This document shows positions 1 through 39,485 of a stretch of DNA of 39,485 bases, piece by piece; positions within the stretch are counted from its first letter, which is position 1, and each line of letters starts with the position of its first letter. The stretch is taken from the NCBI GenBank assembly GCA_022616235.1, contig JAKEFC010000281.1:1-39485 (forward strand). Direction: 5' to 3'. This DNA is from Planctomycetota bacterium (lineage in GTDB: Bacteria > Planctomycetota > UBA8108 > UBA1146 > JAKEFC01). The notes below the pieces were generated by a model, which saw only the letters and a list, made by a program, of their open reading frames with translations, did no database searches and was not told the origin of the DNA. Position numbers and translations under genes: made by a program.

Positions 1-2
1 CA

Positions 3-1229
3 CGGAGTGCGATCGGCCTCGGCCTGCTCTACGCGGAGGCCGACGACTCGGCACGCGCGCTGGAATGGTTGGAGCGCGCCGTGAACACCGAGGGCGCATC
101 GCCGCGCTGGGTGCGGAACGCGGTCGCTCTCGCCGTGCGCTTCGACGAGGCGCGCATGGCGCCCGAATTGGAGCGCATCGAGACTCTGAAGTCGAAGGTC
201 GCCCGCCTCGCGACGGAGCACGAGCGGCTGCAAGCCGAGGTCGCGGCCCGCGACCAGGAGCTTGCGCGCATGCGCGAGCTGTACGTGCGATTCGACGCGA
301 AAGCGGCCGCGCCCGCGGCGGCGGCGGATGGCACGCTCCCGATCGTCGAATCGAGCGAAGCGGCGTTGCTGCTCGACCAGGTCAAGGAGGGAGCACGGGA
401 GGAAGCGCGGGCACGACTTCATTTCGCCCGGCTCTACATGGAACGCGGATTGGAGCACTACTGCTCCGGGCGCCATCTGCACGCGCTGAACGAAGCGAGG
501 AAAGCCCTCGACATCGACCCCGAGCGAGCGGACGCGCAGGACTTGAGCCGGCAGTGTCTCGCCGTCATCGCGGGAGCCGCCGGGGGGGATGCGCGCGCCG
601 CGACGTCGGGCGACGGCGCGAAGGTAGGCGACGCGGCGCAGAGCGGCGACGACAAGTACGCGCGCTTGTTGCACGTCGAGGGGATGAAAGCGCATTTGCA
701 CGAGGGACGCCGCCTCCACCGGCAGGGGAAGACGCCGCAGGCGCAAGAGAAGCTGGAGCGCGTTCTCAGCGACTTCGCGTGGGGTGCGTTTCGATTGACC
801 GACGAGGAGATCGTGACCGTGGTCGAGCCGGCGGAGCACTTACTGCGCAAGATCCTCGGAGAGCGCGGCGACATCGGCGAAGCGGCCCAATGGCGTGGGA
901 GGGAATCGGACTTGCTCGGCCGCTTGCGGGACGCATTCAAGAAGCGAGCCGCCCAGGAGATCGCATTCGAACGGCTCGACGCGCTGATCGAAGCGATGAA
1001 AGCCTCGCGCCCGGAGGAGGCGGAGGCGATCGCCGAAGCGGAGCTTACGCGCAGCTTGATCCTCGCGGGCGAGGCCGAAACACGCGGCGCGCCGGCCGAC
1101 GCCGAAACGGCGCTCAGAGACGTCGTCACGTTGATCGAGTTCTTTCCCGCGCTGGATGCCACCGGCGCCGTGGCCAAGGACGCAGAGCGGCGCCTGGCCG
1201 CCGCGGCCGCAGCGCTGAAGAAAGAGTAG
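3..1229 (+). CDS. TPR/coiled-coil protein, 5'-truncated by window edge
   Basis: The reading frame is open from base 3 through the TTG that the ORF track uses as its start, so this is the C-terminal 408 residues of a longer gene that begins outside the window. The visible part opens with TPR-like helices, followed by a heptad-rich segment (SKVARLATEHERLQAEV and onward, about residues 50-90) that should form a coiled coil. A second TPR-like pair follows (about residues 130-185, including HALNEARKALDIDPERAD), and then a long alanine/glutamate-rich helical tail. There is no membrane segment and no catalytic motif in what is visible. It ends at TAG and converges with the - strand gene at 1257 across a strong hairpin. 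A scaffold or adaptor role is likely from the repeats alone, but no specific function can be given. Confidence 0.75.
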   Translation, partial: RSAIGLGLLYAEADDSARALEWLERAVNTEGASPRWVRNAVALAVRFDEARMAPELERIETLKSKVARLATEHERLQAEVAARDQELARMRELYVRFDAKAAAPAAAADGTLPIVESSEAALLLDQVKEGAREEARARLHFARLYMERGLEHYCSGRHLHALNEARKALDIDPERADAQDLSRQCLAVIAGAAGGDARAATSGDGAKVGDAAQSGDDKYARLLHVEGMKAHLHEGRRLHRQGKTPQAQEKLERVLSDFAWGAFRLTDEEIVTVVEPAEHLLRKILGERGDIGEAAQWRGRESDLLGRLRDAFKKRAAQEIAFERLDALIEAMKASRPEEAEAIAEAELTRSLILAGEAETRGAPADAETALRDVVTLIEFFPALDATGAVAKDAERRLAAAAAALKKE

Positions 1230-1232
1230 CCT

Positions 1233-1256
1233 CGCCGGCGCCGCGTCGCGCCGGCG
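1233..1256. terminator. Bidirectional hairpin between convergent genes
   Basis: A perfect 9-bp inverted repeat, CGCCGGCGC / GCGCCGGCG, with a 6-nt loop (CGCGTC). It fills the 27-bp gap between the stop of the + strand TPR gene and the stop of the - strand gene at 1257. It is GC-only and lacks a clear T-tract on either side, so calling it an intrinsic terminator rests on its position and stem strength. Confidence 0.55.
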
Positions 1257-1943
1257 TCAGTTCTTCAGCCGGAGAGCAATGCGGTCGCCGCCTATGCGGA
1301 AGAGCTGGAGCCGGTCGAAGATCAGTTGCGCGCTCGGGCTCTTCGACTTCCAGTTCTGCATCGAGCGCAGAATATCCGCCGACTCCTCCGCACTGGCATC
1401 GTCGTATCGATACCAATCGCCGAAGTGGAACCGATGGAGCCGCAAGCCCGCCGCATCGCCCCCCTTGATCTCGCCGCTGCACGTGACGTCCAGATTGAAG
1501 TAGCGCCCCGCGATCGGAAACGGCGCGCTGTCGGGGGAGCGCAAGCTCATTTGCATCCGGAGCGTACCGTCGCCTGAGAATTCGCTCGCGAACTTGCTGC
1601 CGGCCGAGTTCGGATCCGCGTCGTATTGGCTCTGCACGAGCGCGCTCAGCTCCTGGGCGGTGAGCGTCACTTCTTCGCCGGCCGCGACGCGCTCGCACAG
1701 GCGCGCCGCTTCGCCGAGATCGTACGCGACGCGCTCGAACGGGAGCGGCTCCGGCATCGCGATGCGGGTGTAGAAGCTGTGGAGCACGTAGCCGACCAGC
1801 GCCGCGGCCAACAGGAACAATGCCGCGACGAAGATGCCGCACGTACACAAGGTCCAAAAGGGGCGCGGAGCCGCCGCGCCGAAATCAGTGCGGGAGTTAT
1901 CGTGCGATTGCTCTCCCGATTCGGAGCCGCCGAAGGCCGGCAT
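1257..1943 (-). CDS. Membrane-anchored protein of unknown function
   Basis: 228 residues. A short cytoplasmic N-terminus is followed by one hydrophobic helix (about residues 30-55, FVAALFLLAAALVGYVL), then an exported domain of about 170 residues. The exported part starts with a helix carrying a VTLTAQELSALV motif and continues as predicted beta strands. That helix resembles the L-T-E-L-N-A-L-L signature of membrane-anchored lipid-binding-like domains (YpmS/DUF2993 type), but the likeness is weak and only suggestive. The start lies 3 nt after the stop of the ArsM-like gene, so the two are almost certainly co-transcribed. No clear Shine-Dalgarno was found, which fits translation coupled to the upstream gene. 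Function unknown. Confidence 0.7.
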   Translation of the reverse strand: MPAFGGSESGEQSHDNSRTDFGAAAPRPFWTLCTCGIFVAALFLLAAALVGYVLHSFYTRIAMPEPLPFERVAYDLGEAARLCERVAAGEEVTLTAQELSALVQSQYDADPNSAGSKFASEFSGDGTLRMQMSLRSPDSAPFPIAGRYFNLDVTCSGEIKGGDAAGLRLHRFHFGDWYRYDDASAEESADILRSMQNWKSKSPSAQLIFDRLQLFRIGGDRIALRLKN

Positions 1944-1946
1944 CGA

Positions 1947-3221
1947 CTAGCAGCAGCCGCCGCCGGGGGTACAGGAGGAGCTTGCGGAGTTGAGTCCGCC
2001 GCTCCGCTCCCACTGCTTGCGCAGCGCGTCTGGAATGCGGCGCGCGGATGCGCCGGCAGGATTGCAGTCGAACGCGATCCGTTCCTCTTCGGAAGCGAGC
2101 GCTTCGCTGACCACGAAATGACCCGCGTAGGGGGGCGTGCTCAGCAGGCGCGCCGTCTTCTCGCAGACCGGCACGGCGGTGCCGCGCGGATATTCGTGGC
2201 CGTCGTCATCGTGAACCGATGCGAACGGACCGCGATAGAGCGCGCTGCGATAGGTCTCCCAGCACGGTCCCTCTTTCCCTTTGTACGCCGCGACCGTGAC
2301 GGAATTGAAGATGATCCCTTGCTCGTGGCGCCACAGGTAGGAACTCAGCTCCTCGATCCCGTAGAAGCCGGCTGCGACGAACGCATCGAGGAAGCGATCG
2401 CGGCGCAGCGCGCCCGCCATGCACCCGGTCCACAAGAATTCGTCGTGCTTCATCTCGGTGGGAACGTCTTCGGAGGCGACGATGTCCGAGATCACGGCGC
2501 GGCCGCCGCGCTTGAGCACGCGGTGCAGCTCTTGGAAGAGCTGCGCCTTGCTGGAGTCATCCACCAGATTCAACACGCAGTTCGAGACCACGAGGTCGAT
2601 GCTGTTCGAGGCGACGAGAGGCTGCTTCGCGAGTTCCGACTCGATCTCGTCCAGTTCCTGGTAGGAAGCCGGGCTCCTGCCGCGAACCAATTCCGCGAGG
2701 CGATCGAGGTCCCACCGCAAGTTCTCGATGTGGCCGCGGCGAAATTCGACGTTGGGCTGCCGGTACCCGAGCGCGCTCGTCACCTCGCCGACCGCTCCCC
2801 GCGCCAGCGCGAGCATCTGCGGCGTCTTGTCGACTCCGACCACGCTGCCGTCCGCGCCGACTTTGCGCGCGATCATGAAGCAGTGCTTCCCGGATCCGGA
2901 TCCGAGGTCGAGAACTGTTTCCCCCTCGCGCGCGTAGCGCGTGGGATCTCCGCAGCCGTAATCGACGTCCAGGATGCGTTGGGGTACGTGCGAGAGATCG
3001 ACGCCGGCATAGTCGACGGGAGTGCAAAGGCAAGCTTCCGGGCTTCGCGCCGCCGCGCCGTAGCGGCGCTGCTCGCGATCCTCCCGTTCGAGCTCGCCGA
3101 TCACGGCCAACAGCCGGTTCAGGTGCGCGACGCGCGCGGGTTCTAGCTGCAAGAATCCTCGCGCCGGCGCTTGAGTCGAGGCCGGCGCTGGCGGCGCTGG
3201 CGGAAGCTTCGCTGGGACCAT
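1947..3221 (-). CDS. arsM: ArsM-like arsenite S-adenosylmethyltransferase
   Basis: 424 residues. The class I SAM-methyltransferase core is plain: motif I VLDLGSGSGKHCF (about residues 103-115), the acidic residue in VVGVDKTPQM, and the post-motif region VVSNCVLNLVDD. The three cysteines that bind As(III) in characterised ArsM enzymes have counterparts here, in YGCGDPT just before motif I, in SNCVLNL, and in TGCMAGAL. The protein ends in a cysteine cluster, CTPGGGCC, as many ArsM proteins do. Expected reaction: stepwise SAM-dependent methylation of arsenite in the cytoplasm. The N-terminus carries a proline/alanine-rich extension of about 35 residues. The start is supported by a strong Shine-Dalgarno (GGGGAGGT, 3 nt before ATG). 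A related thiol- or selenium-directed methyltransferase is the main alternative. No arsR, arsB or arsC is nearby. Confidence 0.72.
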   Translation of the reverse strand: MVPAKLPPAPPAPASTQAPARGFLQLEPARVAHLNRLLAVIGELEREDREQRRYGAAARSPEACLCTPVDYAGVDLSHVPQRILDVDYGCGDPTRYAREGETVLDLGSGSGKHCFMIARKVGADGSVVGVDKTPQMLALARGAVGEVTSALGYRQPNVEFRRGHIENLRWDLDRLAELVRGRSPASYQELDEIESELAKQPLVASNSIDLVVSNCVLNLVDDSSKAQLFQELHRVLKRGGRAVISDIVASEDVPTEMKHDEFLWTGCMAGALRRDRFLDAFVAAGFYGIEELSSYLWRHEQGIIFNSVTVAAYKGKEGPCWETYRSALYRGPFASVHDDDGHEYPRGTAVPVCEKTARLLSTPPYAGHFVVSEALASEEERIAFDCNPAGASARRIPDALRKQWERSGGLNSASSSCTPGGGCC

Positions 3222-3258
3222 TCGACCTCCCCTGTAGTCCGGAACTTTTCACGCGATA

Positions 3259-3273
3259 CCTCGTCCCACGAGG
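3259..3273. promoter_or_regulatory. Palindrome in arsM leader, possible operator
   Basis: CCTCGT-CCC-ACGAGG is a perfect 6+6 inverted repeat with a 3-bp centre, 38 bp upstream of the arsM-like start. It lies in the 248-bp divergent region shared with the glutamate dehydrogenase gene. Its size suits a dimeric repressor site or a small leader hairpin. It does not resemble the usual ArsR operator. The rest of the 3222-3469 region holds the two ribosome binding sites but no convincing -35/-10 pair. Confidence 0.3.
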
Positions 3274-3469
3274 AGCGCAACTGTTATCGCATGGCGCTCG
3301 AATCATAGCCGCAGCCTCGCGCGGGCCACAAGGCGGCCGTTGCCGCGATGAGAGGAGTCGCGGAGCGGCCGCCGCCGGGGCGAGACGCCGGTAGACAGCC
3401 GCGTAGGGGCGGTGCTAACCTGCCGCGCCGCCATCATTGCGATACATTTGCGCGAGAAGGTGCCGCGAA

Positions 3470-6400
3470 ATGGAGGAACGACCGGGGAGAAGCGAGCGCG
3501 CCGCGGCGAGCGGCGCGACGTTGGAGGTCGGGTCGTTGCCATCTCCCGAGTTGTTCACCGCCTATCGCGCGCGGATTTTCGAGAGTTGCGATGAGCGATT
3601 TCGCGAGAGCCACGACGCGGCCACGCTCGATCGGTCCCTCGCCGAGAGCTTTGCATCGTTCCGTGTGAGGAAGCGGGGCGCGCTCATCGTGCGCGCGACC
3701 GCCGGCGCCAGCCTGAGTTCGAGCGACGAGCCGCGCGCCTTGCTGGAAGTCGTGATGGAAGACCAAGCTTTCATCATCGACACCATCCAGCTATTCTTCG
3801 ACGATTCCGGCGTTCGCGTGCACTGTTCCCTAGTGCTCACCGCCGCGGTGGAACGCGACCGCTCCGGCCGCCTCCTGGCGCTCGGCGCCGCGGAGGCGGG
3901 GGAGCGCCGCGAAATCCTGGCGCGTTTCGAACTGGCGGCAACCCCCACTCCCGACTTCCTGAGCGAGATCGAGCGCGGCGTTCGCTCCCGACTCGAGATC
4001 GCGGGGGAAGCCGTCCGTGATTTCAAGAAAATGAAGTCCGTACTGCGCGCTGTCGGCCGCTCGACCGTTCCCCGCAAGAAGGCGGGGGGCAAAGCGGCCT
4101 CCGCTTCCTTCGCGGAGACGCGGGACCTGATCGAGTGGCTCCTCGAAGACAACTTCGTGCTGATGGGGGTCTCTTTCATCGCCGGCGCTGCCGGAGGGAC
4201 GCCCGCGACCGACGCGGCGCGAAGGCTCGGGCACGCTTTCGCGCACGACGAGGATGATGACCGAGCGGCGCGCCAGAGCGCGCTCCTCGGGGAGAGCGAC
4301 GATGGCTTCGCGAGCGGGATCGCCATCTTCAAGGGGGTCGAAGAGTCGCCGATCCATCGCGCGGGAAAGTTGGACCACGTGCTCCTGCGGCGGCCGGCGG
4401 GGCGCGGCGAGCCGGAGGGCGTGCTGCACGTTCGCGGCCTGTTCACCTTTCAAGCCACGCAGACTCCGGGCGCGCAGATACCGCTCATTCGCCGCAAGCT
4501 CGAGGGGCTGCTCGACCGCCCTGACGCGGCCCAGAATCCTCTGCTCGAGAAGAGCTATACGAGCGCTTTCAACACGATCCCGATCGAATTCCTGTTCGAA
4601 GCGCGGGCGGAAGAGATCGCAGCGATCGCGCAGATGATCCTCGAAGCGGACAAGGATCAGGAGATCCGGACGCATTTCTTCGCGGACCGCGGCCGCCGGA
4701 GGGGCGTTTTCTTTCTCGCCATCCCGCGCCAGTGGTATTCCGAAGAGCTGCGTTCGCGCACCGCTGGCGTCTTGGAGGAAGCGCTGCGCGTTGCGCGCGC
4801 GGAATCGCGCGTTCAATTCGGCAAGGGCGAAGTCGTACTCTTGACATTTTTCCTCTTCGCGCCCGCGGGGCTCGCCGATTGCCCTCCGGAGACGCTGGCG
4901 GAACGCGTGCGCGCGGTCGTCGGAGCATGGGAAGAGCGCTTCGCGCGCCAACTCGAAGGCACGCTGGGTGCCGATGCGGCACGAGACCTCCTCGAGCGCT
5001 ACAGCCGTGCGTTCCCCACGGAGTACCAAGTGCTGCACACTCCCGCCGAAGCGCTGAACGACGTACTCAAGTTGGAGACGGTGCGCGGCCCGCGCGCGCG
5101 CGGAATCGCGTTCGAGCAGCTCTATGGCGAGCGGGACAAGCAGCAGAAGACGGCGCGTCTGCGGATCTATCTGCGGCGCCACGTGTACCTATCGCGGATC
5201 TTGCCGATTCTCGACAACTTCGGGCTGCAAGTGATCGATCAGACGGCTTTTCGCATCGAGCCCGCCGGCCAGGATGCGCTGTTCATGGAGAGTTTCCGGA
5301 TTGCCGGCGTGGAAGGGGAAGGGCATCCGCTGGTGGTACGCAAGGCGGCGATCATCGAAGCGCTCGAGGTCGTATTCGCCCGCCACGCACCCAACGATCT
5401 CTTGAATCGCCTCATCGCGGACACGGGGCTCGATTGGCGCGACGTCGACTTATTGCGCGCCTACGGGAACTACCTCCGGCAATTGAACATACTCCAGACG
5501 CTGGCGTTCATGTCGAACACCTACCGCCAGAACGGGGCGATCACCCGGCTCCTCATCGAATACTACCGGGTCCGCTTCGATCCCGGGCTGGATCTCGCGA
5601 TCGAGCAACGCGCGAGCGATTGCAGCCGGATCAAGGAGCGTATCGTCGCCGCACTTCACGCCGTGCCATCGAGCGCGCAGGACAGCTTCTTGCGCCAAAT
5701 CCTGAGCCTGTTCGAGGCGACGCTCCGCACGACGCGCTTCCAGGTGAAGAACGCGCGCAATCACTACATCGCATTCAAGGTCGATCCGCGCGCCCTCCGC
5801 GCCGGCAGCGAGCCGAAGCCATGGCGCGAGATCTACGTGCATCACCACGGCATGGAGGGAATTCACCTGCGCGGCGGCCAGCTCGCGCGGGGAGGCATCC
5901 GGTGGTCGGACCGCATCAACGACTATCGCGAAGAGGTCTTGGGCCTGATGCGGACCCAGATGGTGAAGAATGTCTTGATCGTGCCGGTCGGCGCCAAGGG
6001 CGGCTTCATCGTTCGCCGCCCGGCGGCGGCTCCCGATCTGCTCGCGCGCCAGGGTGAAGACTATTACCGCGTGTTCATCAACGCGCTCCTCGACCTCACC
6101 GACAACCACGCCGGCGGCGCGATCTCCCATCCGCCGGGGGTCGTCTGCTACGACAAGGAGGATCCGTATCTGGTCGTGGCAGCGGACAAAGGCACGGCGC
6201 GTTTCTCGAACACCGCGAACGAAGTCGCGAAGGCGCGCGGATTTTGGCTCGGAGACGCGTTCGCGTCGGGCGGCTCCAACGGTTACGACCACAAGGCGCT
6301 CGCGATCACAGCGCGCGGCGCGTGGGAGTGCGCGCAGCGGCACTTTCGCGAGTTGGGGATCGATGTCGAGCGCAACGCCATATCGGTCGCCGGCATCGGC

Positions 6401-8287
6401 GACATGGGAGGGGACGTATTCGGCAACGGGATGCTGCAGTCGCGTAACATGCGGCTGTTGGCCGCATTCAATCACGTCCACATATTCATCGATCCTGCCC
6501 CCGATCCCGCGGCTTCCTATCGCGAGCGGGAGCGGCTCTTCCGGTTGCCGCGATCGACTTGGGCCGACTACGACCGCAAAGTCCTCTCTGCGGGCGGCGG
6601 CGTATTCGGCCGCCAAGACAAGTACATCCGCCTGAGCGCCGAGGCGTGCCGCTTGCTAGGGCTCGAGGCGGGGGATCTTTCGCCGCAAGCGGTGATCTCC
6701 GCGATTCTCGCGCTCGAAGTCGATCTCCTGTGGAACGGGGGGATCGGCACCTACATCAAGGAAACCAACGAAGACAACCGCGACGTCGGCGATTTCGCGA
6801 ACGAGGGAGTGCGCATCAATGCCGCCCGCGTTCGCGCGAAGGTGATCATCGAGGGAGGCAATCTCGGCGTGACGCAGGCGGGGCGCGTCGAATTCTCCCT
6901 GCGCGGCGGCTGCATCAATACCGACTTCATCGACAACTCGGGGGGAGTCGACTGCTCCGACCACGAGGTGAATCTGAAGATCTTGCTCGCGGGAGAGGTC
7001 GCGGCGGCGCGCCTGCCCATTCCCGAGCGGAACGCGCTCTTGCAGCGCCTCAGCGAGGACGTCTGCCGGGCGGTGCTCCGCAACAGCCGCGCCAACGCGC
7101 TCATGCTGTCCTTGGACGTGATGCGAAGCCGGAGCGATCTATTCTCCTTCGAGCGACTCATCAAAGTGCTGGAGGATCGCGGGCTCGTCCAGCGCGACCG
7201 CGACGAGCTGCCGACATTGGACCAGCTCGTCACGCGCGCCGGCGGCAAGAAAGGCATGACGCGGCCGGAACTGGCGCTCTTGAGCGCCTGCGCGAAGATG
7301 CACATCAAGCGGCGGCTCCTCGACGTCTCGGCGGCGTCGCTCCCGCGCTTGGAGCGCTACCTGCGCGAGTACTTTCCAGCGGAGGTCGTCGAGCTTTACG
7401 GCGGCATCCTCACCGATCACCTCCTTGCGCGACAAATCGGAGTCACCGTACTCGCGAACGCGATCTTCCAGCACGCGGGAGCGTGTTTCTTCTTCGACGT
7501 AGAGAGGGAGACGGGCGCCGAATTGGACCAGATCGTGCGCGCGTACCATCTCGCCGATGAGATCTTCGCCTGTCGCGAGATACGGCGAAGGGTCCTCGCC
7601 CTGGATGCGGGCGTCCCGAGCGAAGCGCAGTATCGCGCGCTCCTCGCGGTAGAGGACGCGGTGCGAAAGACGGTGGCGTGGCTCCTGAGCGGCAGCGAGC
7701 GGGGCCGCCTGGATCGCATCGAACGAGAGAGCCGAGAATACGTTTCGATGCTCGCGATGTACGAGCGCGAGCTGCCGGAAGGGCTGTCCAGCTCCGAGCG
7801 CACGCGCTTCCTGCAGGTGACCGAGCAGTACCGAGCGGCGGCATTCGGCGAGGAGCTGGCGCAAAAGATTGCTCGCGTCGGCTACGCGACGGCGGGGCTC
7901 CGGATCTCCGACATCGCGCATCGCCTCGGCGCGCGGATCGCGGACGTGACGAAGCTCTACTTCCAGGCGGGGCAGGTCACGCAGATCCTGCCCCTGATCC
8001 GCAAGTGCGACGACAAGTTCTTCACCGGGCGTTGGGAGACGCTGGCGCTGCGAATCACGCGCAACTCGATGCTCGATGCGCTTTGGGGCCTCACGAGCCG
8101 GCTCGTCGAGCGATTGGGAGCGGGAGAGGGCGACGCCTGGGTGGAGCGCGGGCTCGATCTGCTCCGCAGCCGGCCCTTCTTCGACGAGTTGAAGGCGGAC
8201 ATCGCTCGCCTCGGGAGCGAAGAGGAGCTTACGATCGCGACGCTGCAAGTGATGAGTTCTCGCGTGCAGCGCGTACAGCTCGGGTAG
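3470..8287 (+). CDS. gdhB: NAD-specific glutamate dehydrogenase, large (180 kDa) class
   Basis: About 1,605 residues, the usual size of the large NAD-GDH class, which oxidatively deaminates glutamate to 2-oxoglutarate and ammonia. The catalytic half carries the family's long conserved blocks: GGIRWSDR, REEVLGLMRTQMVKN, VPVGAKGGF, AADKGTARFSNTANEVA, GGSNGYDHK, then the NAD-binding VAGIGDMGGDVFGNGM and the HIFIDPAPD stretch. A further substrate/cofactor segment includes ELDLLWNGGIGTY-like sequence and VIIEGGNLG. The N-terminal ~700 residues are the regulatory ACT-like region of this class, and the C-terminal ~450 are its helical domain. The ORF track starts at a TTG at 3437, but the ATG at 3470 with GAGAAGG about 9 nt upstream is preferred. 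The gene stands alone on its strand. The enzyme normally links amino-acid catabolism to the TCA cycle. Confidence 0.95.
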   Translation: MEERPGRSERAAASGATLEVGSLPSPELFTAYRARIFESCDERFRESHDAATLDRSLAESFASFRVRKRGALIVRATAGASLSSSDEPRALLEVVMEDQAFIIDTIQLFFDDSGVRVHCSLVLTAAVERDRSGRLLALGAAEAGERREILARFELAATPTPDFLSEIERGVRSRLEIAGEAVRDFKKMKSVLRAVGRSTVPRKKAGGKAASASFAETRDLIEWLLEDNFVLMGVSFIAGAAGGTPATDAARRLGHAFAHDEDDDRAARQSALLGESDDGFASGIAIFKGVEESPIHRAGKLDHVLLRRPAGRGEPEGVLHVRGLFTFQATQTPGAQIPLIRRKLEGLLDRPDAAQNPLLEKSYTSAFNTIPIEFLFEARAEEIAAIAQMILEADKDQEIRTHFFADRGRRRGVFFLAIPRQWYSEELRSRTAGVLEEALRVARAESRVQFGKGEVVLLTFFLFAPAGLADCPPETLAERVRAVVGAWEERFARQLEGTLGADAARDLLERYSRAFPTEYQVLHTPAEALNDVLKLETVRGPRARGIAFEQLYGERDKQQKTARLRIYLRRHVYLSRILPILDNFGLQVIDQTAFRIEPAGQDALFMESFRIAGVEGEGHPLVVRKAAIIEALEVVFARHAPNDLLNRLIADTGLDWRDVDLLRAYGNYLRQLNILQTLAFMSNTYRQNGAITRLLIEYYRVRFDPGLDLAIEQRASDCSRIKERIVAALHAVPSSAQDSFLRQILSLFEATLRTTRFQVKNARNHYIAFKVDPRALRAGSEPKPWREIYVHHHGMEGIHLRGGQLARGGIRWSDRINDYREEVLGLMRTQMVKNVLIVPVGAKGGFIVRRPAAAPDLLARQGEDYYRVFINALLDLTDNHAGGAISHPPGVVCYDKEDPYLVVAADKGTARFSNTANEVAKARGFWLGDAFASGGSNGYDHKALAITARGAWECAQRHFRELGIDVERNAISVAGIGDMGGDVFGNGMLQSRNMRLLAAFNHVHIFIDPAPDPAASYRERERLFRLPRSTWADYDRKVLSAGGGVFGRQDKYIRLSAEACRLLGLEAGDLSPQAVISAILALEVDLLWNGGIGTYIKETNEDNRDVGDFANEGVRINAARVRAKVIIEGGNLGVTQAGRVEFSLRGGCINTDFIDNSGGVDCSDHEVNLKILLAGEVAAARLPIPERNALLQRLSEDVCRAVLRNSRANALMLSLDVMRSRSDLFSFERLIKVLEDRGLVQRDRDELPTLDQLVTRAGGKKGMTRPELALLSACAKMHIKRRLLDVSAASLPRLERYLREYFPAEVVELYGGILTDHLLARQIGVTVLANAIFQHAGACFFFDVERETGAELDQIVRAYHLADEIFACREIRRRVLALDAGVPSEAQYRALLAVEDAVRKTVAWLLSGSERGRLDRIERESREYVSMLAMYERELPEGLSSSERTRFLQVTEQYRAAAFGEELAQKIARVGYATAGLRISDIAHRLGARIADVTKLYFQAGQVTQILPLIRKCDDKFFTGRWETLALRITRNSMLDALWGLTSRLVERLGAGEGDAWVERGLDLLRSRPFFDELKADIARLGSEEELTIATLQVMSSRVQRVQLG

Positions 8288-8306
8288 CCGTAGGCTCGGA
8301 CGGCGT

Positions 8307-8481
8307 AGAGCCTGTCCAAGAACTTCTCCTGGCTTCGGTCGGCTGCGAGGCGCGCCCACGGCGTCGAGCCTCATCGCCGTGTTTCTCCATCAATACGACT
8401 CTTCGGCTCTCCTTGCGCGCGCGCCTCTCGCTCGACCCCGAATACTCCAGGGGATGGCCAACGGAGAAGTTATTTGGCTCT
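8307..8481. repeat. Dispersed palindromic intergenic element, copy A
   Basis: About 175 bp between the convergent gdh and mlaD genes. The ends are inverted repeats: AGAGCC plus CCAAGAACTTCTCC on the left match GGAGAAGTTATTTGG plus GGCTCT on the right, with a 9-bp perfect core (AACTTCTCC/GGAGAAGTT). The interior shares ordered blocks with copies B and C: CTGGCTTCGGTCGGCTGCGA, GCGTCGAGCC, TTTCTCCATCAATACGA, CTCTCCTTGCG. GTCGAGC and GCTCGAC form a second, internal inverted pair. The right arm touches the mlaD stop codon. In this position it could act as a bidirectional terminator. It could also be a MITE-like relic. Confidence 0.7.
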
Positions 8482-9602
8482 TAGAACGCCTGAAACAGCG
8501 CCCGCAGGAAAGCGTTGATCGGCGCCTGCTCGCGCGCATCCTCGGTGACGTCTCTCAGCAACGTCACGGTGCGAACGGCTTCGAGGTAGAGTTCGTCGGA
8601 ATTCAGAAGGCGGCCGATGGTGTTGTCGGCGCGGTTCAAGCGCGCCGAGGCGTCGCGGAAGTTCGCCAGGATCTCTTGCACGTCGGCGGCCCATTCGGGG
8701 TCGCTCAGCATGTGGGCGATGATCCCTTCGCCCTCGCGCAGATCGCGCAGCGTAATCCTGATTTCCTCCAGCACGTTCTCGAAGGATTCCGCAAGCTCGG
8801 GGTCGCCGATCAGCTTGCCGAGCAGCCCCTTGCGTTCTCGGATGTCCGCCGCGATCCCTTGCAGCGCCTCCGTCAATCCCCGGTCGTGAATGAGCGCGGC
8901 GAGCGGCCCCTCGCCGGAGTTGATCGCCCCCGTGATGTCGTCGATATTCGAGACGATCGTCGGGATTCGCTCGAGCGCCGCGGCGACATCCTTGTCGTTG
9001 AGGAGCTTGCCGAGCGGTCCATCTCCCTCATCGATCTTGCTGGCGATGCTGTCCACGCGATCGACGATCTCGCGAAAGCGCTGCGCGATCTCCTCATCTT
9101 GGATCCAGGCGCCGAGGAGCCCTTGTCCCGCTTCGAGGTCCTCGATCACGTTCGCGAGGCGCTGCACGATATCGCGCAGGTCGCTCCGGTTCTCCTGCAT
9201 GATCTCCCCGGCCACGGCGAGGAAGTCCATGCTCCCGGTGCCGCGCAGCGTCTGGGGGTCGATCGCCGGTCCGGCGCCGGGGCGATAGTCGATGTAACTC
9301 CCGCCGAGCGCGCTCGCCGATCTTACTTGCAACGATGCCCCTTCTTGCGGCCGCAGGTCGGGCTCCAGCTCCATCGTCACCATGACTCCGCCGGGGACCA
9401 GCTTCGTCGCACGAACCTCTCCGACGCTCTTGCCGCGTACGCGGACCGGATCTCCTTCTTGCAATCCCGAGATCTCGTCGAAGCGGACTTCGATCGTGTC
9501 GGTCGTCGCGAACAGGCGGATGTTGCCCGCCAACATCGTCATGGCGCCGAGCAAGACGAGAGCGAGCAAGAACAACAGGCCGACCAGAAAATCCCGAGTC
9601 AT
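8481..9602 (-). CDS. mlaD: MlaD-type MCE-domain protein with tandem helical repeats
   Basis: 373 residues. An N-terminal membrane anchor (about residues 5-25) is followed by a single MCE domain (about 35-110; VRFDEISGLQEGDPVRVRGKSVGEV is the family signature region) and a long helical C-terminus. MCE proteins form hexameric rings that carry lipid across the periplasm for an Mla-type ABC transporter. The helical part holds six tandem units of 27-36 residues with the pattern G-x-G-x-L-G-x-L-x-x-D-x-E-L, with glycines near residues 161, 196, 232, 259, 293 and 327. They could form an extended tube or a scaffold. The start overlaps the mlaF stop by ATGA, so the two are translationally coupled. The stop is TAA at the edge of repeat A. 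Confidence 0.9.
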   Translation of the reverse strand: MTRDFLVGLLFLLALVLLGAMTMLAGNIRLFATTDTIEVRFDEISGLQEGDPVRVRGKSVGEVRATKLVPGGVMVTMELEPDLRPQEGASLQVRSASALGGSYIDYRPGAGPAIDPQTLRGTGSMDFLAVAGEIMQENRSDLRDIVQRLANVIEDLEAGQGLLGAWIQDEEIAQRFREIVDRVDSIASKIDEGDGPLGKLLNDKDVAAALERIPTIVSNIDDITGAINSGEGPLAALIHDRGLTEALQGIAADIRERKGLLGKLIGDPELAESFENVLEEIRITLRDLREGEGIIAHMLSDPEWAADVQEILANFRDASARLNRADNTIGRLLNSDELYLEAVRTVTLLRDVTEDAREQAPINAFLRALFQAF

Positions 9603-10426
9603 CGCGACTCCTTGCCGTGGCTGATTACCGTGGTGGTTTGCCCGCCTTTGTGCGGCGCAAGGAGAGCCGGAGCGCCGGCCGCGGTGCGGGACAGCGGCCC
9701 ATCGATCTCGCCGCGCGTGAACTGCACGACGGCGGGATCGTCGCTCTCCTGGAATTCGCGCGCGGTGCCGATCGCATGAATACGCCCTTCGTGCAGCAGC
9801 GCCAGGCGATCGCCGATCACGTAGGCCGCGTTCATGTCGTGCGTGACGACTACCTGGGTCACGTGCAATTTCGACTTCAACGTGTTGATCAGCCGATTGA
9901 TGATGTTCGACGAAATCGGGTCGAGCCCGGAAGTGGGCTCATCGTAGAGCACGACTTCCGGCCGCGTCGCGAGGGCGCGCGCGAGCCCCGCGCGCTTTCG
10001 CATGCCCCCGGAGATCTCGCTGGGGTACTTGTCGATCGCATCGAGCAGTTCCACTTCGCCCAGACACTCCGCCACGCGCTCCTGGATCTCGCGCTTCGGG
10101 AGCAACCGAGTCTCTTGGAGGGGCAGCGCGACGTTTTGGCCGACCGTGATCCAATTCAGGAGCGCGCCGTCCTGGAAGAGATAGCCGATGCGGCGGCGGC
10201 ACTCCCTCAGCTCTGCGGGGCTCGCTTTTCCGAGATCGACGCCGAAGACCCGGACCGTGCCGCGGTCCGCGGTCATCAAGCCGACGATGTGGCGCAGCGT
10301 TACGCTCTTGCCGGTACCGCTCCTACCGAGGATCACGAGCGTTTCGCGCGGCAACACTTCGAGATCGAGGCCGGCGAGGACGTCCTTGCGATCCAGTCGT
10401 TTGTAGACGCCTTGCATCTCGATCAT
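9599..10426 (-). CDS. mlaF: MlaF-type lipid-transport ABC ATPase
   Basis: 275 residues, the normal size for MlaF. Walker A is GRSGTGKS (about residues 35-42), the ABC signature is EISGGMRKRAGLARAL, Walker B is VVLYDEPTSGLDP, and the H-loop is VVTHDMNAA. ISGGMRKR with a following T-S-G-L-D-P is typical of the MlaF/MKL family. It powers lipid movement through MlaE and the MlaD ring at the inner membrane. The ORF track extends it upstream to 10861, but that part only shadows mlaE in another frame. The ATG at 10426 overlaps the mlaE stop by ATGA. It ends with an ATGA overlap into mlaD. Confidence 0.93.
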   Translation of the reverse strand: MIEMQGVYKRLDRKDVLAGLDLEVLPRETLVILGRSGTGKSVTLRHIVGLMTADRGTVRVFGVDLGKASPAELRECRRRIGYLFQDGALLNWITVGQNVALPLQETRLLPKREIQERVAECLGEVELLDAIDKYPSEISGGMRKRAGLARALATRPEVVLYDEPTSGLDPISSNIINRLINTLKSKLHVTQVVVTHDMNAAYVIGDRLALLHEGRIHAIGTAREFQESDDPAVVQFTRGEIDGPLSRTAAGAPALLAPHKGGQTTTVISHGKESR

Positions 10427-11217
10427 TTGTAGAAAGCCCACGTGATGTAGTAGCCGAGGATCAAGAACAAGAGAAACGACACGACCACGGAGCGCCGCGT
10501 GGAACGCCCGACGCCGGTCGCGCCGCCGCGAGTCTGGAGGCCTTGCGTGCAGCCGACGATCGCGATCGTCGCCCCGAACACGACGCTCTTCAAGAGGCCC
10601 GTGAAGATGTCCTTCAATTTGAGAAGCTCGATCGCATCGTTCTTGAACGACTCCCAGGACACCGCGTATTGGAAGTAGCTGATCGCCGCTCCCCCGAGAA
10701 TGCCAATGACGCCGGAAAACACCGTCATCATGGGACCGAGCACGAGCAGGGCGATGAGGCGCGGCAGCACGAGAAAACGGACGGGAGAAATCGACATGAT
10801 CTCCAGGGCGTCGATCTCCTCGGTGACTCTCATCGTGCCGATCTCGGCCGCGATGCTGCAACCGATGCTCGCGGAGAGTATGACGGCCGTCATGAGCGGG
10901 CCCATTTCGCGTACCATCGACACCGCCACGATGCGGCCCACGAGGTGCTCCTGGCCGAGGCTCTCCACGGTGATGAGGAAGTTGAGCGCGAGGATGAGGC
11001 CGGTGAAGAGCGACACCACGAGGACCACGACCAAGGATGCGAACGAGTAGGTATAGAGCAAATTCAATATGTCGCGGATCCGCCTGGGCGACGCGGCGTG
11101 GGGGAGCGCTGCCCCGGCGCTCGCGAGGAGTTGGAGTCCGAAGCCGGAAGATTGCGCCGATTGGACCAAAAATGCGCCGAGAGACTCGACGGAGCGCTGG
11201 AGTCTAGCCAACGGCAT
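10423..11217 (-). CDS. mlaE: MlaE-type lipid-transport permease
   Basis: 264 residues with five or six hydrophobic helices and the MlaE family core: REMGPLMTAVILSASIGCSIAAEIGTMRVTEEIDAL-type sequence (about residues 115-155), then the LVLPRLIALLVLGP helix and a C-terminal GCTQGLQTRGGATGVGRSTRRSVV loop. It is the inner-membrane subunit that MlaF and MlaD bind. It starts 35 nt after the stop of the aromatic-proline repeat lipoprotein, which puts it in the same transcript. It is coupled to mlaF by ATGA. An N-terminal extension of about 45 residues precedes the permease core. Confidence 0.93.
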   Translation of the reverse strand: MPLARLQRSVESLGAFLVQSAQSSGFGLQLLASAGAALPHAASPRRIRDILNLLYTYSFASLVVVLVVSLFTGLILALNFLITVESLGQEHLVGRIVAVSMVREMGPLMTAVILSASIGCSIAAEIGTMRVTEEIDALEIMSISPVRFLVLPRLIALLVLGPMMTVFSGVIGILGGAAISYFQYAVSWESFKNDAIELLKLKDIFTGLLKSVVFGATIAIVGCTQGLQTRGGATGVGRSTRRSVVVSFLLFLILGYYITWAFYK

Positions 11218-11252
11218 GCGTCATTCCCCTCGACTGTCCCCCAAGGCAAGCG

Positions 11253-12584
11253 TCAGAACGGAATGTAAAGGATCCGCCATTGCGTGTCATCGGGTTCCGT
11301 CGTTCGCTCCAAGAATCCCCCAAGTATCGAAACGCGATGCCTGGCTCCGAGGCGTTCGCTGCGCACGAGGCCCCACATTAGGTCCCAAGTGCGATCGCCG
11401 TCCGCTCCGCTCCGCTCGTAGCGGTAGACGCGCCAGAGCCGCGCGTAGAGCGGTTCGAAATAGTCCGCGTCGTCGAACGGCAGGAGGTCCAACGCGTTGA
11501 CCTCGAGCCGATTTCGATCGGCGCGTCGTATCGAACAGAAGGGCCAGAATCGCGTCCGGCTCTCGTAGTTATCGGCCGCGAGGTCCGTGCGGCTGTGGTG
11601 CCAGTAGATCGGCAGGACCCAAAGGCTCTCGTTGATGCGGCTGCCGGCGGTCTGTCGCTCGTATTGCTGGACCGGCCACAACAGAAACTGTCGAAACGAA
11701 GTGGCCGTCCTGCGCCGGCCGTAGAGCGGCCACACGTCGAATTGCTCGTAGTCCTTTCCCCAGCCGAAGGTCCACGGAAACAGGGATACCTTCGTGGTGT
11801 TCTCTGGGCGATTGCGCGTGTGGACGAAGAGGGGCCACAAGATGGAGCGCTCCGTGATGTTCTTGCCGTCGATCGAGCCGTAGATCGGGAAGAACCAGCG
11901 CGTGCGCTTCGGATTCTCCGTATCGAGCAGCTCATCCTGGGCGTGAAAGAACGGCCACAGATAGAAGCGGCGATCGTATATGGGTTCCCCGCGTCCGTTC
12001 CTGGCGCGATAGCGGCCATAGAACGGAAAGAACCGAATCCCATCGTGCGTTAGTCCGCTGACGACGTTGAAGATCGGCCACAAGACGTGCTGCGAGCTGC
12101 GCGCATCGTTGACGACGCGCGCGTAGAGCGGAAACAGCGCGACGTCGATCCTCCGCTGCGCGAAGATGCCCCGCAGCGAGCCCGCTACGGGAAACAGCAT
12201 GAAGTAGTCACCCTCGCGCGGATCGGTTCCCCAGTACACGAGCGGGAATAGGAAAGAATCGACGTCGCGGTCGCCGCTCTCGTGCAGATAGCTCCACCGG
12301 TGCCAAACCGGAAGCAGCCAGGCGCGGGATTGCTCGGCATCGCTGGTGGAGCGGAAGATCGGCCAGAGCACACCGACGTCGCGGCGCCCGCCGGTGGTAC
12401 GCGCCAGCACGAACGGGCGGAGGAGCAGCGTCGAGTCGCCCTGCGCCGTCACCGTGTGCTCGAGGAGCGGCTCGACCGCGAAGCGGCCGCCGGACGGTCC
12501 GATGCACGAAGTTGCGGCGAGGCACGCAGCGGCGGCCGCCAGCGAGCGAATGAGCGCGCGCGCACGCCGGGTTGGCAACGTCAT
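11253..12584 (-). CDS. Lipoprotein of aromatic-proline strand repeats
   Basis: 443 residues. A lipoprotein signal (hydrophobic stretch ending in LAATSC, lipid cysteine near residue 27) is followed by about 400 residues of one periodic pattern. Short strands such as VLWPIF, LFPLY, FFPFYGR, YLWPFF, WFFPIYGS, ILWPLF, DVWPLYGR, LLWPVQ, VLPIYWHH and RFWPF recur every 20-30 residues, separated by charged turns. The chain ends in the aromatic YIPF. The alternation of aromatic strands and polar loops suggests an amphipathic beta sheet, possibly barrel- or groove-shaped, at the inner face of the outer membrane. I do not recognise a named family. The start at 12584 overlaps the stop of the PQQ-propeller gene by ATGA; the ORF-track start at 12680 would run deep into that gene. 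The link to MlaEFD suggests a role in lipid handling, which is inference. Confidence 0.75.
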   Translation of the reverse strand: MTLPTRRARALIRSLAAAAACLAATSCIGPSGGRFAVEPLLEHTVTAQGDSTLLLRPFVLARTTGGRRDVGVLWPIFRSTSDAEQSRAWLLPVWHRWSYLHESGDRDVDSFLFPLVYWGTDPREGDYFMLFPVAGSLRGIFAQRRIDVALFPLYARVVNDARSSQHVLWPIFNVVSGLTHDGIRFFPFYGRYRARNGRGEPIYDRRFYLWPFFHAQDELLDTENPKRTRWFFPIYGSIDGKNITERSILWPLFVHTRNRPENTTKVSLFPWTFGWGKDYEQFDVWPLYGRRRTATSFRQFLLWPVQQYERQTAGSRINESLWVLPIYWHHSRTDLAADNYESRTRFWPFCSIRRADRNRLEVNALDLLPFDDADYFEPLYARLWRVYRYERSGADGDRTWDLMWGLVRSERLGARHRVSILGGFLERTTEPDDTQWRILYIPF

Positions 12585-15500
12585 CGTCCGAGCCGCAGCC
12601 TCGGAAAGTACTCCGGGATGAACAGATCCCAAATGTCCCGAGTCTCGATCCGCAGGTGCTGCCCGGCGGAAATGCTGCAATACTTCGCGGCGCCGCGCCC
12701 CGTATCGTCATCGGTGAGGAGGATGTTCATTCGAAAAGTCATCCCGGGGCGCGGCAGGGTCTCGTTCAAATCCGCGCGCGCCTCGCGAAAGCTGTCCCAG
12801 AAGATCGTCACTTCGTAGATGATTCCGCTGCCGTCGCCCTTTCGCTGCACTTGATATCTGCCCGGCGGGCTCGGCTCCTCTTCCTCCTCCGCCGGAGGAG
12901 GATTCTCGCCATCCGCTCCCGGCGCGGGAGCGGGCGGCGGCTTCGGCACCGTGAGCGCTAGAGTGAGGAGTTGGTCGTTGCTGTCCGGCTGCTGTCCGCC
13001 GTCATCCTGAAAGTCGAATGCGAGGAGAAAGCAGTCGCCGGTCCAACGGCGTGCGTTCTTGTCGTAGGGAACGACGGTGTCATCCGTCACGTCGATCGCG
13101 ATGTGAAACCCTTCGTCGCTCCACGCCGTCAGAACCAGCGCCGAGAGATCGTGGCGGCCGTGCCACATCGCGTCGTCGCCGCCGTGCCCCTGCATGATGT
13201 GGAAGTACCTGGGGGCATGCACCGGAATCGCGAACGCGGCGTTCCAAAGCTCGTCCAATCCGCCGTCGATCTCCGGAATCCGCGTGAGGTGCGGCACCTG
13301 CCAGCGCAGCGGCGCCTCTTCTCCGCGTTGCTGCGCGAGCCCCGCGAGGCGCGCGTAAAGCGATTGCCACTCGCCGCGAGGCAGCGCGGGGCTCTCCACG
13401 AGCGTCTCGAGGATGCGGCACGCGCGCTCGACTCCGCCCGCGCGAAACGCGGGCACGACCGCGGCCGGCGGCACCACCTGCAAGTCGGGAGGATCGAGGA
13501 GGACGACGCCGTCGAGCGCGTGCCAGTTGCCCTCCAACAGCTCGAACGAAGACAGCGGGCGAAGTCCCATGCCGCCGCGCATGGTGAATACGACGAGAGT
13601 GTCCGCGATGAATCCGGCGTAGTAGAGACGCCGTCTACCAGCCAGGAACTCCTTCGCCGCCCGGAACATCGCGGATCGTTGGATCTCGCCGGATTCGCGC
13701 TCGATCACCGTCAGGTCGCAACGATAACTGTCGCGCACGAGGATCCAATCGCGGTAGAAATCGATCTGTGCATGGTCGGGCCCGCGGCTCAAGCGCTTCG
13801 AGTACTTCGACTTCAGCTCGAAGGGAGCGTGGTCGTCGGGAATCTCGGCTTCGAGCAGGCTCGGACTCACTTGCAAGCAGGTCAACTTGCGTTCCGCGAA
13901 TTCGCCCTCGAGGAGGTGAAGCTGGCCCCCGTAGTACTCGATCGCGTGGAGGCGCGGCTCGGCGCTCCGATCGGGGCCGGGGGGCAGCGTCTTCGTCCAG
14001 AGGATGCGCCCATCGCGAGGAGCGATCCCGAGCAGCGCCGGCTGCTGTGCCTGCCGATCTAGCTCCGCGATCCAGAAAGGAACGCCGGGTAGGATGTGCA
14101 CGCGGACGAGGGGAGCCGCGAACTCCTGCTCCCATTGCACGACGCCGCTGTTCACGTCGACGACCCGAAGCATGCCGTCGCCGGAGTCCGCGACGATGGG
14201 GAGCGCGGCGAGGTTGGCGCCGGCGAACCACGGCTCGTGAACGAAGCCGCCCGACTTGCGCTCGAGAGCGAGGGTGCGCACGCGCTGTCCCGTCGCGAGA
14301 TTGCGGATCTCCGCGGCCGCCGGGTCGCGTGTCGCGAAGAGTACCCTGCCGCCCGCGATCGCGGGGTCGCCGGCGAGGTCGCCGGCAAGCGTCTCCTGCC
14401 AGAGGAGCGCCGCATCGTCGATGCGGTAGGCGCACAAGCGCCGGTCCGCGCTCAGCGCAACGAGCACTCCGTCGGCGGCGACGGCGCGCTCGATGTATAC
14501 GATGTGTTTCTCCGAGAACTCCGGGCTCGGTGGCAGCTCGAGCCGCCAGCGAAGTGCGCCATTCGCGGGATCGACGCAGTAGAACTCCGTGCCGTCGTGC
14601 AGGACGATCGCATCGGCAGAGATCAGGAGCGGGCCGCGGAGCGCCGCGCGATCCGCAAACGCGGGGACGAACTCGTCGAGCGAACCGCCGCCCCTGCGGA
14701 ACTGGCGCGACCATAGCCGCTCTCCGGTCGCCGCGTCCCATTGCTCGAGATTGTGTCTCGCCACGATGAGGAACCGGCTCGCAAACTCCGCGGGCAGCGT
14801 CGCCGGGAACCGGTGCACTTGCAGATCGCGTTGATGGGAAAGGTCGATCGGGCTTCGCCACGCAGGCACGAGACGGCTGTCATCTTCGAGCGGCGGATCT
14901 CCGGTGGGACCTATAGGCGGAGTTTCCGCGAGCATCCTCCCGCCGCGTGCCGCGACGTTCTCCTTGCCCAGCGGAGTGCTCAGCTCGAGGGCTCCGTAGC
15001 GATCGATGAGTTCCTCGAGGATCCCCCGCGCGGCGGCGAATCGACCTTCTTCGCGATGCAATTCCGCCATGCGGAAACGGGCTTCGACGGCTTCGGGCGT
15101 GTCCGGCTCGAAGAGCGTCAGGCGCCTGAGCACGAGCAAAGACTGCCTGCGCAGGCCATCGCGATAATGGCGCGATGCCAGGTCGAGAGCGGCGCGGCGC
15201 GCCGAAGCGGTATAGGGGAATCGGAGCACGACGTCCGCGAGGCCGGATGACGTGCCGCCGAGACGAGCGCTGGCGAGGCTTGCTTGCGCACGCGCTTCCC
15301 GCTCGGTGTCTGCGGCGGGGTCCTCGGCTTGGACGGAAATCTCCGTAAGGAGCCGTCGCGCGGCCAGCTCGACCGGCACGACGAAATCGGGCAGCACTTC
15401 GACGGTAGCATCGGGAGCCGCGACGAGCGCCGTGGAAGCCATGGCGCGGGCGAGCTTGAAGTCGCCGCGCCGCGCGGCGCGCAGGGCGACATCCCACGCC

Positions 15501-17632
15501 TGCCGCGCGCGCTCCGCATTCGCGGGCAGCAATGCCAAGGCCGACTCGAACAACGCAGGCGCCGCGGCGGCGCGCGCCGCTTCGTCCTCCGTGGCCGCCA
15601 GGGCCAGGACTTGGCGCGCGAGCGCGGACTCCTCCGCGCGCTCGACGCCAGCGGGCTCCGCGCCTTCCGCGAGAGCGGCGAGCGCAGCGGCGAGCGTCTC
15701 CATGTCGCCGCGCGCGAGCGCGGCCGCGACCTGGTAGCGCAGGTGCGCGACCTTGTCAGAGCCTTCGGGAGGCGCGGCCCGCACGGCGTAGGCGATCGAT
15801 TCCGCCGCGGAGTGCGCAATGAGCAATCCTGCCGCCGTCTCGATGCCGGTGGTGGCGCCCGTGAGGTCGAGCGGGCGGAGATAGAGGCGAGCGATCGAAG
15901 TATCCAGCTCGTAGAAGCCGGCCGCGCAGGGGATGAACCAGCGGAACGGGCCCGCCTCGATCGGAGCGCCCGTGATCGGCGGTTGGCTGGCGTCTAGCGC
16001 GAACGCCGCGCCCGAGCGCGGCCGCCCGCCTTGCAACGACCACAGTTCCAAGCTGCGCGCGGATGCGAGGAGGAAAACCTCTTCATCCCTGCGGGCGGCA
16101 CGTCCCCACCACGACGCTGCGCCGCGCGGAATCGCGGCGAGCAGCGCTCCATCCGCGCGGTTCCACACGATGATCTCGTTCGAGTCCACCGGCGCCGCGA
16201 TCAGGTAGCGCGCCGTGCAGTGGAGCGCGGGCGCCTGCTGCGTCTCGTCGAAGCGAAGGGCGTCCTGGCTCGCGCCGCGCGCGAGCGCTGGATAGCTCGT
16301 CGACCAGAGGAGCGCGCCATCGGCGAAGTGATGCGCCGACAGGAATCCGCGTTGCGTGAGGAAATAGAGTTCGTCACCCCGCGCGGCGAGGGACACGCGT
16401 GCGGCGCCGAGACCGAGGTAGGTCGCGCCTTGGGCGCTCCCGGCCGGTCGATTCCAAATCGGCGCCCCGCTTTCGTCGAGCAAGAGCAGGCGCGCGACGA
16501 GCGAGCTGCGCTCCAATCGCAGAACCGCGAGCGCGATTCCCCGCGGCGTCGACAGTGGCGGCGTGACGGAGAGGATCGCGGTCTTGGCCGGGGGTGAATT
16601 CGCTGTCGCGGCCTCCTCCGGCGCGGGAGGGATCAGCTCGTGCAGCGGGAGATGCCAGCGCAACGCGCCGTTCGCGCGATCGCAGGCGATGATCCCGTCG
16701 GCGAAGGTCGCGACGACGAGCGAGCCGTGAATGACCGGCGCCGCGAGGGTGCGCGGGATCGGCGCGGGAGGATCCCAGAGGAACGGCGTCTTCCACACCT
16801 CCGTTCCGGCGTCCCCGTCGAAGCAGCTTAGCTCATCGTTTCCTTGCACGTAGAGGGAGCTGCCGGCGCCGGCGCATCGCATCTCGACGCCAAAGGGGAA
16901 CCACGGGGATGCCGCGTTGCCGCCGTACATGGAGCTGCCCCACTCGATTTGGATCGTCGGGCTGAGGGGCTGCCTGGCAAAGGGCAGATCCGCGCCGCCC
17001 GCTTGCGCGGACGGCGCCAAGCGCTGCGCGATCTCCGCCTCGTTGCCGGCGCTCGCGTCGAGATCGAGGCGATCGAGATAGGCCTCGAGGTGACCCTGCT
17101 CGAGCCAAGCGCTTTCTTGACGCTCGCGAGCGCTCGCGGCGAGGCGCGAGTCCGGAAAGTCGCGCGCGATCCGGTGGGCGATGCGCTCTGGAATGATCTG
17201 GTCCGCGTTCGCGCCCGCGGCCGGCGGCGGGGCACCGCTCTGCCGGATGCGGGCGCCCAGCTCGAAATCGATGGCAGTCACGACCTCGCGCGCGGATTCC
17301 GGAGCGAGCCCGCGCATCTCTTCCTGCAAGTAGAGCGATGGGCCGACCCAGCGATCGGGGGAGAGCGGGAACGCGCCGTCCGGCACGCCGTCGAGGAGCG
17401 CACGCGCGAGCGCGAGGACGCCATCGCGCGTCGCCGCTTCGTTGCCCGCGCGCCGCGATTCCACGATCGCCTCGGCGAGGCGCCGGATGGCTTCCGCGCG
17501 CGGCGGCGTCCAGAGGTGGTCGCCGCCCCCCTCTTGGGCTAGAGCGCCGGGGATGAGCGCGAGGAGAGCGCCGAGCAGCGCGATCACGCGCCGCATCGGG
17601 TGCCGGAGCCTGCCGCCGTTGGTCGCTCGCAT
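12581..17632 (-). CDS. Giant secreted PQQ-propeller/TPR/CBM9-like protein
   Basis: About 1,683 residues. A signal peptide (RRVIALLGALLALIPGALAQ) leads a helical region to about residue 225. A PQQ-type beta-propeller follows (about 228-640; repeats such as ELSCFDGDAGTEVWKTPF and IIACDRANGALRWHLPL). Then come TPR-like helices (about 650-930; AEARFRMAELHREEGRF region) and a second propeller (about 950-1400; LEQWDAATGERLW, EFYCVDPANGALRWRLE). The C-terminal ~200 residues (ending LFIPEYFPRLRLG) resemble a CBM9/DOMON-like sandwich, interrupted by a Pro/Glu-rich linker. The propellers match the PQQ-binding-like repeat family but lack obvious dehydrogenase residues, so a binding or scaffold role is likelier than catalysis. 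The ATG at 17632 is chosen because GGGAGGGAAGAG precedes it; the signal peptide also allows 17596. It is the first gene of the mla operon. Confidence 0.85.
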   Translation of the reverse strand: MRATNGGRLRHPMRRVIALLGALLALIPGALAQEGGGDHLWTPPRAEAIRRLAEAIVESRRAGNEAATRDGVLALARALLDGVPDGAFPLSPDRWVGPSLYLQEEMRGLAPESAREVVTAIDFELGARIRQSGAPPPAAGANADQIIPERIAHRIARDFPDSRLAASARERQESAWLEQGHLEAYLDRLDLDASAGNEAEIAQRLAPSAQAGGADLPFARQPLSPTIQIEWGSSMYGGNAASPWFPFGVEMRCAGAGSSLYVQGNDELSCFDGDAGTEVWKTPFLWDPPAPIPRTLAAPVIHGSLVVATFADGIIACDRANGALRWHLPLHELIPPAPEEAATANSPPAKTAILSVTPPLSTPRGIALAVLRLERSSLVARLLLLDESGAPIWNRPAGSAQGATYLGLGAARVSLAARGDELYFLTQRGFLSAHHFADGALLWSTSYPALARGASQDALRFDETQQAPALHCTARYLIAAPVDSNEIIVWNRADGALLAAIPRGAASWWGRAARRDEEVFLLASARSLELWSLQGGRPRSGAAFALDASQPPITGAPIEAGPFRWFIPCAAGFYELDTSIARLYLRPLDLTGATTGIETAAGLLIAHSAAESIAYAVRAAPPEGSDKVAHLRYQVAAALARGDMETLAAALAALAEGAEPAGVERAEESALARQVLALAATEDEAARAAAAPALFESALALLPANAERARQAWDVALRAARRGDFKLARAMASTALVAAPDATVEVLPDFVVPVELAARRLLTEISVQAEDPAADTEREARAQASLASARLGGTSSGLADVVLRFPYTASARRAALDLASRHYRDGLRRQSLLVLRRLTLFEPDTPEAVEARFRMAELHREEGRFAAARGILEELIDRYGALELSTPLGKENVAARGGRMLAETPPIGPTGDPPLEDDSRLVPAWRSPIDLSHQRDLQVHRFPATLPAEFASRFLIVARHNLEQWDAATGERLWSRQFRRGGGSLDEFVPAFADRAALRGPLLISADAIVLHDGTEFYCVDPANGALRWRLELPPSPEFSEKHIVYIERAVAADGVLVALSADRRLCAYRIDDAALLWQETLAGDLAGDPAIAGGRVLFATRDPAAAEIRNLATGQRVRTLALERKSGGFVHEPWFAGANLAALPIVADSGDGMLRVVDVNSGVVQWEQEFAAPLVRVHILPGVPFWIAELDRQAQQPALLGIAPRDGRILWTKTLPPGPDRSAEPRLHAIEYYGGQLHLLEGEFAERKLTCLQVSPSLLEAEIPDDHAPFELKSKYSKRLSRGPDHAQIDFYRDWILVRDSYRCDLTVIERESGEIQRSAMFRAAKEFLAGRRRLYYAGFIADTLVVFTMRGGMGLRPLSSFELLEGNWHALDGVVLLDPPDLQVVPPAAVVPAFRAGGVERACRILETLVESPALPRGEWQSLYARLAGLAQQRGEEAPLRWQVPHLTRIPEIDGGLDELWNAAFAIPVHAPRYFHIMQGHGGDDAMWHGRHDLSALVLTAWSDEGFHIAIDVTDDTVVPYDKNARRWTGDCFLLAFDFQDDGGQQPDSNDQLLTLALTVPKPPPAPAPGADGENPPPAEEEEEPSPPGRYQVQRKGDGSGIIYEVTIFWDSFREARADLNETLPRPGMTFRMNILLTDDDTGRGAAKYCSISAGQHLRIETRDIWDLFIPEYFPRLRLGR

Positions 17633-17688
17633 CGAACTCTTCCCTCCCGCGCGTTGCGCCGCGCACCGGTCGTGCGCCCGGCTCTTAG

Positions 17689-17851
17689 GAGCACGTTTCA
17701 AAATGCCGCCTGCCTTTGGCCGGCTGCGAGCGCACCATTCCGCGTCGGGCCGCCTCGCCCTATTTCTCCGTCAATACCGCCTCTGCGGCCCTCCTTGCCT
17801 GGCGCGCACTCGGCCGGCCTCGGGGCAACGGCTTCCTTCTGAAACGCGCTC
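17689..17851. repeat. Dispersed palindromic intergenic element, copy B
   Basis: About 163 bp in the 345-bp gap between the pilO-like gene and the PQQ-propeller gene. The terminal arms GAGCACGTTTCA and TGAAACGCGCTC pair at 11 of 12 positions. Their sequence differs from the arms of copy A, so pairing is kept while sequence is not. Interior blocks match copies A and C in order: CTGCCTTTGGCCGGCTGCGA, GCGTCGGGCC, TATTTCTCCGTCAATAC, CCTCCTTGC. On the - strand it would form most of the 5' leader of the PQQ-propeller transcript. The remaining gap (17882-17977) shows nothing further. Confidence 0.7.
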
Positions 17852-17853
17852 TA

Positions 17854-17881
17854 ACTATATCGGACCGCTCGCCCATGCGAA
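17854..17881 (-). promoter_or_regulatory. Sigma-70-like promoter for the PQQ-mla operon
   Basis: Read on the - strand: TTCGCA, a 16-bp spacer, then TATAGT. The -10 box matches TATAAT at 5 of 6 positions and the -35 box matches TTGACA at 4 of 6. Transcription would begin close to 17847, inside the right arm of repeat B, giving a leader of about 215 nt. Confidence 0.5.
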
Positions 17882-17977
17882 AACTGCTCATTGCGAAGAA
17901 GAGCCGGTTTCGCAAGGGCATCGAAGCCGGTCCAGGCGCGCATCGCCGCCGCCTGCGGTCGCGCGCCGCGCGCCATC

Positions 17978-18487
17978 CTACTCGACGAAGATGTCCAGCA
18001 CGACTTCGAGCAGGCGCTGGCCAGGGCCGCGCCCAGCGGTCCAATGGATCTCCTGGATGCGGAGCGGGGCGGGAGTCACGGCGAGATAGTGGATGAACTG
18101 CACGTGCGCGGCCGGAGCGCCGCTCACCACGATGCGATGCCGCTGCCGGGGCGGCATCGCATCCGCGGGAGACGACTCTACGTTGCGAGATTCGAGCACT
18201 AATTGCAGCTCCTCGAGCCGCGCGGTAGTCCGCGAGAGAATCGCGGCAAGCTCGGCGCCGGTCGCCGGAGCCGAGGCAAAGCGCGCGAAGAGATGCTCCT
18301 TGAGCGCCGGCGCGGCTTCGAGGGTGCGAGCGGGAGGAAGCGGCCCCGCGGCCGCCGCGGTAGACGCGGGGAGGAGCGCGCGGATCGCGATCGCGAGGAG
18401 CGTGGCGAGGATTGCGGAGCCTTCGATCCATGCCCAGCGTTTCGATGGCGGAAGCAGCCGCTGCACGAGCATGACGCCGGTCGTCAT
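17978..18487 (-). CDS. PilO/GspM-like assembly protein
   Basis: 169 residues. A short cytoplasmic N-terminus and one membrane helix (about residues 20-40, IEGSAILATLLAIAIRALL) are followed by a helical linker (about 70-100) and a small alpha/beta domain ending in LLEVVLDIFVE. This is the layout of PilO and GspM, which dimerise in the periplasm and align the inner-membrane platform with the secretin. The sequence alone is too divergent for a firm family call, so the assignment leans on layout and on its place right after the PilM- and PilN-like genes. Its ATG overlaps the PilN-like stop by ATGA. Last gene of the secretion operon. Confidence 0.65.
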   Translation of the reverse strand: MTTGVMLVQRLLPPSKRWAWIEGSAILATLLAIAIRALLPASTAAAAGPLPPARTLEAAPALKEHLFARFASAPATGAELAAILSRTTARLEELQLVLESRNVESSPADAMPPRQRHRIVVSGAPAAHVQFIHYLAVTPAPLRIQEIHWTAGRGPGQRLLEVVLDIFVE

Positions 18488-19008
18488 CGCAGCACCTCGA
18501 GCTTGAGCGGCGGCACGACGTCCGCGCGCACGGTAAAGATCGGCTTGCCGCTCTTGGGGTCCCGCCGTACGGACACGGGAACCGCGTGCTTTAGCCAGGC
18601 GTAGCTTTCGAGGAACAACATGAGGTCGGGAACCGCCTGGACCTCATCGGTTTCTCCGCTGATCTCGAGTTGGTTCGTCGCGGCGCGGAAGTGCAGCGAA
18701 GTGATCGACCCGAGCGGCTCGAGAGTGGAGGGAAGCGCGGCGAAGAGCTGGTGCCAGGGCACCCAACCCTCCGCGCAGGCGAGCGCGACCGCCATCGGGT
18801 CTCCGGCGGGAATTTCGAAGTCGCCGCGAACGGCGAGCGGGGGCGGTGCCGCATAGGCGACCTGTGCCGGCGCCGCGCCGCGCGCGAGCAGGAACCCGAC
18901 TCCGCCGATCGCGAGCATGAGCGCGGAGGTGGCGATCACCGAAGGGAGGGCTTCAAGGCGTTCGACTCCGGCAGGGGCGGCGGGCAGCAAGTTGATCGTC
19001 TTCGTCAT
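18484..19008 (-). CDS. PilN/GspL-C-like assembly protein
   Basis: 174 residues. It begins with MTKTINLLPAAP; the I-N-L-L-P motif is the PilN signature for docking into PilM. One membrane helix (about residues 23-43) follows, then a periplasmic ferredoxin-like domain (LGSITSLHFRAATNQLEISGE and the LMLFLESY helix), as in PilN and the C-terminal half of GspL. It starts 9 nt after the PilM-like stop and overlaps the PilO-like start. Together these three should form the inner-membrane alignment complex. Confidence 0.78.
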   Translation of the reverse strand: MTKTINLLPAAPAGVERLEALPSVIATSALMLAIGGVGFLLARGAAPAQVAYAAPPPLAVRGDFEIPAGDPMAVALACAEGWVPWHQLFAALPSTLEPLGSITSLHFRAATNQLEISGETDEVQAVPDLMLFLESYAWLKHAVPVSVRRDPKSGKPIFTVRADVVPPLKLEVLR

Positions 19009-19017
19009 CGCTTCGCC

Positions 19018-19926
19018 TCAGTTGCCATGCGCGAGCAGCGAGCCGAACGGAAGGAACCAAGCGCCGCTCGCGGCCATCGATTCCGGCACCCCCGCCGGCG
19101 GCGGCGCCGCCGCGAGCACGTCGGTTTGGCAGGCGCGCGCTGCCTGCGCCAACCAGTCGCGATCCACGCTTCCCATGCCGCAGAGTCCGTCGATGGCGAG
19201 GAATGGGTGGCGGTCCTCGCACGCGAGGAGCGTCTCGCGAAGGTTGCGGATCCCTTCTTCGCCGTGCAGGGGGAGGGGATCGCCATCGCGCGGAATGCGC
19301 ACCGAGAGATTGCGGAGCGCAAGGGGCCGGCCTCGAGCGAACACGGCGGCCGCCGCGCTCCCCGCATCCGAGTAGACGCCCGCGAAGGAGCGCTCGCGGC
19401 GGTCGCCGAGCTTCGCAAAGTGACAGAACGCGCGAATCGCCGCGGAGAATGCCGGTTCGAGGCCGCGGAGCGGATGGGGGAGGCGCTGCGTCCATTCCTG
19501 CCAATGGTTCACCGCGGAGCGTCGGACGGCGATGAGCAGGCCCAAATGCGCGGCGCTCGCGGACATTTCGGTCGCGGGCGCGAGAATCTCGAAGTCGTAG
19601 ACGGGGTCGAGATCGCCGACGTGGAACATCTTCTCGGCTTCCCAGCGGGTCCCTTGCGCGAGATCGGCATCGGGAAGTGCAGGGAGCGTCGCGATCGCGC
19701 CGCGGACGGCGAGCGGTGCGACCACGGCCCACCGTACTCTCTTGTCGCTCAAGAGTTGGCGAATGCCCTCGGGGGGCGGGGGGAATACGCCCCCTTCGAG
19801 CGTGATCGTGCCGCCGGCGACGAGCGCCGGCTCCGCCGCCGGACCCTCGGCGATGAGCCAGTGGCATTCTCCCGGCACGAGCGCGATTGCGCCGCGGCGG
19901 TCGCGGCGAGCCCAATTCCACTTCAT
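19018..19926 (-). CDS. PilM/GspL-N-like cytoplasmic assembly protein
   Basis: 302 residues, no signal peptide and no membrane segment. By order (secretin, this gene, PilN-like, PilO-like) it sits where PilM or the cytoplasmic half of GspL would be. Visible features include VRWAVVAPLAVRGAIATLPALP, VYDFEILAP and LGLLIAVRRSAVNHWQEW, consistent with the actin-like fold of PilM/GspL that recruits the ATPase and binds the PilN N-terminus. Sequence similarity to the family is weak, so context carries much of the call. The start at 19926 overlaps the secretin stop by ATGA. The ORF track's 930-residue version is a readthrough of an antisense-like frame across the secretin gene. Confidence 0.65.
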   Translation of the reverse strand: MKWNWARRDRRGAIALVPGECHWLIAEGPAAEPALVAGGTITLEGGVFPPPPEGIRQLLSDKRVRWAVVAPLAVRGAIATLPALPDADLAQGTRWEAEKMFHVGDLDPVYDFEILAPATEMSASAAHLGLLIAVRRSAVNHWQEWTQRLPHPLRGLEPAFSAAIRAFCHFAKLGDRRERSFAGVYSDAGSAAAAVFARGRPLALRNLSVRIPRDGDPLPLHGEEGIRNLRETLLACEDRHPFLAIDGLCGMGSVDRDWLAQAARACQTDVLAAAPPPAGVPESMAASGAWFLPFGSLLAHGN

Positions 19927-21905
19927 GGCGTGAGCAGCTCCTCGAAGCGGACTCGGAGCGCGCGGAGCGCGTCCGAGCGGCGGCGATCCACATCCATCGC
20001 GCGCTCCGCTTCCCCGCGCTCGCGCACGATGTGCGGGGTCACGAAGATGATCAGCTCGGTCTTCTCCTCGACGGACTCGCGATGGCGGAAGAGCCAGCGG
20101 AGCAGCGGCACGCTGCCGAGGACCGGCACCTTGCGCACTTTTTCGCTCGTCGTCTGCTCGATGAGGCCTCCGATCACCGCGGTCTCGCCGGAGCGCAGGA
20201 GCACTTGCGTGTCCGCCTCCCGCGTGCTGATCACGGGAAATCGATTGTCCACCAAGTCCAAGAGCGCGCTCACGGCGGGGTGGATCACCATATGGACCCT
20301 GTCTCCCTCGGCAACCGTGGGGATTACGATCAGTTGGATCCCGATGTCTTCGTAGTAGGCAAGGGAGACGGTACGCACCGCCGTCTGCGGGTCGATCGTC
20401 TCCGTGGTGACCGGAAACTTCTGGCCGATGAGTATGCGCGCTTCGACGCTGTCGAGCGTCGTTATGTTCGGCTTCGAGACGATCTCCGCGTTCTCCGACT
20501 GGTCGATGAGTCGCAGCACCGCCGTGAGCTGATCCGCGGAGAGCGACCCGAACGTGAATCCGCTGGTGGTCGTGGGAAACGGCGGGAAGTAGCGGCCGCC
20601 GGCGGGGTCCCAAGGCAGCGTGTGCGGCCGCGTCGCTCCGGCGATCGACAGCACGGCGTTCCAATCGATGCCATGGCTGCGCTCGTCGTCCTTCGTGACC
20701 TGGACGATCACGACTTCCACTTCGATCTGGCGCGGCATCACGTCGAGAGCTTGAATGCGCTCGGCGATCGCCGTGACGATCTCCGGTCGATCCGTCACGC
20801 TGATCACCCGCGACCGCACGGACTCTCCCCGGTCGCGGGTGTCGTCTTGGGCGCGCTGCTCCGTGATCTTGCTGCCGAACTGGAATCCGCCATGCGGCGC
20901 CGGCGCGAAGCAAGTGATCTTCCCGGCGCCGCTCAGCATTTTCTCCAGATAGCGCTTCATGTCCCAACCGTCGACGAAGCGAAGGGAGAATTCCCTCGTG
21001 ACCAGCTCCTCCTGCGCCGACTTGCGGCTCGTGATCACGATCACGCCGTTCTCCTCGCGATAGGCGCAGTCCACGTCGCGCAGGATCAGCGCGAGCGCCT
21101 GCGGCCACGCGACCTTTTCGAGGCGCGCGTTGAGCAGCGCGGCGTGGGTGCCGCTCACGTAGACGTTGAGTCCGAGGGTCGCGTTGAGCAGCATCGCGAG
21201 GTCGTCGAGGGGATAGGCCTGCAGGCGCACGTTCACCGTGCCGTCGTCGTTCTTGGTGATTTCGCCGATCGCATCGCGGGGGGGGACATCGATGGTCGGA
21301 ATCAGATCGCGGATCACGTCGATGATCTGCGGCGAGTCGATGATCGAAAGGGTCCGTCCGACGTCGCCGCTCCCCGCCAGCGCTTCGATATGGCCGTTCT
21401 TGGAGAGGAGCGGCGCGAGGATCTGCTTCACCGCCACCGGGTCGCTGTAGCGAAGGCGTACGATGAGCGGAAAGCGCTCCGCGGCGAGGTCGTCGCCGCG
21501 GGGAAGGCGCGTCACGCGCAGGATGCCGTTCTCCTCCACCATCGCGTAGTTGTGCGCTTTGAGAATGCTCTGCAGCGCTTGGCGCCACTCGAGATTGGTG
21601 ATCTTGACGGTCACTTTCTCGGACAACGCCTCGCCGGTGACGAGGTTCACGTTGCGCTCGCGCAATATGAATTGGATGACGCTGCGCAGGTCGATGTTGT
21701 CGAAGTTCAAGGTGACGCGGTCGGCGGTGCTGGCCGCCGGCGGCGTCGCGGCGGGAGGCGGGGCGACCTGCGCCCCGCTTGGGTCCGCGGCGGCCACGAA
21801 GAACGCGCACGCCGCGAAGACAGGCACGATGCGCCGGCGCGCGGCTCGTTCCCTCCGCTGGGGGAGGCGACGGAGCAATGGGTCGTGCGGCGGCCGGAGG
21901 GGCAT
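19923..21905 (-). CDS. gspD: Secretin, outer-membrane channel (GspD/PilQ family)
   Basis: 660 residues. A long basic N-terminus with a signal peptide (IVPVFAACAFFVAAADPSGAQ) leads an STN/N0 domain (LNFDNIDLRSVIQFILRERN, about residues 66-130) and an N1-like module (VRLRYSDPVAVKQILAPLL). A second STN-like unit (VNVRLQAYPLDDLAMLLNATL) and another N-module come next, then the secretin core. The core signature is clear: VPVLGSVPLLRWLF near the C-terminus, followed by KTELIIFVTPHIV. It forms the multimeric outer-membrane gate for the pseudopilus. The start has AGGGAG upstream. It is preceded by a strong hairpin and coupled by ATGA to the PilM-like gene. Whether it is closer to GspD or PilQ cannot be settled by eye. 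Confidence 0.93.
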   Translation of the reverse strand: MPLRPPHDPLLRRLPQRRERAARRRIVPVFAACAFFVAAADPSGAQVAPPPAATPPAASTADRVTLNFDNIDLRSVIQFILRERNVNLVTGEALSEKVTVKITNLEWRQALQSILKAHNYAMVEENGILRVTRLPRGDDLAAERFPLIVRLRYSDPVAVKQILAPLLSKNGHIEALAGSGDVGRTLSIIDSPQIIDVIRDLIPTIDVPPRDAIGEITKNDDGTVNVRLQAYPLDDLAMLLNATLGLNVYVSGTHAALLNARLEKVAWPQALALILRDVDCAYREENGVIVITSRKSAQEELVTREFSLRFVDGWDMKRYLEKMLSGAGKITCFAPAPHGGFQFGSKITEQRAQDDTRDRGESVRSRVISVTDRPEIVTAIAERIQALDVMPRQIEVEVVIVQVTKDDERSHGIDWNAVLSIAGATRPHTLPWDPAGGRYFPPFPTTTSGFTFGSLSADQLTAVLRLIDQSENAEIVSKPNITTLDSVEARILIGQKFPVTTETIDPQTAVRTVSLAYYEDIGIQLIVIPTVAEGDRVHMVIHPAVSALLDLVDNRFPVISTREADTQVLLRSGETAVIGGLIEQTTSEKVRKVPVLGSVPLLRWLFRHRESVEEKTELIIFVTPHIVRERGEAERAMDVDRRRSDALRALRVRFEELLTP

Positions 21906-21926
21906 CGGCGCTCCCTAACGTTCAGG

Positions 21927-21948
21927 TCCCGCTCGCAGCCGAGCGGGA
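21927..21948. promoter_or_regulatory. Hairpin in the secretin leader
   Basis: TCCCGCTCG-CAGC-CGAGCGGGA is a perfect 9-bp stem with a 4-nt loop, in the 101-bp gap between the PilP-like stop and the secretin start. It lies 22 nt upstream of the secretin ATG on the transcript. There is no U-run, so it may be an mRNA-stabilising or attenuating structure rather than a full terminator. Confidence 0.45.
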
Positions 21949-22006
21949 GAAAGCCCCCTCCGATGAACCGTCCTTCATTCCGCGGCGCGAAAGCGGCGCG
22001 CGATCG

Positions 22007-22636
22007 CTACCGATCGCCGCCGCCCGCAGCCGGCGGCAAGACCTGACGTTGCTCCCCGTATGGCTCGAACGGGAGCACGTATTCCTTGCCGTTCATTTCG
22101 ATGCAAACCTCGGCCTCGCGCACCGCGACCAGCCGCAACTTGGTGTCGAGCTTCTCTCCCTCGAAGATCACTTTCCCATCGAGGAGCGCGCCCCGCACGG
22201 CACCAGAATAATAGATGCCCCCCAGAGCGACGGGGCGGGGAGGCAGCTTGCGGGCACCGGTGCGCGCTCTTGCGCGCGCGGGCTCGGGAGTGCCGCCGCT
22301 CTGCAGCGCGAACGGATCGCCCTCGATCGCGACCTTGGGCAATTCCGTCGACATGGCGAGGACCCGCTCCAGCGCCTCCTTCTTGTAGCGGTATGCCCTC
22401 GGAGGCAATCCGCCCGGCGCCCCCGCTGGCGCGCCCGGAGCCGGCGCCGCCGCGGCTCCCGCAGCCTGCGTAGAGGTCTCCGTGCCGTTGGATCCGGCGC
22501 CAGGCGCTCCGGCGGCGGCCGCCGCTCCCCCCATGACCAGCCCGGCCGAATCGTTCCCGCGCATCGCCCAGGACAACAATCCGGCGCCGACGACCGCGAC
22601 GGTCACGAGCAGCAGGCGCTTCTCGCGCCGATTCAT
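22007..22636 (-). CDS. PilP/GspC-like periplasmic connector
   Basis: 209 residues. An N-terminal membrane helix (KRLLLVTVAVVGAGLLSWAM) is followed by a low-complexity Ala/Pro/Gly linker (about residues 35-80) and a C-terminal beta domain of about 60-70 residues (VALGGIYYSGAVRGALLDGKVIFEGEKL, ending EVCIEMNGKEYVLPFEPY). A G-G-I-x-x-S-x-x-x-x-A-L-L-[ND]-G-K pattern is the hallmark of the PilP/GspC HR domain that contacts the secretin. The start at 22636 overlaps the lipoprotein stop by ATGA; the ORF-track start at 23161 lies in the wrong gene. It stands directly before the secretin, as expected for a partner. Confidence 0.75.
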   Translation of the reverse strand: MNRREKRLLLVTVAVVGAGLLSWAMRGNDSAGLVMGGAAAAAGAPGAGSNGTETSTQAAGAAAAPAPGAPAGAPGGLPPRAYRYKKEALERVLAMSTELPKVAIEGDPFALQSGGTPEPARARARTGARKLPPRPVALGGIYYSGAVRGALLDGKVIFEGEKLDTKLRLVAVREAEVCIEMNGKEYVLPFEPYGEQRQVLPPAAGGGDR

Positions 22637-23190
22637 GGCGCACGCTCCGGCGGCAGCGCTTCGACCTCCGCCGCGAGCGCAGCGATCGCGGCGCGCCCGC
22701 TTGGATCCAATCCCGGATCGGCGAGCGCAGCAGCGAGCATCTCTTCCCCATCCGCATCGGCGCCGGTCAGGAACAAGAGCCAAGCCATCTCGATGCGCGC
22801 TCGCGAATCGAGCTTCGCTCCGCGCATTTGCATCTCGCGATAGAGCGCAAGCGCGTGGCGTGCGCCGTCGAGCAACCGCCGCCGCGCGCTGCGCTGTCGC
22901 TCGTTGCCAGTGGCGCCGCGATCCCGCTCCGAAGCGGCCAGCTCGAGCCACTCCGCGGCCTGCCAGCGCGCGAGCCGCGCGGTCGCGCGGGCGTAGTCTT
23001 GGAGCGCACCGGCGTCGAAGTCGCTCGCGGCGAGCCGCGCGCGAGCATGATCGGCATCGGCGGCGAGTTCCGGGGGCAGAGCCTCCCACGCCGCGTAGTA
23101 GTGCGGCAGCGTCGCGGCGCGCGGCGCCCCGCCGGCGCAGCCGAAGGCAGCGAGCGCGCAAGCGAGCAATGTGCCGCGGAGCGGGGTCAT
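22633..23190 (-). CDS. Small helical lipoprotein of the secretion operon
   Basis: 185 residues. A short signal sequence ending in AAFGC looks like a loose lipobox (lipid cysteine near residue 18). The rest is almost wholly alpha-helical and Ala/Arg/Leu-rich, with TPR-like character (YARATARLARWQAAEWLELA, ARIEMAWLLFLTGADADGEEML). It could be a pilotin-like or TPR-type assembly factor for the secretin, an idea based on its place between the kinase and the PilP-like gene. Both ends overlap neighbours by ATGA. No family recognised. Confidence 0.6.
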   Translation of the reverse strand: MTPLRGTLLACALAAFGCAGGAPRAATLPHYYAAWEALPPELAADADHARARLAASDFDAGALQDYARATARLARWQAAEWLELAASERDRGATGNERQRSARRRLLDGARHALALYREMQMRGAKLDSRARIEMAWLLFLTGADADGEEMLAAALADPGLDPSGRAAIAALAAEVEALPPERAP

Positions 23191-24491
23191 TCGCGTTCCT
23201 TCTCGTCGAGCCAGATCTTGAGCATCGAGCCGGGATCGTCGGAGGCTGGGGTCGCGAGGTAGGCGGCGACGCGGGGCACCACCTCGCGTTCGCGGTTCAG
23301 CTTGCCGGCGATTCTTACCAGCGCGTGGACGTACTCGATCCGGTCGCCGCACAGGTCGTGCGCTTCGCGGAACGATTCGTAGGCGTCTTCGAAATCGCCG
23401 CCGGCCTCGGCGGCGCGGCCGCGATGATGGGCGGCGGCGGCCTGAGCGATCGCGGCGAGCCGCGCCGCGTCGCCGTCCGAGGTCGCCGGGACCCCCGCGG
23501 TGCGCAGTGTCCCGAGCGCCTCCGCGACCCGCGTGCGGAGCCCCGCGAGCAACGAATCCAGCGCCCACGAAATCGCCGCGGCGAGGAGCGCGACCAGCGC
23601 GAACAAGGTCAGCACCCTGGTGCGGCGACGCGATCCCGGCCGAGCGGCGCCGGCGTCTTCCGGCGTGCAGGTCGCCGCCCCCGGCGGCGCCGCATCCCCG
23701 AGACAGGCGAGGACCTCCTGCATCGACTGCGGGCGGTCTCCCGGCGCTTTCTCCAAGCAACGGAGGATCAACTGTTCGCACTCGTGCGGGAGGTCGCGGC
23801 GCCGCGCGCGCGGGCTGGCCGGGGCGGAACGGCGCTGCATCTCCAACAGGTCGTAGACGGATTCGGAGTGAAACGGCGGGACGCCGCACACCAGCTCGTA
23901 AAGCATCACCCCGAAGGAATAGATGTCCGTGCGGTGATCGAGCGCGGTGCCGTCGCACTGTTCCGGGCTCATGTAGGCCGGCGTGCCGACGACGTTGCCG
24001 GTGGCGGTCAGCATCGTCAGGCCTTCGACTTGCACCAGTCCGAAATCGAGCAGCTTCGCCGTGTCGCCGGCGCAGACGATGACGTTGCTCGGCTTCAGAT
24101 CGCGGTGCGTCATCCCCCGTTCGTGGATCGCGGCCAGCGCGCGGGCGACCTGGCGCGCGAAGGCGAGCGCCGACGGGAGCGGCAGGCGGACGCCGTGCGT
24201 GCGCATCACGCGCGACAGCGGGACTCCCTCCAGGAATTCCATCGCGAGGTAGTGCACGCCCTCGCGGCAACCGACCTCGAACACGCGGACGATGTTCGGG
24301 TGGTCGAGGGACTTGAGCGCCTGGCCTTCGCGCTGAAAGCGCCGCGAGGTGATCGCGTTCACCATGTGGGGGAGAAGGATCTTGATCGCGACGCTGGCGC
24401 CATCGGCGTTGCGCAGCGCGCGATAGACGACCCCCATGCCCCCCTTGCCGACCTCGCGTTGGATCGTGTAGCCGGGAACCTGAGGATTCAT
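23187..24491 (-). CDS. Membrane Ser/Thr protein kinase (PknB type)
   Basis: 434 residues. All kinase motifs are present: glycine loop VGKGGMGVVY (about 14-23), catalytic Lys 37 in VAIK, HRDLKPSN (Asp 131), DFG at 149-151, and the activation segment GTPAYMSPEQ. A Pro/Ala/Arg-rich juxtamembrane region leads to one membrane helix (about 290-312, LTLFALVALLAAAISWAL) and an exported C-terminal domain of about 120 residues with TPR-like helices. It should phosphorylate Ser/Thr on cytoplasmic targets. Likely candidates are the FHA kinase and secretion ATPase of the same operon, which is inference. It is coupled by ATGA to the response regulator before it and the lipoprotein after it. Confidence 0.93.
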   Translation of the reverse strand: MNPQVPGYTIQREVGKGGMGVVYRALRNADGASVAIKILLPHMVNAITSRRFQREGQALKSLDHPNIVRVFEVGCREGVHYLAMEFLEGVPLSRVMRTHGVRLPLPSALAFARQVARALAAIHERGMTHRDLKPSNVIVCAGDTAKLLDFGLVQVEGLTMLTATGNVVGTPAYMSPEQCDGTALDHRTDIYSFGVMLYELVCGVPPFHSESVYDLLEMQRRSAPASPRARRRDLPHECEQLILRCLEKAPGDRPQSMQEVLACLGDAAPPGAATCTPEDAGAARPGSRRRTRVLTLFALVALLAAAISWALDSLLAGLRTRVAEALGTLRTAGVPATSDGDAARLAAIAQAAAAHHRGRAAEAGGDFEDAYESFREAHDLCGDRIEYVHALVRIAGKLNREREVVPRVAAYLATPASDDPGSMLKIWLDEKERE

Positions 24492-25468
24492 CGCGCCACT
24501 TTGTCCTTGAGCAGCGCGAGCGGCGGCGCGATCTGCGTCGCGAACACTCTGAGCAGCATGGAGAGGTCGCGCTGGGCGGCGGTCGCATCGCCGGGCACGA
24601 CGAGGAATCCATGTACTTCGCTGCCCGCGCGGAGCGGCACGAGAGTGAACGGTCCGGAGGACTCTTCTCCTCCGCCCAGCTTCAGCGCGAGGCGCGGCAG
24701 CGCGGGCGCCTGGGCGGGCTGCACGATCGCGACTTCCCCCAGCAGCGCGAGATCTACGCCAAGCTCCTCCGCAGTGAATTCGCAGTCGGACGGCACTTCG
24801 GCCGCATAGCCCGGAGCGCGGACCAGGCGCCAGCCGGCGCCGTTGCGCGCGATCAAGAGCCCGCGTGGGACCTCGAGCTGCAGCCGCAGCATGTCGGCGA
24901 CGAGGTCGAAGAGCGGCTCGACCGCTTCCACCTCGCCGATCATGCGTCCGGTCTCGCAGAGGAGCTCCAGCTCCGCGACGCGGCGCCGCAGTTGGCCGTT
25001 CGCGTTCTTCAGGTCGCAGTTGATCTCTTGGAGATCGCGCGCCAGCGCCCGGTTGGCGAACAAGAGCCGCCTCCGTTCGAGGGCCTTCCGCACGATCTTG
25101 AGCAGGTCCTCCTCGAAATTGAGGATCGGCTTCGTGACGTAGTCGTACGCCCCGAGACGCATCGCCTCGACTGCGGTCTGCAGCGTCCCGTTGCCGCTCG
25201 CCATCAGGACTTCGACGTCCGGATAGCGCCTCTTGATCTCGCGCAGAAGCTCGACGCCGTTCATCCCCGGCATCACGATGTCCAGGATCGCAATGTCGAT
25301 CTGCTCGCGTTCCAGGATTACCAGCGCCTCGGTTGCATTCGCGGCAACGAGGACTTGGAACCCCTCCGTGGCGAAGTAGAGCTCGATCGCCTCGCGAATG
25401 AACGACTCATCGTCCACCACGAGGAGCTTCTCGCTCTTCGCGCTCGTCCTACGGACCGCCAAGCTCAT
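24488..25468 (-). CDS. Response regulator: REC domain, coiled coil and GAF-like domain
   Basis: 326 residues. The receiver domain (about 14-130) has the acidic pair VVDDE at 19-20, phospho-acceptor Asp 63 in AILDIVMPGMNG, a Ser in place of the usual Thr in LMASGNG, and Lys in YVTKP. A coiled coil (about 135-180) follows, then a GAF-like domain (about 180-315). There is no DNA-binding or enzymatic output, so signalling is probably by protein contact. The ORF track's longer version starts in unrelated frame; ATG 25468 has GAGAA-like sequence upstream. Its likely partner is the FHA-histidine kinase at the head of the same operon. Confidence 0.85.
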   Translation of the reverse strand: MSLAVRRTSAKSEKLLVVDDESFIREAIELYFATEGFQVLVAANATEALVILEREQIDIAILDIVMPGMNGVELLREIKRRYPDVEVLMASGNGTLQTAVEAMRLGAYDYVTKPILNFEEDLLKIVRKALERRRLLFANRALARDLQEINCDLKNANGQLRRRVAELELLCETGRMIGEVEAVEPLFDLVADMLRLQLEVPRGLLIARNGAGWRLVRAPGYAAEVPSDCEFTAEELGVDLALLGEVAIVQPAQAPALPRLALKLGGGEESSGPFTLVPLRAGSEVHGFLVVPGDATAAQRDLSMLLRVFATQIAPPLALLKDKVAR

Positions 25469-25517
25469 CGCCGAATTCTCGTTCCCACGGCGCTCCGCAG
25501 GGGAGCGCCCGGACTCG

Positions 25518-25937
25518 CTAGTAGCTCGACCACGCCACGCCGTACGCGTCGTTCCCAGCCAGATTGGGGCGGACGTCGCCGCTCGCGGGGATGTAGACCC
25601 AGCCACCGGTGCCATCCACGATGGCGACCTCGCCGTTGGTCTTCGTGATTCCGTCCGCCGGCACTTGCGGCAGGTAGTTGGGCGACAGCGCGGCGAGCGA
25701 TCCGGGCCGCGAACCGTTGTTGTCGGAGCGATATGTTTGAATCGCGGTTCGCAGCATCTGCAGGTTCGCCTTCGTCGTGGAGGCTCCGCTTCTGCCGACG
25801 TAGTCGACATAGTTCGGGACAATGATTGCCGCGAGCACGCCGATGATCACGATCACCATGACGAGCTCGATAAGAGTGAATCCCTTTCGGGACCTTGGAG
25901 GTAACACGGGGTGTGGGCCTTTCCAACAGCGAGTCAT
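25518..25937 (-). CDS. gspG: GspG-like major pseudopilin
   Basis: 139 residues. A basic leader of 19 residues ends in SRKG, followed by the type IV pilin N-terminus FTLIELVMVIVIIGVLAAIIVP with Glu at +5, the site cut and methylated by prepilin peptidase. The mature part has the GspG layout: LQMLRTAIQTYRSDNNGSRP helix, YLPQVPADG, then GGWVYIPASGDVRP near the C-terminus. It builds the pseudopilus. The start at 25937 overlaps the gspF stop by ATGA. No prepilin peptidase and no minor pseudopilins lie in the window. Confidence 0.92.
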   Translation of the reverse strand: MTRCWKGPHPVLPPRSRKGFTLIELVMVIVIIGVLAAIIVPNYVDYVGRSGASTTKANLQMLRTAIQTYRSDNNGSRPGSLAALSPNYLPQVPADGITKTNGEVAIVDGTGGWVYIPASGDVRPNLAGNDAYGVAWSSY

Positions 25938-27175
25938 CGTGGACCAAATCCACGGGGGATCTCCGCGAGCGGAATGAATATGCTCGCGGCGATCAGTCCG
26001 ACTACCACGGTCATGAGCACAATGATCAAGGGCTCGAGGATCTTCGGCAGCACGCGTATGGTGCGCTCCACGTCGCGATCGTAGAAGCGCGCCACGTTGC
26101 CGAGCATGTCTCCGAGGCTGCCCGACTCCTCGCCTACGGACACCATCGTCGAGACCATCGGCGGAACGTGCGGCGAGCGCGCCAACTCCTTGCCGAGAGG
26201 CGCTCCCTCCTTGAGGTTCGCTTCGACGCCCTGCATGAACTCTTCCAACGGGATGTTGCGGAGACCCGTGCGAGCGAGTTCGAGGCTCACCAGCAAGGAG
26301 ACTCCGCTGCTCTGCAAGAGCGCGAGGGTCTGGCAGAAGCGCGCGAGGACCAGCTTCGTGTAGAGGGGTCCGATCACCGGGCAGGTGAGCAGGAAGCGAT
26401 CGAATACCCTGCGCGAGGCGCGCACGCGCAAGGCGCACAATCCCGCGACCGCCGCAACCGCCCCTCCAATGGCGAGCGCGGGAAGATACGCCCGCAGCGT
26501 GGTGCCCAGCGTCAAGAGCGCGTTGGTCACCCAAGGCAGCTCCATCTTGAGCTGGACGAAGACTTTCGCGATGCGCGGCAGCACGAAGGAGATGAGGAAG
26601 ATGGTGACGGCGGTGCATGCCGTGACGAGCACAGTGGGATAGGCGAGGGCGCCCCGAATCTGCGAGCGCGTTTCCATCTGCTTTTCGCCGTAGCGAGCGA
26701 GGTCCTCGAGAACCTTGTCGAGATTGCCGGACACTTCGCCGACGTCGATTAGGTGCACGTAGTGCTTCGGAAAGAAGCGGGGGAATCGCTGCAGGCTGTC
26801 GGCGAACGACTCGCCTTTCTCCAGCGTGCCGATCACTCCATTGAGTACTCTCGACCACTGTGGATCGCCCAACTGTCCTTGCACGACTTGCAACCCGCGA
26901 ATGAGGGGAACTCCCGCGTGCATCATGGTGTGCAGATACCATGTGAATGCTACGAGGTCGCGCGTGCGGGAAGATTGCGTGCCAGCGGCGGGGTGCGTGG
27001 GCCTCACGACGGTGCGCGGCTCGCCGATGGTGCGACTCTGATGCTGGCGGCACTCGATCACGAAGCCGTCGACGCGTGCCAGGAACTCCGGCAGCTTCGA
27101 CTCCGATGGCACGGTGAGCAATTGCTCCTCCGTGGCACCGTCTGATCTTCGCACCTTCGCGAGATAGGTCGGCAT
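25934..27175 (-). CDS. gspF: GspF/PilC inner-membrane platform protein
   Basis: 413 residues with the two repeated T2SSF domains. The first is around residues 75-190 (FTWYLHTMMHAGVPLIRGLQ ... LIDVGEVSGNLDKVLEDLA) and the second around 280-395 (FCQTLALLQSSGVSLLVSLE ... SVGEESGSLGDMLGNVA). Three membrane helices are visible, near 190-210, 240-262 and 385-408. It anchors the GspE ATPase and drives pseudopilin assembly. The ATG at 27175 (MPTYLAKVRR) is chosen over the ORF-track start at 27214 because family members begin this way. Coupled to gspG by ATGA. Confidence 0.93.
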   Translation of the reverse strand: MPTYLAKVRRSDGATEEQLLTVPSESKLPEFLARVDGFVIECRQHQSRTIGEPRTVVRPTHPAAGTQSSRTRDLVAFTWYLHTMMHAGVPLIRGLQVVQGQLGDPQWSRVLNGVIGTLEKGESFADSLQRFPRFFPKHYVHLIDVGEVSGNLDKVLEDLARYGEKQMETRSQIRGALAYPTVLVTACTAVTIFLISFVLPRIAKVFVQLKMELPWVTNALLTLGTTLRAYLPALAIGGAVAAVAGLCALRVRASRRVFDRFLLTCPVIGPLYTKLVLARFCQTLALLQSSGVSLLVSLELARTGLRNIPLEEFMQGVEANLKEGAPLGKELARSPHVPPMVSTMVSVGEESGSLGDMLGNVARFYDRDVERTIRVLPKILEPLIIVLMTVVVGLIAASIFIPLAEIPRGFGPR

Positions 27176-27233
27176 CCGATGGCTCTTCGATAGGGAATGA
27201 CGCACCGCGGCCAACGAGCGCGCGGCGCGACGG

Positions 27234-27350
27234 CCGGAACTCCGAAACCTGGACTTCTCCCTCTTCTAAGTCAAACATCCGGCGCGGTGTACGTCCAACG
27301 GGAGACGCGCGGCGTGGTGCGCTCTAGAGGGGGTTCCGGTAACTCCGAAC
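27234..27350. repeat. Pair of near-identical 15-bp motifs in the gspE-gspF gap
   Basis: CCGGAACTCCGAAAC (27234-27248) and CCGGTAACTCCGAAC (27336-27350) share CCGG-(T)AACTCCGAA and are about 100 bp apart on the same strand. They sit in the unusually long 242-bp gap between gspE and gspF, where most neighbours overlap. They could be a protein-binding pair or chance. Confidence 0.25.
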
Positions 27351-27388
27351 GGGGGTGAGCGTTGCATGGCTGGGCACGGAGCGGCGAG

Positions 27389-27418
27389 GGGGCTCTGCGA
27401 AGGCCCCTTTGGAGCCCC
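27389..27418 (-). terminator. Hairpin at the end of gspE
   Basis: GGGGCTC and GAGCCCC form a 7-bp stem at the gspE stop codon, with a possible small inner stem (AAGG/CCTT). There is no T-tract after it. In an operon, partial termination or mRNA processing between gspE and gspF is plausible. Confidence 0.4.
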
Positions 27419-29085
27419 TAGAACGCCTCGTGGTGGCGCACGGTCTCGCAGACCTCTTCGATCGTCGTGGTCCCCGCGAGCACCTTGGCCCGCCCATGGT
27501 CCACCAAGCGCTCGAAGCCCGGGATCTCGCAGCCTTCATCCATCGTGTCGGCGAGGATCATGCGCTTCGCTTCGCGCGTGGGCGTCAGGATCTCGTAGAT
27601 TCCCGTGCGGCCGCGATAGCCGGTCTGATCGCAGTGCGCGCATCCCTTGCCTCGCGAGTACGCGCCGGGCGTGCCCGGGGCGATGCCCACGAGGCGCAAG
27701 GCGTCTTCATCGGGCGTGTCGGGGGCTTTGCAGTGGGTGCAGACCAGGCGCACCAGCCTCTGGGCGATGACCGCCGCGATCGATGATGCGAGCAGATACG
27801 GGGCGATCTTCATGTCGCGCAAGCGAGCGTAGGAGCTGGGCGCGTCGTTCGTGTGGAGGGTCGACAGCACGAGGTGGCCCGTGAGCGCCGCCTTGACCGC
27901 GATGGAAGCGGTCTCTTCGTCGCGCATTTCGCCGATCATGATGATGTCCGGGTCCTGGCGCAGGATGGATTTGAGCCCGGAGGCGAAATCGATCCCGGCG
28001 CGCCGGTTCACCTGGATCTGGTTGATGTTCTCCATCTGGTACTCGACCGGGTCTTCGATCGTAATGATGTTCTTGGCCTTCGAGTTCAAGAAACGCAGCG
28101 CGGAATAGAGCGTCGTTGTCTTGCCGCTGCCGGTCGGTCCAGTGACGAGGATGATCCCGTAGGGGCGCGTGAGCACTGCGCGGAACCTCTGCTCCTGCTC
28201 GGGAGATAGGCCGAGCTGATCCAAGGCCGGTAACGCCGCCTCGTTGAGGATCCGCATGACGACTTTCTCGCCGAATACGCTCGGAATCGTCGAAACCCTC
28301 ACGTCGATGCGTCCGGTGCCTAGCCTGAGCTTCATCCGTCCATCCTGGGGCATGCGCTTCTCCGCGATGTCCAGCTCGGAGAGGATCTTGATGCGGCTCA
28401 CGATCGCGTTATGGAAATGCTTCGGCGGCCGCAGCACCTCCTTGAGGACGCCATCCACTCGGAATCGAATGCGAGTTACGGCTTCCTCCGCCTCGATATG
28501 GATGTCGGAAGCGCTGTTTCGGCACGCTTGCACGATGATGTGATTCAGCAGGCGAATGACGGGCGCATCGTCCGCGTTATCCGGGCCGGATTCGAGCACG
28601 TCGTAGGGCTGCAAGACCTGCACCTCTTCATCCTCGGAGGGTGCCTGCTCGAGGAGGGATTCCACGATGGTCTTGCTCTGATCGGAGTCGGATCCGTAGG
28701 CCTCGGCGAGAGCATCCGCATTAATCACGGTACGGTCGAAGTTGGACCCGAAGCGGAAAGCGATGTCGTCCGAGAGTTGGACCTGATAGGGGTAGGCGAG
28801 TCCGAACGCGACCCCCTGCGGATCGAGGGGAACGGCGCCGTGCTCGCGGAGGAATTCCTGCGTCAGCTCTCCGGGTGGCGCGAATTGCTCGGGAAGCGCC
28901 GCTTGCATCGGCAGCCCCGTGTCCTCGCTTACGAACCTCTGCAGATCCGCGGCGTTGAGAACGCCGCGGCTTCGAAAGGTCTCGAGCAGGGAAGCGCGCC
29001 CCTCCGGGAAATCGGCGGGAACCTCGAGGGGCGCGTCTTGCTTGAGGAACGCGCGCAGCCTGTCGATCAGTCGCGGGCGCGCCAT
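27418..29085 (-). CDS. gspE: GspE/PilB assembly ATPase
   Basis: 555 residues. An N-terminal GspE-N/MshEN-type domain (about 1-130) is followed by the ATPase core. Walker A is GPTGSGKT at 316-323, the Asp box is IITIEDPVEYQ, Walker B is DIIMIGEMRDEETA (about 380-393), and the His box is LSTLHTNDAPSS. The four-cysteine zinc site is complete: CTHC at 449-452 and CAHC at 482-485. It powers pseudopilus assembly from the cytoplasmic face. The ATG at 29085 shares one base with the stop of the FHA kinase (TGATG). The ORF-track N-terminus beyond it is in the kinase gene. Confidence 0.95.
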   Translation of the reverse strand: MARPRLIDRLRAFLKQDAPLEVPADFPEGRASLLETFRSRGVLNAADLQRFVSEDTGLPMQAALPEQFAPPGELTQEFLREHGAVPLDPQGVAFGLAYPYQVQLSDDIAFRFGSNFDRTVINADALAEAYGSDSDQSKTIVESLLEQAPSEDEEVQVLQPYDVLESGPDNADDAPVIRLLNHIIVQACRNSASDIHIEAEEAVTRIRFRVDGVLKEVLRPPKHFHNAIVSRIKILSELDIAEKRMPQDGRMKLRLGTGRIDVRVSTIPSVFGEKVVMRILNEAALPALDQLGLSPEQEQRFRAVLTRPYGIILVTGPTGSGKTTTLYSALRFLNSKAKNIITIEDPVEYQMENINQIQVNRRAGIDFASGLKSILRQDPDIIMIGEMRDEETASIAVKAALTGHLVLSTLHTNDAPSSYARLRDMKIAPYLLASSIAAVIAQRLVRLVCTHCKAPDTPDEDALRLVGIAPGTPGAYSRGKGCAHCDQTGYRGRTGIYEILTPTREAKRMILADTMDEGCEIPGFERLVDHGRAKVLAGTTTIEEVCETVRHHEAF

Positions 29086-30776
29086 CAGGAATCCCGGGAG
29101 CCCTGTATGACCGCCGGTTGGCGGGGCGGAACGGCATCCGGAGCGACCCCGAGCTGGCGGCTGGGCAGATGGATCTGGAACGTCGAGCCGGTCCCCGGCC
29201 GCGACGTCAATTCGATCTTCCCTCCCGACTCCAGAACGATTCGGCGCACGACGAAGAGTCCGAGGCCGGTGCCGCGATCGGAGGCTTTGGTCGTGAAGAG
29301 CGGCTCGAAGATCCGCTCGTGCAACTCTGCGGGGATCCCGGGGCCGTTGTCCGATACCGCGATCGTTGCCCCTTCGTCCTCGCGTCGTGCGACGACTTGG
29401 ATCTGGCGCGCTCGCTCCGTATCGACCTCGCAGAGGGCGTCGGCCGCGTTCGTGAGCAGATTCATGAGCACCTGCTGCAAGGCGCTCGGATCGCCGCGCA
29501 GCGTGAGCCCGTTGGGCACGTCGATCGCGACGCGCGCGCCGCAACGCTGGAGGGCAGCGTCGCAAATGTTGATCGTAGCGTCCACCGTTGCGCGGACGTC
29601 GTAGTCTTTCGATGCCGGGCTGCCGCCTGGGCTCTGGCGCGCGAATGCCAGCAGGTTTCGGCTGAGCGCCTGGCAATAGTCCGCGGCATCGTGCGCGCGC
29701 GAGAGATAACGTTTCAGCTTTTCCACGGCCTTCTCATCGATGCTCTTCGCCGCAAGACGCGTCGCGAGATCCAGAAAGCCGATGAGGCTGCTCAATGGGT
29801 TGTTGAGGTCGTGCGCGAAGCCGCTCGCCAGGCGGCCGATCGCTGCCATCTTCTCCGTACGCACAAGATCGCTCTGCGAGCGCCGGAGGTCTTCGAAGGC
29901 CCCTTGCAGCCGCAGGTAGAGATCGATGTTCTGGAGATCGACTTGAAGGTGAAGCGCGATTACCACGATCTGCTCCAGGTCCTCGCGGCGGAACGGCTCC
30001 ATCTCGGGTCCGCGGTCGAGATAGAGGACGTTTTGCTCGTTATTGGCCGCGTTGATCGGCACCGCGAGCGCGGAGCCGATCGCCGCATCCGCCGAATGGG
30101 GGTCGTCCGGGCAATCGCGGGAACCGGCGATCAGCCCGGTGCGGCTGCGGGTGGCGCGCTCGATGAGGCGCGAGCAGCGCAGGATCTCGGCGGCGCCCAC
30201 GGGCCGCCCCAGGCGCTCGCCGATCACCGCCGCCGGTTCGGTCGCTCCTTGCTTCCACGTCAAGAGCGCCCAAGTCGCGAACGGGACGCTTTCGGCGAGG
30301 ATCTGCATCGCTTTGCCGATGAACTTCGCGGGAGGGAGCGCCGGATCCGCGATGAGGCCGAGTCGAAACAAGACTTCCTGCAGGCTCTTGCGCCCGGGCG
30401 TCAATTGCGAGCTGGAGCGCAGAGTGAGCTCGATGGTCTCGCGGTTCACCGCGAGCGCGATCTCGGGGTTCGCGGAGCCGCTCGCTTCTGGAAGCATCTG
30501 ACAGAGAATCTCCGTGGAGCCGATGCGAATCACGTCGCCGTCCTTGAGCAAGGCGGTCGTGATTTCTTTCTCGTTGACGAGCGTGGAATTGGTGCTCTGA
30601 AGGTCGCGGCAGATCCAGGTCCCGTTCTCCGCGGGCTCGATGAGGGCGTGTTGCCGGGACGCCCGCGAGTCATCGAGGCGGATCGTGCAGCTCGGATCGC
30701 GTCCGATCGTGACCGTGCGGCCGTCGGAGTTGAAGATCTGGCCGCGCCGTTTGCCGCTCCGGATCACGAGCTTCAT
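29085..30776 (-). CDS. FHA-GAF-histidine kinase
   Basis: 563 residues, no membrane segment. The N-terminal FHA domain (about 1-95) has the phosphothreonine-binding residues in place: GR at 25-26, SRASRQH at 37-43 and STNST with Asn 63. A GAF-like region (about 150-280) and a short coiled coil follow. The HisKA helix holds His 322 in GFAHDLNNPLSSLIGF. The ATPase domain has NLLTNAADAL, DNGPGIP, FTTK and GTGLGLF. It should be a cytoplasmic sensor kinase tethered to a phosphothreonine protein. The Ser/Thr kinase and REC protein of the same operon are obvious partners. Start supported by GGAGG 8 nt upstream. Coupled to gspE. Confidence 0.93.
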   Translation of the reverse strand: MKLVIRSGKRRGQIFNSDGRTVTIGRDPSCTIRLDDSRASRQHALIEPAENGTWICRDLQSTNSTLVNEKEITTALLKDGDVIRIGSTEILCQMLPEASGSANPEIALAVNRETIELTLRSSSQLTPGRKSLQEVLFRLGLIADPALPPAKFIGKAMQILAESVPFATWALLTWKQGATEPAAVIGERLGRPVGAAEILRCSRLIERATRSRTGLIAGSRDCPDDPHSADAAIGSALAVPINAANNEQNVLYLDRGPEMEPFRREDLEQIVVIALHLQVDLQNIDLYLRLQGAFEDLRRSQSDLVRTEKMAAIGRLASGFAHDLNNPLSSLIGFLDLATRLAAKSIDEKAVEKLKRYLSRAHDAADYCQALSRNLLAFARQSPGGSPASKDYDVRATVDATINICDAALQRCGARVAIDVPNGLTLRGDPSALQQVLMNLLTNAADALCEVDTERARQIQVVARREDEGATIAVSDNGPGIPAELHERIFEPLFTTKASDRGTGLGLFVVRRIVLESGGKIELTSRPGTGSTFQIHLPSRQLGVAPDAVPPRQPAVIQGSRDS

Positions 30777-30862
30777 CGACGAGCCTCCGGAAACGCCTGA
30801 GCGCCAAGCGACGAAGGTGCGTCATCCGCGCGCGATGGATAGCTTGCCGGCTGCACGATCAT

Positions 30863-31552
30863 TCAGCTTCCCGACGCCACGAGGCTGTCGATCATCCCTT
30901 GAATGTCGCCGATCGCCACTTTGCGCGAAGGCGCAGGTGGCGCGGGCGGCGGACTTGCATCGGACACTTTCGCGCCGGCGCCGCCGGCGCCGCTGGCGGC
31001 CGCGGCGGGGGTCGCGGGGCGCGCGGAGATCCCGTGCACCTCGCGCGCGAGCAGGTCGAGCCGCTCCAAGATCTCCTCGCACTTCGGCGCCGACACGGCG
31101 GCTTCGATCTGCCGGGGCAGCACTCGAATCGTGTCTTCCAAGTCGCGAATGCGCGAAGTGAGCGCGGAGAGCGGAGAGTCTTCGCCGCCGCCGGCGAGGA
31201 GCGAGGGGTCGGCGGAAATCGGCTGAGGCGCCGCGGCGCGCGGGAGGCTCGCGCCGAGCGCAGGGGTGCCCACGGCTTCCGCGACGTTCGAGGCGAGCGC
31301 GGCGAACGCCGTGACGAGGCGTTGCCGAACGGCTGGATCGTCGAGCGGCAGCTCGGCGATCGAAGGAAAGCGCGCGATCCCGCGCGCGAGCTTGGCGAGC
31401 TCGCCGTCGACGCGCGCCAGCACTTCTTCGTCGCAGCACGGAGCCTGCGGGCGCGGGCTCGTGTCCTGCGGCGGCTCATCGGAAGCGAAGCCCGGGAGGC
31501 GCGCTCCGCTCTCTACGTTCTCGAGTATCTGCTGGAGGATTGTGCTCGCCAT
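30863..31552 (-). CDS. Hypothetical helical protein upstream of the FHA kinase
   Basis: 229 residues; not recognised. The N-terminal half is helical (MASTILQQILENVESG; EVLARVDGELAKLARGIARF). The middle holds a short coiled-coil segment (ALTSRIRDLEDTIRVLPRQIEAAV). The end is a long Ala/Pro/Gly linker with a terminal helix (DIQGMIDSLVASG). It is soluble by prediction. It lies 86 nt upstream of the FHA-histidine kinase on the same strand and may be the first gene of the secretion operon. Antisense frames overlap it, but this frame has the most natural protein composition. Confidence 0.55.
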   Translation of the reverse strand: MASTILQQILENVESGARLPGFASDEPPQDTSPRPQAPCCDEEVLARVDGELAKLARGIARFPSIAELPLDDPAVRQRLVTAFAALASNVAEAVGTPALGASLPRAAAPQPISADPSLLAGGGEDSPLSALTSRIRDLEDTIRVLPRQIEAAVSAPKCEEILERLDLLAREVHGISARPATPAAAASGAGGAGAKVSDASPPPAPPAPSRKVAIGDIQGMIDSLVASGS

Positions 31553-31594
31553 CGCCCGTACCGTCCCAGCGCGATGGGGAGCCGCGCCGCCGCT

Positions 31595-31610
31595 CTTCCC
31601 TCCTGGGAAG
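31595..31610. terminator. Small hairpin downstream of etfA
   Basis: CTTCCC-TCCT-GGGAAG, a perfect 6-bp stem with a 4-nt loop, 42 nt beyond the etfA stop. It could end the etf transcript. No T-run follows, and on the - strand the loop also contains an AGGAGG, so the call is weak. Confidence 0.3.
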
Positions 31611-31651
31611 GATACGATGGGGGGGTCGGAATGGGCCGGAAGGGGCGGGGG

Positions 31652-32623
31652 CTACAGCGCCCTGAGCAACTCCGCCTTCAACGCGGGAACGATCTCGAAT
31701 AGATCGCCGACGATTCCGTAGTTTGCGATCTGAAAGATCGGCGCGTTCTTGTCCTTGTTGATCGCGACGATGCAGCGGGAGCTGGACATCCCCGCGAGAT
31801 GTTGCACGGCGCCGGAGATCCCGCAGGCGATATAGAGCTTGGGGCTCACCGTTTTACCGGTCTGTCCGACCTGATCCGAATGGGGCCTCCAGCCGGCGTC
31901 CACCGCGGCGCGCGACGCGCCGACGACGCCGCCGATGGCGGCGGCAAGCTCCTCGAGGAGCGCGTAGTTTTCCGGACCTTTCAGGCCGCGCCCTCCGGAC
32001 ACGATGATCTCGGCTTCCGTGAGGTCCGTCTTCTTCCCCGCCTCGGCGATGACTTCCTTGACGCGGACGCGCAGCGCGCCGTCATCGTAGGGTGGACTCC
32101 ACGGAACGACTTCCGCGGGAGGGGCGGGATCGGCAAGCGGGCGGCCGTAGTTCGCGCGCAAGGTCGCGATGAACGGCGGCCGCGTCAGATCCACGGTGAG
32201 CAGCGCCTTGCCCGCGAATACGGGTCGCTCCAGCCGCAGGCGGTCGCTCTGCCACTCCAGCGCCGTGCAGTCCGATGCGACCGTCACGCCGTGCTCGGCG
32301 CCGGCGTACGCCGCAAGCTCGCGCCCCATTGCGCTGGCGGTGAGGAGCAGCGCGCCGATGCCGTACGCCGCCATCGCCTTCGTTACGTCGTGCGCGAGGG
32401 CATCCCCCGCGGGCCGGCGATAGATCGGAGCGTCCCCGATGAGGAGCTTGTGTGCTCCGCGCGTGCGCGCCGCCTCCGCGATCCCCGCGATGCCTTCACC
32501 GAAAGCCATGGCGATCACCTGCGCGCCGCGCGCATCCGCGAGGCGACGCGCCTCGCCCAGAAGTTCCAGCGCAGCGCGTTTCAATTCGCCGCCGCGATGC
32601 TCCAAGAGCACGAGGATGTTCAT
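31652..32623 (-). CDS. etfA: Electron transfer flavoprotein alpha subunit
   Basis: 323 residues, normal for EtfA/FixB. It starts MNILVLLEHRGGELKRAALELL and has the family's C-terminal FAD-binding domain: VSGGRGLKGPENY, GASRAAVDAGW, QVGQTGKTVSPKLYIACGISGAVQHLAGM and INKDKNAPIFQIANYGIVGDL. With EtfB it accepts electrons from acyl-CoA and related dehydrogenases and passes them to the quinone pool. The start at 32623 is set by the family N-terminus; the ORF-track start at 32710 lies inside repeat C. No ETF-quinone oxidoreductase is visible here. Confidence 0.95.
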   Translation of the reverse strand: MNILVLLEHRGGELKRAALELLGEARRLADARGAQVIAMAFGEGIAGIAEAARTRGAHKLLIGDAPIYRRPAGDALAHDVTKAMAAYGIGALLLTASAMGRELAAYAGAEHGVTVASDCTALEWQSDRLRLERPVFAGKALLTVDLTRPPFIATLRANYGRPLADPAPPAEVVPWSPPYDDGALRVRVKEVIAEAGKKTDLTEAEIIVSGGRGLKGPENYALLEELAAAIGGVVGASRAAVDAGWRPHSDQVGQTGKTVSPKLYIACGISGAVQHLAGMSSSRCIVAINKDKNAPIFQIANYGIVGDLFEIVPALKAELLRAL

Positions 32624-32635
32624 GACTCGACCTTT

Positions 32636-32790
32636 GAGCCTATCAAAAGACCTCGCCTGGCTTCGGCCGGCCGCGATGCGCGCGCGCCGCGTCGAGCCTC
32701 GTCGCCGCATTTCTCCATCAACACGATTCTGCCGCTCTCCTTGCGCGCGCAGCCCGCGCTCGACCTCGGGCCTACGGAGATGTGATCTGG
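32636..32790. repeat. Dispersed palindromic intergenic element, copy C
   Basis: About 155 bp between etfB and etfA. It shares with copy A the left end GAGCCTATCAAAAGACCTC, then CTGGCTTCGGCCGGCCGCGA, GCGTCGAGCCTCGTCGCCG, ATTTCTCCATCAACACGA and CTCTCCTTGCGCGC, all in the same order. The internal GTCGAGC/GCTCGAC pair is kept, but its terminal arms pair poorly, so this may be a decayed copy. It would be transcribed within the etfBA message and end 13 bp before the etfA start. Confidence 0.68.
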
Positions 32791-32831
32791 AAGCCTCGTG
32801 GCACCGTCGTGGCAGGCGGTTCGCACGGCGG

Positions 32832-33584
32832 CTAGATTACCTTCGCTTCCGCGCGGAGCAGCCGCACGAGCTCCGGCACCGCGGCGACCCCTTCTCCAAC
32901 GATTCTTCCCGCCTTGCGCGCCGGGGGCGGCGTCAGCGAGACCACCTCCGCGGTGGCGGGGAACTCGCGCGCCGCGACTTCGCGGAGCGGCTTCTTCTTC
33001 GCGGCCATGATTCCCTTCAGAGATGGGTAACGAGGTTCGTTGAGCCCCTTCTGTGCGGTAAATGCCGCCGGCAGGGAAACCTCCACGACTTCGCGCGACC
33101 CTTCGACCTCGCGCTCCGCGCAGGCTGACCCGGCCGCGACGGTGAGCTTTACGATCTCCGTGATACAAGGGATCCCGAGCAAGCGCGCCGTCATGGGCCC
33201 GACCTGGCCGCGCTGGGCATCGACGCTGGCGCGGCCGAAGAGGACGATCTCCGGCTGCAGCTCCTGGAGCGCAGCGGCCAAGTTTTTCGCGGTCTGGAGC
33301 GCGTCGAGACGCGCTCCGTCGTGACGAATCAAGATCGCGGAGTCCGCGCCCATCGCGAGCGCCTGGCGCAGATTTTGATTCGCCGCTTCGGGACCTAGGG
33401 TCAGTACGAATACTTCGCCCGCACCGAGCTTCTCCTTCGCGCGAATCGCTTCCTCGACGGCGAACTCATCGTACGGGCTAATGATGTATTGGACATCGGC
33501 GGTGTCGATGGTCTTGCCATCCGCCGCGATCCGAATCTTCGTCGCGGTGTCGGGTACTCGCTTCAGGCAGGCGGCGATTCTCAA
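32832..33584 (-). CDS. etfB: Electron transfer flavoprotein beta subunit
   Basis: 250 residues, normal for EtfB/FixA. Family motifs: CLKRVPDT near the N-terminus, ISPYDEFAVEEA, LTLGPEAANQNLRQALAMGADSAILI and the AMP-site region LFGRASVDAQRGQVGPMTARLLGIP, then PRYPSLKGIMAAKKKPL. The start codon is TTG, preceded by GGAGAGGT at good spacing. It is the first gene of the etfBA pair and has a promoter candidate about 40-70 bp upstream. The gap of 208 bp to etfA is large for this usually tight pair and is filled by repeat C. Confidence 0.95.
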   Translation of the reverse strand: MRIAACLKRVPDTATKIRIAADGKTIDTADVQYIISPYDEFAVEEAIRAKEKLGAGEVFVLTLGPEAANQNLRQALAMGADSAILIRHDGARLDALQTAKNLAAALQELQPEIVLFGRASVDAQRGQVGPMTARLLGIPCITEIVKLTVAAGSACAEREVEGSREVVEVSLPAAFTAQKGLNEPRYPSLKGIMAAKKKPLREVAAREFPATAEVVSLTPPPARKAGRIVGEGVAAVPELVRLLRAEAKVI

Positions 33585-33625
33585 TGCTGACCTCTCCGCG
33601 TGTGCAAGCGCCGGCGGCTGCGCGC

Positions 33626-33655
33626 ACTATTTCAAGGTGGCGCGGGCAAGGTCAA
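33626..33655 (-). promoter_or_regulatory. Sigma-70-like promoter for etfBA
   Basis: On the - strand: TTGACC, an 18-bp spacer, then AATAGT. Matches to consensus are 5/6 and 4/6. Transcription would start about 35 nt before the etfB TTG, with the GGAGAGGT ribosome site in between. Confidence 0.5.
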
Positions 33656-33730
33656 GAGATTCCTCGGAAAACGGCGGGGCACTGGAGCACAGTCGGCGTG
33701 GAATCGGGGGCGCGGAATGCGGCGCGCGCC

Positions 33731-35362
33731 TCAGCGCGCGGTGGAGCTAGCCGCCTGCTGAATCGCCGCTTCCAGCTCGGCGATCTTGAAGGGCTTGCGC
33801 AGGATCGCGGCGGGGGCGAGAGCCAGATCTTGCACGCTCTTCGGATCGATCGAACCGGTGGCCACGATGACTGCGGGAGGACTTGGCAGGCACGCAAGCT
33901 CCGTGAGCACGCGGCGGCCGTTCCAGGGGCCCTTCAAGTGCAGGTCGACGAGGACGATGTCGATTTCTTCGCTCCGGCAATGCTCGAGCGCCGCCGGCCC
34001 TTCGGCGAAGCAGATTGGCGGCGGGTCGCTGAGGACTTCTCGCATGATCTCTTGGATGTTGGCGTCGTCCTCGACGACGAGGACGCGCGGGCCGGTCGCG
34101 TGGGCGCGGGGATCGGCGGCGGCCGCAGCGCCGGCGGCGGCCGCTCCCGGAACGGCCGCGGGCCCGTGCGTGCCGGCTGCTCCCAGCGGGCGCGGCGCGG
34201 CGCCGCCCGCGGAGTCGGCGAGGGGAATGCTCAGGCGAAAGCACGCGCCGCCGAGACGCGACTCTACGAGGTCGATGCTGCCGGCATGGCATTGCGCGAT
34301 GTTCAATGCGAACGTAAGTCCGAGGCCGGTGCCGGACTCCTCCGTGCCGCCGAGCGCTCCTTTGGTCGTGAAGAAGGGATCGAAGATGCGGTGGCGATGA
34401 TCCTCCGGGACTCCCGGACCGGAATCGTCCACCTCGATCGACAGGCAGCGATCGATCACGGTCGCGCGGACCGCCACGCGGCCCGCCTTGCGGGACGCCT
34501 GCGCGGCGTTCAAGAGCAGGTTTACGATCGCTTGCTGCATCTGGCTGAAGTTCACTTCGATCGCGGGGAGCTGCTCCGAGGCCTCAACCTCCAGCACGAC
34601 TTCCCTTCGATTCATCTCCTTTTGCATCAGGCACACTGCCGCATCCACGAGGCGCCGCACCGACGTGAATTGCTTGCCGGAAGCCGCGGAGCTGGAGAAG
34701 GTCGAAAGGCTCGACGTAATGCGCTGCACCCGTTCGCTCTGCGTCAACGCGACTTCGATGAGCCGGTCCTTGAACTTGTCGTTGACCTTGGCGAGCTGCG
34801 CGTAGCCGCTGATCCCGCTCATGATGTTGTTGAATTCGTGCGCCACGCCGGCAGCGAGCGCACCCACCGTCGCCAGCTTCTCCTTGCGGATCATCATTTG
34901 ATAGAAGTTCTCGATGTTGCGATGCAACGCGCGAATGCGCACGCCCGCCTTCACTCGCGCTTTCAGCTCGCGCATTTGCACGGGCTTCGTGAGGTAGTCG
35001 TCCGCCCCGGTCTCGAACCCCTCGATCTTCTCCTCCAAGCTCGCGCGGCCGGTGACCAGGATCACGTAGATGGAAGCGAGCTTCGGGTCCTTGCGGAGAT
35101 CCGTGAGCACGGAGAGTCCGTCGCGATTCGGAAGCATGATGTCGAGCAGAATGAGGTCCGGCTGCCAGGCGCGGATCAGCTCCACGAGGCGGTGGCCGTC
35201 ATCCGCTTCGCTCACTTGATAGCCTTCGCGCCGGAGCGCCTTCGAGAGCACGCTGCGAAGGCCGGCGTCATCTTCCGCGACGAGGATTCTGAAGCTCGCC
35301 GGGGGGAGCCGAGGCGGCGGCAGATCGGCGGCCATCGCGGCTACGGAGGAGGGATCGGTCAC
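33731..35362 (-). CDS. Hybrid signalling protein: REC-HisKA-HATPase-REC
   Basis: About 543 residues, soluble. The first receiver (about 25-140) has VAEDD, phospho-acceptor Asp in LILLDIMLPNRDG, and Lys in YLTKP. A coiled coil leads to the HisKA helix with His in GVAHEFNNIMSGISGY. The ATPase domain has NLLLNAAQAS, DDSGPGVP, FFTTKG and GTGLGLTFA. An Ala/Pro/Gly linker precedes a second receiver (VVEDDANIQE; Asp in VLVDLHLKGPWNG; Lys in LRKPF). This layout suits a phosphorelay hub without its own sensor. The start is uncertain: GTG 35362 is used here, and ATG 35335 is nearly as likely; neither has a strong ribosome site. The longer ORF-track form runs into the rluA-like gene in a wrong frame. 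Confidence 0.88.
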   Translation of the reverse strand: MTDPSSVAAMAADLPPPRLPPASFRILVAEDDAGLRSVLSKALRREGYQVSEADDGHRLVELIRAWQPDLILLDIMLPNRDGLSVLTDLRKDPKLASIYVILVTGRASLEEKIEGFETGADDYLTKPVQMRELKARVKAGVRIRALHRNIENFYQMMIRKEKLATVGALAAGVAHEFNNIMSGISGYAQLAKVNDKFKDRLIEVALTQSERVQRITSSLSTFSSSAASGKQFTSVRRLVDAAVCLMQKEMNRREVVLEVEASEQLPAIEVNFSQMQQAIVNLLLNAAQASRKAGRVAVRATVIDRCLSIEVDDSGPGVPEDHRHRIFDPFFTTKGALGGTEESGTGLGLTFALNIAQCHAGSIDLVESRLGGACFRLSIPLADSAGGAAPRPLGAAGTHGPAAVPGAAAAGAAAAADPRAHATGPRVLVVEDDANIQEIMREVLSDPPPICFAEGPAALEHCRSEEIDIVLVDLHLKGPWNGRRVLTELACLPSPPAVIVATGSIDPKSVQDLALAPAAILRKPFKIAELEAAIQQAASSTAR

Positions 35363-35386
35363 GGCGCGCGCTTTCGATAAGAAGTG

Positions 35387-35422
35387 CCTCGGAGGGCCAC
35401 GAAAGCGTGATCGTGGCCGAGG
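35387..35422. terminator. Hairpin between the rluA-like gene and the hybrid kinase
   Basis: GGCCACG and CGTGGCC form a 7-bp stem, with flanking CCTC/GAGG extending it past a 3-nt bulge. It lies about 108 bp beyond the rluA-like stop and 25 bp before the kinase start. No T-run. It could be a terminator or leader structure. The rest of the 167-bp gap shows nothing clear. Confidence 0.35.
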
Positions 35423-35529
35423 ATACAGAATTCTACGATGAAGCCCGGTGCGCGCGTGCATTGCGGCCGCGCTCGACGGCGCGAAGCTAGCTTCCCGGCA
35501 CTGCGGCTGGCGGGATCCCGAGTCCAGCG

Positions 35530-36513
35530 TTACGACGCTGAGATTGGGACTAGGAAAGGCGCGAAGTCGGGGGGCGGGGGGGCGCTCACCGCGATCGTGT
35601 AGCCCCAAAGGGGGTGTGGGAAGCGGAGCAACGCGGAGTGGAGGAGAGGACGGGCCGGAAAGGTCGGGACGCCGCGCACTTCGCTCCAACGTTCGCGGGA
35701 AGAGCCGTAGCCCGCGTCTCCCAAGATCGGGTGGCCGCAGGCCGCGAGGTGGGCGCGAATCTGGTTCTGCCGCCCGGTGATCGCATCGCAGCGAACGACG
35801 CTGAAGGCGCCGGCGACAAGGAGGACTCGCACGCGCGTAAGGGCGGGCCTGCCGCCGGCCGCAACTTTCGCCAAGCGATTGCCTTCCCGTTGCGCCTGCT
35901 CCGGATCCAGCCCGATCGGGAGGTCGATGTCGAAGCCGGCGCTGCTCGGCGCGCCATGGACCACGGCAAGATACTCCTTGTGGACGCGATCGCTCTCGAA
36001 CGCGCGCTGCAGCGTCCTTCGGACTTCGGTGTTCTTGGCGATGAGCAGCACGCCGGAGGTGTCGCGGTCCAAGCGGTGGCATAGCTTCGGGACTACGTGG
36101 CGAAGGCCGCGCGCGTTGCAGCCGCGGTAGCGAGCGTGGATCTCGTTCAGGATCGTGCCGCCGACCGCGCGTCCGACCGGATGGACGAGACGCCCCGCCG
36201 GCTTGTTCGCGCAGAGCAGGTAGGGATCCTCCCAGAGCGGCGGCGGAAGCGCCGCGGATCCCGGCAGCAGCGCCTCGCCGCCGGGCGTGAGCAGGATCCG
36301 GATGCGATCGCCGTTCGCGACGCGCTGCGCGGGCTTCGCGCCGGCGTCGTTCACGGAGACGCGTTCGAGATGGATCAGCTTCTGGACGCGCGCGCGCGAC
36401 TTCCAGCCGAGCGCGCGGAGGAGATAGAGATCGAGGCGTTCGCGGCGCGTGATGCGAGCGACGAGGTCGAGCGAGCCGCAGGGGATCGAGAGGTCGCGGC
36501 TGGGTGGGAACAT
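35530..36513 (-). CDS. RluA-family RNA pseudouridine synthase with S4 domain
   Basis: 327 residues. An S4 RNA-binding domain (about 25-75; RERLDLYLLRALG, ARVQKLIHLERVSVN) precedes the catalytic domain. The catalytic Asp 149 lies in CHRLDRDTSGVLLIAK, the RluA-family signature. KEYLAVVHG, the GRQNQIRAHLAACGHPILGDAGYG block and LLHSALLRFPHP follow in family order. It converts uridine to pseudouridine in rRNA or tRNA; whether it is RluC-, RluD- or another type cannot be told. The ATG at 36513 is fixed by GGAGAGG 6 nt upstream. It begins 23 nt after the TPR gene stop. Confidence 0.92.
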   Translation of the reverse strand: MFPPSRDLSIPCGSLDLVARITRRERLDLYLLRALGWKSRARVQKLIHLERVSVNDAGAKPAQRVANGDRIRILLTPGGEALLPGSAALPPPLWEDPYLLCANKPAGRLVHPVGRAVGGTILNEIHARYRGCNARGLRHVVPKLCHRLDRDTSGVLLIAKNTEVRRTLQRAFESDRVHKEYLAVVHGAPSSAGFDIDLPIGLDPEQAQREGNRLAKVAAGGRPALTRVRVLLVAGAFSVVRCDAITGRQNQIRAHLAACGHPILGDAGYGSSRERWSEVRGVPTFPARPLLHSALLRFPHPLWGYTIAVSAPPPPDFAPFLVPISAS

Positions 36514-36536
36514 GGGCGGCCTCTCCGCGTCCGCGC

Positions 36537-38354
36537 CTACTTCACGGTGTTCAGAGGACGCGGCTCCAGATTCGGATGGTTGTCGGGCCACGGGGCCGCG
36601 GGCCGCGCCTTCGTCCGGAAGCCATCGAGGTAGACTTGGAATTCCGCGACCAGCTCGGAGTTGCCCATCTTCGACACTTCCTTCACCAGCAGCTCCGCGA
36701 CCTGGATCGCCTCCTGCCAGCGCTCGAATTGCGCCAACGCGAACGCTTTCGTGAGCAGCAGATTCGCGTCCGCGCCCTTGCCGTTCTCGGCCTGCGCCGC
36801 GAGCAGTTTCTCCACCTCCTCCAAGACTTGGCGGGGATCCTTCGCGGCATCGCGCGGCACCGTCGCGAGCAGCCGGAGATGCGTGACGCGGATCGCGTCC
36901 GAATCCGGAACCGCGGCCCGCGACTCATCGAGGTGGGTGCGAGCCGCATCGTATTCGTGGAGCCGAATCAGGCACAAGGCGAGCGCCAGGCGCGCCTGTT
37001 CATCGCCAGGATAGTGCTTTACGACGTGACGGAAGTGCTCCGCGGCCTCCGGGAATTGCTTCAGGCGCCGGAGCGCGTTCCCGAGATTGAAGTGCGCATC
37101 GCGCTGCTCGGGGTTCGCGTCGATGGAGAGCCGAAATTGCTCCACCGCCTTCTCGTCTTCGCCGAGCTTCGCGAGCAGCGTGCCGAGATTGAACAAGAGA
37201 CTGTGGTTCGCGGGAGCGATCTGGAGCGCGGCCTCGAAGTCCGCGCGCGCGAGCTTGTGCAATTCGAGCGCTTTCGCCCGTTCCGCCGCGGCTTCTTCGC
37301 GCTTCCCTTCCTTCTCGAGCTGCGCCGCGCTCGCTTCGGCCTTGGTGGCGAGCTTCACGCGCGTGGCGCCGAGATTGCCGCGCGGCGTCGCGCTCTCCTC
37401 TCGGGGGGCGAGTTCGGCGGCGCGCCGAAACAGCTCCAGCGCGCCCTCCAAGTCGCCGGTCTGGGATCGGTGCCCCGCCTCGTTCTGGATCAGGCGCCAA
37501 CTCTCGGAGTTCTCGCGCCGAATCGCTTCGGTGAGCGGATCCGGGAGGGGGATCCCTGCATCCCCTTTCTGGGCGAGGATTGCTTTCGCTTCCTCATCTT
37601 TCTTCTGCGCGAGCAACACCTGCGCGAGCGGCCAGCACACCGAGGTGGCGGTCGGGGCATTGCGCAGTACCTGCTTGAAGTACTGCTCCGCATCCTTGTT
37701 CCTGCCTTGCGCGGCCGCGATCTGGCCGAGGCCGTAGTATGCGCGCGCGCACTTTCCATCGAGCTGCAAGGCTGCCCGATAGTGGCCGGCCGCGTTCTCG
37801 TAGAGGCTCTGCTCCGCGTAGGCGTCGCCGAGATGAATGCGAGTCGGCAGGTAGCTGGCGTTCAGCCGCAGCGAGCGCTGCATCGCCGCGGCCCAGCCAT
37901 CCGCGTCACCCCCGACGCGCGCGATGAGCGCCAGGTAGTAGGGCCAGCGATAGTCTCCCGGCAGGAGGCGCTCCGCGTTCCGGTAGCAGGCTTCCGCCGT
38001 TACGTTGAGCGCGAAACGGTGATAGTCGATCCCGAGTTGGCCGAACGACGCGCCTTTTTCCGCGGCGGCGACCCCCGGCTTCGCCATTAGCGCGTCGTGC
38101 AGCTCCCGCTTGCGATTCAGCTCGAGCCGCACTCCCGCTTCGACTTGGCTCAGGTCCGGCTCCGGGATCGGCTCCAGCTCGGCCGCACTCTCCGGCGCCG
38201 CGGCGCCGCCGGATTGAGCGAACGCGCCGCCGGTCAGGCTCGCCGCAGCGCCTACTGCGCCCGCGAGCAGGGCGGCGAGCGCGCCACGGCCGCACCAAGT
38301 GACTAGGAATTGCGCCGCAGCGCGGCGGCTTGGCGGCGGAGACTGTCTCGACAT
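36537..38354 (-). CDS. Secreted TPR-repeat protein
   Basis: About 605 residues. A signal peptide (GALAALLAGAVGAAASLTGGAFAQ) is followed by around ten TPR units. Clear ones include TEACYRNAERLLPGDYRWPYYLALI, ARAYYGLGQIAAAQGRNKDAEQYFKQVLR, SLLFNLGTLLAKLGEDEKAVEQFR and DAHFNLGNALRRLKQFPEAAEHFR. A charged helical insert (KAEASAAQLEKEGKREEAAAE) lies mid-protein. The gene follows the CRTAC1-type gene by about 50 nt, a pairing often seen for FG-GAP/UnbV proteins. The start is uncertain between ATG 38366 and ATG 38354; GAGAGGA spaces better with 38354. The ORF-track start at 38489 overlaps the previous gene. Confidence 0.85.
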   Translation of the reverse strand: MSRQSPPPSRRAAAQFLVTWCGRGALAALLAGAVGAAASLTGGAFAQSGGAAAPESAAELEPIPEPDLSQVEAGVRLELNRKRELHDALMAKPGVAAAEKGASFGQLGIDYHRFALNVTAEACYRNAERLLPGDYRWPYYLALIARVGGDADGWAAAMQRSLRLNASYLPTRIHLGDAYAEQSLYENAAGHYRAALQLDGKCARAYYGLGQIAAAQGRNKDAEQYFKQVLRNAPTATSVCWPLAQVLLAQKKDEEAKAILAQKGDAGIPLPDPLTEAIRRENSESWRLIQNEAGHRSQTGDLEGALELFRRAAELAPREESATPRGNLGATRVKLATKAEASAAQLEKEGKREEAAAERAKALELHKLARADFEAALQIAPANHSLLFNLGTLLAKLGEDEKAVEQFRLSIDANPEQRDAHFNLGNALRRLKQFPEAAEHFRHVVKHYPGDEQARLALALCLIRLHEYDAARTHLDESRAAVPDSDAIRVTHLRLLATVPRDAAKDPRQVLEEVEKLLAAQAENGKGADANLLLTKAFALAQFERWQEAIQVAELLVKEVSKMGNSELVAEFQVYLDGFRTKARPAAPWPDNHPNLEPRPLNTVK

Positions 38355-38403
38355 GGGGAGCGTCATTCCTCTCGGAGTCAATGCGTGTCGTTCTGCGCTG
38401 GGA

Positions 38404-39485
38404 TCAAGGCTTCTTGCCGGTGCCTCGCAACAGCGTATGGTAGCGATCCGCCGCGAGGCCGTGCCAGGTTTCCGTAGAGCCGTCCACATAGTGGAGGCGT
38501 ACGTACTCGATGGCCCCCTCGGTGCCGAGCCCTACGAGCACCCGCGGGTCGTTCGCGCTGCAATAGCTGCCATCCGTGCGCGCGCGCCGGTGCTGTACCT
38601 TGCCGGAAGCTGATTTCACTTCGATCAGGGTGCCGACGAGGTCGATACGGTTCGCCGCGTCGCGCACGCGCACTCCCACCCAGTGACTTCCCGTTCCGAC
38701 GTCGTTCCGCAGGATGCGCGCCCAGCCGTTGTTGTTCGTGACCACCAGATCGGGGTCGCCATCGTTGTCGATGTCCCCCGTCGCTGTGCCGCGCGAGACT
38801 TCCGATACGGCGAGGGCCGTGCCTGCCTCCGCCGACACGTTCAGGAAGCGACCCTTGCCGTCGTTGCGGAAGAGTTGATTCGGCTGGTGGAGCGGAAACG
38901 GATCTCCCTTGGTGGCGAGCGCCTCTACCGTCTTCACCGCGCCGTTCGCCATGAAGAGGTCGAGCCAGCCATCGTTGTCGAAATCGAAGGACGACGTGCC
39001 GAAACCGGTGTAGATCCTGCTCTTCAGTCCGACCTCCACGCTGCGGTCCACGAAACGACCATCGCCGTTGTTGCGGTAGAAGGTGTGCAGCTCCGAGGTG
39101 AGATGAGTCGTGAACAGATCGCTGTCCCCGTCGTTGTCGAAGTCCGCCGCCTCCACCCCCATGCTGGCGAGCGCACGTCCGTGCTGATCGAGCGCGACGC
39201 CGCGCACGCCGGCATCTTCTTGAAAGGTCCCATCCGGCTGCGCGATCCACAGCTCGTTCACGCGGCCATCGTTCGCGATGAAGAGGTCGAGCCGATGATC
39301 GCCCGTGAGGTCGACCGCGACCACGCCGAGTGCGCCATGGTACGAGCGAGCGATTTGCGAGGAGGCCGAGGCATCGACGAAAGTGCCGTCGCCGTTATTG
39401 CGGAAGAACCGATTCGGGAGCGGCTCGAAGCTCTTCGGGCCGCAGTAGTCGCGCGCCGCGGACTCCGAATAGCACGGCTTGTTCG
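38404..39485 (-). CDS. CRTAC1-type FG-GAP/ASPIC-UnbV protein, truncated by window edge
   Basis: The frame is open to the window end, so only the C-terminal ~360 residues are seen; the ORF-track start at 39324 is an internal GTG. Upstream codons read YCGPKSFEPLPNRFFRNNGDGTF, typical of this family. FG-GAP/VCBS calcium-binding repeats follow, each with a DxDxDG-like loop: DLTGDHRLDLFIANDG, DFDNDGDSDLF, DFDNDGWLDLFMANG, DIDNDGDPDLVVTNNNG. The C-terminal ~80 residues form the ASPIC/UnbV domain, ending RLHYVDGSTETW. These are exported integrin-like beta-propeller proteins of unknown ligand. The first of the TPR/rluA gene group seen here. Confidence 0.9.
   Translation of the reverse strand, partial: NKPCYSESAARDYCGPKSFEPLPNRFFRNNGDGTFVDASASSQIARSYHGALGVVAVDLTGDHRLDLFIANDGRVNELWIAQPDGTFQEDAGVRGVALDQHGRALASMGVEAADFDNDGDSDLFTTHLTSELHTFYRNNGDGRFVDRSVEVGLKSRIYTGFGTSSFDFDNDGWLDLFMANGAVKTVEALATKGDPFPLHQPNQLFRNDGKGRFLNVSAEAGTALAVSEVSRGTATGDIDNDGDPDLVVTNNNGWARILRNDVGTGSHWVGVRVRDAANRIDLVGTLIEVKSASGKVQHRRARTDGSYCSANDPRVLVGLGTEGAIEYVRLHYVDGSTETWHGLAADRYHTLLRGTGKKP

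Follow-up and report, generated by a model that had tools for sequence, protein, structure and literature searches.

A repeat lipoprotein encoded with MlaEFD in Planctomycetota, a candidate outer-membrane partner for the C-terminal tail of long MlaD proteins

The MlaEFD phospholipid transporter is connected to the outer membrane in different ways in the systems described so far. In the six-part Mla system, MlaA and MlaC supply the outer-membrane and periplasmic half of MlaEFD. MlaABC is mainly proteobacterial. In most diderms MlaEFD comes with a long MlaD, which possibly spans the envelope; in the Veillonella type this long MlaD carries a C-terminal barrel, and the MlaDs of the PVC group are without such an outer-membrane barrel (PMC10665443). 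Outside Mla, the MCE protein PqiB is anchored at the outer membrane by PqiC, a lipoprotein of that membrane which accepts the PqiB C-terminus (PMC10897342). Brucella has a chimeric Mla-Pqi system, Mpc (PMC12436622). Published phylogenomics left a gap for the Planctomycetes, which have MlaEFD, for the most part without MlaA/MlaC, are without the MlaD barrel, and whose reach to the outer membrane was left open (PMC10665443).

The window analysed here is a stretch of 39,485 nt from a Planctomycetota bacterium (GCA_022616235.1, contig JAKEFC010000281.1, positions 1 to 39,485). It encodes on the minus strand, at 11253..12584, an aromatic-Pro hairpin-repeat lipoprotein of 443 aa, here called ARO, which was identified by translation, motif count and homologues in the phylum. 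The open reading frame runs from an ATG at 12584 to a stop at 11253-11255, and its GC content by codon position is of the coding type. All other genes of the cluster lie on the same strand. After a gap of 35 nt from the ARO stop follow the permease gene mlaE (10423..11217; PF02405, E=3.7e-67), the ATPase gene mlaF (9599..10426; PF00005, E=1.9e-28) and mlaD (8481..9602; PF02470, E=4.9e-14), which encodes a long-type protein of 373 aa with its MCE domain at residues 34-109. The mlaE/mlaF and mlaF/mlaD junctions are ATGA overlaps; inspection of the mlaF start showed that a longer frame reaching 10861 is a GC-rich overlap and that the real start is the ATG at 10426. Directly upstream of ARO, a giant protein of 1706 aa with matches to TPR and to the BamB-like PQQ beta-propeller in Pfam (12581..17701; PF13360, E=6.5e-30) is encoded by a gene whose stop overlaps the ARO start by 4 nt (ATGA). 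A convergent NAD-glutamate dehydrogenase gene on the plus strand lies 3' of the mla cluster. Upstream of the mla cluster, 17978-30776 (-) holds a type IV pilus/type II secretion-like cluster (PilN-like, secretin, T2SSF, T2SSE) that also includes genes for a Ser/Thr kinase, a response regulator and an FHA-histidine kinase.

Pfam, NCBIfam and PDB sequence searches showed no known domain in the window ARO and, two chance-level single-member matches apart, no credible one in 28 of its relatives. Neither the window protein nor the relatives matched MlaA (PF04333) or MlaC (PF05494) in Pfam, so ARO was rejected as a member of these families, and membership of the PqiC family was likewise rejected for want of a Pfam, PDB sequence or fold match. 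The initial annotation had recognised no named domain and proposed a new family, to be checked by profile and Foldseek searches; both returned nothing known, and the proposal is upheld. Homologues were found in 37 of 59 relatives searched. In the systematic search, which covered Planctomycetota, profile A1 matched 115 of 246 genomes, 105 of them at full-scale scores, and the remaining ten matches were weak and mostly to larger proteins with the same repeat. A peptide pattern taken from the window protein alone recovered no named homologues, and a pattern from the family alignment recovered 17 loci among named records, mostly labelled Planctomycetota. Plasmid records gave no ARO match, and the MlaD matches there were matches to the MCE domain alone. 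Two records labelled 'Bacillota' and 'Dehalococcoidia' (L069, L075) carry an ARO that is 70-100% identical to that of Planctomycetota MAGs or of the same contig, and their labels are probably wrong.

Profiles made for this analysis were used to scan the gene neighbourhoods in 118 stretches. The gene next downstream on the same strand was mlaE for 102 of the 111 full ARO genes with enough downstream sequence; two of these testable loci had the order mlaE-mlaF-aro-mlaD, and seven had no mla gene nearby. MlaE, MlaF and MlaD, which stand together in the window, keep the same order round ARO at other loci, and a compact aro-mlaE-mlaF-mlaD unit with ARO first was found in many lineages. The link to mla genes, first proposed from the window with a neighbour scan as its check, thus holds at 104 of the phylum's 111 testable loci, and ARO also tracks a particular MlaD tail in a comparison across 246 genomes, as described below. 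Since nearly every genome of the phylum has MlaE (243 of 246), ARO marks a subset of these systems; about half of the sampled Planctomycetota have MlaE with neither the tail nor ARO. ARO is very probably a working part of this Mla system.

The giant PQQ propeller showed a different distribution. The initial annotation had placed ARO as coupled between this protein and MlaEFD, which is correct for the window (ATGA overlap on one side, 35 nt to mlaE on the other) and does not extend to a general coupling with the propeller, which was found at loci of the window's class only and is absent from most ARO loci that keep mlaE. The propeller was therefore rejected as ARO's functional partner, not having been found outside the window's class. 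The translational coupling of ARO to a BamB-like PQQ/TPR protein in that class would suit a role in another envelope pathway, such as outer-membrane protein assembly, with ARO merely sharing the mla operon. We consider this very unlikely, as mlaE is kept at most ARO loci where the propeller is absent, and as the co-occurrence of ARO with the MlaD tail holds even where the two genes are unlinked.

The MlaDs encoded with ARO are of one kind. The 88 that were measured are without exception long, at 302-474 aa with a median of 382, and nearly all of them end at the very C-terminus in the consensus ED-x-RE-x-x-P-[IV]-x-x-F-x-x-x-LF-x-x-F. In the window this tail is EDAREQAPINAFLRALFQAF (8484..8543, minus strand), which the tail alignment and the co-occurrence with ARO mark as a predicted docking peptide for ARO. 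A match to the tail profile was obtained for 87 of 95 uncut ARO-linked MlaDs; the eight untailed ones comprise six second copies in tandem arrays and two from genus g7 (G017, G019); a different contig of G017 encodes a tailed MlaD. Among loci that lack ARO, 20 were inspected, and the tail was absent from all 14 MlaDs there. Six loci (L049, L101, L116, L118, L121, L132) have a second MlaD gene without the tail directly downstream of the tailed one, and these second MlaDs could perhaps form hetero-oligomeric MCE tubes. The NCBIfam model NF047463 (Leptospira Mce protein) aligns to residues 303-373 of the window MlaD, up to the end of the model; judged from this alignment, the tail, and so perhaps an ARO-like partner, may be present in Leptospira.

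The 36-residue tail profile was run against the same 246 genomes as the ARO search. Both ARO and tail were found in 103 genomes, ARO only in two (G114, G198), the tail only in two (G048, G105) and neither in 139. The contigs of G048 and G105 stop at mlaE, and that of G114 stops soon after mlaE; with three of the four discordant genomes at contig ends, one real exception is left. The Fisher p value of the association is 1e-64, which treats related genomes as independent and is not corrected for the tree. This leaves room for the reading that the correlation reflects common ancestry and operon hitchhiking without functional dependence. Little credence can be given to it, because six families (f24, f27, f35, f47, f54, f70) contain both states and ARO and tail switch together in all six, and because both traits are still present where ARO and the tailed MlaD lie on different contigs; in the genomes of f31, and in several more, ARO is unlinked and a tailed MlaD is found elsewhere. 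The co-occurrence shows functional linkage between ARO and the tail, and not contact.

MlaC was found in 15 and MlaA in 21 of 149 genomes, and both were absent from the window's genome and from the nearest ARO genomes examined. The inspected MlaC/MlaA operons of the phylum have a short MlaD and no ARO, and in genomes with both ARO and MlaC the two are on different contigs or far apart. Operons of a classical kind, with a long MlaD and no ARO, exist too. As a separate observation, the MlaA domain occurs in frames of about 640-775 aa (L186:3-1913 (-), G022, G046, G071, G078, G097, G109, G126, G130); in the large frame that was inspected an alpha/beta-hydrolase-like region lies behind the MlaA domain, a possible MlaA-lipase fusion. 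Two genomes with such large frames (G020, G022) belong to the window's class and are without ARO.

The N-terminus of ARO has the features of a lipoprotein, namely a signal peptide (12504..12584, minus strand) with the lipobox SLAAAAACLAATS/C27, the codon of the lipidated Cys27 being 12504-12506 by sequence and homologue alignment. The lipobox Cys is kept in 27 of 28 aligned homologues, the single one without it being L057, in line with the earlier description of the protein as lipidated. Asp directly follows the Cys in none of the 27. In E. coli, lipoproteins without Asp after the lipidated Cys go to the outer membrane. LolA was looked for as an indicator of sorting to the outer membrane, and no match came from the window's genome or from most of its order. 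We infer that the outer membrane is the likely location of ARO. A different placement, in the inner membrane or the periplasm, would have ARO bind the tail and scaffold or stabilise the MlaD hexamer, with no contact to the outer membrane; the failure to detect LolA fits this placement, and the linkage between tail and ARO does not fix the membrane side. It is nevertheless improbable: in a long MlaD the tail is at the end remote from the inner membrane, the absence of Asp after the lipidated Cys indicates the outer membrane if the E. coli rule is applied, and the turn edge of ARO is hydrophobic.

This edge is formed by the repeats. Mature ARO contains 17 [FWYLIVM]-P-[FWYLIVM] motifs, which take up 17 of its 26 prolines; in 20,000 residue shuffles, 3.6 +/- 1.8 motifs were expected, the maximum was 11 and 17 was never reached. 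The spacing is mostly 16-24 residues. The initial annotation, which gave about 14 aromatic-Pro strands every 20-30 residues, was right on the recurrence and off on the count and the spacing. The repeat region (11256..12472, minus strand) comprises about 18 hairpins, one per roughly 17-24 residues, with [WF]P[FL]-type turns, according to alignment A1, the offset profile, the AlphaFold secondary structure and the covariation axes. It includes a conserved C-terminal segment, SILGGFLERTTEPDDTQWRILYIPF (11256..11330, minus strand; alignments A1, A5 and A6). The aligned prolines are residues 39, 57, 75, 92, 114, 132, 152, 170, 187, 211, 233, 251, 270, 286, 304, 325, 348 and 369. Across 28 homologues with 23-36% identity to the window ARO, 13 columns are invariant, and 11 of these are motif prolines. 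The profile averaged over 114 homologues has an aromatic residue at -4, Leu at -2, Trp/Phe at -1, Pro at 0, Phe/Leu at +1, Phe/Tyr at +2 and Tyr/Trp at +4, with charged or polar residues beyond +/-5 from the motif Pro and with Pro-Pro spacing peaks at 17-18 and 20-22.

The same repeat occurs in larger proteins. One at L165:3600-7325 (+) has 28 aromatic-Pro motifs, and frames of 1000-1700 aa with the repeat were seen in six genomes (G018:C107, G021:C106, G029:C318, G039:C76, G047:C168, G050:C50); no Pfam match was obtained for these larger proteins where tested. The aromatic-Pro repeat is modular and has been expanded in paralogues.

AlphaFold2 models built on 16-17 sequences predicted an almost all-beta protein for the window ARO (mean pLDDT 77) and for the mature protein of a close relative (pLDDT 86, pTM 0.62), with about 40 strands of about 6 residues and a break at each W-P-F. 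Mean-field covariation was computed on 114 ARO sequences (effective number 79) and averaged over the motifs; the top-ranked raw DCA pairs were uninformative, being dominated by conserved columns, and the averaged symmetry axes were used instead. Covariation was symmetric around the motif prolines (axis 0 to -0.5 residue) and around the inter-motif loops (axis +/-8.5 to 10.5), and fell under background at mid-strand axes (0.57 versus -0.19, p = 4e-9). Pairing across the loop is seen between adjacent repeats (p about 1e-5); in the averaged covariation of the 114 sequences the far half-strands do not pair clearly. Because the axes lie at prolines and loops and neighbours pair, each repeat is read as a hairpin with a [WF]P[FL] turn, in an up-and-down order; ARO is a meander in which about 36-40 strands follow one another and the Trp/Phe-Pro-Phe/Leu turns all fall on the same edge. 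The proline, earlier placed at the centre of a strand, sits instead in the hairpin turn between two short strands, as both the covariation and the AlphaFold secondary structure indicate. Long strands kinked at the proline into a taco-like groove were ruled out by the same hairpin pattern and by the lack of clear pairing between far half-strands. The strands of about 6 residues and the Pro-turn hairpins also argue against a closed transmembrane barrel of long amphipathic strands.

Foldseek searches with the window protein and the relative's model gave no PDB fold match. OspA-type single-layer meanders, WD and PQQ propellers and Rhs proteins are antiparallel or meandering structures that resembled ARO locally in these comparisons, but they share no common global fold with it (TM-scores <=0.25), and a beta-propeller identity was rejected on this value. 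The extended all-beta meander, in which one strand face is aromatic (-4, -2, +2 and +4 from the Pro) and the outer positions are charged, could also be that of a lipid-carrying element, a groove or shuttle of the MlaC or bridge-like kind whose aromatic sheet passes acyl chains between MlaD and the outer membrane, and the functions of MlaA and MlaC are otherwise missing. This is rather doubtful, as ARO has no Pfam similarity to MlaC, AsmA/TamB-type or LptA-like families and no fold match to a lipid-transfer protein, and its lipidation speaks against a free shuttle.

On balance, and by analogy with PqiC, we favour the reading that ARO is a lipoprotein of the outer membrane which accepts the long MlaD by its C-terminus and takes the place of MlaA/MlaC, PqiC-like in role and unrelated in descent. 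The analogy draws on the lipidation of ARO, its place beside the MlaEFD genes, its tie to the distal end of MlaD and its hydrophobic edge. Since it precedes MlaEFD in much of the phylum and goes with one MlaD tail, ARO probably supplies the outer-membrane dock that was missing from a lipid transport system with none of the known outer-membrane parts. Of the first proposal that it could be an outer-membrane partner of the lipid transporter, the partnership stands on the mla linkage and the tail tracking, and the outer-membrane location keeps the strength given above. Against a dock stand the homologue without the lipobox Cys, the seven ARO genes not near mla, and the half or so of the phylum sample that manages without ARO.

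The mechanism proposed for this dock is as follows. ARO would be a dedicated fourth component of the Planctomycetota-type MlaEFD phospholipid transporter (aro-mlaE-mlaF-mlaD). It would be exported and lipidated, with the inner leaflet of the outer membrane as its most likely anchoring site. The Trp/Phe-Pro-Phe/Leu turns, lined up on one edge of its long beta-meander, would rest against that membrane or reach into it. The long helical part of the MlaD hexamer would cross the periplasm from the inner-membrane MlaEF complex, and the conserved MlaD tail would dock on ARO, joining the lipid-conducting tube to the outer membrane. That the tail docks on ARO is itself judged likely; we infer the physical docking, the membrane contact of the turns and the cargo and direction of lipid transport from the features described. 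ARO would thereby do the job of MlaA/MlaC, or of the barrel on other long MlaDs, while being homologous to none of them.

PqiC is the closest functional analogue, being, like the proposed ARO, a dedicated lipoprotein of an MCE transporter that receives the MCE C-terminus at the outer membrane. PqiC is an octameric toroid of about 20 kDa subunits, whereas ARO, much larger at 443 aa, is an all-beta hairpin-repeat meander without a Pfam match and, unlike PqiC, pairs with MlaD, MlaE and MlaF. MlaA and MlaC are comparable in the half of the system that they supply and differ in sequence family and in the short-MlaD operons that house them in this phylum. The Veillonella-type MlaD (PMC10665443) shares the absence of MlaA/MlaC and the long MlaD bridging to the outer membrane, but the MlaD described here has a short conserved tail at its end, and a separate lipoprotein would serve as the outer-membrane part. 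A more specific version is put forward tentatively, in which ARO has a new fold and acts as a new type of MCE adaptor at the outer membrane. Its hairpin-repeat sheet, either open or closed into a ring, would insert the turn edge in that membrane and capture the MlaD tail.

The analysis describes a previously unclassified repeat family with a distinctive hairpin-turn architecture, and it sorts the Mla operons of one phylum three ways, into those with ARO and a long tailed MlaD, those with MlaC/MlaA and a short MlaD, and those with a long untailed MlaD alone. If the adaptor reading is true, MlaA/MlaC and the MlaD barrel would be joined by a third way of linking MlaEFD to the outer membrane. The gap left in the Planctomycetes now has a named candidate, ARO, and a predicted partner peptide on MlaD.

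Follow-up and report, generated by a model that had tools for sequence, protein, structure and literature searches.

A divergent type II secretion-like module probably inserted into a conserved FHA-histidine kinase/REC-GAF two-component cluster of a planctomycete

In the planctomycete contig analyzed here, genes for a machine resembling a type II secretion system (T2SS) are interleaved with genes for a histidine kinase carrying an FHA domain (FHA-HK), a REC-GAF response regulator (RR), and a Ser/Thr kinase (STK). Comparison with related genomes suggests that this operon is a composite: a divergent T2SS-like module was probably inserted into an older, conserved two-component cluster, of which the FHA-HK and the REC-GAF protein are the resident members. 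The cluster itself recurs in relatives with neither secretion genes nor an STK beside the pair.

Operon anatomy

The DNA stretch under study (the window; 39,485 nucleotides) is one entire contig of a draft MAG of 3.1 Mb, which comprises 290 contigs and is 80% complete. On the basis of open reading frames and Pfam matches, the gene set listed in a preliminary description of the window proved to be real and correctly placed (Table 1); all six of its genes lie on the minus strand, in the order FHA-GAF-HK, GspE, GspF, GspG-like pilin, REC-GAF, and STK. The minus-strand run extends well past these genes, upstream to EtfBA (position 33584) and downstream to PilO (position 17978), with the STK gene being followed by genes for a lipoprotein, a GspC-like protein, a secretin, and PilM-like, PilN, and PilO-like proteins.

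The overlapping codons claimed for several gene pairs could be read directly from the DNA: the HK/GspE junction is a TGATG overlap, and ATGA overlaps join REC-GAF to STK, STK to the lipoprotein, the lipoprotein to the GspC-like protein, GspD to PilM, and PilN to PilO. Nonoverlapping junctions are found between GspE and GspF (a gap of 242 nt), between GspG and REC-GAF (approximately 50 nt), and ahead of GspD (101 nt). With its overlapping codons, the run probably forms a single transcript, in keeping with the earlier statement that the STK and the HK are cotranscribed. Sigma-70-like sequences, which are consensus matches only, were detected upstream of both EtfB and the gene for a giant PQQ protein.

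Table 1. Features of the composite operon and its flanks in the window
Feature	Coordinates	Strand	Evidence and remarks
EtfB, electron-transfer flavoprotein beta	32832..33584	-	Pfam ETF; conserved upstream neighbor of FHA-HK
EtfA, electron-transfer flavoprotein alpha	31652..32623	-	Pfam ETF/ETF_alpha; conserved neighbor by synteny
229-aa protein	30863..31552	-	No Pfam match; relative (47%) in L097 only
FHA-GAF-HisKA-HATPase histidine kinase	29085..30776	-	Pfam; alignment; no predicted membrane segment; H322
GspE/PilB-type ATPase	27418..29085	-	Pfam T2SSE, 462 bits; Walker A, Walker B, two CxxC pairs
GspF/PilC inner-membrane protein	25934..27175	-	Pfam T2SSF
GspG-like pseudopilin	25518..25907 (approximate start codon)	-	N_methyl
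REC-GAF response regulator, predicted phospho-acceptor Asp63	24488..25468	-	Pfam Response_reg; alignment; model; reciprocal best hit
Hanks-type Ser/Thr kinase (STK)	23187..24491	-	Pfam Pkinase, 177 bits; motifs
Small putative lipoprotein, signal LACALAAFGC	22633..23190	-	ATGA overlap with STK
GspC/PilP-like protein, N-terminal membrane helix	22007..22636	-	Position and sequence only
Secretin GspD/PilQ	19923..21905	-	Pfam Secretin, STN, N0
PilM/GspL-cytoplasmic-like protein	19018..19926	-	Position only
PilN-like and PilO-like pair	17978..19008	-	Weak PilN match; ATGA overlap
Giant exported PQQ/BamB beta-propeller protein	12581..17590	-	Pfam PQQ_2; synteny; follows REC-GAF in relatives

Conservation of the FHA-HK/REC-GAF cluster

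For comparison, 16 other genomes of the same order and 12 of the same class were available, the window's own family being represented by one genome. Sixteen MAGs (GTDB representatives) contain a full FHA-HK orthologue; these overlap the order and class genomes, and the two counts are not independent. Most of the MAGs are titled Planctomycetota, Planctomycetes, or Planctomycetia, and two loci titled Bacillota (L091) and Proteobacteria (L097) carry the same cluster and are probably misnamed.

Within the order, the cluster consists of HKRR783 (where present), EtfB, EtfA, FHA-HK, REC-GAF, the PQQ giant, and, further on, MlaE. The REC-GAF gene is located directly downstream of the FHA-HK gene in 15 of the 16 MAGs (TMED53 being split over L100 and L118), and, at 12 of 13 junctions read, the stop codon of the HK gene and the start codon of the RR gene overlap as TGATG, ATGA, or GTGA; yet, in the window itself, the two genes stand apart. 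One locus, L097 (genome G006), keeps the FHA-HK without a REC-GAF gene, which shows that the two need not always occur together.

Two observations tie the window's REC-GAF protein to this cluster: it and its counterpart in L047 are reciprocal best hits (L047 protein against the window genome, 125 bits; next hit, 67 bits), and, used as a query, it retrieves the REC-GAF protein of the cluster from those genomes of the order that possess one. The REC-GAF gene also lies next to and ahead of the PQQ giant in other families of the class, where it often adjoins an HK with receivers (e.g., at L044). The cluster is thus conserved in the order, and REC-GAF plus the PQQ giant are conserved in the class.

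The preliminary description had named a lack of conserved synteny between the signaling genes and the secretion genes in related genomes as the finding that would refute it, and the outcome tells mostly against its reading: gspE, gspF, or an STK gene lies between or beside the HK and RR genes in none of the 16 MAGs with an FHA-HK orthologue, and no same-order or same-class locus has a gsp gene or an STK gene beside the pair. GspG-like matches a few kilobases upstream of EtfB in relatives turned out to be divergent pseudopilin genes; they lie close to an accC-like gene and not to gspE/F.

Signaling proteins and the proposed cross-wired path

The FHA domain at the start of the HK is intact, as had been reported (Pfam score, 71.6 bits; cut-off, 20.7 bits), and is accompanied by Pfam matches to HisKA and HATPase_c. 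When measured against the published definition of the phosphothreonine-binding motif (GR, SxxH, and NG; PMC1262709), the window protein has GR at residues 25 and 26, SRQH at residues 40 to 43, and N63, with NS replacing the usual NG; R26, S40, H43, and N63 are invariant across 11 aligned sequences. All 11 aligned HK orthologues have FHA, HisKA, and HATPase_c, and several have GAF. The residues characteristic of two-component proteins are also in place: the HisKA histidine (H322, invariant in the alignment) and the ATPase boxes in the HK, and Asp63 and Lys113 in the RR, where D20, D63, and K113 are invariant. The identification of Asp63 as the REC phospho-acceptor is right provided that the RR starts at the ATG at position 25468.

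In the REC-GAF protein, the Response_reg match lies above and the GAF match below the Pfam threshold. The earlier observation that it has no DNA-binding output agrees with both Pfam and a structure model (pLDDT, 83.5; pTM, 0.52), in neither of which a DNA-binding domain is found; the model comprises REC, a 60-residue helix, and a GAF-like domain. Its best PDB match is a fragment of a dual-sensor histidine kinase, and RssB and the type IX regulator PorX are also among the matches. Because the protein consists of REC, a helix, and a GAF-like domain, its output probably proceeds by protein contact. The STK retains its catalytic motifs (Lys, HRDLKPSN, and DFG) and has one membrane helix, at residues 293 to 311, and a C-terminal region of approximately 120 aa.

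As judged from the adjacency and the mostly overlapping stop and start codons of their genes in relatives, the FHA-HK and REC-GAF proteins are very probably a cognate pair, with phosphotransfer from the HK to Asp63 being likely. The preliminary description went further and proposed a cross-wired path, in which the STK autophosphorylates, the FHA-HK docks onto it, and phosphate passes to the REC-GAF protein, which acts directly on the GspE/GspF/PilM machine. Its HK-RR step fits the adjacency of the two genes in relatives; its other links, namely, that the neighboring STK feeds the FHA domain and that the pair acts on the secretion machine, find no parallel there, with neither an STK nor a gsp gene adjoining the pair in any relative examined. 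While the probable single transcript with its overlapping codons, the intact FHA domain, the RR without a DNA-binding domain, and the control of secretion by STK and FHA proteins in type VI secretion systems (T6SS; PMC3953482) all speak for such a path, the conserved neighbors of the HK and RR genes are EtfAB and the PQQ giant, and the genome is rich in other STKs and FHA proteins. It contains 17 FHA domains, distributed over, among others, an FHA-STK, an FHA-GAF-sigma54 activator, an FHA-GAF-HD protein, and an FHA-oxidoreductase, as well as 12 STK matches at an E value of ≤1e-30, so the co-location of one FHA domain and one STK is weak evidence. We therefore regard the full path as unlikely, including the form in which the inserted module has captured the resident pair, resulting in a rewired STK-FHA-HK-REC-GAF pathway that acts directly on the T2SS-like machine. 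Some wiring of the pair to the secretion machine is possible, albeit not supported by the comparison, and conservation points away from that machine as the ancestral target.

Identity and origin of the secretion module

Pfam cut-offs for T2SSE, T2SSF, N_methyl, and Secretin are all passed, as expected of a type IV filament or T2SS-like machine, whereas the NCBIfam equivalog cut-offs for a canonical T2SS are missed by GspE (TIGR02533; 571 versus 630 bits), GspF (312 versus 424 bits), GspG (TIGR01710; 55 versus 89 bits), and GspD (229 versus 351 bits). By these scores, the machine belongs to the type IV filament superfamily and is closest there to T2SS, without being a canonical T2SS.

The window GspE matches those of relatives at approximately 39 to 52%, no better than it matches several paralogues per genome. 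Among 392 genomes of the phylum, its best matches reach 42 to 52%, and 41 genomes of other phyla contain nothing closer (at most 46% over the full length); no donor of the module could be named from these searches. In a tree of 46 GspE proteins, those of the class make up four class-wide clades (one pilB, two tandem-GspE, and one T2SS), and the window GspE forms a lone long branch outside all of them, the length of which makes its exact position unsure. The PilM-like protein has no Pfam match, no relative among the 28 order and class genomes, and only 20-bit noise in the 392 phylum genomes. A structure model of it made without an alignment (pLDDT, 35) was unusable.

Codon usage and GC content gave no signal of recent import, the module being equal to the resident genes (P = 0.29); this uniformity argues against a recent arrival and leaves room for long co-evolution. 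Nevertheless, with a divergent GspE, a PilM without a clear relative, and a pair whose cluster is conserved elsewhere, the module appears to have been inserted. Alternatively, it might have been ancestral at this locus and lost from all other families, a scenario with which the fully adapted codon usage would agree, as would the TGATG form of the HK/GspE junction, shared with several HK/RR junctions in relatives. However, independent losses would be needed in families f2 to f6, GspE falls into none of the clades of the class, and PilM is without a clear relative in the phylum sample, which makes this scenario quite improbable. An assembly chimera, i.e., two unrelated contigs joined in the MAG, is very improbable indeed: although the window is a whole contig of a draft assembly and the join has no confirmation from a close relative, genes of the module alternate with resident ones, TGATG and ATGA overlaps fall exactly at HK/GspE and REC-GAF/STK, and GC content and codon usage are uniform.

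Comparison with known systems

Each step of the proposed wiring has a precedent in other systems, and none of the systems compared has the whole make-up. The earlier remark that no described system of this exact composition was known agrees with this comparison, in which EspA/PktA5, PpkA-Fha, and PilS/PilR each match only part of it; in the literature searched, T2SS, FHA, and HK combined in planctomycetes gave one unrelated paper and otherwise nothing on point.

The histidine kinase EspA of Myxococcus xanthus (espAB locus) has, like the window HK, an N-terminal FHA domain. It may interact with Ser/Thr kinases (PktA5 and PktB8): PktA5 is reported to work together with a partner kinase and EspB, in a complex that may interact with EspA (PMC4320627). 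However, EspA carries a receiver of its own, making it a hybrid kinase, and controls MrpC turnover in development, without secretion genes, whereas the window HK is not a hybrid. Among NCBIfam models, EspA gives the best match to the window HK region, covering the kinase part only, with a score (173.9 bits against a cut-off of 1400) that places the window HK outside that family.

We know of no FHA domain in PilS. As in the window, the PilS/PilR genes for an HK and an RR lie inside an operon of other function, the type IV pilus operon pilB-pilT-pilC (PMC6211767). PilR, however, is a sigma54 activator of the NtrC type and carries AAA+ and DNA-binding (HTH) domains; the window REC-GAF has neither and does not belong to this type. 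PilS/PilR-type loci are also present in these planctomycetes, including the window's genome (L074, L165, L167, L169, L179, and L180). The PpkA-Fha threonine phosphorylation pathway combines an STK with an FHA protein and controls its secretion machine posttranslationally (PMC3953482), but that machine is a T6SS and no histidine kinase or response regulator is involved; in the window, the STK-FHA link is putative.

A separate T2SS-like locus with STK and FHA proteins

A different locus, present in 13 of 18 relatives searched, has an STK gene upstream of gspD/gspE/gspF/gspG, and at the nine such loci read (L065 to L072 and L083), a gene for an FHA-domain protein is situated between the STK and secretin genes. 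This protein is an FHA-(GAF)-sigma54-activator-HTH protein (FHA-EBP) at the three loci scanned with Pfam; the remaining ones match at 42% or more. Together, these occurrences make STK and FHA beside a T2SS-like locus a class-wide theme. The FHA-GAF module and the STK beside T2SS genes recall the window, but the locus and the GspE clade are different, and the output, as read from the domains, would be transcription via sigma54 rather than two-component signaling. In the window's genome (80% complete), no GspE of the separate-locus clade was present among the proteins placed in the tree. No description of an STK and an FHA-sigma54 activator beside T2SS genes was found in the literature searched.

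A model for the composite operon

The window's arrangement probably arose by insertion, as follows. The resident part is the old FHA-GAF-HK/REC-GAF pair within the cluster EtfB-EtfA-HK-RR-PQQ giant-MlaE, into which, in the window's lineage, gspE-F-G was probably inserted on one side of the RR gene and STK-lipoprotein-gspC-gspD-pilM-N-O on the other, as a result of which the HK and RR genes no longer touch. The location of REC-GAF within the module calls for either a pair of insertions or a single insertion combined with a rearrangement. The STK may have come with the module or joined it; by position, it belongs to the inserted part. Counting against this reading are this need for a second event, the possibility of long co-evolution, the fact that, with one genome of the family sampled, the arrangement is undated, and the nonobligate pairing in L097.

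With regard to function, we consider it likely that the soluble HK is recruited or tuned through phosphothreonine read by its own FHA domain, that it autophosphorylates at H322, and that the phosphate then moves to Asp63 in the REC-GAF protein. The dimer state of the latter would then change via its long helix, and its output would be protein contact with a target that lies outside the secretion machine. If the pair controls secretion at all, this would have been added in the window's lineage, at least via the shared transcript.

The STK and FHA-sigma54 activator at the separate locus suggest that T2SS-like machines in these planctomycetes are commonly controlled through phosphothreonine. The FHA-HK/REC-GAF pair, for its part, is a conserved candidate meeting point of Ser/Thr and His-Asp signaling, and, with a secretion module probably inserted between its genes in nature, it offers a chance to test whether operon capture rewires signaling.

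Surroundings of the planctomycete cluster and other FHA proteins

Upstream of EtfB in the window lies a histidine kinase with two receiver domains, and several members of the class have relatives of it at the corresponding position. A few kilobases upstream of EtfB, two to three divergent pseudopilin genes are located near an accC-like gene in L085, L087 to L093, L095, and L097 to L100. The planctomycete cluster was also present in L091 and L097, from MAGs titled Bacillota and Proteobacteria, records that are probably misnamed. In L097, the PQQ giant directly follows the FHA-HK orthologue; the cognate REC-GAF is missing from that genome, where the best response regulator reached 38%. Finally, the window's own genome encodes other FHA proteins, among them an FHA-oxidoreductase fusion and an FHA-GAF-HD protein (see the table).

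Coordinates of features discussed in this section
Feature	Position
Two-receiver histidine kinase	window 33731-36082
FHA-HK orthologue and PQQ giant	L097:9896-16798
FAD/NAD-binding, 2Fe-2S oxidoreductase with fused FHA domain	L004:187-1965
Same FHA-oxidoreductase gene	L183:1456-3234
FHA-GAF-HD protein	L006:232-2037

Ser/Thr kinase and FHA-sigma54 activator beside gsp genes

Among the relatives searched, 13 of 18 carried gsp genes with an STK upstream. The class-wide locus (L065 to L072 and L083) reads STK, FHA-(GAF)-sigma54 AAA+-Fis HTH activator, exported protein, gspD, gspE, gspF, and gspG, which suggests that T2SS transcription is under phosphothreonine control.
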